A stretch of 64,000 bases of DNA. It comes from Hyphomicrobiales bacterium (lineage in GTDB: Bacteria; Pseudomonadota; Alphaproteobacteria; Rhizobiales; Aestuariivirgaceae). The stretch spans positions 1 to 64,000 of the forward strand of contig JACPNZ010000013.1 in NCBI GenBank assembly GCA_016185245.1. The letters run 5' to 3'. The first letter of the stretch is position 1; every line of letters begins with the position of its first letter. The position numbers were made by a program, and so were the translations under genes. The notes under the pieces were generated by a model. The model ran no database searches. It saw nothing but the letters and a program-made list of their open reading frames with translations, and had not been told where the DNA came from. Of this stretch, positions 1-64,000 are shown piece by piece.

Positions 1-7
1 CGCGCCA

Positions 8-132
8 CCTTCTTCCATGCTCCGCACCGGAGAAGGCACTGGACGACTGCCGCAGTCGCTTCTTCGAAGCTCTGGAAAGGTGGCAATGTTTGGCCTTCAA
101 ATGCCTTCGCCCGTGCGAAGCATGGAGGAAGG
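8..132. repeat. Imperfect 29-nt inverted repeat (8-36 vs 104-132) around ~67 bp of non-coding DNA
   Basis: ccttcttccatgctccgcaccggagaagg vs reverse complement of ccttcgcccgtgcgaagcatggaggaagg: 25/29 positions match by eye; right arm also contains hairpin CTTCGC-CCGT-GCGAAG (105-120). Confidence 0.55.
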
Positions 133-177
133 TCCCGAAGGAGGATGAGGGCTCTTACTTCGCTGCCACTTGTCCCG

Positions 178-2136
<1,959 letters not shown>

Positions 2137-2230
2137 TGCAAGGCACTCCATCGGAATGAAACGGTCTAGTCAGGTCACGAAAGGGCCGCAAGTGGCGGCG
2201 ATAGCACGACGGGAAATCCGTGGAGCTTTC

Positions 2231-3994
2231 ATGCCGAGACCGCCTGTCATCGCCGGCCTTGTTATCGTCGCCCTGCTGGCGGGGCTGGGGGTCTGGCTCT
2301 TCTTCTCGCCCGGCTGGGCCGTCGCTTTGCTGCGCGAGCGGGTGCAGCGGGACATGGGCCGCGACATCGAAGTGACGGGTGGGGCCCATGTCGAGTTCTT
2401 CCCCGAACTGGCGATCCGCATCGACGGGCTTCGCCTGCCGGGACCTGCGGGCATGGACGCGGACTTGATGACCGCCGTCTCCCTGCGCCTGCCGGCGAGT
2501 TTCGCCGGCCTGCTGGGCCATGATGTTGACCTGAACGGTGCCCGTCTCGAAGGCGCCAAGATCAACCTGCTCATCGACGAGATGGGCCGGGTCACCTGGT
2601 CAACGGCGGCGGGCAATAGTGTCGGAGCGATTCGCTTTCTGATCGACGATGGCACGCTCGGCGTTTCCGACCTGCGCAATGGGCAGAGCTTCACGCTCGC
2701 CCGCGTCAACGCGGCGGTGAACATCGGCGAGGGCGGCGACCTCCAGGCCGAGGGAAGTGCGGCGATCAACGGGTTGGTGGCGAGCCTGCAGGCCTATGTG
2801 AAGAATGTGGCCCGTGTCGCCGTCGCGGGCTCGCCGGCCGAGCTCAGCCTTGCGGTGCCGGCCCTGTCGCTGAGCTTTAACGGACGGCTGTCGACCGCCG
2901 GTGTCATCGGGCTGGCGGGAACGGTGACGGCTTTGGGCCCCGATCTGCGCGCTGCCCTGCAATGGGCCGGCGGCGCGCCGGGCGGTATTTTGGGGCTCAA
3001 GGGCTTCACGCTGTCGGGGGCGCTCGATGGGGCGGGCCGGATCTTCGCCGTGCATGGAGTGGAAGTTTCGGTCGATAACATCGCCGCCAAGGGCGAAATG
3101 ACCCTCGACTACCGCGCCGATGTGCCACGGCTTCTGGCCCAGGTGGCTGCGGGTGCGATCAATCTCGATCCCTATCTGCCGCAGCTCTCGGCAACGACGG
3201 GAGATTGGGGGAGAGCACCGCTCGGATTCGAAGCGCTCCGGGGCCTCGATGCGGCGGTAACCGCCGATACGCCGGATTTGGGCCTCAGGGGCCTGCACAC
3301 CGGACCGGCGCGAGTGACGGCGGTTGTGGCCCGGGGACGGCTCGAGGCCAAGATCGCTGCCGTCTCGGGGTCCCAGGCCGATGTGATGCTCGACGGATCG
3401 GGCCTGGTGCCGGGTTTTGCCGCGGCCTTCCGGAGCAACGATGCGCAAGGGATTCTGTCCCGGCTCGCCGGCATATCCTGGCTCGAGGGGGCGGGAAATC
3501 TCTCCGCCAGCCTGACCGCCAGCGGCGTGAGCCAGCAGGAGATGGTGGCGTCGCTGAAGGGCCAAGCCGAATTGGCGCTGGGCCAGGGTCGGATCAGGGG
3601 CTTCGACATTGTGAAAGCCCTGGCGGCGGTGAGCCGCGCCATCCAGCAGGGCTGGTCGGCGCCGGGCGAGACGCCGTTTGCCACGCTTGCCGCCTCGTTT
3701 GCCATCGCCGACGGCATCGCCACGGTGAAGAGCCTGAAGCTCGATCAGCCGGCCCTGTCGATGACCGCCGGCGGCGACATCGACCTGTTGCGCCGGGCCG
3801 TCGATCTCCGGGCCGATCCGCGCCTTGTGACCGGGGCCAATGGCGAGACCTCGGGCCTGCCGGTCGCCGTGGTGGTCAAGGGACCGTGGGCAGCACCCCG
3901 GCTTTATCCCGACATGGCCGACATCTTGAGCAAGCCCCAGGCCGCCTATGAGGCGCTGAAGGCGCAAGGCCTGCCGGCGGCGGGCGGCAATTGA
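2231..3994 (+). CDS. AsmA family protein
   Basis: N-terminal TM helix followed by VTGGAHVEFFPELAIRIDGLRLPGP and AsmA-like C-terminus (GDIDLLRRAVDLRADP); internal Met of ORF 2084..3994. Confidence 0.8.
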   Translation: MPRPPVIAGLVIVALLAGLGVWLFFSPGWAVALLRERVQRDMGRDIEVTGGAHVEFFPELAIRIDGLRLPGPAGMDADLMTAVSLRLPASFAGLLGHDVDLNGARLEGAKINLLIDEMGRVTWSTAAGNSVGAIRFLIDDGTLGVSDLRNGQSFTLARVNAAVNIGEGGDLQAEGSAAINGLVASLQAYVKNVARVAVAGSPAELSLAVPALSLSFNGRLSTAGVIGLAGTVTALGPDLRAALQWAGGAPGGILGLKGFTLSGALDGAGRIFAVHGVEVSVDNIAAKGEMTLDYRADVPRLLAQVAAGAINLDPYLPQLSATTGDWGRAPLGFEALRGLDAAVTADTPDLGLRGLHTGPARVTAVVARGRLEAKIAAVSGSQADVMLDGSGLVPGFAAAFRSNDAQGILSRLAGISWLEGAGNLSASLTASGVSQQEMVASLKGQAELALGQGRIRGFDIVKALAAVSRAIQQGWSAPGETPFATLAASFAIADGIATVKSLKLDQPALSMTAGGDIDLLRRAVDLRADPRLVTGANGETSGLPVAVVVKGPWAAPRLYPDMADILSKPQAAYEALKAQGLPAAGGN

Positions 3995-4025
3995 AACGGG
4001 TGCCCGGACTTGGCATGCTGACCCC

Positions 4026-4481
4026 ATGATCCGCATCCAGAGGGAAACCTTCGATACCGGTGCCGAGCTGGCGAAGCTCAAGGCGGGCAATCGCGACATC
4101 GGCGGCATGGTGTGCTTTGTCGGCTTGGTGCGGGAGTTTTCCGAGGGCCGCGATGTCTCGGCCATGACGCTTGAGCACTATCCCGGCATGACCGAGCAGG
4201 CTCTCGCCGAGATCGATGCGGAAGCCCAGCGGCGTTGGCCGCTCGCCGCAACCCTTATCGTCCATCGTTACGGCCGCCTCGAACCGGGCGATGATATCGT
4301 GCTGGTGATCGCCGCGTCGGCCCACCGGGAAGCGGCCTTCGAAGCCTGTCACTTTCTCATCGACTGGCTGAAGACCAAGGCGCCCTTCTGGAAGCTCGAG
4401 GAGAACCGGCACGGCGCCCATTGGGTCGAAGCCAGGGAGAGCGACGATGAGGCGGCAAGGCGCTGGGCGGCGAAGAAGTAG
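4026..4481 (+). CDS. moaE: Molybdopterin synthase catalytic subunit MoaE
   Basis: 151 aa; IGGMVCFVGLVREFSEGRDVSAMTLEHYPGM, HRYGRLEPGDDIVLVIAASAHREAAFEACHFLIDWLKTKAPFWKLE. Confidence 0.95.
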   Translation: MIRIQRETFDTGAELAKLKAGNRDIGGMVCFVGLVREFSEGRDVSAMTLEHYPGMTEQALAEIDAEAQRRWPLAATLIVHRYGRLEPGDDIVLVIAASAHREAAFEACHFLIDWLKTKAPFWKLEENRHGAHWVEARESDDEAARRWAAKK

Positions 4482-4635
4482 GGACCAGGCGAGAAGCCGA
4501 GGCGGGCGCGGAGTTCGGCAGATACGGCGAGCGCTGCAGCGAAACCATGGTCTTGCCGACAAGGGGCAAAGCGGAGCAATCTCGGCGTTTCTCACAGCGG
4601 GGCTCGACGAACTCCAATGAAAGCAAGACCCGACG

Positions 4636-5733
4636 ATGTGGCCTGATCACAGACTTTGCGATCTTTTCGGCATCGAGCATCCGATCATTCAAGCGCCGAT
4701 GTCGCTTTCTTCCACGCCAGAGCTGGCGATTGCAGTTTGCCAGTCTGGCGGCCTGGGTTCTCTCGGCTGCGGCGAAACCGAACTCGGAAAAGTTCGCGCC
4801 GAGGCGCTTCAGGTACGGGCCGGAACAAACCGGCCCTTCAACCTCAATTTCTTTGTCCATCCGGCCCCGCGAGCCGATCCGGCTGTGTTCAGCGCTAGCC
4901 GCGAACGGCTTGCGCCCTGGTATGACAAGTTTGGCCTCGGCAATCCTGCGGATGCAAAGACCGATGGGCGTGCCGGCTTTGATGCCGCAAAGCTGGCGCT
5001 GCTGCTCGATCTCCGCCCGCCCGTCGTCAGCTTTCATTTCGGTGTTCCCGATGATCAAGCCATCGCGAGCCTGAAGGCTGCGGGCGTTAAGCTCATCAGT
5101 TCGGCTTCGACAGTGGCGGAGGCGGTCGAGCTCGAAAGGCGCGGAATGGATGCCATCATCGCGCAGGGCTGGGAGGCCGGCGGCCATCGCGGCTCGCACC
5201 GGCCCACGGCACCCTGGGAGGGTGTGGGAACCATGGCTCTGGTGCCGCAGGTGGCGAATGCGGTCAAGGTTCCGGTCATTGCCGCTGGGGGTGTCGGCGA
5301 CGGGCGCGGCATCGCCGCGGCCTTTGCGCTTGGCGCCAGCGGGGTTCAAATGGGGACCGCGTTTCTGAGCTGCCCCGAGGCGGCAACCGATACAGTGCGG
5401 CGCAAGCTGCTGCGCATGGCGCGGGACACCGACACAATTGTGACCGACTCGATCTCTGGCCGCTCGGCGCGCTGCCGTCGCAGCCGCCACGCCGAGGCAA
5501 TGGAGACCACCAGGAAACCGCTACCGGATTTTCCGATGATGTATGATCTCACTTATCCCATCATCTCGGCGGGGTTTGATGAAGAAGCCAGTTTCCATAT
5601 CTACGGCCAGATAGCGGCGCTCAATCGCGAACTGCCGGCCACCGAGCTGATGGGCCGGCTGGTAGAGGAGGCTGTTGCGGTGTTCGCGACACTCTCCCGG
5701 GGTCGCCCGGACCCTATGCCACCGCCGGCGTGA
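4636..5733 (+). CDS. Nitronate monooxygenase (2-nitropropane dioxygenase family)
   Basis: GIEHPIIQAPM, AQGWEAGGHRG, PVIAAGGVGDGRGIAAAFALGASGVQMGTAFL. Confidence 0.9.
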   Translation: MWPDHRLCDLFGIEHPIIQAPMSLSSTPELAIAVCQSGGLGSLGCGETELGKVRAEALQVRAGTNRPFNLNFFVHPAPRADPAVFSASRERLAPWYDKFGLGNPADAKTDGRAGFDAAKLALLLDLRPPVVSFHFGVPDDQAIASLKAAGVKLISSASTVAEAVELERRGMDAIIAQGWEAGGHRGSHRPTAPWEGVGTMALVPQVANAVKVPVIAAGGVGDGRGIAAAFALGASGVQMGTAFLSCPEAATDTVRRKLLRMARDTDTIVTDSISGRSARCRRSRHAEAMETTRKPLPDFPMMYDLTYPIISAGFDEEASFHIYGQIAALNRELPATELMGRLVEEAVAVFATLSRGRPDPMPPPA

Positions 5734-6955
5734 GCCAGGGTGAGGCGAAACCGAGGCGGGCAAGGCCGGCGCGGACTTCGGCGGCCGCCATCACCAGCCG
5801 CCAGATCAGGCCTGAGCGATAGTTCTCGATCATGATGACGATCGGGCCCTGGTCGATGGCGAGCGTTGCTTCCGCCATCCAGCCCGCCGCGGGATGCATG
5901 GCATCGCGGAAGCCCCAGTCGCCCCACAGGTCCGGATAGTTCGCCAGAAGATGGCGCAGCACGGCAAGCGCAGCTTGGGGCGCATAGGGCATGGAGGAGA
6001 GTGCGGCGGTGGGGGCTATGACGCCCAGATCATTGTCGGGCCCATGGGCCGAATAGCCCGCGACACCGTCGCTCGCCGTCAGACCCCAGCAATCTTCGCC
6101 ATAGCCGGCGAAGCCTTTCGGATTGGCGATGCAATAGGTCCGGTTGATCATTGTGTGATGGGTGTTCTGCTGCCAGTAGTCGGCGTAGGCGTCGGCGAGC
6201 CCGCGCGGATCGAGACCGAGGAAGGAATAGTGGGCAAAGAACAAAGGCCCGCCCATCGGGGGGCCTAACGGCAGGTCGTAGCCGAAATAGGTGGCCCCGT
6301 TGCGGAACTGCCGACCCGCCGTCCAGCCCCGGTGATAGGCCTCGGGCGGCACCGGGCAAGTAGGCGAGCCCGCCGCCAGCACATAGGCGATCATACACTC
6401 GTTCCAGCCGGTCACCCGATGGTTCATGGCGAAGCCGTGGCGCGGGCTCCAGTGCCAGAACAGGCATTCCTCCGTCGGCTGACGATGAGTCGTCCAGTCG
6501 ATCTCGCGCCACAACCGGTCGGCGAGACTACGGAGCGCTTGCTCCTCCTCGGACGGCCCGGTGAAGTACTCCCGCAGCGCCAGGAGGCCCGCCGCGAGAA
6601 GTGCCGTTTCCACCAGATCGGCGCCATCGTCGAGGGGAGAGAACGGCACGATCCGGCCGCTGGCGCCGTCATGGAAATGGCCCCACATGCCATGGTGGCG
6701 CTCGCAACCGGCGAGGAATTTCAGCATAGCGTTGATCCGCTCGATGGCTGCACTTCTCGCCACGAAGCCGCGCTGGCAGGCGACGATCAGCACCATCAGC
6801 CCCATGCCGGTGCCGCCGATTGTCACCACATCGCGGGTCGAGCGGTCGCGGGCAAGCTTCGAGACGGGGTGCGCGTGGTCCCAGAAATAGCCGAAGCCGG
6901 CGCGCTGCACGGCATCGAGCAATGCCTCATCGGGTGAGGCCGGATCGGGCCGCAT
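5714..6955 (-). CDS. Glycoamylase-like domain protein (PF10091/GH144-type)
   Basis: AGFGYFWDHAHP, TGMGLMVLIVACQRGF, CWGLTASDG; no signal peptide visible. Confidence 0.75.
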   Translation of the reverse strand: MRPDPASPDEALLDAVQRAGFGYFWDHAHPVSKLARDRSTRDVVTIGGTGMGLMVLIVACQRGFVARSAAIERINAMLKFLAGCERHHGMWGHFHDGASGRIVPFSPLDDGADLVETALLAAGLLALREYFTGPSEEEQALRSLADRLWREIDWTTHRQPTEECLFWHWSPRHGFAMNHRVTGWNECMIAYVLAAGSPTCPVPPEAYHRGWTAGRQFRNGATYFGYDLPLGPPMGGPLFFAHYSFLGLDPRGLADAYADYWQQNTHHTMINRTYCIANPKGFAGYGEDCWGLTASDGVAGYSAHGPDNDLGVIAPTAALSSMPYAPQAALAVLRHLLANYPDLWGDWGFRDAMHPAAGWMAEATLAIDQGPIVIMIENYRSGLIWRLVMAAAEVRAGLARLGFASPWLTPAVA

Positions 6956-8751
6956 CAGGCGTGGGCCTGTGGCTTGGCCACGCCGCCTTCAAGGGTGAAG
7001 GGCGGCAGGCTCGCCACTCCGCCGAGTTCGATCACGCGGGCGTAGAAGTGGTCCATGTCGCCGCGATGGGAGGTCGAGACAATGGCTGTCGAGGGCAGAC
7101 GGTTGCGCAGGATTGCCAGCAGGTCGCGGCCCGACTTGTCATCCAATGCACTCAGGCAATCGTCGAGCATGGCCCAGCGCGGCCGGCGTAACAGGATGCG
7201 GGCGATGCTGAGGCGCTGCTGGTCGTCGAGCGACAGGTCCTTGTCCCAGTGATTGGCGACGTCGAGTTCGGCCACGAGATGGGCGAGCCCCACGTCGTGC
7301 AGCGCCGCCGCCACATCGCTCACGGCAAGCTTGTCGCCCGCCTCGGGATAGGCCAGCGCCCGGCGCAGGGTGCCCTCGGGCAGATAGGGCCGCTCGGGCA
7401 GGAACAAGGCATCGAAAGGCTGCGGCTGGCGGATGGTGCCGCGGCCCCATGGCCACAGGCCGGCAAGCGCCATGAACAAAGTGGTCTTGCCGCTGCCCTG
7501 GGCGCCGACGAACAGCACCCGGTCGCCCGGCACGATCTCGAGATGGCGGTCGGCGAGCAGGATGCAGGTGCTGAGGTCGCCCGGCAGGCAGACGGCAAGG
7601 CCGTCGAGCACGAGTGTGTCGCCGTCGCTGGCGGCAAGGGCGATGCGGCCGGCCTGGTCGTGGTGGAGCTCGACGCTCTCCAGGCTGTCGAGCAGCAGGG
7701 TGACGCGCTGCAGGCAGGCCTGCCACTCGGCGATGCTCGGATAATTGTCGATGAACCAGCGCAGCGCATTCTGCACCTGGTTGAAGCCGCCCACCACCAT
7801 GATGAGCCCGCCCAGCGTCATGTTGCCGGCGAAGAAACCAGGGGCGGCGACGACGATCGGCACGACCAGCCCGATCCAGCCATAGCCCGAGGTGACCCAG
7901 GTGAGGCGGGCCCGGGCATTGGCCAGCCGCTGCATGACGGCGATCAGCGTACCGAGAAAGCCGATGGTCACCTGGCGCTCGCCCGGCTCGCCACGCTCGA
8001 GCGATATCACCTCGGAATTCTCGCTTACCCGGACCAGGGCGGTGCGCAGTTCCCCTTCGCGGGCGAAACGCTCGGCATTGCCGGCGATCAGCGGCCGGCC
8101 GACCAGATAGGTGAGCAGCGATCCCACCGCCGAAAAGACCAGGGCGGACCACACCATGTAGCCGGGGATGGTGAAGGTCGAGCCATGCCAGGCGAAAACC
8201 ACCGAGGTCGACAGCGTCCACAGCACGCCGAGGAAGCTGACCAGCAGCAGGCTCGACTGGCCGAGGCCGACGCTCAAGCCGATCGACAGGTCGGTCAGCC
8301 GGCCGGCGTCCTCGGCGATGCGCTGGTCGGGATTGCGGCCGATGTCGCCGGCAAAGCCCAGAAGATAGGCGCGCCGCGGCTTGAGCCAGCTGTCGATCAC
8401 GTGGGTGGTGAGCCAGCGCCGGGCCCTGACCTTCATCGTCTCGGTCACCCAGGTCTGGGCCACGACCAGCACCAGAAGGCCGGCGACGATTGCGAAGAAC
8501 ACCCCGAGCTGGATCAGGAAATCGCCGAAATCGCGGCGTTCGAGGGCGTTGTAGAAGGCCCCCTGCCACTGGTTGAGGCGCACCTGGCCGAAAGTATTGG
8601 CGAGAATCACCGCCAGCACCCCGGCCATCATCAGGAACAGGATGCGGGCCTCGCGGGGCTCGGCCAGGCGCAAGCGGCGCAACAGCCAGCGGGCCTTGTA
8701 GACGACCGGCCGCGCCAGACAGCGATGACCCGGTACCGGCAGATGGCCCAT
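6955..8751 (-). CDS. ABC transporter permease/ATP-binding fusion, SbmA/BacA (BclA/YddA)-like
   Basis: LNQWQGAFYNALERRDF, NPDQRIAEDAGRL, Walker A GAQGSGKTT, LSLDDQQRLSIARILL, Walker B-like WAMLDDCLSALD; start set at MGHLPVPG. Confidence 0.85.
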   Translation of the reverse strand: MGHLPVPGHRCLARPVVYKARWLLRRLRLAEPREARILFLMMAGVLAVILANTFGQVRLNQWQGAFYNALERRDFGDFLIQLGVFFAIVAGLLVLVVAQTWVTETMKVRARRWLTTHVIDSWLKPRRAYLLGFAGDIGRNPDQRIAEDAGRLTDLSIGLSVGLGQSSLLLVSFLGVLWTLSTSVVFAWHGSTFTIPGYMVWSALVFSAVGSLLTYLVGRPLIAGNAERFAREGELRTALVRVSENSEVISLERGEPGERQVTIGFLGTLIAVMQRLANARARLTWVTSGYGWIGLVVPIVVAAPGFFAGNMTLGGLIMVVGGFNQVQNALRWFIDNYPSIAEWQACLQRVTLLLDSLESVELHHDQAGRIALAASDGDTLVLDGLAVCLPGDLSTCILLADRHLEIVPGDRVLFVGAQGSGKTTLFMALAGLWPWGRGTIRQPQPFDALFLPERPYLPEGTLRRALAYPEAGDKLAVSDVAAALHDVGLAHLVAELDVANHWDKDLSLDDQQRLSIARILLRRPRWAMLDDCLSALDDKSGRDLLAILRNRLPSTAIVSTSHRGDMDHFYARVIELGGVASLPPFTLEGGVAKPQAHA

Positions 8752-10182
8752 GCGGCGGCCCCCCTTTCGCATTCCGATATCCGCACCATCGTCATCGGGG
8801 TGGGGCTCGCCATGTTTCTCGCCGCCCTCGACCAGACGGCCATCGCCACGGCGCTGCCGACCATCGCCGCCGATCTCGGCGACTTCCAGAGCATTTCCTG
8901 GGTGGCCAGCATCTATCTGCTCACGGCCACCGCCGTCACTCCGCTTTACGGCAAGTTCAGCGACATTCACGGGCGGCGGGTGACGCTGCTCATAGGGATC
9001 GCCGTGTTCGTCGCCGGATCGGTCGCCTGCGCGCTCGCCCCCACCATGCTGGCGCTGATCGCGGCGCGCGCCGTGCAGGGCCTCGGCGGCGGCGGATTGA
9101 TTTCGCTGGCCCAGACCATCGTCGCCGACATCGTGGCGCCGAAGGAGCGCGGCCGCTACCAGATCTATTTCGCCAGCGTGTTTCTCTCCGCCAGCCTGGT
9201 CGGCCCGATGCTCGGCGGCTTTGCCACCGAACACTTGCACTGGTCGGTCATTTTCTGGATCAACGTGCCGCTCGGGGCAGTGGCCTATGCCATGACCAGA
9301 TCGGTGCTGCGCCGCCTGCCGCGGCACGACCGGCCGCACCGGCTCGATGTGCTGGGGGCGCTCTTGCTGGTGGCGGCAACCGTCGCCCTGATGCTGGCGC
9401 TGCACGACGGCGGGTCCAGCTACCGCTGGCTGTCTGCGCCCATCCTCGGGCTGTCGATCCTCATGTGGCTGGCGTTCGCCTGGCGCATCGCATACGCGGC
9501 GGAGCCGCTGATCCCGCTCGACATCCTGGCCGACCGGGTGGTGCTGATGGGAACCATCTCGGCCTCCTTCGGCATGGGCACCTATATCGGTCTGTCGATC
9601 TACATGCCGGTCTATTTCCAGGCGGTGCGCGGCCTGTCTCCGGCCTATTCGGGTCTGGCGCTCATCCCGCTGATGGTGGGAACCGTCATCGGCGCCACCA
9701 TCGCCGGCCAGACCATGGGCCGCATCACCCACTATAAGCGCCTGCCGGTTCTGGGCATGATGCTGGCCATGGCAGGTGCCGCGGTGCTCGCCGCGGCGGA
9801 TGGCCGGCTGACGCTCGCCCAATTCGAGATCGTCCTCAGCCTGATCAGTGTCGGCCTCGGCACGCTCTTGCCGACCACCATGGTCGCCATCCAGAACGCC
9901 GTGAAGCCACACCAGCTCGGCACCGCCACGGGTACGATGAATTTCCTGCGCCAGCTCGGCGCCTCGCTCCTGGTGGCGGTGTTCGGCGCCATTCTGCTGG
10001 GGGTCGGCGGCAGCACCTCGGCCGAACTGGCCAGCGGCCCCCAGGCAGCGCTCGCCTTCTTCTGGATATTCGTCGCGACCTTCATCGGCTTTGTCCTGGC
10101 CTTTATCTTCGTGGTGCTGATGAAGGAACAGCCGCTCCGTTCCGCCGCCCGGCGCGCCGCCGAGGCGGTGACCGTCGATTGA
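8743..10182 (+). CDS. MFS transporter, DHA2/MDR type
   Basis: GLAMFLAALDQTAIATALPTIAADLGDFQSISWVASIYLLTATAVTPLYGKFSDIHGRR; start at 8743 (MAHAAAPLSHSD) within ORF 7249..10182. Confidence 0.88.
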   Translation: MAHAAAPLSHSDIRTIVIGVGLAMFLAALDQTAIATALPTIAADLGDFQSISWVASIYLLTATAVTPLYGKFSDIHGRRVTLLIGIAVFVAGSVACALAPTMLALIAARAVQGLGGGGLISLAQTIVADIVAPKERGRYQIYFASVFLSASLVGPMLGGFATEHLHWSVIFWINVPLGAVAYAMTRSVLRRLPRHDRPHRLDVLGALLLVAATVALMLALHDGGSSYRWLSAPILGLSILMWLAFAWRIAYAAEPLIPLDILADRVVLMGTISASFGMGTYIGLSIYMPVYFQAVRGLSPAYSGLALIPLMVGTVIGATIAGQTMGRITHYKRLPVLGMMLAMAGAAVLAAADGRLTLAQFEIVLSLISVGLGTLLPTTMVAIQNAVKPHQLGTATGTMNFLRQLGASLLVAVFGAILLGVGGSTSAELASGPQAALAFFWIFVATFIGFVLAFIFVVLMKEQPLRSAARRAAEAVTVD

Positions 10183-10202
10183 CCCCAAGAGGAGGACCCA
10201 TC

Positions 10203-10490
10203 ATGAGGCCTGCGAATTTCGTCTGGTACGATGTCATGACCCCCGACATGAAAGGGGCGGAAGCCTTCTACACAAATGTCATCGGCTTCAGCGCCAAGGA
10301 CTCCGGCATGCCCGGCCCGATGTGGACCCGCTATTGGGATGTCGATGCGGGCGATGCGGCGGTCGCCCGGGCCAAGTCCAGTGGAGCCACGCTGCTCAAC
10401 GGGCCCATGCAGGTGCCGGGCGGCATCGGGATCGCCAATCTCGCCGATCCGCAAGGCGCCATGTTCAACGTCCTGAGCCTGGTGCGCTGA
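10203..10490 (+). CDS. VOC/glyoxalase-like protein, apparently missing an internal segment
   Basis: 95 aa: NFVWYDVMTPDMKGAEAFYTNVIGF ... DAAVARAKSSGATLLNGPMQVPGGIGIANLADPQGAMFNVL. Confidence 0.7.
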   Translation: MRPANFVWYDVMTPDMKGAEAFYTNVIGFSAKDSGMPGPMWTRYWDVDAGDAAVARAKSSGATLLNGPMQVPGGIGIANLADPQGAMFNVLSLVR

Positions 10491-11188
10491 TGGCCGCCGA
10501 ATACAAGATGGCGCTGATCGTCGGCAGCGGCGGCGGGCTCAGCGCGGCCCTGGCCCGGAGGCTCGCGCGCGACGGGGTGAAAGTCGCACTCGCCGCCCGC
10601 AATACCGAAAAGCTCGCCGAGCTCTGCCGCGAAACGGGTGCCCGCGCTTTCGCCTGCGATGCCGGCGAAGAGGCGGCGGTCAAGCGCCTGTTCGCCGAAG
10701 TAACGCGCGAGGTGGGCTCGCCCGATCTCGTCATCTACAACGCCTCCTACCGGACCCGCGGCGCGCTCCTGTCGCTCGTCCCCAATGATGTGGCGTTGGC
10801 GCTGAAGACCGGCGCCTTCGGCGGCTTTCTGGTGGCCCAGGAAGCGGCCCGTGCCATGCTGCCCAAGGGCCATGGCGCGATCGCCTTCACCGGCGCCTCG
10901 GCGAGTATCAAGGGCTATGCCGAATCGACCCCTTTCGCCATGGCCAAGTTCGCCCTGCGCGGGCTTGCCCAGAGTCTGGCCCGCGAGCTGGCACCGCAGG
11001 GCATTCACGTGGCGCATTTTGTGATCGACGGCCAGATCCGCAATCCGGGCCGCATTGAGCCGCCCGAAAGGCCGGACTCGATGCTCGATCCGGCGGCCAT
11101 CGCCGATAGCTACGCCTACGTGCTGCGCCAGCCGAAGAGCGCCTGGACCTGGGAGGTGGAACTCAGGCCCTGGGTGGAGAAGTTCTGA
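10490..11188 (+). CDS. SDR family NAD(P)-dependent oxidoreductase
   Basis: ALIVGSGGGLSAALARRLARDGVKVALAARN; start overlaps preceding stop (TGATG). Confidence 0.85.
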   Translation: MAAEYKMALIVGSGGGLSAALARRLARDGVKVALAARNTEKLAELCRETGARAFACDAGEEAAVKRLFAEVTREVGSPDLVIYNASYRTRGALLSLVPNDVALALKTGAFGGFLVAQEAARAMLPKGHGAIAFTGASASIKGYAESTPFAMAKFALRGLAQSLARELAPQGIHVAHFVIDGQIRNPGRIEPPERPDSMLDPAAIADSYAYVLRQPKSAWTWEVELRPWVEKF

Positions 11189-11216
11189 TAGAGTGCACAA
11201 GACGGAGACGTGACCC

Positions 11217-12068
11217 ATGCCGAACTTCCCGATCGTCGACACCCATGTCCATCTCTATGACGTCACGCGGCTGAGCTACGCCTGGCTCAGCAACGTGCCG
11301 AAGATCAACCACAGCCATCTTCTGGCCGATCTCGACGCCGAGCGTGGGCCCGTGGTGATCGACAAGATGGTCTTCGCCGAGGTGGCGGTCGATCCCGGCC
11401 GCCATCTCGAGGAAGCGGCTTTCGTCCAGGAGATGGCCGACCGCGATCCGCGTCTCGCTGGCATGATCGCCCATCTGCCGCTGGAGAAGGGCAAGGCGGT
11501 CGAGGCCGACATTCCCAAGCTTCAGAAATTCCGCACCCTGCGCGGCATCCGCCGGCTGATCGAGACCGAGCGCAATCCCGCCTTCTGCCTCGAAGCACCA
11601 TTCCTCGAAGCCCTGCGGCTCCTGCCCAAACACAATCTCTCCTTCGACATCTGCATCAAGCACTGGGCCATGGCCTATGCCATCGAACTGGTGAAGCGCT
11701 GCCCGGAGGTCTCCTTCGTGCTCGATCACATCGGCAAGCCCGACATCAAGAACGGTTTGCGCGAGCCCTGGTGGAGCCAGATCGCTGAGCTGGCGCGCTT
11801 GCCCAATGTGGTCGCTAAGCTTTCCGGCGTCGTCACCGAGGCCGACCACACGAAGTGGACGCCCGATCAGGTCAAGCCTTATGTGGCGCACGTGATCGAC
11901 TGCTTCGGCTTCGACCGGGTGATGTATGGCAGCGACTGGTCGGTGTCGAGGCTCACCCATCGCTATCCGCAATGGGTGGCGATCCTCGACGAGGTGGTGG
12001 CCGGCACTAGCGATGCCGAACGCCGCAAGCTCTACCGCGACACGGCAATCCGCGTCTATCGGCTGTAG
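11217..12068 (+). CDS. Amidohydrolase-family (TIM-barrel metal-dependent) hydrolase
   Basis: FPIVDTHVHLYD, LRGIRRLIE, FVLDHIGKP, RVMYGSDWSV. Confidence 0.88.
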   Translation: MPNFPIVDTHVHLYDVTRLSYAWLSNVPKINHSHLLADLDAERGPVVIDKMVFAEVAVDPGRHLEEAAFVQEMADRDPRLAGMIAHLPLEKGKAVEADIPKLQKFRTLRGIRRLIETERNPAFCLEAPFLEALRLLPKHNLSFDICIKHWAMAYAIELVKRCPEVSFVLDHIGKPDIKNGLREPWWSQIAELARLPNVVAKLSGVVTEADHTKWTPDQVKPYVAHVIDCFGFDRVMYGSDWSVSRLTHRYPQWVAILDEVVAGTSDAERRKLYRDTAIRVYRL

Positions 12069-12080
12069 GAACTCACGGGA

Positions 12081-13145
12081 TTACGGCGGCACCAGGACGA
12101 AATTGCCGACATGGCGCTTGGCCAGAAACTGGCGCTGGGCCTCGGCGATCTTTTCCAGCGGAAAGACGCCGGCGACCAGGGGCCGGATTTCGCCGCGCTC
12201 GATATAGGAGACGAGATTTGGAAAGACCGGCTCGTCCCAGGCGGTGCAGCCGATGAGTGTCAGGTCCTTCAAATAGAGATCGCGCATGTCAAAGCTGACC
12301 AGCGGGCCGGCGATCGCTCCGCTCGACACATAGCGGCCGCCGCGCCTGAGAAGCCTGAGCAGGCTGGCGAAACCGGGGCCCGCTACATTATCGACGACGA
12401 GGTCGACGCTTTCTTCGCCAAGCAATGCCAGCGCATCGTCATCGCGGGCAATCACCCGCGCGCAGCCGAGGCCTGTCACCGCGGCCATCTTGTCGCGCGA
12501 GGTGATGGCGGTCACCCGGGCACCCCGGCGCCTGGCCAGCTGCACCACGGCGGAGCCCACGCCACCCGAGGCACCGGTCACCAGCACCCGCTCGCCCTCA
12601 CCGAGGCTAGCCCGGTGCAGCATGTTCTCGGCGGTGGCGTAGGAGCATGGAATGGTCGCCAGATCGACATCGCTCCAATTGCAGTCGACGGCGAAGACGT
12701 CGCGGGCCGGAACCTTGACGAATTGGGCGAAGGCGCCGTCGAAGTCGGAGGCCATCCAGACGTTCTCCATGCTGGCAAAGCCCGCAGGCCGCATGCAGGC
12801 CCGCACCAGCACGCGCCTGCCGATGAGGCCCTGGTTCGCCCCGTCGAAAGCCTCGACCACGCGCCCGCAGCAGTCGGTGCCCTGGATCAAGGGGAAGGGG
12901 GTAGCCTTGTTCCAGCCGCCGTCGCTGCGCTCGACGGCCGCCTTTTCCTGCTCGTCGGCCACCGCACTGGTCGCCGAGGTGACGCCGGAGGAATACCAGC
13001 CGAGTCTGGTATTGATCTCGGTGTTGTTGACGCCGGCGGCGAGCACCCGGATCAGCACCTCGCCCGGTCCCGGCACCGGCCGCGGCACGTCGCGGTAGAC
13101 CAGCCGGTCATAACCGCCGTTGCCGGTGGTCACCACCGCCTTCAT
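12081..13145 (-). CDS. Zinc-binding alcohol dehydrogenase/quinone oxidoreductase (MDR) family
   Basis: MKAVVTTGNGGYDRLVYRDVPRPVPGPGEVLIRVLAAGVNNTEINTR, GERVLVTGASGGVGSAVVQLARRRGARV. Confidence 0.88.
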   Translation of the reverse strand: MKAVVTTGNGGYDRLVYRDVPRPVPGPGEVLIRVLAAGVNNTEINTRLGWYSSGVTSATSAVADEQEKAAVERSDGGWNKATPFPLIQGTDCCGRVVEAFDGANQGLIGRRVLVRACMRPAGFASMENVWMASDFDGAFAQFVKVPARDVFAVDCNWSDVDLATIPCSYATAENMLHRASLGEGERVLVTGASGGVGSAVVQLARRRGARVTAITSRDKMAAVTGLGCARVIARDDDALALLGEESVDLVVDNVAGPGFASLLRLLRRGGRYVSSGAIAGPLVSFDMRDLYLKDLTLIGCTAWDEPVFPNLVSYIERGEIRPLVAGVFPLEKIAEAQRQFLAKRHVGNFVLVPP

Positions 13146-13284
13146 GGTGGCCACCCCTTGTCGCACGGCAAAGCGATCGGTCTGGTTCATGCAAGGCTAA
13201 CATTGCACCGCTCCGGTACTCGCGTCCATGCCCCTTCCGGCGCTTGCCGCGACCAGCTAGGTTCACGCCGCTTGAGAGTGCCCC

Positions 13285-15294
13285 ATGCGCAATGCCGATC
13301 GTCTGCCGTTCGCTGTCGAGATGTTCGACGATGTCCGCATTGCCATGGACGACGGCGTCGAACTCGCGGCGCGCATCTGGCGGCCGGTGGGGCGCGGGGT
13401 TCCGCCGGTGCCGGCAATCCTGGAATTCCTGCCCTATCGCCGGCGTGACGGAACCGCCGAGCGCGATGCCCTGATGCATCCCTACTTCGCCGGCCACGGC
13501 TATGCCGCGGTCCGCGTCGACATGCGGGGCTCGGGCGATTCCGATGGGGTGCTGACGGGCGAGTATCTGAAACGCGAGCAGGATGACGGGCTCGCCATTC
13601 TCGCCTGGCTCGAGCGCCGGCCTTGGTGCACCGGTCACGTCGGCATGATCGGCATCTCCTGGGGCGGCTTCAACGGTTTGCAGGTGGCGGCACACCGGCC
13701 GCCGCAACTCAAGGCGGTCATTTCGATCTGCTCGACCGACGACCGCTATGCCGACGACATCCATTTCATGGGCGGCTCTCTGCTGCTCGACAAGCTGACC
13801 TGGGGCTCGGCCATGTTCTCGCTCAATACCACCCCGCCCGATCCCGAAGTGGTGGGCCCGGCCTGGCGCGAGCTGTGGATGAAGCGCCTCGACCAGAGTG
13901 GCTTGTGGATCGCGGACTGGCTCTCCCACCAGCGCCGCGACGACTTCTGGAAGCACGGCTCGGTGTGCGAAGACTATGACGCCATCGCCTGTCCCATCTA
14001 TGCGGTGGGTGGCTGGGCCGATGGCTACAGCAATGCGGTGTTTCGCCTGCTCAGCCGTCTCAAGGGTCCGAGGAAGGGCCTGGTCGGACCCTGGGCCCAC
14101 AAATATCCGCATTTCGCCAAGCCCGGCCCGCCGATCGGCTTCCTGCAGGAGTGTCTTCGCTGGTGGGACAAATGGCTCAAGGGCATCGAGACCGGCATCA
14201 TTGATGAGCCCCTGTTGCGGGTTTGGCTCGAGGATCCGGTGCGGCCTGCGCCCTACAACGAAATGAAGCCCGGCCGCTGGGTGGCGGAAGGCCAGTGGCC
14301 GCCGGAGGGTCAGACGTTTCGCGCCTTCCCCTTGTCGCGCGGCCGGCTCGGCCATGCGGGCGACGACGTGCTCACCGTCGCCTCGCCGCAGACCACCGGG
14401 CTCGCCGCCGGAAAGTGGTGTCCCTATGGGGTGTGGGCCGACCAGCCCCTCGACCAGCGCCAGGAAATGGCCGGGCAGCTTGTCTTCGACAGCGACGTGC
14501 TGATGGAAGATTTCGAGGTCCTCGGCGCACCCCTTGCCAGCCTGACGGTGGCGAGCGACCGGCCCAATGCCATGATCGCTGTGACGCTCTCGGAGGTCTT
14601 CCCCGATGGCGCGGCGACGCAGGTGAGCTACGGCCTGCTCAATCTCACCCATCGCGACAGCCATGCGGAGCCGAGGCCGCTCGCGCCGGGCAAGGCCTAT
14701 CGCATCGCGTTGAAGCTCAACGAGCTGGGCCACCGCTTCGGCCGCGGCAACCGCGTCCGGCTGGCGATCTCCAACGCCTACTGGCCGATCGCCTGGCCCT
14801 CGCCCGAGCCCAACATCGTGTCGGTCGATTGCGCGGCGAGCACCCTCTCTCTTCCCGAGCGCCGCGCCAGCGGTCTCGATGGGGTCCTAAAACCCTTCGC
14901 CGAACGGGAAGCGGCCCCGCCCCTGCAACAGACCCAACTTGAAAAAGGCCGCAATACCTGGACCGTCCACGACGACGTGATGACCGGCGAAACCGTGCTG
15001 CAGCGGATCAACGACGATGGCTGGCACCGCATCGACGGCATCGGCCTCGAACTGGGGGTGAGGGCCGAGCACCGCTACACGATCCGCGCCGGCGATCCCC
15101 TGTCGGCGCGGCTCGACACCCATTATGTTCGGCGCTACGCCCGCGGCGACTGGTCGGTCACCTGCGTCACCGACGTGAGCCTCACCGCGGACCGCTCTCA
15201 CTTCATCCTCGAAGCGAAACTCGCGGCCCGCGACGGCGAGCATCCGGTGAAGCAACAGAACTGGTCGCACCGCATCCGCCGCGATCAGGTTTAG
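13285..15294 (+). CDS. CocE/NonD family hydrolase (S15-type), paralogue 1
   Basis: YRRRDGTAERD, RGSGDSDGVL, GISWGGFNGLQVAAHRPPQLKAV, 669 aa. Confidence 0.88.
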   Translation: MRNADRLPFAVEMFDDVRIAMDDGVELAARIWRPVGRGVPPVPAILEFLPYRRRDGTAERDALMHPYFAGHGYAAVRVDMRGSGDSDGVLTGEYLKREQDDGLAILAWLERRPWCTGHVGMIGISWGGFNGLQVAAHRPPQLKAVISICSTDDRYADDIHFMGGSLLLDKLTWGSAMFSLNTTPPDPEVVGPAWRELWMKRLDQSGLWIADWLSHQRRDDFWKHGSVCEDYDAIACPIYAVGGWADGYSNAVFRLLSRLKGPRKGLVGPWAHKYPHFAKPGPPIGFLQECLRWWDKWLKGIETGIIDEPLLRVWLEDPVRPAPYNEMKPGRWVAEGQWPPEGQTFRAFPLSRGRLGHAGDDVLTVASPQTTGLAAGKWCPYGVWADQPLDQRQEMAGQLVFDSDVLMEDFEVLGAPLASLTVASDRPNAMIAVTLSEVFPDGAATQVSYGLLNLTHRDSHAEPRPLAPGKAYRIALKLNELGHRFGRGNRVRLAISNAYWPIAWPSPEPNIVSVDCAASTLSLPERRASGLDGVLKPFAEREAAPPLQQTQLEKGRNTWTVHDDVMTGETVLQRINDDGWHRIDGIGLELGVRAEHRYTIRAGDPLSARLDTHYVRRYARGDWSVTCVTDVSLTADRSHFILEAKLAARDGEHPVKQQNWSHRIRRDQV

Positions 15295-15387
15295 ATTCTG
15301 ATCCTGTTTGGTCTAGTTCCAGCGTCCGCGCCATGTTTCGGCCCCATTGGCCTGCTGAACCCGCGCATCACGAAGCAAGGGGTTGCC

Positions 15388-16140
15388 ATGGCATCCGAGA
15401 AGAAGGAACGCGCCCGGGCGTTCCGTGATATTCTCATTCAGCTCACCACCTCGATCATGATTCCGCTGACGGTCGCCGGCATGGGCTGGTATTATACGCG
15501 CTGGCAGCAGAACTTGACCGATCTCAAGACGATGATCGATCTGGTCAGCGACCAGAACCAGGAGCGCCGCAAATACGGCGTCGCCATGTTCGAGTATCTC
15601 CTGAAGAACGACAAGGTGCCGGTGGAGTTCGTCGCCGCCCAGCTCGACTATGCCAACAATGCCTCCGATCCCGAACTGCTCGGTGCCATGGAGCGGGCCC
15701 TGGTCAAGGCCTCCCAGGTGAACAAGAATGTCGGCCCGGTGTTCGAGGAGGCGGTGCAGCGCCTGCCAGCCAGACTCTTCGTCCAGGTGCTGAACGAGCG
15801 ACAGCGCGCCTGCTTCCGCCAGATCTTCGACCAGCTCAAGGACGACGACCAGGCGGCGATCACAGTGCCGTCGATCGCCACGGTCAAATGGGACGGCAAG
15901 GTCAACGAACTGCGCGCCCTCAAGAACGAGGACATGGCCCGGGCCGAGAGCCTCGCCGGCCTGTTCGGCGGCCTGGGCTTTCCGCTCAAGGTGGTCAATC
16001 TCACCGATGTTTGGAAGGGTGCGGCTAAGGTCCGGCCCAACACCTTCGAACTATGGTTCGGCGATACGCCACTGCCGCCGGCCTGCGGCAATCAGGGCGC
16101 GGCACTGCCCCCCGCCGGCCGGGCCGGCCGGGCCGGCTGA
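15388..16140 (+). CDS. Membrane-anchored hypothetical protein
   Basis: 250 aa; one N-terminal TM segment (ILIQLTTSIMIPLTVAGMGWYY), helical middle, C-terminal LAGLFGGLGFPLKVVNLTDVWKGAAKVRPNTFELWF. Confidence 0.65.
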   Translation: MASEKKERARAFRDILIQLTTSIMIPLTVAGMGWYYTRWQQNLTDLKTMIDLVSDQNQERRKYGVAMFEYLLKNDKVPVEFVAAQLDYANNASDPELLGAMERALVKASQVNKNVGPVFEEAVQRLPARLFVQVLNERQRACFRQIFDQLKDDDQAAITVPSIATVKWDGKVNELRALKNEDMARAESLAGLFGGLGFPLKVVNLTDVWKGAAKVRPNTFELWFGDTPLPPACGNQGAALPPAGRAGRAG

Positions 16141-16151
16141 GGCAGTGCCGC
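16099..16151. repeat. Perfect 11-bp inverted repeat spanning the stop codon of CDS 15388..16140
   Basis: gcggcactgcc (16099-16109) / ggcagtgccgc (16141-16151), loop made of ggccgggcc repeats. Confidence 0.75.
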
Positions 16152-16186
16152 AACCCGGTTGCGCTGGAGCGTCTCCTTGCCAGCGA

Positions 16187-16213
16187 AGCGATTCCGCTTC
16201 ACCGGGAGTCGCT
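16187..16213. terminator. Hairpin between convergent genes, abutting the stop codon of the minus-strand gene
   Basis: agcgattcc-gcttcaccg-ggagtcgct, 9-bp stem with one G-U pair. Confidence 0.5.
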
Positions 16214-16438
16214 CTAGTACTTGCAGTCGGCCGCGGCGGCCATCGCCTTGTTGGCGTCCGCCATGGTCTTGTACTTGGCCTTGCCGATCAACATCATGGT
16301 CTTGCCGTCGGGCTTCTTCTCGACCACCGAGCATTTCTTGGTGGCGGCGTCCTTGGCCACCCAGTAGGACGTCGCAGCCATCGCCGGCATGGTAAGTGCG
16401 GCGACGGTCGCGACAACGATCAGGGAACGGGCGAACAT
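16214..16438 (-). CDS. Small secreted hypothetical protein
   Basis: 74 aa; signal peptide MFARSLIVVATVAALTMPAMAA then SYWVAKDAATKKCSVVEKKPDGKTMMLIGKAKYKTMADANKAM. Confidence 0.75.
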   Translation of the reverse strand: MFARSLIVVATVAALTMPAMAATSYWVAKDAATKKCSVVEKKPDGKTMMLIGKAKYKTMADANKAMAAAADCKY

Positions 16439-16561
16439 CGGAATTCTCCTTGTGGAATGTTGGGGGTGAGCGGCGAGCGCTCGACGCCGTCCACAATGTT
16501 ACAAGCGACCTTACGGCGCCGTTGCAGAAAAGTTAATTCTTGTTCAGGTCAATCGGCGGAT

Positions 16562-18337
16562 TCAGAACGCGGCCGGGTCCAGTTCCATCACCGCTGCCGC
16601 CCCGGCCATGATTGCGGCGTGCAGTGTCAGGGTCTCGGGCAGCAGGCGTTGCATGAAGAAGCGCGTCGTGGCGAGCTTGGCCTTGTAGAAATCATCACCC
16701 TCGCGCCCGAGCGCCAGCTTCGCGGCGCGAGTCCACAGATAGGCCAGCGCCGCCAATGCCAGGAGCCGCAGATAGGCCGTCGCTGCAGCCCCGATCTCGT
16801 CCGGATTGCCAGGGGCTCTGGCCAAGACGGTGGCAGTCGCCCGATCGAGGAGGTCAAGCGCCTCGGCCAGGGGACGGATAAATTCGGCAAGCCGTGAGTC
16901 GTTGCGGTGCGCGGCGGCGAAGGCGCGAGCTTCGTCGCGGAAGGTGTCGAGCAAGCGGCCATTCTCGGGCAGGACCTTGCGGGCCAGCAGATCCATGGCC
17001 TGGACGCCGTTGGTGCCTTCGTAGATCTGGGTGACGCGCACATCGCGCACCAGCTGTTCCTGGCCGTTATCCCGCACATAACCATGGCCGCCCAGGACCT
17101 GCAGGCCGAGATTGGCGGCCTCGCTGCCGCTATCGGTGAGGAAGGCCTTGAGCACCGGCGTCATCAGCGCCACGAAATCGGCGGCCCTGGCCCGTTCGGC
17201 GGGCAGCGTGTGGCGCTCCGAGATATCAAGCGCCTCCGCCACCCACAGCGCCAGCATCCGGCAGCCTTCGGCGAGAGCCCGCTGGGTCAACAGCATGCGC
17301 CGCACGTCCGGGTGAACCAGGATGGTATCGGCGGCGGCCTGGGGCTCGGCCGGCGTGCCCGCCCTCCGGCCCTGGCGGCGCTCGCGGGCGTAAGCCGCCG
17401 CCGTCTGGTAGGAGGCTTCGGCGATGGCCAGACCCTGGACCGCGACCGCGATGCGCTCGGCATTCATCATGGCGAACATCGCCTTGAGGCCCTGGTGCGG
17501 CTCGCCCACCAGCCAGCCGGCGGCGCCATCGAAATTCATCACGCACGTCGCCGAGCCCTTGATCCCCATCTTGTGCTCGATGGCGCTGCACGAAACGGCA
17601 TTGCGCGCCCCCAGCCGATGGCCCTCGCCCACCAGGAACTTCGGCACCACGAAGAGCGAGATGCCCCTGGTTCCCTTGGGCGCATCGGGAAGCCTGGCCA
17701 GCACCAGATAGACGATGTTGGGGGTGAGGTCGTGTTCGCCGGCGGAAATGAACATCTTGGTGCCGGTGACCGCGTGGGAACCGTCGCCTTGCGGAGTGGC
17801 CACGGTGCGGATCAGGCCCAGATCGGTGCCGGCCTGGGGTTCGGTCAGGCACATGGAGCCCGTCCATTCGCCGCTGGCGAGCTTGGCGAGATAGAGCGCC
17901 TGCTGTTCAGGCGTGCCGAAGCGCTTCAGCGCCACATAGGCGCCGCGGGTCAGCCCCGGATAGAGGCAGAAGGACAGATTGGCCGAGCCCGCCATTTCCT
18001 CGACCAGCACATTGACCATGTGCGGCATGCCCTGGCCGCCATCCTCAGGCGCACAGGTGAGTGCCGGCCAGCCGCCATCGCGGAACAGGGCATAGGCTTC
18101 CTTGAAGCCCGTCGGCGTGCGCACCACGCCGTTCTCGAGAACGCAGCCCTCCTCGTCGCCCGAGCGGTTGAGGGGAAAGATCACCTGTTGGCAGAATTTC
18201 GCCGCCTCTTCCAGCGCCGCCGTCGTGACATCGGGGGTGAAGTCGGCAAAGCCCGGCAGAGCCCGGTGGGCCTCGCCGTCGAAGACTTCCTCGAGGCAGA
18301 AGCGATAGTCGCGGAGCGGGGCAGCGTAGACGGGCAT
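16562..18337 (-). CDS. Acyl-CoA dehydrogenase, long form with C-terminal extension
   Basis: MCLTEPQAGTDLGLIRTVA, LGGHGYVRDNGQEQLVRDVRVTQIYEGTNGVQAMDL. Confidence 0.92.
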   Translation of the reverse strand: MPVYAAPLRDYRFCLEEVFDGEAHRALPGFADFTPDVTTAALEEAAKFCQQVIFPLNRSGDEEGCVLENGVVRTPTGFKEAYALFRDGGWPALTCAPEDGGQGMPHMVNVLVEEMAGSANLSFCLYPGLTRGAYVALKRFGTPEQQALYLAKLASGEWTGSMCLTEPQAGTDLGLIRTVATPQGDGSHAVTGTKMFISAGEHDLTPNIVYLVLARLPDAPKGTRGISLFVVPKFLVGEGHRLGARNAVSCSAIEHKMGIKGSATCVMNFDGAAGWLVGEPHQGLKAMFAMMNAERIAVAVQGLAIAEASYQTAAAYARERRQGRRAGTPAEPQAAADTILVHPDVRRMLLTQRALAEGCRMLALWVAEALDISERHTLPAERARAADFVALMTPVLKAFLTDSGSEAANLGLQVLGGHGYVRDNGQEQLVRDVRVTQIYEGTNGVQAMDLLARKVLPENGRLLDTFRDEARAFAAAHRNDSRLAEFIRPLAEALDLLDRATATVLARAPGNPDEIGAAATAYLRLLALAALAYLWTRAAKLALGREGDDFYKAKLATTRFFMQRLLPETLTLHAAIMAGAAAVMELDPAAF

Positions 18338-18339
18338 GG

Positions 18340-20631
18340 TCAGTTCCTTAACGGCTTGCGGGTGGCCAGCATGTGCTCGATGCGGGCGAGGGTCTCCGGC
18401 CTGCGCGCCAGGTTCAGAACCTGTTGACGCTCAAGCGCCAGGAGGTCCGCCTCGCTCAGGGGCTTCATGATGTCGGTTGCCCCGCCGGTGAGAATGGTAG
18501 CGAGGGCATGGGCAACGATGAGGTCATGCGCTGTAGCCCGGCCGAGTTTTGCTTCCGAGCCTGCGGTCAGATCGAGTGCCGTGGCCCCGGAGACGCCGGG
18601 CAAATAGTAGACCGGTGATGCCGGCGGGCGATAATCGGCGGCGAGCGCCAGGGCCCGGGCCTTGGCATCGGCGAGGAGCCGCGCCCGGTTCATGGTGATG
18701 GTATCGCCGGGGCGCAGGAACCCGAGGGCGCGGGCTTCGGCGGCCGAACGCGAAATCCTGGCGCCGGCGATCGCCTCGAAGGTCTTCACAATGGCCGGCA
18801 TCGGGCCCTTGGCCAGTCGCGGGGCGCCCTGCCAGCGCGCCAGAAGCTCGCCGCAGCCGCCCCAGGCGGGGATGATGCCGACGCTTGTCTCCACCAGCCC
18901 CATCGCCGTTTCGGCATGGGCGACGATGCCAGCACAATGCAAGGCAAGTTCAGCACCTCCCCCCAGCGCCAGGCCGGCCACGGCGGCAACCGTCGGGATC
19001 TTCGCGTATTTGAGGCGCTTGAAACTGCGCTGGCCGAGGTTGACGAGGTCTTCCATGGCCTGCCAGTCGGAGGCCCTGGCGAGACCGAGGAGCCAGTTGA
19101 GATCGACGCCGGCCGAGAATTGCGGCTTATCGCTGTAGACGACCATGGCGCGACCCTTGGCCTCGACGTGCTCGATGGCCCGGCCGAGGAGAACGAAGAC
19201 GGCCGTGTCGATGGTGTTCATCTTGGAGGTGAGCTCGAAGCAGCAAACGCCGTCGCCCAGGTCCCACAGGGCGGCGTGGGCGTTGCGAAGCAGTGCTGCG
19301 CCCGCCCGCTTTGCTTCCGCGAGACGCAAGGTTCCGGGCGGTTGCGGCAGCGGACGGTAGTCGCCGGCAGGATCGAGCTGTTTGCCGTCGGCGTACAGGG
19401 GGCGGTCGCCTGCGGCGGCGAGCAGCGGGGCGACCGGAAGCTCGACCCCATTAATCAGTGTACGGAACGTCGCCGTGCCGATGCGGTCGATGAGCTCGAA
19501 CGGTCCCAAGGCCCAGTTGTAACCGAGGCGCATGGCCTCGTCGATCGACTGGATGTCGTCGGCGGCATCGCCGACCAGGAGGGCGGCATAGGCCAGCGTC
19601 GGCAGCATCACGGCCCGGGCATAGTGGCCGAGCCGGCTGTCCTGGCTCAAGAGTCCCTTGCCATTGTCGACGACCACGTTGCGCACCGGACGGTATTCGC
19701 CGGTCGTGAGATCGATCGCCTCCTTGCGTTTGCCGTGCTCGCGATTGATGCGGTAGAAGCCGCCCTTGGCCTTGCGGCCGGTGAGTCCCGCGGCGATCAT
19801 CCTGTCGATGAAGGGCAGGGCGATATTTACCTGGTGAAACAGGTCGGCGGGGCCGAGCAGCCGGGCGAGGTTGGCATTGACCTGCGGCATCAGGTCGATG
19901 CCGACCAGGTCCATCAGGCCGAAGACGCCGGTCTTCGGGATGCCGAAGGGCTGGCCCATGGCGGCGTCGGCCTCTTCGACCGTGAGGCCCTGGGCGAAGG
20001 CCGCGGCAACCGCGCACTGGCTCCAGAAGCAGCCGAGCCGGTTGGCAATGAAGCCCGGCCGGTCCTTGCACATGACCACGCCCTTGCCGAGGCGGCGGTC
20101 GGCGAAATCCACCACCGCGGCGGTAGCGGCGGCATCGGTTTCCGGGCCGGCGACGATTTCCACAAGCCGCATGTAACGCGGCGGATTGAAGAAATGGCTG
20201 ACGAGGAAGCGGCGGCGGAAAGCGGCGGTGGCCGTGGCCACGAGATCGCGAAGCGGAATGGTCGAGGTGTTGGAGGAGACGATAGCAGCCGGACCGGCAT
20301 GGACGGCGACTGACGCATAGAGGGCGCGCTTGGCCTCGAACTTCTCGACGATCGCCTCGACGATCCAGTCGCATGTCCCAAGCTCGGCCAAGTCGCTGTC
20401 GATGCCGCGCGGGGTTACGAGCTTCTGTGCCGCCGGCTCCATGAAGGCGGGTGGCTCGGTTCTGGCGAGTCGGGCAAGCGCGGCTTCCGCCACCGCGCGG
20501 CTGATATCGTAGAGCAGCACCGGCACGCCGGCGTTGGCGATCTGGGCGGCGATCCCGGCGCCCATGGTGCCGGCGCCCAGGACGGCGCAGCGGCGGAACT
20601 CGGCCTTCACTGGAGAATCCATGGGAACCAT
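18340..20631 (-). CDS. 3-hydroxyacyl-CoA dehydrogenase/enoyl-CoA hydratase, FadN-like domain order
   Basis: N-terminal AVLGAGTMGAGIAAQIANAGVPVLLYDI, KDRPGFIANRL; C-terminal crotonase part GLALGGGAELALHCAGIVAHAETAMGLVE. Confidence 0.92.
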   Translation of the reverse strand: MVPMDSPVKAEFRRCAVLGAGTMGAGIAAQIANAGVPVLLYDISRAVAEAALARLARTEPPAFMEPAAQKLVTPRGIDSDLAELGTCDWIVEAIVEKFEAKRALYASVAVHAGPAAIVSSNTSTIPLRDLVATATAAFRRRFLVSHFFNPPRYMRLVEIVAGPETDAAATAAVVDFADRRLGKGVVMCKDRPGFIANRLGCFWSQCAVAAAFAQGLTVEEADAAMGQPFGIPKTGVFGLMDLVGIDLMPQVNANLARLLGPADLFHQVNIALPFIDRMIAAGLTGRKAKGGFYRINREHGKRKEAIDLTTGEYRPVRNVVVDNGKGLLSQDSRLGHYARAVMLPTLAYAALLVGDAADDIQSIDEAMRLGYNWALGPFELIDRIGTATFRTLINGVELPVAPLLAAAGDRPLYADGKQLDPAGDYRPLPQPPGTLRLAEAKRAGAALLRNAHAALWDLGDGVCCFELTSKMNTIDTAVFVLLGRAIEHVEAKGRAMVVYSDKPQFSAGVDLNWLLGLARASDWQAMEDLVNLGQRSFKRLKYAKIPTVAAVAGLALGGGAELALHCAGIVAHAETAMGLVETSVGIIPAWGGCGELLARWQGAPRLAKGPMPAIVKTFEAIAGARISRSAAEARALGFLRPGDTITMNRARLLADAKARALALAADYRPPASPVYYLPGVSGATALDLTAGSEAKLGRATAHDLIVAHALATILTGGATDIMKPLSEADLLALERQQVLNLARRPETLARIEHMLATRKPLRN

Positions 20632-20635
20632 TCAA

Positions 20636-20647
20636 GACGTTAACGTC
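20636..20647. promoter_or_regulatory. Perfect palindrome GACGTTAACGTC upstream of the FadN-like gene
   Basis: Read directly; lies 5-16 nt upstream of the ORF start. Confidence 0.55.
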
Positions 20648-20673
20648 AGAAATGGCAATCCATGACCTTCAAG

Positions 20674-22065
20674 TCAGCACTCGACCACATTTACGGCAAG
20701 TCCGCCGGTCGAAGTTTCCTTGTAGCGGTCGCTCATGTCGATGCCGGTCTGGCGCATGGTCTCGACGCAATTGTCGAGGGGCACGAAATGCACCCCATCG
20801 CCGCGCAGCGCCAGCGAGGCGGCGGTTACCGCCTTGACCGCGCCGAAGGCATTGCGCTCGATGCACGGCACCTGGACCAGGCCTCCCACCGGATCGCAGG
20901 TCATGCCGAGGTGATGCTCAAGGGCGATCTCGGCGGCGTTCTCCACCTGCTCGTTGGTCCCGCCCAGTGCCGCGCACAGGCCCGCCGCCGCCATGGCCGA
21001 GGCCGAGCCCACTTCGCCCTGGCAACCCACCTCGGCGCCGGAGATCGAGGCATTGTGCTTGATGATGCCGCCGATCGCCGCCGAGGCCAGGAGAAATACC
21101 CGGATGCCGTCGCGGTCGGCGCCGACGCAATGGTCGAGGTAGTAACGGATGACCGCCGGCATGACCCCGGCCGCGCCGTTGGTAGGAGCCGTCACCACCT
21201 TGCTGCCCGCCGCATTCTCCTCGTTGACCGCCATGGCATAGACCGACAGGAAGTCCATGACCCGGTGCGGCTGGATCGAATTGCCACCCTGCTCCTCCTT
21301 AAGCTGGCGCAGGATCTCGGCGGCCCGGCGCCTGATCTTGAGCCCGCCGGGGAGCGTGCCGCCCAGGGTGAGGCCGCGGTTCATGCAGGCATTCATAGCG
21401 TCCCAGATGCGGTCGAGGCCGCGGTCGAGAGCCTCGGCCGTCATGGCGACGGTCTCGTTGGCCCGCTTCATGGCGGCGACCGACAATCCCGACTCCTTGC
21501 CCATGGCCAGCATTTCGACGGCGGTGGAAAAGGGATAGGGCACGGCAAGCTTCGCCTTCACCGACTTCTTGTCGGCGGCGAGGCTTTCCAGCCGCTCGGC
21601 CTCGCTCTGCACGAAGCCACCACCGATCGAATAATAGGTTTCGGCGAGAAGCGTGTTGTTATCGTCATCGAGAATGCGGAACACCAAGCCATTGGAATGG
21701 CCGGGCAAGGCCGGGCCGAAATCGAAGATCACGTCGCGAGTGGGGTCGAAGGCCAGCACATTGCCGCTCGCCAGCGTGATGCGACCCCTTGCGGCCATCT
21801 CGGCGAGGACCGCCTCGACCCGGTCCGGGTCGATGGCGTCGGGAGTTTCCCCGGCGATCCCGAGGATCACGGCGCGGTCGGTGCCATGGCCCTTGCCGGT
21901 GAAGGCAAGCGAGCCGTGGAGCCTGACGGTCAGGCGCCCGGCATGGGGCAGCGAGGTGGCCCCGGCCTTCTCGAGAAAGCGCCGCGCCGCCACCATCGGC
22001 CCCACCGTGTGGGAGCTCGACGGGCCGATGCCGATCTTGAACAGTTCGAAGACGGAGAGGAACAT
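20674..22065 (-). CDS. sdaA: L-serine ammonia-lyase (dehydratase), single chain
   Basis: [69 protein letters not shown]. Confidence 0.95.
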
Positions 22066-22128
22066 GGCGGCTACTCAACCACTAGCGGAGGCGCCCAGCA
22101 TAGCAAAGATTGCCGGTTTATCGACCGT

Positions 22129-23295
22129 TCACGACGCCGCCTCGAGGATCGACACCAAAGAGGGAAGATCGAGGGGCCGCGGGTTGCAGGAGGCGTTGAA
22201 GTCGGGGAGCGCCATGTGGGCCAGGCGTTCAAAGTCCTGGCGGGCAACGCCGATGTCGCCGAGGCGGTCCGGAATGCCGACCCGGCTCGCAAGGGCCGTG
22301 ACCGCATCGTAATAGGCTTCGAAACCTGACGCGAGACCAAGGAAGCTGGCGAGCCTCACTATCGGCTGCTCGATCGCCGGCCGGTTGAAGCGCAGAACGG
22401 CGGGCATCAGCACCGCATTGGTGAGCCCGTGCTGGGCCCCGATCAGGGCGCCAATGGCATGGCTCAGGGCATGCATGGCGCCAAGCCCCTTGACGAAGGA
22501 GGTGGCGCCCATGATCGCGGCCGCCATCATATAGGAGCGGGCCACGATATCGTGGCCGTCGTCGACGGCACGCGGCAGCCAGTCGTGGCAAACCTTCACA
22601 CCGGCGGCACCGATGGCATCGGCCATGGGATGGAACTGCCGGACCAGCAGGGCCTCGAGATTGTGGGAGAGCGCATCCATGCCGGTCCAGGCGGTAAGGT
22701 GGCGCGGCAGGTCGAGCGTCAATTCCGGATCGGCGATGACCAGGCGTGGCAGCATGGAGAGATTGACGATGCCGGCTTTCACCGGCTTCGAGGGGTCGGT
22801 GATGATGCCGCTTGCCTCCACCTCGGCGCCGGTGCCGGCGGTGGTCGGGATGGCGACGATCGGCACCTTCGAGCGCTCGGCCTGAACCTCGAGACTGCGT
22901 GGGTAGGCGAAGCGCCAGAGGTCGCCGCCAAGGCCGGCCATCAGCGCCACCGTCTTGCCGGCATCGAGTCCGCTGCCGCCGCCCAAGGCGATGACGCCAT
23001 CGGCCCGGTGGGCGTGGAAGGCCGCGGTTCCTGCCATCACCTGTTCGCCCGTCGGGTTCTGGTCGGCGCCGGCCCACAGCAGTGGCTCCGAAGTTGTCGC
23101 CGCGAGGGCCACGATGCGCGCGGGGATCGGCGTGGCGGTCAGGCCCCGGTCGGTGACGATCAGCGGCCGGCGGATGCCGAGAGTTGCAAGTGCCGACCCC
23201 AGCTCGGCGATGCGCCCCGGCCCGAAGCGCGTCTCGGTCGGAAACAGCCAGTCGCCGCGCAGCTCTTCGGTGGAGCTGAAGTGCCAGAAAGTCAT
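22129..23295 (-). CDS. Iron-containing alcohol dehydrogenase
   Basis: ALGGGSGLDAGKTVAL, PTTAGTGAEVEASGIIT, GAMHALSHAIGALIGAQHG. Confidence 0.92.
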   Translation of the reverse strand: MTFWHFSSTEELRGDWLFPTETRFGPGRIAELGSALATLGIRRPLIVTDRGLTATPIPARIVALAATTSEPLLWAGADQNPTGEQVMAGTAAFHAHRADGVIALGGGSGLDAGKTVALMAGLGGDLWRFAYPRSLEVQAERSKVPIVAIPTTAGTGAEVEASGIITDPSKPVKAGIVNLSMLPRLVIADPELTLDLPRHLTAWTGMDALSHNLEALLVRQFHPMADAIGAAGVKVCHDWLPRAVDDGHDIVARSYMMAAAIMGATSFVKGLGAMHALSHAIGALIGAQHGLTNAVLMPAVLRFNRPAIEQPIVRLASFLGLASGFEAYYDAVTALASRVGIPDRLGDIGVARQDFERLAHMALPDFNASCNPRPLDLPSLVSILEAAS

Positions 23296-23361
23296 GGACC
23301 CTCACGTTGACAGGACTTGCCCGAGGCCCTTAGCTCATCATCAAATGTGCGGGGAGGCAAC

Positions 23362-25386
23362 ATGGCTGCGAAGATCGTCAACTACCGCGACCGGGTGGAA
23401 AACGTCGAGATCGCCTGGATCCCGATGCCGGACGGGCGAAGGCTCGCCGCCCGCCTGCTGCTGCCGAAGGACAAGAAGGACCGGCCGGTCCCCTGCATTT
23501 TCGAATACATCCCCTATCGCCGCCGTGACGGCACCCGCATCCGCGACGACGAGACCCATTACTGGTTCGCCGCCCATGGTTACGGTGTGGCGCGTGTCGA
23601 TATCGCCGGCTCGGGCGACAGCGATGGCCTGATCCAGGACGAATACCACAAGCGCGAGCAGGACGATGCGCTGGAAATCATCGACTGGCTGAGCAAGCAG
23701 GACTGGTGCACCGGAAGCGTCGGCATGATCGGTATCAGCTGGGGCGGCTTCAACGGCTTGCAGGTGGCGGCACGGCGGCCGCCGGCCCTCAAGGCGGTCG
23801 TGTCGATTGCCTCGACCGTCGACCGCTATGCCGACGACGTGCATTTCATGGGCGGCTGCCTGCTCAACGACACCCTCGACTGGGGCGGCTATTTCTTCAC
23901 CTGCGGCTCGCTGCCGCCCGACCCCGAGATCGTCGGCCACAATCGCTGGAAGGAAATCTGGAAACACCGCCTCGACCATCTCGACTGCTATCCCATGCTG
24001 TGGATGGAGCATCAGCGCCGCGACGCCTTCTGGAAGCATGGCTCGGTGTGCGAGGACTATTCCCGCATCGAGGTTCCGGTACTCAATGTCTCGGGCTGGG
24101 TCGACGGCTATACGGCGGCGGTGTTCCGCTGTGTCGAGAACCTTCCCGGCGCCAAGGGCATCGCCGGACCCTGGGGCCACAAATATCCCCATGTCGGCAT
24201 TCCCGGACCGGCCATCGGCTTCCTGCAGGAATGCCAGCGCTGGTTCGACCGCTGGCTGAAGGGCAGAAAGACCGGTGTGGAGGACGATCCGCCGCTGCGC
24301 CTGTTCCTCCAGGACGGCGAAAGGCCGAAGCCCCATTTCGACCGGCGTGAAGGGCATTGGATCGGCCTGCCGCAATGGCCGAGCCGCAACATCAAGATGG
24401 CGAGTTTCCATCTCGGTGACGAAACGCTGGAGCAACGGCGCAGCCGCGTCAAGCCGATGAAGGTGAAATCGAGTCTGTCGACGGGTCTCACGTCGGGCGA
24501 ATGGTGCGCCTATGGGCTGGGCAAGATCGCGCCGGAACTGGCGATCGATCAGCGCGAGGACGATGCCCAGTCCCTGTGCTTCGACGGACCGGTGCTGAAG
24601 AAACCCTTTGCGATTGTCGGCCGGAGTTTTGCCAGGCTTCGTGTCGCTGCCGACCGGCCCCAGGCGCAAGTGGCGGTACGCCTGAACGCCATCCATCCCG
24701 ATGGCGCGGTGGAGCGGGTGACCTATGGTCTGCTCAATCTTGCCCATCGCGACAGCCATGAGAAGCCATCGCCCCTCAAGCCCGGAAAATTCTATGATGT
24801 CAGCGTCGAACTGAACGAGATCGCCCAAACCGTGCCGGCGGGCTGCCGGCTGCGGCTGGCCATTTCAACGAGCTACTGGCCGATCGCCTGGCCGTCGCCC
24901 GAGCCCGCCACGGTGACGGTCGATCCGTCGCATTCCTTGCTCGAGGTGCCGCGGCTTGTTTCGGAGAAGGGGCTGGCGAAGGTCACATTCAAGCCGGTCG
25001 AGAAGGCCACGCTGGCGCCGGTGACGGTGAAGGATGCCGGCGCCGAGACCCGCCATGTCGATCTCGACATCGAGACCCAGCGGGTCAATTTCATCATCCG
25101 GCGCAATGATGGAACCTTTGTCATCGACGACATCGGCACCGAGGTGAGCCTGACCAAGCTCAAGGACTTCGCGGTGAGCCGCGACGGCAGCGAAGCCCCG
25201 CGCTCGCTGGTTGCCACCACGGTGCACTACCGGCGCGGCGACTGGGATGCCCGGGCCGAGACCGAAGTGGCGATGACCTCCGACCGCACCCACTTCCACC
25301 TGGAAGGCAAGGTACGGACCTACGAGAAGGGCCAACCCTTCATCGCCCGCGATTTCAAGCGCTCGTTCAAGCGGGACTGCGTGTAA
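23362..25386 (+). CDS. CocE/NonD family hydrolase (S15-type), paralogue 2
   Basis: YRRRDGTRIRD, AGSGDSDGLI, GISWGGFNGLQVAARRPPALKAV; RBS-like ggggaggcaac upstream. Confidence 0.88.
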   Translation: MAAKIVNYRDRVENVEIAWIPMPDGRRLAARLLLPKDKKDRPVPCIFEYIPYRRRDGTRIRDDETHYWFAAHGYGVARVDIAGSGDSDGLIQDEYHKREQDDALEIIDWLSKQDWCTGSVGMIGISWGGFNGLQVAARRPPALKAVVSIASTVDRYADDVHFMGGCLLNDTLDWGGYFFTCGSLPPDPEIVGHNRWKEIWKHRLDHLDCYPMLWMEHQRRDAFWKHGSVCEDYSRIEVPVLNVSGWVDGYTAAVFRCVENLPGAKGIAGPWGHKYPHVGIPGPAIGFLQECQRWFDRWLKGRKTGVEDDPPLRLFLQDGERPKPHFDRREGHWIGLPQWPSRNIKMASFHLGDETLEQRRSRVKPMKVKSSLSTGLTSGEWCAYGLGKIAPELAIDQREDDAQSLCFDGPVLKKPFAIVGRSFARLRVAADRPQAQVAVRLNAIHPDGAVERVTYGLLNLAHRDSHEKPSPLKPGKFYDVSVELNEIAQTVPAGCRLRLAISTSYWPIAWPSPEPATVTVDPSHSLLEVPRLVSEKGLAKVTFKPVEKATLAPVTVKDAGAETRHVDLDIETQRVNFIIRRNDGTFVIDDIGTEVSLTKLKDFAVSRDGSEAPRSLVATTVHYRRGDWDARAETEVAMTSDRTHFHLEGKVRTYEKGQPFIARDFKRSFKRDCV

Positions 25387-26173
25387 CTTCCGGCTTCCGC
25401 GCCCGCAGATGGGTGGGACAATGTTCGCCGCTTTCGAGGACCGGCAGCATGTTGGACCAGATGGCGATGTTGTGGTCGACGAACTCGGTGCCGAGCTTGG
25501 CGGCGGCGGCCCCATAGAGCGGTCCCTTGAGGCGGGCCAATTCCTGGCGGGCGGTGTCGCGATACCAGGCATTGCGGCTCAGCGTCGTCACTTTGTCGAA
25601 GCCCGCCTGGGCCAGGGCATCGGCATAGCGCGATGGCGAGGCCATGCCGAAGTCGAGCCCTTCCGAGACGATGTAGGCTTTCATCTCGGCACTCGGCTCG
25701 CCGTCATGTCCGATCAGCCAGTCGGAGGCAACAAACCAGCCGCCCGGCTTGAGCACCCGGAAAACCTCGCGCATCAGGGCGTGCTTGTCGGGGATGTGGA
25801 CAATCGAATCCTTGCTGAACACGATATCGAAGGTCCTGGGCGGAAACGGCAGGGGCCCCGGCGCCACCTTGACCAGGCCGATGCGGTCGCCAAGCCCCGC
25901 CCGTTCGACCCGCTGGCGGGCCTTGCCCAGCACCGTGTCCTCGACATCGATGCCGGTGACATAGAGAGCGCCATGGGTGCGGACCAGGAGAATGTCGATG
26001 CCGCCCGCCCCGCAGCCCACGTCCAGCACCGTCTTCCCCGCGAGATCGACGCCTTGGATGAGCCGGCCCACCTCCTCGGGTCCGCCCGGCGACAGCCAGC
26101 CATCGCCCCACAGGCGTTCCAGGATATCGACGAGATCGTCGCTGTAGAACTCGTGCGGCGTGTCCTGATCCAT
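25367..26173 (-). CDS. Class I SAM-dependent methyltransferase
   Basis: TVLDVGCGAGGIDILL, VFSKDSIVHIPDK, EVFRVLKPGGWFVASDWL. Confidence 0.88.
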   Translation of the reverse strand: MDQDTPHEFYSDDLVDILERLWGDGWLSPGGPEEVGRLIQGVDLAGKTVLDVGCGAGGIDILLVRTHGALYVTGIDVEDTVLGKARQRVERAGLGDRIGLVKVAPGPLPFPPRTFDIVFSKDSIVHIPDKHALMREVFRVLKPGGWFVASDWLIGHDGEPSAEMKAYIVSEGLDFGMASPSRYADALAQAGFDKVTTLSRNAWYRDTARQELARLKGPLYGAAAAKLGTEFVDHNIAIWSNMLPVLESGEHCPTHLRARKPEVTRSPA

Positions 26174-26205
26174 GGCGGCAGGCTGGACCGGGGCCAGCGG
26201 GTTCG

Positions 26206-27639
26206 TCAAGCCGGAAGGCCATGCAGCGGCGGACGGCGGTTTCGCCACGGCATTGCCGTCTCGAGGAGCGCGCCGAGTTCGATCAGCACATATTCCTCCG
26301 CGTGGCGGGCACCCAGCTGCACGCCGATCGGTAACCCGTTGGAATGCATGGCGAGCGGCAGCGACAGGGCCGGCTGCCCCGCCACATTATAGGGCACCAT
26401 GAACTGGCAGGGCCGCTGCTCGTGGATCAGGAATTCCTCGGGGCCGATGTCGATGTTCATGCCATAGACGCCGTTGGGCTGGGCCACCTGCGCGCAGGTG
26501 GGCGACAGCCACACGTCATAGGTCTGGAAGAATGCGCCCATGTCGCGGCGCAGGCGATTGAACACCGCCATCGCCGCGAAGAAAGCGTCCGCCGTCTGGC
26601 GCTTGGCGAACTCATAGAACTTGAGAGTTGCTTTCTCCACCGTATCGGGCCCGACCTTGCGGCCGGCGAGTTCTCCGAGTCCATCGAGATACTTGTCGAA
26701 CTGGAAATACCACAGGTTCTTGCAGCCCTCGTCCATGGCGGCCAGATCGATCTTCGGCTGGGCCTCCTCGACATCGCAGCCATGCTCGGCAAGGACCAGC
26801 GCCACGCGCTCGACGGCCGCAGCGATCTCCGGATCGACGGGTGCATCCATCAGCGGCTTGGCCGACCAGCCGACGCGGAAGCGGCGCCTGCTTCCGGCCA
26901 GAAAATCCGCCCACGGACGGTCCGGCCGGGCGATCACATAGGGATCGCCGGGCATGGGCTGACCCAGGCGGTCGAGCATCGCCGCCGTATCGCGGAGCGA
27001 CCGGGTGACGCAGAAGGCCTGGGCCATGCCGAAGCCGTGCTCGTCCTCGCCGGGTCCGGCCGAGACGCGGCCGCGCGACGGCTGGAGCCCCACGGTGCCG
27101 CACCAGGCCGCCGGCCCCCGGGTCGAGCCGCCCATGTCGGAAGCATGGGCCACGGGTACGATCCCGGCCGCCACCGCCGCCGCCGCGCCCCCCGACGAGC
27201 CGCTGGTCGAATAGCCCTTCTTCCATGGATTGGAAGTCGTGCCATGCAGCAGATTGTCGGCGCACAGCGCCATGGAAAACTCCGGCACGTTGGAGCGGCC
27301 GAGCAGATTGACGCCCGAGGCATAGACGAGCTTGGCGAAATAATCATCCTCGGCCACGACCGTTCCGGCGCACAGGCGGCTGCCCTGCTCGGCCCTGCGG
27401 CCCTTGAAGTGGAACCCTACATCCTTCACCAGATAGGGCACGCCATGGAACCGTCCGGACCTGAGCTTCGATGTGTCGCGGGCATCGGAATAGAGCTCGA
27501 CGACCGCATTGATCTCGGGGTTGATGGCGGCGTGGGCCGCAAGGGCGGCATCCATCACCTCGAGCGCCGAAATCTCCTTGCGGGCGATGAGGCCCGCCAG
27601 GCCGAGGCCGTCCTTGCGCACATATTCATCGATCCGCAT
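26206..27639 (-). CDS. Amidase (amidase signature family)
   Basis: PYLVKDVGF, STSGSSGGAAAAVAAGIVPVAHASDMGGSTRGPAAWCGTVGLQPSRGRVS. Confidence 0.92.
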   Translation of the reverse strand: MRIDEYVRKDGLGLAGLIARKEISALEVMDAALAAHAAINPEINAVVELYSDARDTSKLRSGRFHGVPYLVKDVGFHFKGRRAEQGSRLCAGTVVAEDDYFAKLVYASGVNLLGRSNVPEFSMALCADNLLHGTTSNPWKKGYSTSGSSGGAAAAVAAGIVPVAHASDMGGSTRGPAAWCGTVGLQPSRGRVSAGPGEDEHGFGMAQAFCVTRSLRDTAAMLDRLGQPMPGDPYVIARPDRPWADFLAGSRRRFRVGWSAKPLMDAPVDPEIAAAVERVALVLAEHGCDVEEAQPKIDLAAMDEGCKNLWYFQFDKYLDGLGELAGRKVGPDTVEKATLKFYEFAKRQTADAFFAAMAVFNRLRRDMGAFFQTYDVWLSPTCAQVAQPNGVYGMNIDIGPEEFLIHEQRPCQFMVPYNVAGQPALSLPLAMHSNGLPIGVQLGARHAEEYVLIELGALLETAMPWRNRRPPLHGLPA

Positions 27640-29186
27640 TACGCACCCCGCATCGCCTCGCGCGGCAGGCGCACCGGGAAGCGGTCGCGGATCGCCTGAT
27701 TGATGTGCGGCGGAATGTGATCGGGATAATGGCTGGCGAGAATGGCCTTGAGCTTCGCCGCTGCCTTGTCGAGAGCCGTGGGACGGCCCTGTTCCACCCA
27801 CTCCTTGGGACTGGTGCGGTCGCCCACCGCCGGATAGAGATAGTCGCGCTGCATGCGGGCCAGCGTCTGCTCGCTGCCGAGGAAGTGATTGGGGCCGCCA
27901 AGGCAGGTGGCGCGGATCGTCTCGACCGACAGGGCCCCGTCGGTCACCTCGATGCCGCGGATCGTCCGCTGGGTGGCGCCGATGATATCGTTGTCGATAA
28001 TGAGCTGCTCGAGGCTGAAGCCCAACAGGCTCGCCATCATGCCGGCCGACTCATAGCAGAGATTGGCCCCGGCATTGCCGACAAGCGCGTGGTTATAGGC
28101 CTTTTCGTAGCCCGCCTGCACGTCGGGCATCTTGGAATCGGTCATGCCCGAGGGCGTGCCGCAGGTGAGTTCGTAGAACTGTGCCACCTGGGCCGCCGCC
28201 GCCGACAGGAGCGCCTGCTCGGGACTGCCGCCCGACATGGCCCCGGTGCGGAGATCGGAGACAAAGCAGAAGGGACCGAAGATGGCGGGCGCACCCTTCT
28301 TCACCGCGTTGACATAGAAAAGGCCGGCCAGGCACTCGGCGATTTCCTGAACCAGCGAGCCGGCGATCGCCGCCGGCGAGGTGGCACCCGCCTGGCCGGC
28401 CGAGACCAGAAACACCGGCATTCCCGCCCGCACCGCCACCTCCAGGCAACGGCAGGAGTCTTGTGCAAAGCGCAGCGGCGGCACCACGAAGCAGTTCGAC
28501 TGGCTGACGAAGGGCCTCGCCCGCCACTTCGCCTCGCCGCCGGCGATCAGATGCAGCATTTCGAGCGAAGCCGGCATGTGGGCGGGATCGCCCCAGCTGG
28601 TGCCGACGTGCTTGGCGGTTCCGGCGACACTGGCATAGCAGGTGTTGAAATCCATCTCGAAGGGATCGGCGAGATCGCGGCAGACGATGCTGCGCTGATA
28701 GAAATGCACATGCTCCAGGGCATCGACGGTGCGGGCGATGTCATACTGGTCGCGGGTGGTCGAGTCGCGGTATTCGCCGGTCCTGGCATCGACCATGTAG
28801 ACAGCGGCTCCCGCCGTTCCGAAATAGACGCGACGGCCCCATGGCTCGAGATCGTGGCGCGGCTCCTGTCCGTAGAGCACGAAGTAACGCCCCGCGCCGG
28901 CGATCATGTCCTCGATGAGGGCCCGCGAAAAGGTGATGCGGCCGTTGGTCTGTAGCTCGGCGCCGGCACTGGTGAGAAGCTCGACGCCTGAGGACGGCGC
29001 GTCGGCCATGCCGATCTCGGCCAGCACATCGAGGGCGGCGGCATGGACCCGCCGCACGTCCGGGTCGGCGAGGGGGCGATAGAGACCGCCCTCCATGCCC
29101 GGCCATACCGGCCGCTGATTGGCGGCAAGCGGGGCGGCCCTGAGTGCTCTGCGGGCCTCGCGCCCGCCTTTGCGGATTTCCTGCAT
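27639..29186 (-). CDS. Trimethylamine methyltransferase (MttB) family protein, non-pyrrolysine form
   Basis: 515 aa uninterrupted; RVHAAALDVLAEIGM, GTAGAAVYMVDARTGEYRDST, CLGGPNHFLGSEQTL. Confidence 0.88.
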   Translation of the reverse strand: MQEIRKGGREARRALRAAPLAANQRPVWPGMEGGLYRPLADPDVRRVHAAALDVLAEIGMADAPSSGVELLTSAGAELQTNGRITFSRALIEDMIAGAGRYFVLYGQEPRHDLEPWGRRVYFGTAGAAVYMVDARTGEYRDSTTRDQYDIARTVDALEHVHFYQRSIVCRDLADPFEMDFNTCYASVAGTAKHVGTSWGDPAHMPASLEMLHLIAGGEAKWRARPFVSQSNCFVVPPLRFAQDSCRCLEVAVRAGMPVFLVSAGQAGATSPAAIAGSLVQEIAECLAGLFYVNAVKKGAPAIFGPFCFVSDLRTGAMSGGSPEQALLSAAAAQVAQFYELTCGTPSGMTDSKMPDVQAGYEKAYNHALVGNAGANLCYESAGMMASLLGFSLEQLIIDNDIIGATQRTIRGIEVTDGALSVETIRATCLGGPNHFLGSEQTLARMQRDYLYPAVGDRTSPKEWVEQGRPTALDKAAAKLKAILASHYPDHIPPHINQAIRDRFPVRLPREAMRGA

Positions 29187-29272
29187 GGTGGAACTCTATG
29201 GAGAGCGGAGGTTGACAGCAATACCAGGAGCGTGTGGCTTTCTGGGCATGAACAGCACCAATCAGCACCAGA

Positions 29273-30085
29273 TCAGCTTCTCGGCGCGAAGGCCGCCTCG
29301 CCCTCGGCCAGGTCGTTGGTGGTACAGAAACGGACATATTTGCCGATTGATGGGTGGTCGAGAGGGAACTGGCCGCACTGGCCGAGGCGCCGGCGGATGT
29401 CGATCTCTTCGCCAAGGTAGTGCCAGCACATGCGCACCCCGTAGAGCAACCGGCTCGAATCCGGCGCTACCCCCATGGTGAGGCCGGTGAGAAAGGTGAG
29501 TTCGCCCGCGCCGGCGCCATAGAGCAGCGTATAGAAACCGACGTCCGCTGCGCCCCGCCGACGCTCCATGACGGTGAGCGCCCGGCCGTTGACGAAGGCG
29601 ACGCCGTCATACTTCACCGACTTTGGCAGTCCGGCCGAGCCGGACGGGTACCGCTCGATCGTCTTGGTCAACAGACAACGGTCGGCAAGCGTTACATGGG
29701 TCAACGCCCGGTGGATTTCCGGCACCTGGCGATCCGGTTGGAAATAGACGTGGTAGTACCCGGTGTAGTGCCGGGCAACGCCCAGGTCGGCGGTATCGGC
29801 CACGGCGCCGATGAATTCGGCGATGCGGTCGCGGGTTTTCTGCAGCTTCGGCGGCCGCACCCGGATGAGGGCGGCGAAGGCCTCATGGCCGAGCAGGATC
29901 TCGTGCTCCTCCAACCCGAAGAAATCGCAGATGCGGCGCAGCGTATGCAGCGACGGCGAGGTGCTACCGGCCAGGTAGCGCTTCATCTGGTGGCGATTGA
30001 TGCGGGCGGCCCGGCAGACGGCTGAGACCGACCGGCCATAGCTGCACAGGAGTTTCAGGTTGCGCGGGAAATCGGCAGCGGCCAT
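29273..30085 (-). CDS. XRE-type helix-turn-helix transcriptional regulator
   Basis: SVSAVCRAARINRHQMKRYLAGSTSPSLHTLRRICDFFGL plus large C-terminal domain. Confidence 0.82.
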   Translation of the reverse strand: MAAADFPRNLKLLCSYGRSVSAVCRAARINRHQMKRYLAGSTSPSLHTLRRICDFFGLEEHEILLGHEAFAALIRVRPPKLQKTRDRIAEFIGAVADTADLGVARHYTGYYHVYFQPDRQVPEIHRALTHVTLADRCLLTKTIERYPSGSAGLPKSVKYDGVAFVNGRALTVMERRRGAADVGFYTLLYGAGAGELTFLTGLTMGVAPDSSRLLYGVRMCWHYLGEEIDIRRRLGQCGQFPLDHPSIGKYVRFCTTNDLAEGEAAFAPRS

Positions 30086-30290
30086 CTGGTGCTACTTGGT
30101 GCGAGATTACCCCATATAGCACATAGAGCCTGCCGCCCAGTGAATTGTGAGAGCGACTGCACGGGGTTAGCTTCGACCGGGACCGTTTCTGCCGGGCCTC
30201 TCCGGTTTGACAGAAGGACCGGTCGGGTACAGTCTTGAGTTCAGACCCGCAAAGGGAACGAACCCGCACCCGCTCTCAGGGAGGAGCCCA

Positions 30291-31835
30291 ATGAACCGCC
30301 GTGAATTGCTGCGTAATACCGCCGTCCTCTCGGCCATCGCCGCCATGGGGCTGAGGCCCGAGCAGGTGCTGGCCGCCGAGGACGGTGTCCTCAAGGTCGC
30401 CATGCTGACCGACATCCAGGTGCTCGATCCCGGCTACATGATCGGTGGGGCCGAAACCAGTCTCGACTACGCCTGCCTGCCGCGCCTGGCCATTCCGGTG
30501 AAGGACGCTAACGGCGTATGGGGCTGGAAGGCCTCCGACTATGTCGAAAAAATCAACCAGGACGATCCCACCCATATCTCCTTCACCCTCAAGCCCGGCT
30601 TCATGTGGACCAACAATCAGGGCGAGGTGACCACCGACGACGTCAAATATTCCTTCGAACGCATGTTGAAGTCCGACTGGGCGACGCGCTGGCCGACCCT
30701 CGACCGCGTCGACATCAAGGACAAGTACTCGGGCGTGATCGTGCTGAAGACGCCCTTCGCCGCCACCTTCCTGATGGGGGTTGCCTCGGAATCTGGCTCG
30801 ATCGTTCCCAAGGCCGCCACCGAGAAACTGAAGGACCAGAAATTCACCACCGAGTTCCCGGCCCAGTGCGGCCCCTACACCCTGGTGGAATGGACGCCGA
30901 AGCAGAAGGTCGTGCTCAAGGCCAATGCCGAATTCAAGGGAACTCCGCCGGCGTTCCCGGAAGTGCGCTTCATCAACATCGAAGACCAGAACGCCGCAGC
31001 GCTTGCCTATGAGGCGGGCGAGGTGGCGATCGCCTGGATCCTGGCCGATACCGCGGCGCGCTACGCCAAGAAGATGCCGGAGGGTTCGGTGCTGTCCAAC
31101 CAGGCCGGCCCCTTCTACACCTGGATCGGCATGAACACCCAGCATCCGAAGCTCAAGGATATCCGGGTGAGGAAGGCGATCCAGCGGGCAATCGACGTGA
31201 AGTCGATCATCGATGCGGCCTATGGCGGCATGGCGCCCATCGCCCATGGCGTGGTGCCGCTTGGCGTCATTGGCAACCGCAAGCAATCGAAGTTCAGCTA
31301 CAACCCGGACGAAGCCCGGGCGCTTCTCAAGGAAGCGGGCGTCACCGACCTCGAACTCGATTTCAAGACGCTCAACGAATCCTATCGCGTGACGGCGGCC
31401 CAGGTGGTGCAATCCAACCTGCAGGACGTCGGCATCAAGCTCAACATCATCCCGCTCGACTCCGGCCCCTTCTGGAATCTCGGTCTCGAATCCAAGGGCG
31501 ACGACTGGAAGAACCTGCAGATGTGGTGGATGCGCTACCGCGCCTCGCCCGATCCCTCCGATGCCCTCCAGTGGTTCATCAAGGCCCAGGTCGGCGTGTG
31601 GAACTGGGAACGCTGGTCGGACGCGGAATTCGAGGACCTGTGGACCAAGGGGCTGGCCGAGACCGACCAGGCCAAGCGCGAAGTCATGTACCAGCGCATG
31701 CAGGAGATCATGGAGGATACCGGCGCCTATGTGTGGATCACCCACGATCCGGTGACCTATGTGCACCGCGCCACGCTGGTTCCGGATTTCGACTCCGGCA
31801 GCGAGATGCTGGTCGAACGCTTCAAGAAAGCCTGA
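30291..31835 (+). CDS. Peptide-type ABC transporter substrate-binding protein
   Basis: Signal-like N-terminus; HISFTLKPGFMWTNNQGEVTTDDVKYSFERM; RBS ggagg upstream. Confidence 0.92.
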   Translation: MNRRELLRNTAVLSAIAAMGLRPEQVLAAEDGVLKVAMLTDIQVLDPGYMIGGAETSLDYACLPRLAIPVKDANGVWGWKASDYVEKINQDDPTHISFTLKPGFMWTNNQGEVTTDDVKYSFERMLKSDWATRWPTLDRVDIKDKYSGVIVLKTPFAATFLMGVASESGSIVPKAATEKLKDQKFTTEFPAQCGPYTLVEWTPKQKVVLKANAEFKGTPPAFPEVRFINIEDQNAAALAYEAGEVAIAWILADTAARYAKKMPEGSVLSNQAGPFYTWIGMNTQHPKLKDIRVRKAIQRAIDVKSIIDAAYGGMAPIAHGVVPLGVIGNRKQSKFSYNPDEARALLKEAGVTDLELDFKTLNESYRVTAAQVVQSNLQDVGIKLNIIPLDSGPFWNLGLESKGDDWKNLQMWWMRYRASPDPSDALQWFIKAQVGVWNWERWSDAEFEDLWTKGLAETDQAKREVMYQRMQEIMEDTGAYVWITHDPVTYVHRATLVPDFDSGSEMLVERFKKA

Positions 31836-31843
31836 CGGGATCG

Positions 31844-31863
31844 GGGCCGGAGCGATCCGGCCC
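31844..31863 (+). other. Intra-operonic stem-loop 3' of the substrate-binding-protein gene
   Basis: GGGCCGG-AGCGAT-CCGGCCC, 7-bp perfect stem. Confidence 0.55.
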
Positions 31864-31889
31864 GCGGTTCCCGGCGGCACAATGCCTTC

Positions 31890-32834
31890 ATGCTGTTTTA
31901 CGCCATCCAGCGCATCGGCCTGTCGATCCTCATTCTCGTCACCTCGATGGTGATGCTGTTCTCGGCCCTCAAGTTCATTCCGGGCGATCCTGCCACCATC
32001 ATGCTGGGCTCGCGCGCCAGCGCCGAGATGCGGGCCCGCATCACCCAGGAGCTTGGCCTCGACGATCCGGTGATCGTGCAATTGGGCCACTTCTTCGGCA
32101 GGCTTCTCACCGGCGACCTCGGCACCGACATGTGGAGCCAGCGCCCGGTCGCCCAGATGGTGATGGACAGCCTGCCCTACACGCTGGTGCTGATCGTCGT
32201 CGGGCTGGGCTGGTCGGCGATGATCGGCATCCCGCTCGGCTGTTATTCGGCCATCCGGCGCAACAGCTTCATCGACAAGTTCACCGGCCTCGTTTCGGTC
32301 GGCACCATCTCGATCCCGTCCTTCGTGGTGGCGATCTATCTGATCTTGATCTTCGCCATCTGGCTCAGGTGGCTGCCGGTGGTGGGTGCCGGCGAGCCCG
32401 GCGACTTCGCCGGCCAGGCCCGCCATCTCGTCATGCCGGGTTTTGCCCTGGGGCTCGGCTGGGTCGGCTATCTGGCGCGCATCGTGCGCGCCTCGATGCT
32501 CGAGGTGATGGGCGAGAATCATATCCGTACGGCGCGCGCCTACGGGCTCCCCGAGTTGCAGATCGTCCGCGCCTATGCCCTGAGGATCGCCATTCTGCCG
32601 ACCATCACGCTTTTGGCCGTGGCGATCGGCGGGCTCCTGTCGAGTGCTGTCTTCGTCGAGGCGATCTTTGCGCGACCCGGCATTGGCAAGCTCATCGTCG
32701 ATGCCGCCAGCATGCGGAATTTTCCGGTGGTGCAAGGAGGCGTCCTGACCACGGTCGCTCTGTTCGCTCTCACCATGCCGATTGCCGATCTTCTCGTTGC
32801 CTGGCTCGACCCCCGTGTCCGCGCCACTCTCTGA
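31890..32834 (+). CDS. ABC transporter permease, DppB-like
   Basis: FIPGDPATIMLG, GLPELQIVRAYALRIAILPTITLLAVAIGGLLSSAVFVEAIFARPGIGKL. Confidence 0.92.
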   Translation: MLFYAIQRIGLSILILVTSMVMLFSALKFIPGDPATIMLGSRASAEMRARITQELGLDDPVIVQLGHFFGRLLTGDLGTDMWSQRPVAQMVMDSLPYTLVLIVVGLGWSAMIGIPLGCYSAIRRNSFIDKFTGLVSVGTISIPSFVVAIYLILIFAIWLRWLPVVGAGEPGDFAGQARHLVMPGFALGLGWVGYLARIVRASMLEVMGENHIRTARAYGLPELQIVRAYALRIAILPTITLLAVAIGGLLSSAVFVEAIFARPGIGKLIVDAASMRNFPVVQGGVLTTVALFALTMPIADLLVAWLDPRVRATL

Positions 32835-33702
32835 CATCGCCGTGGCACCGGTGGGGCCCGGCTTCTTTGCCCGCATGGCGCGGCGTCTGAGGGGCGATCC
32901 GCTGGGCGCCCTGGGTCTGGTGCTAGTTCTGCTCCTCGTGTTTTGCGGCCTGTTCGCGCCATGGATCACGCCTTTCGATCCGTTCAAGCTCAACGTGCCC
33001 GACAAGTTCCAGGCGCCCAACCTGGTGCATCTCTTCGGCACCGACAATCTCGGCCGCGACATCTTCTCGCGGGTGATCGCCGGCAGCCGCATCGCCCTTT
33101 GGGTCGGCGTCTCGACCATTGCCACGGCCCTGGCCATCGGCCTGGTGCTAGGCCTTGTCGCCGGCTACGGGCCGCGCTGGCTCGACAATCTGCTGCTGCT
33201 GTTGTTCGATTCGATCTATTCGTTCCCAACGGTGATTCTCGGCCTGACCGTGGTTACCCTCTTGGGCGCCAGCGTGGCGACGCTGATGTTCGTGGTCATC
33301 GTGATCCAGACGCCGGCCTATGCCAGGTTGACCCGCACCGCCACCCTATCGATCAAGAGTTCGGAATATATTCAGGCCATCGAATCGCTCGGCGCCTCGA
33401 AGCTGCGCATCATTCTCATCCACCTGCTGCCCAATGTGGTGGGGCCGCTGCTCATCGTCGCCAGCATGGACATTCCGTCGGTCGTTTCGCTGGAAGCCGG
33501 TCTCACCTATCTCGGCATGGGCATTCCGCCGCCGGCGCCGAGCTGGGGCCGTATTCTGCAGGAGGGCTACAGCGTCATCCAGGTGGCCTGGTGGATCGTT
33601 GTGGCCGGCGGCATTCCGCTGATCCTCACCACCCTGGGATTCACCTTCCTGGGCGAGTCCTTGCGCGACAACCTCGATCCCAAGCTCAGGCGCATCCTGT
33701 GA
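32782..33702 (+). CDS. ABC transporter permease, DppC-like
   Basis: HLFGTDNLGRDIFSRVIAGSRIAL, SLGASKLRIILIHLLPNVVGPLLI; start could also be GTG 32815. Confidence 0.9.
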   Translation: MPIFSLPGSTPVSAPLSDIAVAPVGPGFFARMARRLRGDPLGALGLVLVLLLVFCGLFAPWITPFDPFKLNVPDKFQAPNLVHLFGTDNLGRDIFSRVIAGSRIALWVGVSTIATALAIGLVLGLVAGYGPRWLDNLLLLLFDSIYSFPTVILGLTVVTLLGASVATLMFVVIVIQTPAYARLTRTATLSIKSSEYIQAIESLGASKLRIILIHLLPNVVGPLLIVASMDIPSVVSLEAGLTYLGMGIPPPAPSWGRILQEGYSVIQVAWWIVVAGGIPLILTTLGFTFLGESLRDNLDPKLRRIL

Positions 33703-34676
33703 ACGGCAAGGTCCTCGACATCCGCGATCTGTCGCTGCGCTTTGCGACGTCGGCAGGTCCCGTGCATGCCCTGCGCAACATTACCATGGCGGTGCCAAGT
33801 GGCGAGATCGTCGGCGTGGTCGGCGAATCGGGCTCGGGTAAATCGACGCTGGCGCTGGCCGTCATGCGATTGCTGCCCGGCAATGCCACCGTCACCTCGG
33901 GCGCGATCGGCTTCGGCGGCGGCGACCTTCTGACGCTGGACGAGGAAGCGATGCGGGCGCTGCGCGGCAATCGCATCGCCATGGTGTTTCAGGACCCGAT
34001 GACCTCGCTCAATCCGGTGCGCAGCATCGGCCAGCAGATGGTCGATATCCAGCATCGCGGCCGGGCCTCTCCGGCGGAGAAGCGCCGCAAGGCGGCCGCT
34101 GCGCTGAAGCGTGTCGGCATGCCCGATGCAGAAAGCCAGCTCGACCGCCATCCCTTCCAGTTCTCCGGCGGCATGCGCCAGCGCATCGCCATCGCCATGG
34201 CGCTGGTGCAGCGCCCGGAACTGCTGATCGCCGACGAGGTGACGACGGCCCTTGACGTGACGCTGGAGGCCCAGATCATCCACCTCCTGCGCGAGCTTCG
34301 CGCCGATATCGACGGCTCGATCCTGTTCATCTCCCATAATCTCGGCGCCATTGCCGAAATCTGCGACCGGGTGGTGGTGCTCTATGCCGGGGAAGTGGTC
34401 GAGCATGGGCCCATTGCCGAGATTTTCAGCCACCCGCAGCATCCCTATACGCGGGCGCTGATTGCCTGCGACCCAGCCCGCATATCGACGGCAACGCGCG
34501 AGCTGCCGGTGATCCCAGGCGATGTTCCCAATCTCCGGCACGTGGCCGATGGCTGCATCTTCCAGCCGCGCTGCAGTGTGGCCATCGCCAAATGCGCAGC
34601 TGAGCGCCCGCCCGACCGCGACTGCGGCGCTGGCCATGTGGCCCGCTGCCACCTTGTGCCCGAGGGACTCCCATGA
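33699..34676 (+). CDS. ABC transporter ATP-binding protein, DppD-like
   Basis: GTG start overlapping the previous stop; GESGSGKSTLALAVMRLLP, QFSGGMRQRIAIAMAL, ADEVTTALDV. Confidence 0.9.
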   Translation: MNGKVLDIRDLSLRFATSAGPVHALRNITMAVPSGEIVGVVGESGSGKSTLALAVMRLLPGNATVTSGAIGFGGGDLLTLDEEAMRALRGNRIAMVFQDPMTSLNPVRSIGQQMVDIQHRGRASPAEKRRKAAAALKRVGMPDAESQLDRHPFQFSGGMRQRIAIAMALVQRPELLIADEVTTALDVTLEAQIIHLLRELRADIDGSILFISHNLGAIAEICDRVVVLYAGEVVEHGPIAEIFSHPQHPYTRALIACDPARISTATRELPVIPGDVPNLRHVADGCIFQPRCSVAIAKCAAERPPDRDCGAGHVARCHLVPEGLP

Positions 34677-35647
34677 GCCTTCTCGAAATCCGCGATCTCA
34701 ATGTGCGCTATGCCATCGCCGGGCGGGTCAAGGCGGCGGTGGCGGGACTGGCCAACCGCTACATCGACGCGGTGATCGATGTCTCCTTCGAGGTGGCGGC
34801 GGGCTCGACCCTGGCGATGGTCGGCGAGAGCGGTTCGGGCAAATCGACGCTGGCCCGCGCTATCGTCGGGTTGACGCCCTTCGCCTCCGGCTCGATCGTC
34901 TTCGACGGCAGCAATCCCTTCGCCACGGGCCCGCACCCCTCGCGCGCCTATCACCGCGACGTCGCGATGATGTTCCAGGACCCGGTGTCGAGCCTGTCGC
35001 CGCGCCGCACCGTCGAAGCCCTGGTGGGCGAACCCTTCGTCATCCACGGCCTCGGCAACCGCAACCTCGGCGCCGAGGTGCGGCGGCTCTTGGCGCTTGT
35101 CGGCCTGCCGGCCGATTTCGCCGGCCGCTATCCGCACCAGCTGTCGGGCGGCCAGGCGCGCCGGGTGGGTGTGGCCCGGGCCATCGCCCTCAATCCCAAG
35201 CTCATCATCGCCGACGAACCGACGGCCGGCCTTGATGTCTCGGTCCAGGGCGAGATCCTCAATCTGCTGGCCAGGCTCCAGGCCGAGCTTGGCCTTACCT
35301 ACATCGTCATCACCCACAATCTCGCGGTGGTGCGCCATGCGAGCGACCGCACCGCCATCATGTATATGGGCCGCATCGTCGAGGCCGGGCCGACGGCGGA
35401 AATCTTTGCCGCTGCCCTCCACCCCTATACGGCAGCGCTCATCGCCGCTCAGCCCAACCCCGATCCGGCCCATCGCCGCTCAGGCCCGGTGCTGACGGGC
35501 GAGGTGACGAGCCTGCGCAACCGCCCGCGGGGCTGCGAGTTCCATCCGCGCTGCGCCCGCGCCGCCGACGATTGCCGTGAGCTTGTGCCCGCGGCCATTG
35601 GGCGGGGACCGGGTCACACTGTGCGCTGCCATCATCCGCTGGCGTGA
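34673..35647 (+). CDS. ABC transporter ATP-binding protein, DppF-like
   Basis: GESGSGKSTLARAIVGL, HQLSGGQARRVGVARAIALNPKLIIADEPTAGLDVS. Confidence 0.92.
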   Translation: MSLLEIRDLNVRYAIAGRVKAAVAGLANRYIDAVIDVSFEVAAGSTLAMVGESGSGKSTLARAIVGLTPFASGSIVFDGSNPFATGPHPSRAYHRDVAMMFQDPVSSLSPRRTVEALVGEPFVIHGLGNRNLGAEVRRLLALVGLPADFAGRYPHQLSGGQARRVGVARAIALNPKLIIADEPTAGLDVSVQGEILNLLARLQAELGLTYIVITHNLAVVRHASDRTAIMYMGRIVEAGPTAEIFAAALHPYTAALIAAQPNPDPAHRRSGPVLTGEVTSLRNRPRGCEFHPRCARAADDCRELVPAAIGRGPGHTVRCHHPLA

Positions 35648-35656
35648 GGGTTATCG

Positions 35657-37690
35657 ATGTTCAAGCAGGATTCGGAAGCCAGCACCGTCCGCCACGAGTT
35701 TCCCTTCGCGGTCGAAACCATCGATCCCCTGTGGATCACGCTTGCCGACGGAACGAGACTGGCTGCCACCCTATGGCGGCCTAGGACCGACGCGAAAGTG
35801 CCGGTGGTGGTCGAGATGATCCCCTATCGGCGGCGCGACGGCACCCTCTACCGCGATCTCGAGCTGCACCCCTATGTGGCCGGCCATGGCATCGCCTGCT
35901 GCCGCATCGACACAAGGGGTTCGGGCGATTCCGATGGTCTGCTCACGGACGAATATCTGCAGCGCGAGCAGCAGGATGCCTGCGAGGCCATCGCCTGGCT
36001 TGCCCGCCAGGACTGGTGCAACGGCAATGTCGGGATGACCGGCATCAGCTGGGGCGGGTTCAATGCACTACAGGTGGCGGCGCTGCGGCCCCCGGCGTTG
36101 AAGGCGATCATCACGCTCTGTTCCTCCGACGACCGCTATGCCGACGATGTCCATTACATGGGGGGCGCACTGCTCACCGAAAACGAGATGTGGTCGAACT
36201 TCATGCTGGGGCTCGCCGCCATGCCGCCCGACCCGCAGATCGTGGGGACACGCTGGCGCGCCATGTGGCGGCAGCGGCTCGCCGCCAACCGCTCCTGGTC
36301 GGAGCGATGGCTGAGGCACCAGCGCCGCGATCAATACTGGAAGCAGGGCTCCGTGTGCGAGGACTTTTCGGCGATCCGCTGCGCCGTCATGGCGGTGTGC
36401 GGCTGGGAGGATTCCTATTCCAACTCGGTGCCGCGCCTCATGGCCGGATTGACCGCGCCGAAGCTCGCCATCATGGGGCCATGGACCCATACCTATCCCT
36501 GCCGCAACGATCCGGGCCCGCGCATCGGCTATCTGCAGGAGGCGATCCGCTGGTGGAAGCACTGGCTCTGCGGCGAGGATACGGGCATCATGGCCGAGCC
36601 TCTCTACCGGGTGTGGATCACCGGCGAAGAGCGGCCGCGGCCCTGGTACAAGGACCATGCCGGGCACTGGGCCGCCGAGGAGGCCTGGCCCAGCCCGCGC
36701 ATCGATTGGCAGACCCGCTGGCTCAACGATGGCCGCCTCGGCCGCAGCGCCGAAGAGGGCACAACGCTTTCCTATTCGAGCCCGGCGACGGCCGGCACCG
36801 ACTTTGGCCGCTGGGGCGGCTATGGCGGCACCTCGCCCGATCTCGCCATCGACCAGCGCCGCGACGACGGCCAGTCCCTGTGCTTCGACAGCGAAGTGCT
36901 GGGCGAAGACCTGGTGTTGCTCGGGGCTGCCGAACTCGATCTCGAACTCATGGTCGACACTCCGCTGGTCAATCTCGCGGTGCGGCTCTGCGATGTCTAT
37001 CCCGATGGCACTTCGGCGGTGATGACCTATGGCGTGCTCAACCTGTCGCATCACAAGTCCCACGAGGCGCCGGAACCCTGCCCGGTGGGAACGCCGTTCC
37101 GGATTGCCGTCCGGCTCAACGATTTCGGCCGTACCGTGCCCAGGGGCCACCGCCTGCGATTGGCGATCCAGAACCAGTTTTGGTTCGTGCTGTGGCCGCA
37201 GGCCGCACTCTCGCTGATGATGGTCGCCAGCGGTCGGTCAAGGCTCCGGCTGCCGGTCAGGCCACCGCATCCACGAGATGCGGAAGTGCGTTTCGCAGCC
37301 CCGGAAATCTCGGCGCCAGCCGTTGTGGAGGTGTTGCGCGAGGGCCACCAGTCGAAGACGGTGGAGGACGATCTGGCGACCGGTTTCCGCACCATCCACA
37401 TGGTGAGCGATTCCGGCACCTGGCGCATCGCCGACCGCGCCATCACCTGCTCGGCGATGAATCGCGATACCTTCATCATCCACCCGCACGATCCCACCAC
37501 GGCCAGGCTCATCACCGAGTATCGGTGGTCCTATGCCAGCGGTCCGGCGGATGTATCGGCGGTGGCGCATACCGAACTCACGGCGGACGTCGAAAACTTC
37601 CATCTGCACTGGCGCATCGAGGTGCGCGAGAAAGACCAGATCGTCCACGCCGCGAGCGAAACGAAAGTAATTCCTCGCGACTTCTGCTGA
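35657..37690 (+). CDS. CocE/NonD family hydrolase (S15-type), paralogue 3
   Basis: YRRRDGTLYRD, RGSGDSDGLL, GISWGGFNALQVAALRPPALKAI; 9 bp after the dppF-like gene. Confidence 0.88.
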   Translation: MFKQDSEASTVRHEFPFAVETIDPLWITLADGTRLAATLWRPRTDAKVPVVVEMIPYRRRDGTLYRDLELHPYVAGHGIACCRIDTRGSGDSDGLLTDEYLQREQQDACEAIAWLARQDWCNGNVGMTGISWGGFNALQVAALRPPALKAIITLCSSDDRYADDVHYMGGALLTENEMWSNFMLGLAAMPPDPQIVGTRWRAMWRQRLAANRSWSERWLRHQRRDQYWKQGSVCEDFSAIRCAVMAVCGWEDSYSNSVPRLMAGLTAPKLAIMGPWTHTYPCRNDPGPRIGYLQEAIRWWKHWLCGEDTGIMAEPLYRVWITGEERPRPWYKDHAGHWAAEEAWPSPRIDWQTRWLNDGRLGRSAEEGTTLSYSSPATAGTDFGRWGGYGGTSPDLAIDQRRDDGQSLCFDSEVLGEDLVLLGAAELDLELMVDTPLVNLAVRLCDVYPDGTSAVMTYGVLNLSHHKSHEAPEPCPVGTPFRIAVRLNDFGRTVPRGHRLRLAIQNQFWFVLWPQAALSLMMVASGRSRLRLPVRPPHPRDAEVRFAAPEISAPAVVEVLREGHQSKTVEDDLATGFRTIHMVSDSGTWRIADRAITCSAMNRDTFIIHPHDPTTARLITEYRWSYASGPADVSAVAHTELTADVENFHLHWRIEVREKDQIVHAASETKVIPRDFC

Positions 37691-37696
37691 TAGCCC

Positions 37697-38854
37697 TCAC
37701 CGCAATCTGGGCGGGCGGGCGTCGGTCCATTTGCCGCCATTACCGGCCGAGGCGACCGCTGCCTCGATGGCGGCCATGGAGCGCAGCCCGTCGACCGCCG
37801 TGGGATAGTGGCAGGCCAGGGGATCGGGGGCGCGGCCCTGCTGCTTCGCGGCGATCGCTTCGGCCAGGTCGGCGTAGATATTGGCGAAGGCCAGCGGCAT
37901 GCCCTCGGCGTGTCCAATGGTGACGCGCGAGGCGCGGTCGGCCAGGGGCGACAGGCCGGGCCCGCCGCGCTCGATGATTTGCGTGCGTCCGTTGAGCGGC
38001 GTCCAGTACAGTTGGTTCGGCCATTCCTGGGCCCAGCGCAGTCCGCCCTTCTCGCCGAACACCTGGATATTGAGCCCGTGCATACGGCCGATGGCGAGCG
38101 AACTGGTCCACAGCCGCAGGATGGCGCCGCCGTCCATGCGGCAACTCACCATGGCATCGTCCTCGAGCTCGCGGCCGGCAACACAGGTGGCGAAATCGGC
38201 CGAGAGTTCGGTCGCCTGCTGGTTGGCGACATAACTCGCCATGTGGAGCGCATGGATACCGCAGTCGGCGAACTGCGCCGAGATGCCGGCCTGGGCCGGA
38301 TCGTAGCGCCAGCGCACTCGCGGATTGCCGGCATCGGCGGCATCGGCGTGGAAGCCATGAGCGAATTCCGCCTTGATGAGGCGCACCTTGCCCAGTTCGC
38401 CCCGCGCCACCATGGCCCGCATGTGGCGGACCAGGGCATAGCCGCTGTAGCCGTAATTGACGGCGCAGATCGTTTTGGCGCGCTCGGCCGTGGCGATAAT
38501 GTCCTCGGCCTCGGCAACCGTCACCGTCATCGGCTTCTCGCACAGCACGTTGATTCCGGCCTCGAGGAAGGCCTTGGTGATCTCATAGTGGGTGGCATTG
38601 GGGGTGGCGACGGTAACGAGGTCGATGCGGTCGGCGCGGCCTCTTTCGCCGGCCAGCATGTCACGCCAGCCGCCATAGGCGCGGGCCGCGTCGATGCCGA
38701 GGCGGCGGGCGAAATCGCGGCCCTTCATCGCATCGATGTCGAGGGCCCCGGCGACCAAATCATAGAGCCCGTCGACGGCGGCGGAGATGCGGTGCGCCGG
38801 GCCGATCTGGCTGCCTTCGCCGCCGCCGATCATGCCCCATTTCAGTCTGCTCAT
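37697..38854 (-). CDS. Gfo/Idh/MocA family oxidoreductase
   Basis: LKWGMIGGGEGSQIGPAHR, ATPNATHYEITKAFLEAGINVLCEKPMT. Confidence 0.92.
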   Translation of the reverse strand: MSRLKWGMIGGGEGSQIGPAHRISAAVDGLYDLVAGALDIDAMKGRDFARRLGIDAARAYGGWRDMLAGERGRADRIDLVTVATPNATHYEITKAFLEAGINVLCEKPMTVTVAEAEDIIATAERAKTICAVNYGYSGYALVRHMRAMVARGELGKVRLIKAEFAHGFHADAADAGNPRVRWRYDPAQAGISAQFADCGIHALHMASYVANQQATELSADFATCVAGRELEDDAMVSCRMDGGAILRLWTSSLAIGRMHGLNIQVFGEKGGLRWAQEWPNQLYWTPLNGRTQIIERGGPGLSPLADRASRVTIGHAEGMPLAFANIYADLAEAIAAKQQGRAPDPLACHYPTAVDGLRSMAAIEAAVASAGNGGKWTDARPPRLR

Positions 38855-39297
38855 GCGATACTCCTTCCCGGGCCCAAGAGTTCCAGCGTGCGGCGATCCG
38901 GTTTGCCCTCATAGTAGCGGGCAAGTGCCGATGCAAACAGCGCCCGGTCGGCGGCGGTCTCCGCCACCTCGTGGAAGAGGGTGAGGCAGGAGTGAAACTT
39001 GAGGTCATCGGGGCTTCCCAATATGTCATGCGCCGACTTGTCGCTATGACCGAGCATCAGCCGGACGTTACGGCGCAATCTTTCGCCCAGCACCACATCG
39101 GCCAGAAAGTGCCTGGCCTCGTCAGCATCGCCGATCGCATAGCGCTGCGCCATGGCGCTGTGGCCGAGGCCGGCGAGCTGCGGAAAGACGAACCACATCC
39201 AGTGGCTGTGCTTGGCCCCGGCGGCAAGTTCCGCCTCGACCCGGGCGGCAACCGGCGCCTGGGCCTCGATAAAGCGGGCAAGATCGCTTTGGCTCAT
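38851..39297 (-). CDS. DUF1810 family protein
   Basis: 148 aa; HSHWMWFVFPQLAGLGHSAMAQRYAIGDADEARHFLAD, GSPDDLKFHSCLTLF. Confidence 0.9.
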   Translation of the reverse strand: MSQSDLARFIEAQAPVAARVEAELAAGAKHSHWMWFVFPQLAGLGHSAMAQRYAIGDADEARHFLADVVLGERLRRNVRLMLGHSDKSAHDILGSPDDLKFHSCLTLFHEVAETAADRALFASALARYYEGKPDRRTLELLGPGRSIA

Positions 39298-39379
39298 GGC
39301 CCGACAGTTTCCGGCGGCGGACCAGGCTTGGCAAGACCGACCTGTTGCGAACCGGTGCCGCCATCGACCATAAGATGCA

Positions 39380-40282
39380 ATGCACCGAACTCCCTCGATT
39401 CCCCCGTCGTCGCTGCTCCTCCCGGCGATCGCCGTTGCCCTGTGCGGCGCCATGTGGGGGGTTTTCTGGATACCGCTGCGCTGGATCGGCGGCCAGGGCG
39501 TCGGCGGCGCCTGGGTGAGCCTGATCTTCAACGCTGTCGCCCTGCTGACGCCGCTGCCCTGGCTTGGGCGCCGCGCCGCTTGGACGGGATTTCGGCGCCA
39601 GGCGCTGAACGGCATCCTGCTCGGCACCGCCTTCTCGCTCTATACGGTGAGCCTGGTGATGACCGACGTCATCCACGCCATCCTGCTATTCTACCTGACG
39701 CCGGTGTGGAGCACGCTGGGCGGCAGGATCTGGCTGGGCCAGCCTTTGACCCGATCACGCATTGCCGCCCTGGTTTTGGGTTTTGCCGGCATGGCGGCGA
39801 TCCTCGGCGTGGGCGAGGGCGTGCCGCTGCCGCGCAATCCGGGCGACTGGACGGCACTCATCAGCGGCATGCTGTGGGCGGCGGGAACCCTGCGCAGCTT
39901 CGTCCAGCCGGCGGCGGGCATCGCCCTGCCGGTCTTCGCCTTTTGCGCCGGCGGATTGATATCCGCCGCGGCGATCCTCGGGTCAGCCGCAGGTCTCGCC
40001 CTGCCGATGGCCGCCAGCGGCAATTTCGCCGCGACCCTGCCGTGGATCGTCGTTCTGGCGCTGGTGTTCTTCGTGCCGCCCAACTTCCTGGTGCTGTGGG
40101 CGGCCCAGCGCATCGATCCGGGACGGGTCGGCATTCTGCTGATGGGCGAGGTGGTGGTGGGTGCCATCAGCGCCGCACTGTTCTCCGGCGAGGCCTATGG
40201 TGCCAAGGAATTCATCGGCACCGGGCTCATCGTCACCGCCGGCTTGGTCGAAGTGTTCGGCCGCCGGCGCGGAGCTACATAG
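39380..40282 (+). CDS. DMT (EamA) family transporter
   Basis: Ten hydrophobic segments; LFYLTPVWSTLGGRIWLGQPLT, DPGRVGILLMGEVVVGAISAALF. Confidence 0.87.
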   Translation: MHRTPSIPPSSLLLPAIAVALCGAMWGVFWIPLRWIGGQGVGGAWVSLIFNAVALLTPLPWLGRRAAWTGFRRQALNGILLGTAFSLYTVSLVMTDVIHAILLFYLTPVWSTLGGRIWLGQPLTRSRIAALVLGFAGMAAILGVGEGVPLPRNPGDWTALISGMLWAAGTLRSFVQPAAGIALPVFAFCAGGLISAAAILGSAAGLALPMAASGNFAATLPWIVVLALVFFVPPNFLVLWAAQRIDPGRVGILLMGEVVVGAISAALFSGEAYGAKEFIGTGLIVTAGLVEVFGRRRGAT

Positions 40283-40287
40283 ATGAC

Positions 40288-40509
40288 TCAGGCCTTCGTG
40301 TCGTCGCAGCCGATCTCGATGGCGGGGCGTTCGCCGTCACGCTTGGCGGCGATGCGGAAGGCCTCCAGCGTATCGGCATCGAGCAGCCCACGGGTATAGA
40401 AATACATGGCGGCGGCATAGCGCACCCGGCCCGACTGCAGCTCGCCCACCGGGGCATTGAGGTACTGCCACTGGCGGCGGTCCTCGGCCGTCTCGATCAC
40501 GATTGTCAT
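40288..40509 (-). CDS. Small hypothetical protein (73 aa) at the end of the Rieske/ABC operon
   Basis: MTIVIETAEDRRQWQYLNAPVGELQSGRVRYAAAMYFYTRGLLDADTLEAFRIAAKRDGERPAIEIGCDDTKA; start 5 nt after preceding stop. Confidence 0.65.
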   Translation of the reverse strand: MTIVIETAEDRRQWQYLNAPVGELQSGRVRYAAAMYFYTRGLLDADTLEAFRIAAKRDGERPAIEIGCDDTKA

Positions 40510-40513
40510 GGGC

Positions 40514-41353
40514 TTAGGCATTGGCGGCGATCGCCATCTGGACGTCGCGCTCGCGCCGCCGCTCGGCCCGGCCGAGCAGGTAGCTCGACAGCCCGACACC
40601 GCAGGCGACCACCAGCACGATGATGGTGGCCAGCGCATTGATGTCGGGCGTCACCCCGAGCCGCACCTTGCTCCAGATGAGGATCGGCAGGGTGGTGTAG
40701 CCCGGCCCGGTGGTGAAATTGGTGATCACTACATCGTCGATCGAAATGGTGAAGGCCAGGAGCCAGCCCGACAGGATGGCGGGGGAGATGATCGGCAGGG
40801 TCACGTCCTTGAGCACCTGCCAGGGCTTCGAACCCAGATCCATCGCCGCTTCCTCGACCGACATGTCCATGGACTGGAGCCGCGCCTGCACGATGGTCGT
40901 CACATAGGTCATCGAGAAGGTGATGTGGGCGATGGTGATGGTGGTGAAGCCGCGCGAGCCCGGCCAGCCGATCCACTGGGCCATCATGATGAACAACAAG
41001 AGCGAGGAAATGCCGGTGATCACTTCCGGCATGATCAAGGGCGCGGTGACCAGCCCGGAAAACAGGGTGCGCCCGGGAAAGCGCCGGAAGCGGGCGAGCG
41101 CGATGCCGGCGAGCGTGCCGAGAACGGTGGCGAGCGTGGCGCTGAGGAGGGCTATCTTGAGCGACAGGATGGCGGCGTTGAGGATCTGCGCGTTGTCGAA
41201 GAGCTTGCCGTACCATTGCAGCGAGAAGCCGCCCCACACGGTCGCCAGCCGCGAGCGGTTGAAGGAGAAGAAGATCATCGACAGGATCGGCACGTAGAAG
41301 AAGGCAAAGCCGAAGGCGAGGCAGCCGATGAGGAAGATGGGCCGCCGGTTCAT
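40514..41353 (-). CDS. Spermidine/putrescine-type ABC permease (PotC/PotI-like)
   Basis: NRRPIFLIGCLAFGFAFFYVPILSMIFFSFN; EEAAMDLGSKPWQVLKDVTLPIISPAILSGWLLAFTISIDDVVITNF. Confidence 0.92.
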   Translation of the reverse strand: MNRRPIFLIGCLAFGFAFFYVPILSMIFFSFNRSRLATVWGGFSLQWYGKLFDNAQILNAAILSLKIALLSATLATVLGTLAGIALARFRRFPGRTLFSGLVTAPLIMPEVITGISSLLLFIMMAQWIGWPGSRGFTTITIAHITFSMTYVTTIVQARLQSMDMSVEEAAMDLGSKPWQVLKDVTLPIISPAILSGWLLAFTISIDDVVITNFTTGPGYTTLPILIWSKVRLGVTPDINALATIIVLVVACGVGLSSYLLGRAERRRERDVQMAIAANA

Positions 41354-42276
41354 GGCGCCTGCTCCGCGCCGGCCCGGGCCCTGGCGTCGAAATAGCTGTA
41401 GAGGACCGTCTGCACCACCAGCAGCACGAGCAGCGCCACGGCAACGGCCGAGGCCATTGGCCAATCCTGGGCGATCGAGAACTGGTCGCTGATGACGCGG
41501 CCGATCATCGGGTCGGCGGCATTGCCGACGAGGCTTGGGATGATCAGCTCGCCCGAGGCCGGAATGAAGACCAACAGGCCGCCGGCGATGATGCCGGGCA
41601 CCGACAAGGGCAGGGTCACGTCCTTGAACACCTGCCAGGGCCTCGATCCGAGATCGAGTGCCGCCTCGTTGAGGTTGAGATCGAGCTTCTCGAGATTGGC
41701 GTAGAGGGGCAGGATCATGAAGGGCAGGTAGGAATAGACCATGACCAGCACCACGGCGAAATTGGTGTTCATCATGTGCAACGAGGTGATGGCCCAGTCG
41801 GCCGGCACGAGGGCATTGTAGATGGCGGTTGCCGCGCGGTTGAACCAGCTATTGGTGCCCATCAGGCCAATCCAGGCATAGACGCGCAGCAGGAACGAGG
41901 TCCAGAACGGCAGGATCACCAGCATGAGCAGCAGCCTCTGGGTCGACCGCGATACCCGCGTCATGCCCAGCGCCATCGGATAGCCGATCAGCAAACACAA
42001 CCCGGTGGCGATGGCGGCGTTGCGGATCGAGACGAGATAGGAGCGGATATAGAGCGTGTCGGTGAAGAGCCGGCCGTAGCTGTCGAGGCGCACATAGGGC
42101 CATTGGGGAAGATAGGCGAAGGGCGGCGATTGCGTCGCGGTCCTCGCCAGGCTCATGGCCACCACAATGACGAAGGGTGCGAGGAAGAAGGCGACGAGCC
42201 AGGCATAGGGTGCGGCGATGATGAAGTCGCGCCAGCCGCGCCGGTCGAACCAGCCCTGGTGCGCCGGCGCCGTCAT
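41350..42276 (-). CDS. Spermidine/putrescine-type ABC permease (PotB/PotH-like)
   Basis: NEAALDLGSRPWQVFKDVTLPLSVPGIIAGGLLVFIPASGELIIPSLVG. Confidence 0.92.
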   Translation of the reverse strand: MTAPAHQGWFDRRGWRDFIIAAPYAWLVAFFLAPFVIVVAMSLARTATQSPPFAYLPQWPYVRLDSYGRLFTDTLYIRSYLVSIRNAAIATGLCLLIGYPMALGMTRVSRSTQRLLLMLVILPFWTSFLLRVYAWIGLMGTNSWFNRAATAIYNALVPADWAITSLHMMNTNFAVVLVMVYSYLPFMILPLYANLEKLDLNLNEAALDLGSRPWQVFKDVTLPLSVPGIIAGGLLVFIPASGELIIPSLVGNAADPMIGRVISDQFSIAQDWPMASAVAVALLVLLVVQTVLYSYFDARARAGAEQAP

Positions 42277-43385
42277 GTGCCGGCCTTCAGCAGGATGGCG
42301 GAGCCGGGCTCGAAGGTGAGGAACACCCGGTCCTCCCAGGTGACCGCGGTTTCGCCGACGCCGAGCCTCCTGGCGTTGACCGTGTTGACCGACAGGATGT
42401 GGCCGTTGTCGAGCTTGATGCGATAGAGCGAATCCTTGCCGAAATAGCCGAAGTCCTGCACCGTGCCGGGGATGACGTTTGCCGCGCCGTCGGGGCGGGT
42501 TCGGGCGATAGCGAGCTTCTCGGGGCGCACCGCGAAGATTGCTCTTTCACCCGTGGAGAAATTCTCGCGCATCGTCACCGTCAATTCGGCCGCGAGCTGC
42601 CGCACGGCGATCCGGGCGTGGCCGGAGGCCACCTCCCGCACCTCGGCTTCGGCCATGTTGATCGAGCCGATGAAGCCCGCCACGAAGCTGCTGTTGGGAT
42701 ATTCGTAGACTTCGGCCGGGCTGCCGATCTGGCGGATGACACCCTTGTCCATCACCGCGACGCGCGAGGCGAGCGTCATCGCCTCCTCCTGGTCGTGAGT
42801 GACGACGATGAAGGTAATGCCGGTCTTGTACTGGATGTTGGCGATCTCGAACTGGGTGTGTTCGCGCAACTTCTTGTCGAGAGCGCCGAGCGGCTCGTCG
42901 AGCAGCAGGAGCTTGGGCTGGCGGGCGAGCGACCGGGCCAATGCCACACGCTGGCGCTGGCCGCCCGAGAGCTGATGCGGCTTGCGGCCGGCAAGCGGGG
43001 AGAGCTGCACCAGGGCCAGCATTTCTTTCACCCGATCGCGGCGCGCCGCCGGGGTCATCGTCTCGTGCTTGAGGCCGTAGCCGACATTGGCCTCGACCGT
43101 CATGTGCGGGAAGAGGGCGTAGGACTGGAACATCATGTTGACCGGCCGCCCATAGGGCGGCACCCCGGTCATGTCCTGGCCGTCGATAGAAACCTTGCCG
43201 ACACTCGGCGTTTCGAAGCCGGCAAGCACCCGCAAGAGCGTGGTCTTGCCGCAGCCCGAGCCGCCGAGAAGGGCAAACAGCTCGCCCCGGGAAATGTCGA
43301 GCGACACGTTGTCAACGGCGGTGAAGTCGCCGAATTTCTTGGTCACCCCGTCGATGCGGATGAACGGGGCGTTGCTTGCCGGCAT
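42273..43385 (-). CDS. Spermidine/putrescine-type ABC ATP-binding protein (PotA/PotG-like)
   Basis: GGSGCGKTTLLRVLAGFETPSVGKVSIDG, HQLSGGQRQRVALARSLARQPKLLLLDEPLGALDKKLRE. Confidence 0.93.
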   Translation of the reverse strand: MPASNAPFIRIDGVTKKFGDFTAVDNVSLDISRGELFALLGGSGCGKTTLLRVLAGFETPSVGKVSIDGQDMTGVPPYGRPVNMMFQSYALFPHMTVEANVGYGLKHETMTPAARRDRVKEMLALVQLSPLAGRKPHQLSGGQRQRVALARSLARQPKLLLLDEPLGALDKKLREHTQFEIANIQYKTGITFIVVTHDQEEAMTLASRVAVMDKGVIRQIGSPAEVYEYPNSSFVAGFIGSINMAEAEVREVASGHARIAVRQLAAELTVTMRENFSTGERAIFAVRPEKLAIARTRPDGAANVIPGTVQDFGYFGKDSLYRIKLDNGHILSVNTVNARRLGVGETAVTWEDRVFLTFEPGSAILLKAGT

Positions 43386-43389
43386 GCTG

Positions 43390-44490
43390 TCAGCCCGACT
43401 TGATCGCCTGCCAGGCCCTGGTCATTTCGCGTTCCTGCTCTTCGGAAAGCGCCTTCAATGGCCACAGGCGCTTGATCGTCGCTTCGTCGGGATAGACCGC
43501 CGGATCGGCCAGCACGGCGGGATCGACGAATTTCTTCGAAGCGGCGTTGCCGTTGGCGTAATTGGTGAAGTTGGTAGCCTTGGCGATCACCTCCGGCTGC
43601 AGCATGTATTCGAGGAACTTGTAGGCGCTGTCCTTGTGCTTGGCATCGCTTGGAATGCATAGGGCATCGACCCAGGCGGGGGCTCCGGTTTTCGGCACGA
43701 AGTAGCCGAGATTGATGTCGACGCCGGCGTCCTTGGCGCGCGATCTGGCGGTGGCATAGTCGCCCGACCAGTTGTTGATGACGCACAGTTCCTTGTTGGG
43801 GATGGCGTTCAGGTAATTGGTGTTGTCGAAGGTCTTGATGTATTTGCGCACCGGCTTGAACAGCTCGACGACAGCCTGATAGTCGGCGACATTCGCCGTG
43901 TCGCCGTCCTTGCCGACATAGCGCAGCAGGGCCGGGATCACGTCGGTCGGGCTGTCGAGGATCGATATGCCGCAGTCGGCGAGCTTGGCGGCGTTTTCCG
44001 GCTTGAACAGCGTGTCGAGCGAGGCGAGATCGGCGCCGGGCAGGCGCTGCTTCACCATGTCGAGGTTGTAGGTGATACCGACCGAGCCCCACATATAAGG
44101 GATGGCATATTGGTTGCCTGGATCCCAGCCGCCGAGGATGCGCATGACTTCCGGATCGAGATTGCCCCAGCTCGGCAGCTTGCTGCGGTCGAGCTTATCG
44201 TAGATGCCAGCCTTGATGAAGCGCGGCAGGCTGAGGCCCGCCATGTCGACGACATCATAGCCGGTCGATCCCGCCAGCATCTTGGCCTGCATCTCCTCGG
44301 CCGAACTGTAGGTGTCGTAGGTGACGGCGATGCCGGTCGCCGACTGGAAGTCGGCGATGGTGGTTTCGCCGATGTAGTCGGCCCAGTTGTAGACGTTGAG
44401 CGCGGCGCCCTCGGCGCGGGCTTTTCGCACATAGGGCATCGCCAGCGTCGCAGCGCCGGCCATGAGTGCCGCGCGTCTAGTTATTGACAT
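43390..44490 (-). CDS. Spermidine/putrescine-type ABC substrate-binding protein (PotD/PotF-like)
   Basis: LNVYNWADYIGETTIADFQSATGIAVTYDTYSSAEEMQAKM. Confidence 0.92.
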   Translation of the reverse strand: MSITRRAALMAGAATLAMPYVRKARAEGAALNVYNWADYIGETTIADFQSATGIAVTYDTYSSAEEMQAKMLAGSTGYDVVDMAGLSLPRFIKAGIYDKLDRSKLPSWGNLDPEVMRILGGWDPGNQYAIPYMWGSVGITYNLDMVKQRLPGADLASLDTLFKPENAAKLADCGISILDSPTDVIPALLRYVGKDGDTANVADYQAVVELFKPVRKYIKTFDNTNYLNAIPNKELCVINNWSGDYATARSRAKDAGVDINLGYFVPKTGAPAWVDALCIPSDAKHKDSAYKFLEYMLQPEVIAKATNFTNYANGNAASKKFVDPAVLADPAVYPDEATIKRLWPLKALSEEQEREMTRAWQAIKSG

Positions 44491-44529
44491 ATCTCGTTCC
44501 TCCCTGAATTCCGTCTGTCGCTCTACTTG

Positions 44530-45732
44530 TCACGATTGCATGCGGGCCCTCAGCCTGGCGTTGAGGGCCGCCATGTCCGCTCCGGCGGGAGCCTGATCGA
44601 GGGTCACCACCGGCAGGATCTGGCGCAGCCGGTCGTGGTGGGTGCGAACGCCGCGCTCCAGATCGGAAAGATAGAAGCCCTCGAAGGCGGATGATTTCAT
44701 CGACTCGTTGGACCAGATCGAAAGCTGAGTATCTTCCTCGTAGGTTTCGCGGTCAATGCGGTAGGAGAGGTAGCGGGCCAGCTTTTGCTCGCGGGCTTCG
44801 TCGGGCCGGCGGTAGATCATGCCGCGCACCAGGGCGCGGTCGACCGCCATCGGCAGTTCCTGGTAGAACTGCACGGTCTCCGGCGTGGCGATGATGACGC
44901 TGTTGGGGAAGAGCCCGTAATAGGCCCACACCTTGCGCCGGTCTTCGGGAAGCCAGTCGAGGCCGCCCGCCAGCTTCAGATAGTTGCGCACAGTCCAGCG
45001 CCGTCCGCCGTGGGAGACGAAATATCCCTTGGCGCAGTTGAGGCCGTCGGGATAGTCGATGTCGTGGTAGGTGGGACCATAGAGGTCCTGGAGCGCCGGG
45101 TGCGCCATCGGCACATGGTAGCCCTCGTTGTCGACGTCGCGCACCGACTTCCAGTTCACCGGCAGGGTGTTCTTCCACATCTTGCCGGTCGGCACCATCT
45201 CGGCCGGCCGGTAGGGTGCCAACTCGCTTTCAAAGCGCGCCAGGTGCTCGGCGACCGACGGCTGCGGACCTTTGCGGAAACGGACGAAGATGAAACCCAT
45301 CCAGACTTCCATTTCGATCGGACGGAGACCCATCTTGGAGCGGTCAAGGGCGGCATAACTGTTGGGACGCGCAGCACCTCGCAAGGTGCCGTCGAGATTG
45401 TAGACCCAGCCGTGAAACGGGCAGACCAGGGCATTCTTGCAGTGGCCGGTATCACCCACGGCAACGCGCGAGCCGCGATGCCGGCACAGATTGTGGAAGG
45501 CCCGGATGACGCCGTCGTCGCCGCGGACAATGACGGCGCGATCGTCGCAGACATCGAAGGTCAGATAGTCGCCGATCGCCGGCACATCGTTGATGTGGCC
45601 GGCGATCTGCCAGCGGCCGAGGAACAGTTCCGTCTTCTCCAGTTCGAGCAAATTGGCATTGTGATAGGTCCAGGCCGGAAGGCCCCGGCGGTCCCAGTCG
45701 TTGGAAACTTGCTTACCCGTAGCGATCTGCAT
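44530..45732 (-). CDS. Rieske non-heme iron oxygenase alpha subunit (2)
   Basis: CRHRGSRVAVGDTGHCKNALVCPFHGWVYNLDG (Rieske); NWKSVRDVDNEGYHVPMAHPAL (mononuclear Fe site). Confidence 0.9.
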   Translation of the reverse strand: MQIATGKQVSNDWDRRGLPAWTYHNANLLELEKTELFLGRWQIAGHINDVPAIGDYLTFDVCDDRAVIVRGDDGVIRAFHNLCRHRGSRVAVGDTGHCKNALVCPFHGWVYNLDGTLRGAARPNSYAALDRSKMGLRPIEMEVWMGFIFVRFRKGPQPSVAEHLARFESELAPYRPAEMVPTGKMWKNTLPVNWKSVRDVDNEGYHVPMAHPALQDLYGPTYHDIDYPDGLNCAKGYFVSHGGRRWTVRNYLKLAGGLDWLPEDRRKVWAYYGLFPNSVIIATPETVQFYQELPMAVDRALVRGMIYRRPDEAREQKLARYLSYRIDRETYEEDTQLSIWSNESMKSSAFEGFYLSDLERGVRTHHDRLRQILPVVTLDQAPAGADMAALNARLRARMQS

Positions 45733-45733
45733 T

Positions 45734-46882
45734 TTAGCCCTCCAACTGCCGCCTGACCCATTGCTGAAAATTGAACACGTCATATTCCTGCGGCATCAGC
45801 CGGCCGGCCGTGAAGGCCGAGGATTTGAGGCCGCGCTGGTTCATTTCGCTCGCCGCGCCATCCTCGGCGACCACCCGCTCGACCAGTGCGGTCGCCGCCT
45901 GGAGATCGAAGCCGGGGGCTTCCAGCGTCGCCTTGGCGAACAGCCATTCGGCGCGAAGTTCGGTGCGCTCCGGCCCGAGCGGCCGCAGCGAGACAACCCG
46001 CACGTAGTCGACATGGGCCACCAGATACGTGGTGGGGTACAGCGTCACGAAGGTCTGGCCGCGGGCTTTCTCTTCCTCGCTGAGACCGGGGAAATCGGGG
46101 CCGCAGGGCTCACCCGAGACGGTCCAGCTACGCGCGCCCGGCTTGAGGCGCGTTCCGCGCTCGGGACTGGCGGGCGTCCAGTCGGGCGCCTCGTTGGCCG
46201 CCATGTAGCCCTTGCCGTAGATCGGCACCACCTCGCACAGTTCGGGATGAATGCCGGGGCAGTGCAGGCATTCATTGTAGTTCTCCCAGAAGATCTTCCA
46301 GTTGCAGGCAAGCTCCTTGACCATGGTGCGGCCGGTCATCAGTTCGGTCATCGGCCAATGGTCGAGAGCCTTGGCGCCGAGATCGGGAACCCGCTCGAAA
46401 TCGGGTGGCGGGTCGGCGAGGCAGATGAAGATCAAGCCGTTCCATAGCCTGACATTGACCTTGAACAGGCCATGGTCTTCCTTGCGGAAATCGCCGGTCA
46501 CCGAGACATAGGGGGTGCTGCGGAGGTTGCCTTTCAGGTCATAGGCCCAGGCATGATAGGGGCAGACGATGAGCTTCGCGGCGAGCCGGGTTTCGGCGGC
46601 ACTGCACAGCTCGGCACCACGGTGCCGGCAGGTGTTGTGGAAGCAGGCGATGGTGCCGTCACCGTCCTTCACCAGGATCAGGTTTTCGCCGGCGATGGCG
46701 AGCCGCCTGACCGTCATCGCCGGCAGATCGTTGACCCGGCCGGCATAGATCCAGTTCCGCCGCCAGATACGCTTGAGCTCGAGGTCGTGATGGGCGGGAT
46801 CAAAGTAATAATGGGCCGGCAGGCTGTCGGGGCAGCGGTCGAGCAGCGGCGAGCCGGTCTGCGGCGTCGATAATTCGCTCAT
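45734..46882 (-). CDS. Rieske non-heme iron oxygenase alpha subunit (1), GbcA/CntA-like
   Basis: CRHRGAELCSAAETRLAAKLIVCPYHAWAYDLKG (Rieske); NWKIFWENYNECLHCPGIHPEL; start at MSELSTPQ with GGAGGGA upstream. Confidence 0.88.
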   Translation of the reverse strand: MSELSTPQTGSPLLDRCPDSLPAHYYFDPAHHDLELKRIWRRNWIYAGRVNDLPAMTVRRLAIAGENLILVKDGDGTIACFHNTCRHRGAELCSAAETRLAAKLIVCPYHAWAYDLKGNLRSTPYVSVTGDFRKEDHGLFKVNVRLWNGLIFICLADPPPDFERVPDLGAKALDHWPMTELMTGRTMVKELACNWKIFWENYNECLHCPGIHPELCEVVPIYGKGYMAANEAPDWTPASPERGTRLKPGARSWTVSGEPCGPDFPGLSEEEKARGQTFVTLYPTTYLVAHVDYVRVVSLRPLGPERTELRAEWLFAKATLEAPGFDLQAATALVERVVAEDGAASEMNQRGLKSSAFTAGRLMPQEYDVFNFQQWVRRQLEG

Positions 46883-46923
46883 CCGATGTCCCTCCCGCCC
46901 TTTGTGGAGGAATTCTGGCTTGA

Positions 46924-46947
46924 TTTTGATTGACTTGTCAATCAAAA
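46924..46947. promoter_or_regulatory. Candidate TetR/BetI-like operator
   Basis: TTTTGATTGAC-TT-GTCAATCAAAA, perfect 11-bp arms, in the divergent intergenic region between Rieske gene 1 and the tetR gene. Confidence 0.7.
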
Positions 46948-47038
46948 CGAAACTTCGACCGCTTCACGATTGCCGCCACTTTTCGGGAGGCTGGTTTTCT
47001 GCCATTGAGCTCAATACTTTACCTTAGGGTCTGATTCT

Positions 47039-47710
47039 ATGAACAGGACGGCGGCCGAACCTGCAGCGATTGCCCTGCCGCGCAAGGCGAGTCGCGAACA
47101 TCGCCGCCAGCAGCTGATCGATGCCACTATCGAGAGCCTCGCCAGGCGGGGCTACGCTCAGACCACGATGACCGATGTGGCGGTCACGGCGGGCGTGTCG
47201 CACGGCCTGGTCAACTTCCATTTCGACACCAAGGAGAAACTCCTCACCGAGACCCTGCTCTATCTCGCCGAGGAATATCGCGACAACTGGTTGGCAGCGC
47301 TTGCCGCCGCACCCGCCGATCCCGCCGCCCAGCTCGATGCCCTGATCGTTGCCGATTTCAACGAGCGCATCTGCACGCCGAGCAAGCTGGTGGCCTGGTG
47401 CGCCTTCTGGGCCGAGGCCCAGAGCCGGCCGATCTATCAGGAGAAATGCGGCGCCAACGACCTCGCCTATATCCGCAACCTCGAGGAAATCTGTGCCAGA
47501 CTGGTCGCGGCCGGCAACTATCGTCACAGTCCCCAGCGGGTGGCCAGAGTGCTGCGGGTGACCGCCGAGGGAACCTGGCTCGATCTCTTGTCGATGATCG
47601 AACCCTATTCGCGCGACGAGGCGCTGCGCACCGTCTATGCCTGCGCCGCCGCCTTCTTTCCCGATCACTTTGACGAAGCGGGGCTGCGCAAGCCTTCCGT
47701 GGATAATTGA
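47039..47710 (+). CDS. TetR family regulator, BetI-like
   Basis: TTMTDVAVTAGVSHGLVNFHFDTKEKLL (HTH), SKLVAWCAFWAEAQSRPIYQEKC (BetI-type C-terminal). Confidence 0.88.
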   Translation: MNRTAAEPAAIALPRKASREHRRQQLIDATIESLARRGYAQTTMTDVAVTAGVSHGLVNFHFDTKEKLLTETLLYLAEEYRDNWLAALAAAPADPAAQLDALIVADFNERICTPSKLVAWCAFWAEAQSRPIYQEKCGANDLAYIRNLEEICARLVAAGNYRHSPQRVARVLRVTAEGTWLDLLSMIEPYSRDEALRTVYACAAAFFPDHFDEAGLRKPSVDN

Positions 47711-47844
47711 CCTCGGGGCAGAAAAGCTCTTTCTTAAGACCTCGTTTTTCCTTGCAGTAAAAAAAGTTTACTACCATATTGAACTCGGCCCCCGGCCCAG
47801 TGTAAGTTCGGCCATCAAAATCCCATCAGGAGCGAGGCCTCACC

Positions 47845-48762
47845 ATGTGTGGAATTGCTGGAATTCTCTATAAGGGTGCCGCGCCCGACGCCAGGGTCGG
47901 CCGGGCCCTGATCGACATGCTGGACGGCTGCCAGCACCGCGGACCCGACTCGACCGGATTCTCCCTCTACCGCGAGGCCCGTCCCGGTCACCTCCGCCTG
48001 CGCTTCATCGTCGGCAGCGGCGCGGACGCCGAGGTAGCGATCGAGCGGGTGAAAGCCAAGCTTGCCGAATTCCAGGCCCGCATCGTCGAGGAAGAGCACC
48101 TGGGTTCCTCCTATGCCGCCCTGATCAAGTTCGACGGCGATCTGCAGCGCTTGGCTTTCGAGATGGAGCACGCCGCCAAGCTCTCGTCCATCGGCGAAAG
48201 TCTCGACATCATCAAGGACCTGGGCGGCGCCCATGACGTCGACAAAGTCTACAAGATCGACAAGTTCCGCGGCAGCCACGGCATCGGCCACGTGCGGCTG
48301 GCGACCGAATCGGACGTCGCCCCCGAGGCCACCCACCCGTTCTGGGCCACCGGTTTCGCCGACATCTCGATCGTCCACAACGGCCAGATCACCAACTACT
48401 ACAAGATGCGCCGGCGGCTCGAGAAGCAGGGCTACTTCTTCAATACCGACAACGACTCGGAGCTGATCGCCGTCTATCTGGCCGACAAGCTGAAGCATGG
48501 CCACACGCTGAAGGACGCCCTCAAGACCTCGATCGAGGACCTCGACGGCACCTTCTCCTTCCTGGTCTCGACCAAGGACGAGATCGGCTATGCCAAGGAT
48601 CGGCTGGCGGCGAAGCCCATGGTGAAATACGAGGACGACGACATCATCGCCATCGCCTCGGAAGAGGTTTCGCTCAACCGCCTGTTCCCCGGCCACGCCC
48701 TCAACACCACCGAACCCGCACCCGGAACCTTCGACACATGGCAACTATCGACCTCAGCCTGA
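47845..48762 (+). CDS. Class II glutamine amidotransferase, GlxB/MgsA-like
   Basis: MCGIAGILYKG (Cys2 nucleophile), CQHRGPDSTGFSLY, GIGHVRLATESD, NDSELIAVYLADKL. Confidence 0.88.
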   Translation: MCGIAGILYKGAAPDARVGRALIDMLDGCQHRGPDSTGFSLYREARPGHLRLRFIVGSGADAEVAIERVKAKLAEFQARIVEEEHLGSSYAALIKFDGDLQRLAFEMEHAAKLSSIGESLDIIKDLGGAHDVDKVYKIDKFRGSHGIGHVRLATESDVAPEATHPFWATGFADISIVHNGQITNYYKMRRRLEKQGYFFNTDNDSELIAVYLADKLKHGHTLKDALKTSIEDLDGTFSFLVSTKDEIGYAKDRLAAKPMVKYEDDDIIAIASEEVSLNRLFPGHALNTTEPAPGTFDTWQLSTSA

Positions 48763-50693
48763 CGCCGGTCCGCCAGGCCAATGAGCTCTTGCGCAAATAT
48801 GGAGCCGACGGCGTCGACGTCGAGGTGTTGAACCCGGACGCCCGCCACCACATCGGCGTCGGCCTCACCCATCCGATCAATGTGCATGTGAAGGGCTCGG
48901 CCGGCTATTTCTGCGCCGGCCTCACCGACGGACCACGCTTTATTGTCGACAACAATGTCGGCTGGGGCCTCGGCGACAACATGCTCGGCGGTTCCATTAT
49001 AGTGAACGGCAATGCCTCGGCCATTCCGGGTGTCGCTATCCGTGGCGCCGAGATCGTGGTCAAGGGCAACATCGGCTCGCGCGCCGGCCAGGTGATGAAG
49101 GCGGGAACCCTGCTCGCCTGCGGCAATGCCAATTTCATGGCGGGCTACATGATGTATGGCGGCCGCCTGATCATTCTCGGCCAGTCCGGCGAGAAGGTCG
49201 GCCAGGATATGACCGGCGGCAACATCTATGTGGCGGGCAAGCTCGCCGAAATGGGCACCGATGCCATGTTGACCGATCTGCCCGCCGCCGAACTCGACGA
49301 CATCCGCGCCTTCCTCGACAAGTACCAGATCGCCTTCAAGGGCACATTCCAGAAGATCGTCAATGCCGGCAAGAAGCTGCGCTATGCGAGGAACGAGCCG
49401 CGCCGGAGAGCCATTCCCTTTTTCGAGAGCTTCGCCGACAACGCCTACTGGAACGCCAAGGTTCAAGAAGACATCCACATCAAGTCACAGATCGGCCGCT
49501 ACCGCATCCGGGGCTATGGTGCCGCCCGCGCCATGCCGCATATTTCCGATCTGGCTTTCAGGAAGGATATTTCGATCGGCGCCGGCAGCGATCCCGATGT
49601 CATCTGCAAGGTGCACATGAAGACCGAGATCGGCGGCCGCAGCGGCGCCAATCCGTTGAAGCTGTCGATGCCGGTGATGATCGCCCCCATGTCCTATGGG
49701 GCCCTGTCGAAATCGGCGAAGCTCGCCTTGGCCATCGCCTCGAGGCTTTCCGGCACCTCCGAGAACACCGGCGAGGGCGGCATGTCTAAGGAGCAGCGGG
49801 CCGAAGCCAACCAGATCATCTACCAGTGCCTGGCCGGCCGCCTGGGCTGGAACATCCACGACATGCGCCAGGCCAACGGACTTGAAATCTACATCAGCCA
49901 GGGCGCCAAGCCGGGCCTCGGCGGCCAGTTGATGGCCAAGAAGGTGACGCCCGAGATCGCCCGCATCCGCGGCATTCCGGCCGGCATCGATCTGCGCTCG
50001 CCGTCGCGCCACCCGGACGTGCTCGGCGCCGACGACCTGGTGATCAAGGTCGAGGAGTTTCGCGAGGCGACCGGCTATCGCATTCCGGTGTCGGTCAAGC
50101 TCGGCGCGGGACGGGTGCGCGACGACATCAAGATCGCCTGGAAGGACGGTTTCGACTTCGTCGAGTTGGACGGCATGCAGGGTTCGACCGGGGCGGCCGG
50201 CAATGAGGTTCTGGAATTCGTCGGCATCCCGACGCTGTCGGCCATTCAGGAGGCCCGCGATGCGCTGACCGAGGTTGGCGGCCTCGACATGCCGATCGTG
50301 CTGATGGGCGGCATCAAGGACGGCATCGACACGGTGAAGGCCCTGGCGCTTGGGGCCCACGCGGTGGCGATGGGGACCTCGGCGATCATCGCCGGCGGCT
50401 GCATCGCCTGTCTCCAGTGCCATGTCGGCACCTGTGTCACCGGCATCGCCACCCAGGACCCGGAACACGAGAAGCGCTACAACATCCCGGCCGAGGCCCA
50501 GAACATCCATCACTTCCTTGAGTCGGTGCGCTGGCAGATCGCCGCCGTCACCCATGCCCTGGGCTATTCCGATCCCCATGAGGTGAGCCGCGACGATCTC
50601 GTCGCGCTGACGCCGGAAGCCGCCGCCATCACCCGGCTTCCCTACGCTCCGGAATACCGCGAGCGGCAGCCGGATCTGCGCAAGGCCTCATAG
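48738..50693 (+). CDS. GXGXG domain + FMN-binding glutamate-synthase-like fusion (GlxC-GlxD / MgsB-MgsC-like)
   Basis: GXGXG repeats (MLGGSIIVNGNASAIPGVAIRGAEIVVKGNIGSRAG) then APMSYGALSKSAKLALA, TGEGGMSKEQRAEANQIIYQ, CIACLQCHVGTC. Confidence 0.88.
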   Translation: MATIDLSLTPVRQANELLRKYGADGVDVEVLNPDARHHIGVGLTHPINVHVKGSAGYFCAGLTDGPRFIVDNNVGWGLGDNMLGGSIIVNGNASAIPGVAIRGAEIVVKGNIGSRAGQVMKAGTLLACGNANFMAGYMMYGGRLIILGQSGEKVGQDMTGGNIYVAGKLAEMGTDAMLTDLPAAELDDIRAFLDKYQIAFKGTFQKIVNAGKKLRYARNEPRRRAIPFFESFADNAYWNAKVQEDIHIKSQIGRYRIRGYGAARAMPHISDLAFRKDISIGAGSDPDVICKVHMKTEIGGRSGANPLKLSMPVMIAPMSYGALSKSAKLALAIASRLSGTSENTGEGGMSKEQRAEANQIIYQCLAGRLGWNIHDMRQANGLEIYISQGAKPGLGGQLMAKKVTPEIARIRGIPAGIDLRSPSRHPDVLGADDLVIKVEEFREATGYRIPVSVKLGAGRVRDDIKIAWKDGFDFVELDGMQGSTGAAGNEVLEFVGIPTLSAIQEARDALTEVGGLDMPIVLMGGIKDGIDTVKALALGAHAVAMGTSAIIAGGCIACLQCHVGTCVTGIATQDPEHEKRYNIPAEAQNIHHFLESVRWQIAAVTHALGYSDPHEVSRDDLVALTPEAAAITRLPYAPEYRERQPDLRKAS

Positions 50694-53249
50694 ATGAGTT
50701 CCAACGTCATTACCGTCTACGACATCAACCGGGTGCGTCCGCCCAAGGCGCCGGGCCGCGACGATACGGCCGACCCGCATTTCGTGCCCGCACCCTGCCA
50801 GGTGGCCTGTCCGGTCGGCACCGATGCGCCCTCCTATATCGGCTTCATCTGGGAAGAGAAATACGCCGAGGCCTTCGAGGCGATCACCGCCACCAATCCG
50901 TTCTCCTCGATCTGCGGCAGGGTTTGCGATGCGCCCTGCGAGCCCGCCTGCCGCCGCGCCGACAGCGATGGCCCGATCGCCATCCGCAATCTGAAGCGCT
51001 ATGTCATGGACAAGCTCGGCAAGGACCATCATTTGCCAGCGGTCCAGGTCACCCGCAAGGAGACCGTCGCCGTCGTCGGCGCCGGCCCCGCCGGCCTCAC
51101 CGCCGCCCACGATCTCGCCGAGGCGGGCTTCGAGGTCCATGTCTACGAGATGATGGACAAGCCTGGCGGCATGATGGTGTGGGGTATTCCCGCCTTCCGC
51201 CTGCCGCCGGGCATCATCGAAGAGGACATGCAGCGCCTGTTCGACCATTGCCCGGGCATCAAGCTCCATTGCGGCGTCGCACTCGGCAAGGACGTGACCC
51301 TTGACCAATTGAAGACCCGCCACGCGGCGGTGCTGCTGACCATCGGCTCCTGGTGGGGCAAGCCGATGGGGATCGCCGGCGAGACCCACCCCAACGTGGT
51401 CGATGGCGTCGGCTTTCTCCGCCGCATCAATGCCGGCGAACGGCCGATCTTGCCCGAGAAAGTTCTGGTGGTGGGCGGCGGTGACGTCGCCATGGATGCC
51501 TGCCGGGCGGCTCTCCGCCTGCCCGGCGTCAAAGAGGTGAAGGTCGTCTACCGCCGCGGCCCCAAGGAAATTCCGGCCCGCAAGGAGGAACTGAAGCAGG
51601 CGATCGAGGAAAACATCGAGATCGTCTACAACACCCTGCCGGTCTCGGTGGTGAATGACGGGGGCCGCTTCGCGCTGCGCTGTGTCGAGACCCGCATGGG
51701 TGCTCCCGGCCCCGACGGCCGCCGCAAGCCGGAAACCGTTCAAGGTTCCGAGCGCGACTTCGACTGCGGCATGGTGATCATGGCGGTCGGCCAGAAGGCC
51801 GAGCTGGCGGAACTCGAAAAGGCCGGGCTGATGGCCGGCGACCGGGTGAAGACCGACTGGAACTCCATGCGCACCGCCGATCCAAAGATTTTTGCCGCCG
51901 GCGACGGCGCCTTCGGCGGCTCGACCATCGTCATGGCGATGATGCACGGCCACCGCGCCGCCCACTATGTGAAGGCCCATCTCGACGGCATCACGGAGCC
52001 GCTCGCCTATCGCACCCCCTACCGCACCCGCCATGTGGCCGCCGCCCAGGACATCAACTGGGAAATCTTCCCGCGCCGCGAACAGAAATTCAACGGGCTC
52101 GGCGCCAATCCTGTGGCCTTCCCGGAAATCGAGATGACCTATGACGACAAGACCGCCAAGGAAGAGGCGGCCCGCTGCTACCGCTGCGACGCCGAGACGG
52201 GCTCCGCCGACTATTCGGTGAGAGCCCGTGAGGACATCTTCGTCATGGCCCGCACCCCGGTCAGCGATCTTCGCACCCAGGCGGCGATCCTGCAGAAGCA
52301 CCTCAAGCCCAAGGACAATCCCTTCCCGGCAAATCACCATGCCTCGTTCGAGGACCTGGTGTTCCTGCCGGCCAATCTGTCGCGGCTGGTGATCGATCCC
52401 TATCGCGATGCCTGTAATGTGGCGACCGACCTGGCCTCCAGCGTCAAGCTCGACATTCCGGTGATCGCCGCCGGGCTCGATGCCCTGCCGGCAGATACCA
52501 AGCCCGCCCTTGGTGCAGCGCTTGCCAAAGTCGGCTCGGCCTATTTGGGGCGCGATGCCCTTCCCGGAAGCACCGCACCCTGGCTGCAGCTCATCGTTCT
52601 CGGCGAAGACAGGCCGGAGGCCGCTGCCGCCGCTCATGTTTATGTCCAGCCTGCGGGCTTCACGCCCTTCAAGGTGGAAAGACAGCCCGGCAAGCTCGTG
52701 GGTCTGGCGGCGCGCGCCAGTGAACTGGAGAAGGCCATTCCCTTCGCCCTGGAGAGGGGCTTCGACCTGATGCTGCTCGATGGCTCGGCCGGGATCGCGA
52801 CCGGCTGGCCGGAGCTCAAGGGCCATCCGGATTTCACCGTGCTGCGCGATGCCATGCGCATCCTCCGCCGCATGAACCGCGAGGAAGATATCGACTTTAT
52901 CTATTTCGGCGGCGTGCGCTCCGGCACCGACGTGGCCAAGCTCCTCGGCCTCGGCGCCAAGGCCGGCTGCATCGGCATGACCATGGCCCTGGCGCTCGGC
53001 GGCGAACTCGGCCCCGATGGGCTGCAGTTCTTCGGCGACCGCTCGCCCGACGAGCGCATCGATGCGGCGGCCTCGATCATCAACGCCATGTCGGCGGAAG
53101 CCTCGATCATGGCCCGCTGCACCGGCAAGACCGACGTGCGCAACATCGAGCCGGAAGATTTGCGGTCGATCACGCTGGCCAGCGCCCGGGCCTTCGGCGT
53201 GCCCCTGGCGGGCGCCAAGCGCGGCACGGTCATCGAAGCGGCCGAGTGA
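50694..53249 (+). CDS. GltD-like FAD/Fe-S oxidoreductase with an extra barrel-like C-terminal region
   Basis: CQVACPVGTDAPSYIG...SICGRVCDAPCEPACRR (Fe-S), VAVVGAGPAGLTAAHDLAEAGFEVHVYE (FAD); C-terminal IYFGGVRSGTDVAKLLGLGAKAGCIGM. Confidence 0.85.
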   Translation: MSSNVITVYDINRVRPPKAPGRDDTADPHFVPAPCQVACPVGTDAPSYIGFIWEEKYAEAFEAITATNPFSSICGRVCDAPCEPACRRADSDGPIAIRNLKRYVMDKLGKDHHLPAVQVTRKETVAVVGAGPAGLTAAHDLAEAGFEVHVYEMMDKPGGMMVWGIPAFRLPPGIIEEDMQRLFDHCPGIKLHCGVALGKDVTLDQLKTRHAAVLLTIGSWWGKPMGIAGETHPNVVDGVGFLRRINAGERPILPEKVLVVGGGDVAMDACRAALRLPGVKEVKVVYRRGPKEIPARKEELKQAIEENIEIVYNTLPVSVVNDGGRFALRCVETRMGAPGPDGRRKPETVQGSERDFDCGMVIMAVGQKAELAELEKAGLMAGDRVKTDWNSMRTADPKIFAAGDGAFGGSTIVMAMMHGHRAAHYVKAHLDGITEPLAYRTPYRTRHVAAAQDINWEIFPRREQKFNGLGANPVAFPEIEMTYDDKTAKEEAARCYRCDAETGSADYSVRAREDIFVMARTPVSDLRTQAAILQKHLKPKDNPFPANHHASFEDLVFLPANLSRLVIDPYRDACNVATDLASSVKLDIPVIAAGLDALPADTKPALGAALAKVGSAYLGRDALPGSTAPWLQLIVLGEDRPEAAAAAHVYVQPAGFTPFKVERQPGKLVGLAARASELEKAIPFALERGFDLMLLDGSAGIATGWPELKGHPDFTVLRDAMRILRRMNREEDIDFIYFGGVRSGTDVAKLLGLGAKAGCIGMTMALALGGELGPDGLQFFGDRSPDERIDAAASIINAMSAEASIMARCTGKTDVRNIEPEDLRSITLASARAFGVPLAGAKRGTVIEAAE

Positions 53250-53557
53250 GCCGTTTGTCTTCTCGCCGCGATAGCGGGACGAGGACACAAGGCCAACACG
53301 TCAAGACACATTCTGCTCCAGATGTAGGGCCGGTCAGCCGCGATCGTGCCAGTGCTCAGACAAGATCGCCCCGATCACTCGGGGCGGGCCAAGGCCGACA
53401 CCGTATTTCGCCATCTTTGCGGGTGGCGGCGGGCGCACAAATCAGTCGCTTCGGGAATCCTCATCCGATTCAGTCAAAAACAGGCGTGCTCCAGAATAGC
53501 AACGACAGCTGGCGCTCTAGGAATCAGGCCAGACCGCAATCTTCATATGGCAAGTCA

Positions 53558-54439
53558 CTAACGCCGCCGCTCCAGCAGGCTGAAAAAGACGACAGTCATT
53601 GCGAGCACGACGAGCAGAAGGACGAACGATGCGGCTGACCCCTCGTTCAATGAAAGACCGAGGAAGGCACGGCGATAGGCGAAGAAACTAAGAACCTCCG
53701 TCGAGGTTCCGGGCCCGCCCTTGGTCAGCACATAGGGCAGGTCATAGGTGCGGAATTCATTGATGAGCTGGATCACCACCGTAATCATGGCCACGGGTCT
53801 CAACATGGGCAAGGTAATATACCAGAATTGCTGCAGACTGCTGGCGCCGTCAACTTCGGCCGCCTCGTAAGGGTCCTGCGGGAGGGCGGCCAGCCCTGCG
53901 GCCAGGATGAGAACCACGAAGGACATCTGCTGCCAGATGTCGATCGCCGCCATCGTCCACAGTGCAAGTGCCGGAGATCCGAGCCAATCGACGCGGGGCA
54001 GGCCACCCACTTCCAGCAGATGATTGGCAATGCCGAGATTGGGCTGCAGCAGCATGCGCCAGATGAGCGACACGCTGACGGGCGACATCGCCATTGGGAT
54101 TGTCAGGATCGCGAAATAGATGGGCTTGGTCCGGACCGTGCGATTGAGCAACAGGGCGATGCCGAGACCGATCAAAAATTCCCCGGCAACCGTTACAACG
54201 GAATAGACCACGGTGAGCCGTGTCGCGTCCCAGAAGCGCTGGTCGCCCATCACGGACGCGAAATTGGCGAGACCGATGAATGGGCTTAGTTCGGGATGGA
54301 GAAGTGTCTGGGATGAAAAGGCGAGTAGGGCCGCATAGATCAACGGGAAGCCCATCACGATGGCCAGCGCCGAGAAACCCGGAAGAGCGAAAGCCCAGCC
54401 GGTTTTCCATTCGCGATCGAGATTGGCGATCCATTGCAT
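53558..54439 (-). CDS. Sugar-type ABC permease (MalF/UgpA family)
   Basis: GLANFASVMGDQRFWDA; DPYEAAEVDGASSLQQFWYITLPMLRPVAMITVVIQLINEFRTYDLPYVLTKGGPG. Confidence 0.9.
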   Translation of the reverse strand: MQWIANLDREWKTGWAFALPGFSALAIVMGFPLIYAALLAFSSQTLLHPELSPFIGLANFASVMGDQRFWDATRLTVVYSVVTVAGEFLIGLGIALLLNRTVRTKPIYFAILTIPMAMSPVSVSLIWRMLLQPNLGIANHLLEVGGLPRVDWLGSPALALWTMAAIDIWQQMSFVVLILAAGLAALPQDPYEAAEVDGASSLQQFWYITLPMLRPVAMITVVIQLINEFRTYDLPYVLTKGGPGTSTEVLSFFAYRRAFLGLSLNEGSAASFVLLLVVLAMTVVFFSLLERRR

Positions 54440-54474
54440 CTCGGTAGTTTCCGGCCCTTGCCTGTGCGGTGGAT

Positions 54475-54502
54475 GACGCGCCCAGCCGATGCCGGGCGCG
54501 TC
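54475..54502 (-). other. Intra-operonic stem-loop 3' of the substrate-binding-protein gene
   Basis: GACGCGCCC-agccgatgcc-GGGCGCGTC, 9-bp perfect stem between SBP stop and downstream permease. Confidence 0.65.
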
Positions 54503-54513
54503 TTGTTGGTGAC

Positions 54514-55794
54514 TTACTTCTTCATCAGGTCTTCAAGACCCTTGGCCGCCGCCTTGAGTGCATCTTCCGATTTCGCCTGACCGCCCGCCGCCAGCGACAG
54601 CTGGGCACCCAGCGTGTCCTCGTACTGGGCGGAGTAGGTGAAGATCGGGAATGACTTGCCGCCGGAGACGATGTCCATGGCCGACTTGTAATAGGGATAC
54701 TTGGCGAGGACTTCGGCGTTTTCATAGACGTCGGCGCGCACCGGAGCGTGCCCCTTCAGCGCGCGCTGCACCGAGATTTCCTTGCTCTGCACCCACTGCA
54801 TGAAGGTCCAGGCCGCGGCCTGGGATTCAGCAGAGGTGTTTTTCGGAATGCCCCAGCCCCAGCCGCCGCTTTCGCCGCTGCCTCCCGGCATCGGGGCCAG
54901 CGTCACCTTGCCGGCCGCCTTCGGACACTTTGCGGCATTATCGATCTGCGGCAGCATCCACCAGTAGGTGACCATGCTGAAGGCCTCGCCGCTGCACATC
55001 AGCCGCAGCGTGTCGTCGAGCGTCGCCGAGAGCGCGCCCTGCTGGGCGCCGTTCTGGATATTGTCGACATAGAGGTCGAGCGCCTTCTTGCCCTCGGCGC
55101 TGTCGAGCGTCACCTTGCCGCTGCCATCGACATAGGAGCCGCCGGCGGAGAACAGGTAGTTCGAGAATTCCATGCTGTTTGGATCGCCACGTTGGCCCTG
55201 CATGGCCGCACCCGCCACGCCGGCATTTGCCTTCATGAACTTGGCGATCTGCACATATTCCTCAAGCGTCTTGGGCGGCGCCAGATCGGTCTTGAACTGC
55301 GCCTTGTAGGAGTCCTTCAGCTTGGCGTCGTTCAGCAGGTCGGTGCGGTAGATCAGACCCATGGAATAATTGTACATGGGCAGCAGCTTGGTATCCGAAG
55401 CCGTGCCGCCGAGCAGCGTGAAGGTCGAGGGGATGAACGCCGAGGTATCGTACTTCGACTGCTCGATCAGCGGCTTGAGGTCGACGAGCCAGCCGGCCTT
55501 GGGAAACTCGCCGGCCCACAGGAAGTCCACTTCCAGCAGATTGTAGAAGCTTTCGGGTGCGGTCAGCTGCGCCACCAGCTTGTCATGCATGTCGCCATAG
55601 CCGATCTTTTCGAATTCGACATGGATGCCAGTCTGCTTTTCGAAATCCGGCAGCATGGATTCGATGATCTGGGTTTCCGGTACGTCCTCCATTAGGGCGC
55701 GCAGGGTAACGCCATCGGCGCGGGCCATGCCCGTCATTGCGATCAATGCACCGAGGCTTGCCCCGGCAAGAAGTTTGTAAGTGCGAAGCATCAT
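54514..55794 (-). CDS. Sugar-type ABC substrate-binding protein
   Basis: Signal peptide; IIESMLPDFEKQTGIHVEFEKIGYGDMHDKLVAQL, GWGWGIPKNTSAESQAAAWTFMQWVQSKE. Confidence 0.92.
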   Translation of the reverse strand: MMLRTYKLLAGASLGALIAMTGMARADGVTLRALMEDVPETQIIESMLPDFEKQTGIHVEFEKIGYGDMHDKLVAQLTAPESFYNLLEVDFLWAGEFPKAGWLVDLKPLIEQSKYDTSAFIPSTFTLLGGTASDTKLLPMYNYSMGLIYRTDLLNDAKLKDSYKAQFKTDLAPPKTLEEYVQIAKFMKANAGVAGAAMQGQRGDPNSMEFSNYLFSAGGSYVDGSGKVTLDSAEGKKALDLYVDNIQNGAQQGALSATLDDTLRLMCSGEAFSMVTYWWMLPQIDNAAKCPKAAGKVTLAPMPGGSGESGGWGWGIPKNTSAESQAAAWTFMQWVQSKEISVQRALKGHAPVRADVYENAEVLAKYPYYKSAMDIVSGGKSFPIFTYSAQYEDTLGAQLSLAAGGQAKSEDALKAAAKGLEDLMKK

Positions 55795-55861
55795 GTCCTC
55801 CTGTTTGAACTCTGTTCTGGTTGAACCGTTTCATGGCCCCGATTCCGGGCTATCCGGACTC

Positions 55862-56662
55862 TCATTTGACACTCCCGAATGTGAGTCCCTGGATGATGAA
55901 GCGCTGGATGAAGCGCGATGCGATGACCAGCGGTAGGATGGCGAGCACCACGCCCGCCGATACCTTGCCGATCTGAACGCCGTTGGAGGTTTGCAAGGCC
56001 GCGAGCGCTACCGGAATGGTGGATGTCCTGGGCCCGCTCAGCACCAGTGCAAAGAGAAACTCGTTCCATGACAGGATGAAGCCCAGGACGCCTGCGGCCG
56101 CGAGGCCCGGCAGCGACACCGGCAGCACGATGCGCCAGAAGGCCCCCCAGGCCGTGGTGCCGTCGGTCATGGCGGCCCATTCGAGATCGACCGGAATGCC
56201 TTTGAAAAATCCCATCAGGATCCACGAGAGGAACGGCAGGTTGAGGGCGGAATAGACGATGACGAGGCCGGTCAGCGAATTGGTGAGCCCGACGCCGCGC
56301 AGGATCGCGAAGGCGGGCAGCACCAGGGCCACCGGCGGCAGCATCTGCGTCGCCAGCACCAGGAAGCGGGCAAAGCGGCCGCCGGTCTGGAAGCGCGCGA
56401 AGGCATAGCCGGTGGTGGCGGCGAAGGGCAGAGCCAGCAAGACCGAACCGACCGAGACGATGATGCTGTTCAGGTAGAATGTGCCGAAATGGTTCTTGGC
56501 AAACAGGTCGGCGTAGTTGCCGGTGGTGAAGGCCGGCATGAGGTCGGTGCTGTAGGACAGGCTTTCCGGAACCAGACTGGTGCGCAGCACCCACAGCGGC
56601 GGCAGCAGGATCACCGCGACGGCGAGGAGCAGGCCGAAATGCAGTCCGAACTTGCGCATCAC
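55862..56662 (-). CDS. Sugar-type ABC permease (MalG/UgpE family)
   Basis: EWAAMTDGTTAWGAFWRIVLPVSLPGLAAAGVLGFILSWNEFLFALVLSG. Confidence 0.92.
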   Translation of the reverse strand: MMRKFGLHFGLLLAVAVILLPPLWVLRTSLVPESLSYSTDLMPAFTTGNYADLFAKNHFGTFYLNSIIVSVGSVLLALPFAATTGYAFARFQTGGRFARFLVLATQMLPPVALVLPAFAILRGVGLTNSLTGLVIVYSALNLPFLSWILMGFFKGIPVDLEWAAMTDGTTAWGAFWRIVLPVSLPGLAAAGVLGFILSWNEFLFALVLSGPRTSTIPVALAALQTSNGVQIGKVSAGVVLAILPLVIASRFIQRFIIQGLTFGSVK

Positions 56663-56678
56663 CCCTCCCTTCCGCCGG

Positions 56679-57818
56679 TCATGGCGCGATCCGCGTGACC
56701 GGCAGCGGCGGCCGGGCTATCACCTTTGTGGTCTCGACATCGAACAGGTGCATGGGCCGCGCATCGACGTACAGCGTGACCGACGATCCGATGGCCGCAC
56801 GGAAATGCCGGGTGAGGCGCGCGGCGATCTCGATGGGGCGCGTCTGGCCCAGTTGTCCGATCAGGATGTTTTCCGGCCCCAGCGCCTCGATGGCGACGAC
56901 CTTGACGGTGACCGGATGATAATGTGGCTCCTGCGGGCTCTCGTAGAAATCCTCGCTGCGCACGCCGAAGATGACCGGCTTGCCGGCATATCCGGCATAG
57001 GCGGCGCGATGCATGTCCGGCACCGGGAAGATCTCGTCGCAGGCCTTCACGCTGAGCGCGCCGCCGCCTGCTTCCACCAGCTCACCCGCAATCAGGTTCA
57101 TCGGCGGGCTGGCGAGGAACTTCGCCACGAAGGTATCCGCCGGATTGGCGTAGACCTCGAGCGGCGCCCCGGCCTGGATGAGCCGGCCCTCGCGCATGAT
57201 GCAGATGCGATCGCCCATGGTCATGGCTTCGACCTGATCGTGGGTGACATGGACGGTGGTGCGGCCGAGGCGCCGGTGCAGCTTCACCAGTTCAAGGCGC
57301 ATCTCGGCACGGAGCTGCGCATCGAGGTTGGACAGGGGTTCGTCGAGCAGGAAGGCCTGGGGGTCGCGGACGATGGCGCGTCCCAAGGCCACGCGCTGGC
57401 GCTGGCCGCCCGAGAGGGCCCCGGGCTTGCGGTCGAGAAGTCCGGTCAGGCCCAGCAACTCGACAGCCTCCTGTACCTTCGTCTCGATCTCGGCGGCGGC
57501 GGCTCCGCGCATCTTGATGCCGAACGCCATGTTCTGCCACACCGTCATGTGAGGATAGAGGGCATAGCTTTGGAAGACCACCGCGATATTGCGGTCGCGC
57601 GGCGCCACATTGTTCACCAGCTGGCCGGCGATCCGCACTTCGCCGCTGGAAATTCCTTCAAGCCCGGCGATGGTGCGGAGCAGCGTGGACTTGCCGCAGC
57701 CGGAAGGCCCGAGGAAGATGATGAACTCGCCGTCCTCGATCCTGAGATCGACGTCGCGCACGCCGACGATCCCGTTGGCGTAGAGCTTCGAGACCCGGCT
57801 CAGCTCAATCGATGCCAT
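56679..57818 (-). CDS. Sugar-type ABC ATP-binding protein (UgpC/MsmK family)
   Basis: LGPSGCGKSTLLRTIAGLEGISSGEVRIAG, GALSGGQRQRVALGRAIVRDPQAFLLDEPLSNLDAQLR. Confidence 0.93.
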   Translation of the reverse strand: MASIELSRVSKLYANGIVGVRDVDLRIEDGEFIIFLGPSGCGKSTLLRTIAGLEGISSGEVRIAGQLVNNVAPRDRNIAVVFQSYALYPHMTVWQNMAFGIKMRGAAAAEIETKVQEAVELLGLTGLLDRKPGALSGGQRQRVALGRAIVRDPQAFLLDEPLSNLDAQLRAEMRLELVKLHRRLGRTTVHVTHDQVEAMTMGDRICIMREGRLIQAGAPLEVYANPADTFVAKFLASPPMNLIAGELVEAGGGALSVKACDEIFPVPDMHRAAYAGYAGKPVIFGVRSEDFYESPQEPHYHPVTVKVVAIEALGPENILIGQLGQTRPIEIAARLTRHFRAAIGSSVTLYVDARPMHLFDVETTKVIARPPLPVTRIAP

Positions 57819-57844
57819 GTCCCAATCCCAAAGACTCCAGAACC

Positions 57845-57870
57845 AAATTCAAACATTATCGAACATAATG
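57845..57870. promoter_or_regulatory. Candidate DeoR operator: aaattcaaac overlapping CATTAT-CGAAC-ATAATG
   Basis: 10-mer is the reverse complement of gtttgaattt found at 58754; followed by a perfect 6-5-6 inverted repeat. Confidence 0.45.
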
Positions 57871-57887
57871 GAAAGTATCCGTCCGTG

Positions 57888-58676
57888 TCATGCCATATAC
57901 ACGCCGCCGGTCACGTTGACGCCCTGGCCGGTCATGAACCTGGCGCTGTCGGAGCACAGAAACACCACCACGTCCGCCACGTCTTCCGGCGTTTCGAGTC
58001 GTCCGAGCGGCGTCTGGGCCACATATTCCTTCACCACCTGTTCCGGCGCAATGCCACGAAGCTTGGCCTCCCACTCGACCTCGCGCGACTGCATGCCAGT
58101 CTTGACGAAACCGGGGCAAACGGCATTGACCCGGATGCCCTTGGGCGCCAGCTCGCGGGCCAACCCTTGAGTCCAGCCGAGCACGGCGAACTTGCTCGCC
58201 GAATAGTGAGCCAGCAGCGGCGCGCCGACCTTGGCGGCCAGCGACGCCGTGTTGACGATGGTTCCCGCACCCTGCGCGATGAAGCGCCGCGCCGCAATCT
58301 GATTGGTCAGGAACACGCCCCGCGTGTTCACCGAGAAATTGAAATCCCACTCCTCGTCGGTGAGGTCGATGGCATGCTGCATGGTCGAAACGCCGGCATT
58401 GGCAATCAGGATGTCATAGCCGCCGAACAGCTTCTCGACGCTGGCGAAAGCCGTTTCCACGGCGGCGCGCTTGCTGACGTCGATCGCCATGGCTGCTGCG
58501 CCGCCGCGGAGATCTGCGGCGGTCTTTTCCGCGGCCGGCAGATTGATGTCGCAAACCGCCACGCGCACGCCCTGGCGTCCAAGCGCCATGGCCATGGCGC
58601 GCCCGATGCCGCTTCCGGCACCCGTGACGACGGCGCGTTTTCCGGAGAGTTCAGGAAAGGTTGGCGAAGTGGACAC
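57888..58676 (-). CDS. SDR family oxidoreductase
   Basis: GKRAVVTGAGSGIGRAMAMALGRQGVRVAVCDI, NTASLAAKVGAPLLAHYSASKFAVLGWTQGLAREL; GTG start. Confidence 0.9.
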   Translation of the reverse strand: MSTSPTFPELSGKRAVVTGAGSGIGRAMAMALGRQGVRVAVCDINLPAAEKTAADLRGGAAAMAIDVSKRAAVETAFASVEKLFGGYDILIANAGVSTMQHAIDLTDEEWDFNFSVNTRGVFLTNQIAARRFIAQGAGTIVNTASLAAKVGAPLLAHYSASKFAVLGWTQGLARELAPKGIRVNAVCPGFVKTGMQSREVEWEAKLRGIAPEQVVKEYVAQTPLGRLETPEDVADVVVFLCSDSARFMTGQGVNVTGGVYMA

Positions 58677-58753
58677 GATCAGCTCCAGGCCATGCGCGAT
58701 GAGGATAGAGCGCAGTATAGGATTACAAAATCGCACAATGCAAGAGGACGGGT

Positions 58754-58773
58754 GTTTGAATTTGTTTGAATTC
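58754..58773. promoter_or_regulatory. Tandem 10-mer direct repeat gtttgaattt gtttgaattc in the divergent deoR/SDR intergenic region
   Basis: Read directly; 9/10 identical. Confidence 0.55.
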
Positions 58774-58829
58774 TTGCTACACTGCGTCATGCGGCATATG
58801 GACTGCCGCAATCGCGGGAGATGCAAGGG

Positions 58830-59696
58830 ATGATTGGCAACGAGGGAGATCGCGAGACGCCGGCCGTTCAGCCGGAAGGGCGCGCCGCCTCTCGTGCCCG
58901 GCCCCTGCCGCAGCTTCGCCATGCCCACATTCTCAATACGCTGGCGGCAACCGGCGCCGTCCAGGTCAGCGCCATCGCCGAGGAACTCGGCGTCTCCGAC
59001 ATGACCGTCAGGCGCGATCTGATCGACCTGGAAAATGCCGGCAGGCTGGTGCGCATTCATGGTGGCGCCGTCGATGCCGAAAAGAACCGGCCCGCCGCCA
59101 TTGATCGCGACGAACCGCATTTCGAAGCGCGCATGCAGCGCCAGCATGCCGCGAAGGATCGCATCGCCGCCGCCGCCGCCCGGATCGCCGAAGGCTGCCG
59201 CACCATAGCACTTGACGTCGGCACCACGACGCTCCTTCTCGCCATCAGGCTGCGCAGCCAGACCCAGGCCAAGATCTTCACCAACAGCGTGCGCATCGCC
59301 AGCGAACTGGGATCGGATGGGCCCGAGGTCTATCTCCCGGGCGGGCGCATGCGGCGCGATGAAATGTCGATCGGCGGCAGCACCGCCGTGGCGCAGTTCC
59401 AGGCCCTGTGGTTCGACATTGCCTTTGTCGGCGTCTCCGGCATCACGCCCGGCGGTCTCTATGACTATTCTTTCGACGATGCCGACATGAAGCGGATCTA
59501 TCTGCGCCGCTCCGGCATCAGGGTGGTGCTCTGCGATGCCTCGAAATTCGAGCGTATGTCGCTGGTCCACATCGCCACCCTCCGGGACTTCAACATTCTC
59601 GTCACCGACGCCGCTCCGCCCCCTGCCATTGCCGCGGCACTTGCCGATGCCGCAGTCAGGGTCGAGATCGCGGGCGACGCCACATCATCACCGTAA
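58830..59696 (+). CDS. DeoR family transcriptional regulator
   Basis: RHAHILNTLAATGAVQVSAIAEELGVSDMTVRRDLIDLENAGRLVRIHGGAV, LDVGTTTLLLAIRL. Confidence 0.92.
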   Translation: MIGNEGDRETPAVQPEGRAASRARPLPQLRHAHILNTLAATGAVQVSAIAEELGVSDMTVRRDLIDLENAGRLVRIHGGAVDAEKNRPAAIDRDEPHFEARMQRQHAAKDRIAAAAARIAEGCRTIALDVGTTTLLLAIRLRSQTQAKIFTNSVRIASELGSDGPEVYLPGGRMRRDEMSIGGSTAVAQFQALWFDIAFVGVSGITPGGLYDYSFDDADMKRIYLRRSGIRVVLCDASKFERMSLVHIATLRDFNILVTDAAPPPAIAAALADAAVRVEIAGDATSSP

Positions 59697-59723
59697 AACC
59701 AATCGATCAGGAGGAACAGGACA

Positions 59724-60524
59724 ATGGTGTTTGATTTTCTTGGAACGAAGAAGAAGGCCGTGATCGCCATGGCCCATATCGGCGCCTTGCCGGGCACGCC
59801 CCTCTATGACGCGGACGGCGGCATGGACAAGCTGATCGAGGGCGTGTCGCGCGACATTAGGCAGCTTCAGGCGGGCGGCGTCGACGCCATCATGTTCGGC
59901 AACGAGAATGACCGTCCCTATGTGTTCAAGGCGGCGCCGGAGTCGGTGGCGGCCATGACGGCGGTGGTACAGGCGGTGAAGCCCATGCTGAAGGTACCCT
60001 TCGGCGTCAACTACCTCTGGGACCCGAGCGCCAGCGTGGCCATCGGCGCCGCGACGGGCGCGCGCTTCGTGCGCGAGATATTCACCGGCGTCTTCGCCTC
60101 CGACATGGGCGTGTGGGCGCCCGATTGCGCCGCGGCCTCCCGGCTCCGCCGCAATCTCGGCCGCCCCGACATGAAGCTGCTGTTCAACATCAATGCCGAA
60201 TTTGCCCATTCGCTCGATGCGAGGCCAATCGAACTGCGCGCCCGCAGCGCGGTATTCTCTTCGCTCGCCGACGCCATTCTTGTTTCAGGTCCGGTCACCG
60301 GCGAACCTGCCGACCAGTCACAGCTGCAGAAAGTCTGCGCCACGGTGCGCGACGTGCCGGTCTTCGCCAATACCGGCGTCACCATCGACAACGTCCGCGA
60401 CACACTTGCACTTGCCAGCGGCGTCGTCATCGGCACCCACTTCAAGGTCGACGGCATCACCTGGAACCCGGTCGACGGGGCCCGCGTCAAGCGTTTCATG
60501 GACCGCGTCGAGACCCTGCGCTAA
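59724..60524 (+). CDS. BtpA/SgcQ family protein
   Basis: KKAVIAMAHIGALPGTPLYDADGGMDKLIEGVSRDIRQLQAGGVDAIMFGNEND, PFGVNYLWDPSASVAIG. Confidence 0.88.
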   Translation: MVFDFLGTKKKAVIAMAHIGALPGTPLYDADGGMDKLIEGVSRDIRQLQAGGVDAIMFGNENDRPYVFKAAPESVAAMTAVVQAVKPMLKVPFGVNYLWDPSASVAIGAATGARFVREIFTGVFASDMGVWAPDCAAASRLRRNLGRPDMKLLFNINAEFAHSLDARPIELRARSAVFSSLADAILVSGPVTGEPADQSQLQKVCATVRDVPVFANTGVTIDNVRDTLALASGVVIGTHFKVDGITWNPVDGARVKRFMDRVETLR

Positions 60525-62053
60525 TGCCTCCCATGGCCTGCGTCCTCGGCCTCGACATAGGCACTACCTCGACCACCGGCATTCTGATCGAGTTACCGGG
60601 GAGGATCGTTGGCGTGACCTCCAGGCCGGTCACGCTGAATTCGCCTCACCCCGGCTGGGCGGAGGAGGACCCGCAGGAATGGTGGAGCAATGTGTGTGCC
60701 ATTACCGCCGAGTTGCTACGGAGCAGCGGCACGAAGGCTGAATCGATCGCCGCCGTCGGCGTGACCGGCATGCTGCCGGCCGTCGTGCTTCTCGATGACA
60801 AGGATGCGGTGCTCCGCCCCAGCATCCAGCAGAGCGATGGCCGCTGCGGCAAGCAGGTGGCCGATCTCCGTGCGGAGTGGGATGAGACATCTTTCATCGC
60901 CAAGGCAGGCAACGGCATCAACCAGCAACTGGTAGGTGCCAAGCTGCGCTGGATCGCGGAGAACGAGCCCGAGGTCTTTGCCCGCATTGCCACGGTGTTC
61001 GGCTCCTATGACTACATCAACTGGCGGTTGACCGGAGAAAAAGCCATCGAGCAGAACTGGGCCCTGGAAGCGGGCTTCGTCGACATCCGCAGCAACGCGG
61101 TCGACGACGCGCTGGTGGCGCTCGCCCGCGTGCCGCGTGCCACGATTCCAGCCAAGTCGGTCTCCCATGAGGTGCTCGGCCACATCACCGCGGCGGCGGC
61201 GGCAGCCACCGGACTGGCGCAGGGTACGCCCGTCGTCGGCGGAGCAGCAGACCTGATCGCATCGGCTCTTGGTGCGGGAATCGTCAATCCTGGCGACGTG
61301 CTGCTGAAGTTCGGCGGCTCCGTCGATGTGCTGATCGCCACCAGCCGCGTCGCGCCGGACCCGCGCATGTTCCTCGACTATCACCTGGTGCCCGGCCTCT
61401 ATATGCCCAATGGCTGCATGTCGACCGGCGGCTCCGGCCTCAACTGGTTCGTCAGCACCTTCGCAGGCGCCGAGACGCAGACTGCGGCAGGGCAGGGCCT
61501 GACGGTTCACCAATATCTCGATAGGCTGGCCGAAGCCTGCCCGGCCGGTTGCGAGGGCCTCGCCATTCTACCCTATTTCCTCGGCGAGAAGACGCCGATC
61601 CACGACGCCTCGGCGCGCGGTGTGTTTGATGGGCTCACATTCTCCCATGGCATCGGCCACCTCTGGCGCGCACTACTGGAGGCTTATGCCTATGCGATCC
61701 TGCATCACATCGAAGTGCTGAACGATATGGGCCACCGGACCGAGAACTTCGTCGTCTCCGATGGCGGCTCCAATAGCCGGCTGTGGATGCAGATCGTCGC
61801 CGACGTGCTGCAGAGGCCGGTGCAGCGCCTCACGGGCCACCCCGGATCCTGTATCGGCGCAGCGTGGACCGCAGCGATCGGCGCCGGACTTACCGATGAC
61901 TGGTCGGGCGTCGGCCGCTTCGTCAGCTCCGCCGGCCGCCTGGAACCGAACCCCGCCAACGCGCGGATTTATCGCGATGGCTATCGGCGCTACCGCGATC
62001 TCTATGAACGCCTCGCGAAGCGGTCGAACCTCGGCCCGGTGACCCCGGCATGA
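60524..62053 (+). CDS. FGGY family carbohydrate kinase
   Basis: CVLGLDIGTTSTTGILIELPGRIVG, GVTGMLPAVVLLDDKDAVLRPSIQQSDGRCGKQV, VVSDGGSNSRLWMQIVADVLQRPV. Confidence 0.92.
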   Translation: MPPMACVLGLDIGTTSTTGILIELPGRIVGVTSRPVTLNSPHPGWAEEDPQEWWSNVCAITAELLRSSGTKAESIAAVGVTGMLPAVVLLDDKDAVLRPSIQQSDGRCGKQVADLRAEWDETSFIAKAGNGINQQLVGAKLRWIAENEPEVFARIATVFGSYDYINWRLTGEKAIEQNWALEAGFVDIRSNAVDDALVALARVPRATIPAKSVSHEVLGHITAAAAAATGLAQGTPVVGGAADLIASALGAGIVNPGDVLLKFGGSVDVLIATSRVAPDPRMFLDYHLVPGLYMPNGCMSTGGSGLNWFVSTFAGAETQTAAGQGLTVHQYLDRLAEACPAGCEGLAILPYFLGEKTPIHDASARGVFDGLTFSHGIGHLWRALLEAYAYAILHHIEVLNDMGHRTENFVVSDGGSNSRLWMQIVADVLQRPVQRLTGHPGSCIGAAWTAAIGAGLTDDWSGVGRFVSSAGRLEPNPANARIYRDGYRRYRDLYERLAKRSNLGPVTPA

Positions 62054-62449
62054 CCCTTCTTGCCGTTGCATGGGATATTGAACGGGAAGTGTCAGAGGCA
62101 GTGTCGCAGCACCTCGGAGTGCAGGCCGTCCAAGACCACGTAGAGATGCGATCGATAGCGAGAGGGCGCATCGACAGGGTAACAGTTCATTCGGATCGGC
62201 TTGAGGTTTCATTCCGAACATCGGCCGACGATCCAATGGATACGGAAATGGAAGCGGAGAAGGGCGCCATTGCCACCCTTATGATACCGTGGTCCAAGCC
62301 GTGCTCGACACGACAACGTCAGATCCTTGGCAGTCCCGATCCAACCGATCACGCACGGCCAATTCGCAGCGAGGCTAGAACACGGTTGATCCTGGGGATC
62401 GCACGCGGGCGGCGTTGGCTGGAACAGCTCTCGAATGGCCGAGCCTGGA

Positions 62450-62525
62450 TGGTGGAGAAAGACGGAATCGAACCGTCGGCCTCTTGCATGCCGTTCAAGC
62501 GCTCGCCCGACTGAACTCTGATCCC
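62450..62525 (-). pseudogene. Degenerate tRNA-Ala(GGC)-like element
   Basis: Minus strand GGGATCA GA GTTCAGTCGGGCGAGC G CTTGA ACGGCAT GCAAG AGGCC GACGG TTCGATT CCGTC TTTCTCC A CCA: good T arm, CCA and anticodon arm, but acceptor 5' strand does not pair and position 33 is C. Confidence 0.65.
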
Positions 62526-62598
62526 AAACACCGATCGGCGGCGCCGACACCGAGGCCGGGAAGGAGGTTCCCTGCAAACATCGGTGAGGCGACGGCGC

Positions 62599-62871
62599 TC
62601 AATTCCACAGATTCATCGAAAAAACGGAAGTGACGAGCACGTAGGGATGCTGTTGCCGCAGCCTTTTGGCCATCTCGTCGGCTTCCCGGCGCGTGACGCC
62701 GATATCGGACAGCATGTGGCCGTCCATGACTTTGACTGCTTCCATTGCTTCCAGCTCCTGGCGATGCAAACGATGGGCGGTGAGTTTCGCCGACAGCCAG
62801 GTCGAGACGCGGTCAACGACAGACAGTCCGGTGATCTGTATGGGGGAAACCGGGGCTGAAAAGGCGGTCAT
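62599..62871 (-). CDS. DUF1127 domain protein
   Basis: ELEAMEAVKVMDGHMLSDIGVTRREADEMAKRL. Confidence 0.82.
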   Translation of the reverse strand: MTAFSAPVSPIQITGLSVVDRVSTWLSAKLTAHRLHRQELEAMEAVKVMDGHMLSDIGVTRREADEMAKRLRQQHPYVLVTSVFSMNLWN

Positions 62872-62978
62872 GGGCGTGCTCCTGGAATTTGACTTGGTTT
62901 CCGTTCCTGCCGTGAAACCATGCCCGGACCATAGCCGGTCGCCCGCCCGGCGGTCTGTGCGAAAACTCACAGGGAGCT

Positions 62979-62999
62979 AAAAACCGCCGGTCAGGCGGT
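62979..62999 (-). terminator. Rho-independent terminator for CDS 63011..63745
   Basis: Minus strand ACCGCC-TGACC-GGCGGT-TTTTAG, 6-bp GC stem then T tract, 12 nt after the stop. Confidence 0.75.
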
Positions 63000-63010
63000 C
63001 CCGTGCTGCT

Positions 63011-63745
63011 TCATGTCCCCGGCAGGATCTGTTCCGCGGCCGGCCCAGCGGCCGCCACCTTGGCGGCGAGGTTGCGGTTGAACGCTGCACCCAGAGCATT
63101 GGTGATTTCCGGTTTCTTGCCGAGCAGGCGCTTCAGCGCCTTCTCCTCCCAGGCGAAAAATTGCGTTCCGGGCCCCACCGTCACCGTGGCGGAGGCGGGC
63201 CGGTCGAGCAGGAAGGCCACTTCGCCCACGAACGCCTTGCGGTCGGTTATGCGGTTGCCGCCCGGCTTGACGATATCGATGTCGCCGGCGACGACATAGT
63301 AGAGCCAGCCGGGGCGCTTGCCCTCCTCGGCGAGCATGACGGTAACTCCGGCGTTGCGCAGTTCGCCGATCTTCAGCAGCCGGCGGAAATCGCCCGGCGT
63401 GAAATTGCCGAGCTGTTCAAACAGGGCCTTGGCTTCGGCGCTCAGATCGGAGACGGTCCGGTCCATGATGAGCCGCCCGACGACCGCGATATTGACGGTG
63501 ATGAACAGCAGGCTCCAGAAAATGCCCCACCACAGCGGGGTCGACGGCGCGTAGTAGTAGTACAGGACATAGACGATGTCGCCGCCGACCACGAGGATCC
63601 GCAGAATGAGCTGGTCGCGGAAGAGAAAGCCCGCGAGGTAAAGCAGCGAGCCGATATGGACGATGTTTTCCTTGACGAAGATGTTTTCGAACACGCTGGC
63701 GGTCTCCGGTGTGGTGCAAGGCGACGACGCCGGCGGCGGCGCCAC
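63011..63745 (-). CDS. Popeye-like membrane protein with cyclic-nucleotide-binding-like domain
   Basis: FVKENIVHIGSLLYLAGFLFRDQLILRILVVGGDIVYVLYYYYAP (TM region) then LYYVVAGDIDIVKPGGNRITDRKAFVGEVAFLLDRPASATVTV. Confidence 0.72.
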   Translation of the reverse strand: MAPPPASSPCTTPETASVFENIFVKENIVHIGSLLYLAGFLFRDQLILRILVVGGDIVYVLYYYYAPSTPLWWGIFWSLLFITVNIAVVGRLIMDRTVSDLSAEAKALFEQLGNFTPGDFRRLLKIGELRNAGVTVMLAEEGKRPGWLYYVVAGDIDIVKPGGNRITDRKAFVGEVAFLLDRPASATVTVGPGTQFFAWEEKALKRLLGKKPEITNALGAAFNRNLAAKVAAAGPAAEQILPGT

Positions 63746-63754
63746 CTGCCGGGG

Positions 63755-64000
63755 TTAGGTCTCCCAGGCTTCTCCGAGCAGGGCGCGCAGGCGCGCGATG
63801 CTCGCGATCCTGACATTGCGCCCTTCCTTCACGGTGAAGCCATGGTCGTCGAGCCAGGCAATCTCGCGTGACACGGCCTCGCGGTGGGTGCTGATCCGGC
63901 TGGCAAGTTCGGCGTGGGTCGGAACCGGCGAAAGCACGACCGTATCGTGGCCGCCGGCGCTGCGCTCCGCCATGCGCAGCAGTTCGGCCCGCAGCCGCTG
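63755..64000 (-). CDS. Crp/Fnr family regulator, C-terminal part (5' end outside window)
   Basis: HAELASRISTHREAVSREIAWLDDHGFTVKEGRNVRIASIARLRALL; frame stays open to the window end. Confidence 0.78.
   Translation of the reverse strand, partial: QRLRAELLRMAERSAGGHDTVVLSPVPTHAELASRISTHREAVSREIAWLDDHGFTVKEGRNVRIASIARLRALLGEAWET

Follow-up and report, generated by a model that had tools for sequence, protein, structure and literature searches.

Two genes for Rieske oxygenase alpha subunits, here called RA and RB, lie in tandem in a 64,000-nucleotide stretch of DNA (the window) from a Hyphomicrobiales bacterium. Their arrangement raises the question of what the two enzymes oxidize, whether they work together, and from where they draw electrons. 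The caffeine N-demethylases NdmA and NdmB offer one model for such a pair, as these are two distinct Rieske alpha subunits that carry out successive N-demethylations with one shared electron donor. RA and RB differ from this system in that their sequence match to it is weak (E ~1e-4), the Ndm substrates are xanthines, and no reductase is encoded near the RA-RB pair.

Two Rieske oxygenase genes in a conserved operon

The initial annotation described two tandem Rieske alpha subunits at positions 44530-46882, and both open reading frames are indeed found there with intact domains (Table 1). Matches to the Rieske and Ring_hydroxyl_A domains are strong for RA (E=2e-18 and 1e-38, respectively) and for RB (E=2.8e-17 and 6.2e-29). 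The C-x-H...C-x2-H Rieske ligands are present in all 24 RA and all 106 RB homologues, and the iron ligands H208, H213, and Asp (CntA numbering) are found in every RA and RB homologue aligned, leaving the 2-His-1-carboxylate site intact. As read from these sequences, RA and RB are Rieske non-heme iron oxygenase alpha subunits with complete ligand sets. The two proteins are only ~27% identical, which argues against a recent duplication. The most likely start codon of RB is the ATG at 45732, which follows the RA stop codon by 1 nucleotide (TAA A ATG), and this spacing suggests that RA and RB are probably coupled in translation. An upstream ATG at 45783 is an unlikely start because it lies within RA.

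Table 1. Features of the RA-RB operon and its surroundings (positions in the window)
Feature	Coordinates	Strand	Length, start, and basis
RA, Rieske oxygenase alpha subunit	45734..46882	-	382 aa, ATG 46882; domains, tree, residues, fold
RB, Rieske oxygenase alpha subunit	44530..45732	-	400 aa; domains, tree, residues, fold
PotF-type solute-binding protein of the co-directional ABC importer	43390..44490	-	profiles; adjoins RB in most RA+RB congeners
PotG/PotA-type ATPase	42273..43385	-	profiles
PotH-type permease	41350..42276	-	named from position and homologues
PotI-type permease	40514..41353	-	named from position and homologues
Small ORF, probable final operon gene	40288..40584	-	~98 aa; likeness by eye to part of a cupin
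BetI-like TetR-family repressor, divergent from RA	47039..47710	+	profiles, conserved order
Perfect inverted repeat, putative operator, in the RA-TetR gap	46924..46947	.	pattern searches

The order of these genes, with the TetR gene followed by RA-RB-PotF-PotG-PotH-PotI, is kept in congeners and on an annotated plasmid of Fuscovulum ytuae. The F. ytuae operon additionally includes a class III aminotransferase, two FAD oxidoreductases, a GcvT-like aminomethyltransferase, a DMSP-lyase-family cupin, an amidohydrolase, and a methyltransferase. The window has a shorter form of the operon, with only the oxygenases, the importer, and the small ORF. By eye, this ORF resembles the N-terminal part of the DMSP_lyase-family cupin that occupies this place in other genomes, and it returned no family match in a profile search. 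A full cupin of this family (Pfam 2.7e-20; locus L043, 15521-16420) and its homologues form the last gene of RA-RB-Pot operons, and this protein cluster is present in 20 loci.

The inverted repeat in the gap between RA and the TetR gene has perfect 11-bp arms, TTTTGATTGAC-TT-GTCAATCAAAA. A related pattern, TTGANTG N(4-8) CANTCAA, occurs at 38 places in the 2.2 Mb of collected RB loci and at none in shuffled sequence. Most copies are located near the TetR gene, upstream of RA/RB, or else in the gap that separates the aminotransferase from PotH in RB clusters. Because the loci were collected for holding RB, it is the consistent placement of the palindrome, and not its count alone, that serves as evidence. 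The palindrome is common to RA+RB and RB-only clusters, and its N6 form occurs once in this genome.

Other genes in the window encode methyltransferases. A SAM methyltransferase gene (25367-26173, minus strand) lies ~19 kb from RB, and its homologues, a protein cluster present in 32 loci, adjoin RB elsewhere. An MttB-family trimethylamine-type methyltransferase gene (27639-29096, minus strand) is located beside an amidase gene (26206-27639, minus strand). The MttB-family protein has no in-frame amber codon and scores 359.8 bits against a cut-off of 525. An MttB-like ORF adjoins RB in locus L143, as judged by eye.

Both oxygenases carry glutamate at the bridging position

The iron-site motifs read NECLHCPGIH in RA and NEGYHVPMAH in RB, and the Glu in each had been proposed at the outset to occupy the bridging position. 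We used MAFFT to align the 24 RA and 106 RB homologues with E. coli YeaW/CntA, S. meliloti Stc2 (recognized by its match to 3vca/4qup), the aromatic-ring hydroxylases NdoB, XylX, AntA, HcaE, and CarAa, and several GbcA-like sequences. The latter served as references because no GbcA above the curated cut-off was found among 190 genomes of the class; they fall below that cut-off themselves (best 527 versus 670 bits) and thus are not proven GbcA enzymes. The Glu of both motifs falls in the column of CntA residue E205 (24/24 RA, 106/106 RB), which bears out the proposal. This column is also Glu in CntA, Stc2, and the GbcA-like enzymes, and it is Asp in all of the aromatic references. Residue E205 is the bridging residue of CntA according to mutational and EPR work (PMC7948474).

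Judging from the same alignment, the bridging Glu is not diagnostic for group V, the quaternary-amine Rieske oxygenases, since two enzymes outside this group carry it too. These are the remaining Rieske oxygenases of the genome, a Glu-bridged pair that forms a separate clade. They are encoded at L058, 9180-10361 (C32) and L059, 9115-10206 (C18), and both have Phe203 and no Cys pair.

Two other sites are more informative. Position 203 (CntA numbering) is Tyr in 24/24 RA and Asp in 105/106 RB sequences, and it is Asn in Stc2 and in three GbcA-like reference rows. In the numbering of the window proteins, the aligned residues are Tyr202 of RA and Asp201 of RB. Distant relatives of RB have Tyr or Asn here. 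Subclades with Tyr203 and with Asn203 have been described, and Tyr203 of CntA binds the quaternary ammonium group by a cation-pi contact (PMC7948474). A pair of cysteines beside the iron site, Cys206/Cys209, is present in every RA and in none of the RB sequences (24/24 versus 0/106). This Cys-x-x-Cys pair is given as unique to some members of group V (PMC10952381).

RA is a quaternary-amine oxygenase by descent, and RB forms a clade of its own

In a maximum-likelihood tree of 66 sequences, RA falls within the clade of CntA, Stc2, and the GbcA-like enzymes (support 97/96, 98% of bootstrap trees). By its place in this tree and its residues, RA is a group V Rieske oxygenase and adds a member to a known enzyme kind. 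Its closest affinity within the group is divided between two subgroups. RA has the aromatic residue at position 203 that marks group Va and shares Glu205, the Cys206/Cys209 pair, and the 2-His-1-carboxylate set with CntA/YeaW, although the tree makes it only a weak sister of CntA (80/61). By pairwise sequence search and by fold, RA is instead nearer to Stc2 of group Vb, which is its closest solved structure by sequence (7e-50) and the top match of its confident AlphaFold2 model (pLDDT 89.3). Stc2 likewise shares the Cys pair with RA, but has Asn rather than Tyr at position 203.

RB and its relatives form a clade with support of 100/100 that lies outside the group V clade (97/96) and is its sister at 91/70 only. 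AU tests of alternative groupings did not reject RB with the C18/C32 clade (p-AU 0.31) or with the aromatic enzymes (p-AU 0.20). A sister grouping of RA and RB was rejected (p-AU 0.012), in agreement with the original view that the two subunits are clearly different. Neither of the residue signatures of group V is found in RB, where the Cys pair is missing (0/106) and position 203 is Asp (105/106) rather than Tyr/Phe or Asn. The RB model (pLDDT 91.8) does have CntA, a group V enzyme that shares Glu205 with it, as its top match in the fold search, and CntA is also its closest solved structure by sequence (1e-29). We give this likeness in fold less weight than the tree and the residues, which set RB apart. 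Both proteins score below the curated cut-off of the GbcA model NF058607 (670 bits), with 183.7 bits for RA and 140.6 bits for RB. We conclude from these comparisons that RB most likely stands outside group V, in a separate Glu-bridged clade. The suggestion that both copies belong to the quaternary-amine clade thus holds for RA and is not supported for RB, which is a widespread variant lineage for which we found no described function.

Because the tree does not reject a grouping of RB with the aromatic references, and the initial annotation had named a placement within the aromatic-ring hydroxylases as grounds for abandoning its reading, it is worth considering whether RB, or both enzymes, might be ordinary aromatic-ring hydroxylases. 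We regard this as highly improbable. RA is placed firmly in group V, and every RA and RB sequence has Glu where all aromatic references have Asp. Moreover, the plasmids read have amine genes as the annotated neighbors of RB and none for a beta subunit, a dihydrodiol dehydrogenase, or ring cleavage. An aromatic role for RB is therefore disfavored by its residues and its neighbors, even though the tree allows it.

RB occurs widely and usually without RA

The RB alignment, used to scan GTDB genomes, found at least 80 loci. Among the loci listed, the hosts include Mesorhizobium, Shinella, Rhizobium, Phyllobacterium, Ruegeria, Sulfitobacter, Planktomarina, SAR116, and others, with both Rhizobiaceae and Rhodobacterales represented. 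We then considered the 64 listed loci in which RB is flanked by 6 kb or more on each side; these are not independent because many come from close Mesorhizobium relatives. A second Rieske gene near RB is RA in 7 of these loci, a protein called D25 in 4, and another in 3, with none of these kinds in the remaining 50. D25 represents a second group V lineage that carries Tyr203. Since a clade of RA and D25 is rejected (p 2e-6), RB has acquired partners from two separate group V lineages. One Roseovarius MAG locus (L130, 7748-12845) holds three Rieske genes, whose products are CntA-like (41% to YeaW), RB (54%), and RA (44%).

Among the congeners, RB is found without RA in four (G004, G009, G023, and G026; 94-100% complete), and RA without RB occurs only once, in a genome that is 79% complete (G011). 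RB thus stands mostly alone, and among congeners RA almost never does. This asymmetry points to RB as the core enzyme, to which the group V partner adds a preceding step.

This distribution bears on the initial proposal that the pair acts either by sequential demethylation or as a hetero-oligomer. RA and RB might form a single alpha3-alpha'3 assembly in which electrons cross from the Rieske cluster of one subunit to the iron of the other. Such an arrangement has a precedent in NdmA/NdmB, which are listed as an alpha3-alpha'3 assembly with the shared reductase NdmD (PMC12445004), and it would suit the gene arrangement, as almost every congener with RA has its gene next to that of RB, overlapping it, or a short distance away. 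However, the 50 well-flanked loci and four congeners that have RB with no RA, together with a congener in which RA and RB are on separate contigs (G025), are difficult to reconcile with an obligate complex. Each protein also has its own full ligand set. We therefore disfavor an obligate hetero-oligomer, consider a joint assembly of any kind distinctly unlikely, and favor sequential action.

RA and RB could also act in parallel on two different imported amines under one regulator. Their clades and their residues at the substrate position differ, and RB alone supports the cluster in many genomes, as would be expected if the two had separate tasks. Against this, the near absence of RA without RB among congeners suggests that RA feeds the pathway of RB, and we find parallel action rather unlikely. 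The class III aminotransferase is of a different subfamily in RB-only and RA+RB clusters, and so the two types of cluster may serve different compounds.

Electrons most likely come from a general ferredoxin encoded elsewhere

No GbcB/CntB-type reductase had been noticed near the pair, and the domain search agrees, as it returned neither FNR (PF00175) nor 2Fe-2S ferredoxin (PF00111) on the contig of the window (C57). Likewise, no ferredoxin-reductase gene is annotated beside the pair in the homologous plasmid clusters. The RA/RB locus thus departs from the two-component CntAB/GbcAB arrangement, in which an FNR-ferredoxin reductase gene such as CntB/YeaX adjoins the oxygenase gene.

A GltD-like Fe-S flavoprotein (50694-53249) had been put forward as the only local donor candidate. 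It is the sole protein near the pair to unite flavin, Fe-S, and NAD(P) domains, so this part of the description stands. Its gene is the third of a block (47845-53249, plus strand) that encodes a glutamine amidotransferase, a GXGXG-glutamate-synthase (GXGXG-GltS) fusion of 651 aa, and the GltD-like protein of 851 aa, and RA-RB pairs elsewhere lack this block as a neighbor. Four congeners have the middle gene at 90-92% identity, on contigs other than that of the pair, with GltD adjoining it at the two places read. In addition, no plant-type ferredoxin domain was found in the GltD-like protein. With no conservation beside RA-RB, we reject it as the donor, a role that now seems scarcely credible, and as far as the evidence goes it is an accidental neighbor. 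The protein has a degenerate C-terminal FMN-type domain, and the block is perhaps N-methylglutamate-synthase-like. RB is only 58-59% identical in the four congeners with the highly similar middle gene.

The single FNR-ferredoxin fusion found in the genome (C30:290869-291831) is a second candidate. Along almost all of its length it matches YeaX, the reductase of carnitine monooxygenase, at 41% identity, and it could be a dedicated donor for both oxygenases. However, this reductase has an obvious other role, because it stands in a Tmm-Tdm-DmmA-HODM cluster for trimethylamine and dimethylamine. Three congeners with RA and RB, G003 and G006 (91-92% complete) and G032 (100%), furthermore yielded no YeaX-like reductase or other such fusion, which argues against an obligatory role. 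A dedicated role is doubtful in our view. Another congener (G027) is without a YeaX-like orthologue and has a different fused reductase near an unrelated Rieske gene.

The lack of a fusion in these three congeners makes a general ferredoxin with a separate reductase likelier. In our view, a general [2Fe-2S] ferredoxin and its reductase, both encoded elsewhere, are the most likely donor. One suggestion for such a pair is found on C22, where a Fer2 ferredoxin is encoded beside a thioredoxin-reductase-like flavoprotein.

The C30 cluster (L165, 7622-15047) encodes Tmm, Tdm, DmmA, HODM-like, and GcvT-like proteins in addition to the reductase. Its trimethylamine monooxygenase scores 857 bits (cut-off 675) and its TMAO demethylase 1214 bits (cut-off 1100). 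This Tmm-Tdm-Dmm pathway, known from marine alphaproteobacteria, uses flavin, GcvT-like, and heme enzymes in place of Rieske oxygenases such as RA and RB, and it could take up methylamines that are released.

A proposed pathway for a methylated amine

From the domains, ligands, bridging Glu, clades, conserved operon, palindrome, and missing local reductase, we infer a substrate class, an order of steps, a mode of repression, and a source of electrons. In the reading that we favor, and to which we assign a probability of about one half, the genes form a single methylated-amine operon under TetR control in which RA and then RB act in sequence with electrons from elsewhere. The PotFGHI-type importer would bring a methylated amine into the cell, and the divergently transcribed BetI-like protein would control the operon through its single palindromic putative operator. 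RA, with its Tyr203 and Cys206/Cys209, would most likely oxidize the quaternary ammonium form, by either N-demethylation or C-N cleavage. RB would most likely take the next step and oxidize a tertiary or secondary amine in its protonated form. Such a substrate could be bound through Asp203 of RB, by a salt bridge with an added hydrogen bond, a combination that is impossible with quaternary ammonium. Electrons might be supplied by the general ferredoxin and reductase described above or possibly by the YeaX-like reductase of this genome.

The placement of RB after RA is drawn from their asymmetric occurrence and from one residue. Because distant relatives of RB have Tyr or Asn at position 203, its Asp there may be a sign of another substrate and not of a later step. 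Importers of the PotF type transport numerous cations and therefore reveal little about N-methylation, and the literature offered nothing usable on homarine or other named substrates. The aminotransferase and GcvT-like genes in related clusters fit a stepwise demethylation that proceeds to a primary amine. In congener G005 (locus L046), a trimethylamine pathway lies near the RA-RB-Pot operon, which fits a release of methylamine, and we make no choice between this route and stepwise demethylation.

A broader and decidedly tentative reading, which we think possible if not probable, is that RB is the founding member of a class of Rieske N-dealkylases that is separate from group V and has not been described before. 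Its members would recognize protonated tertiary, secondary, or primary amines by Asp203, would use general ferredoxins as donors, and would have repeatedly enlisted a group V enzyme, RA or D25, to carry out the quaternary step before theirs.

The RB lineage is widespread in rhizobia and marine alphaproteobacteria, where it is accompanied by a conserved amine-catabolism cluster and its own palindromic box. The missing local reductase makes the question of its electron donor directly testable. Likewise, the presence of Asp203 in RB and Tyr203 in RA within one operon provides a ready test of how Rieske enzymes discriminate between quaternary and protonated amines. Identification of the RB substrate would extend the known cycle of methylated amines, in soil as well as in the sea, by one step.
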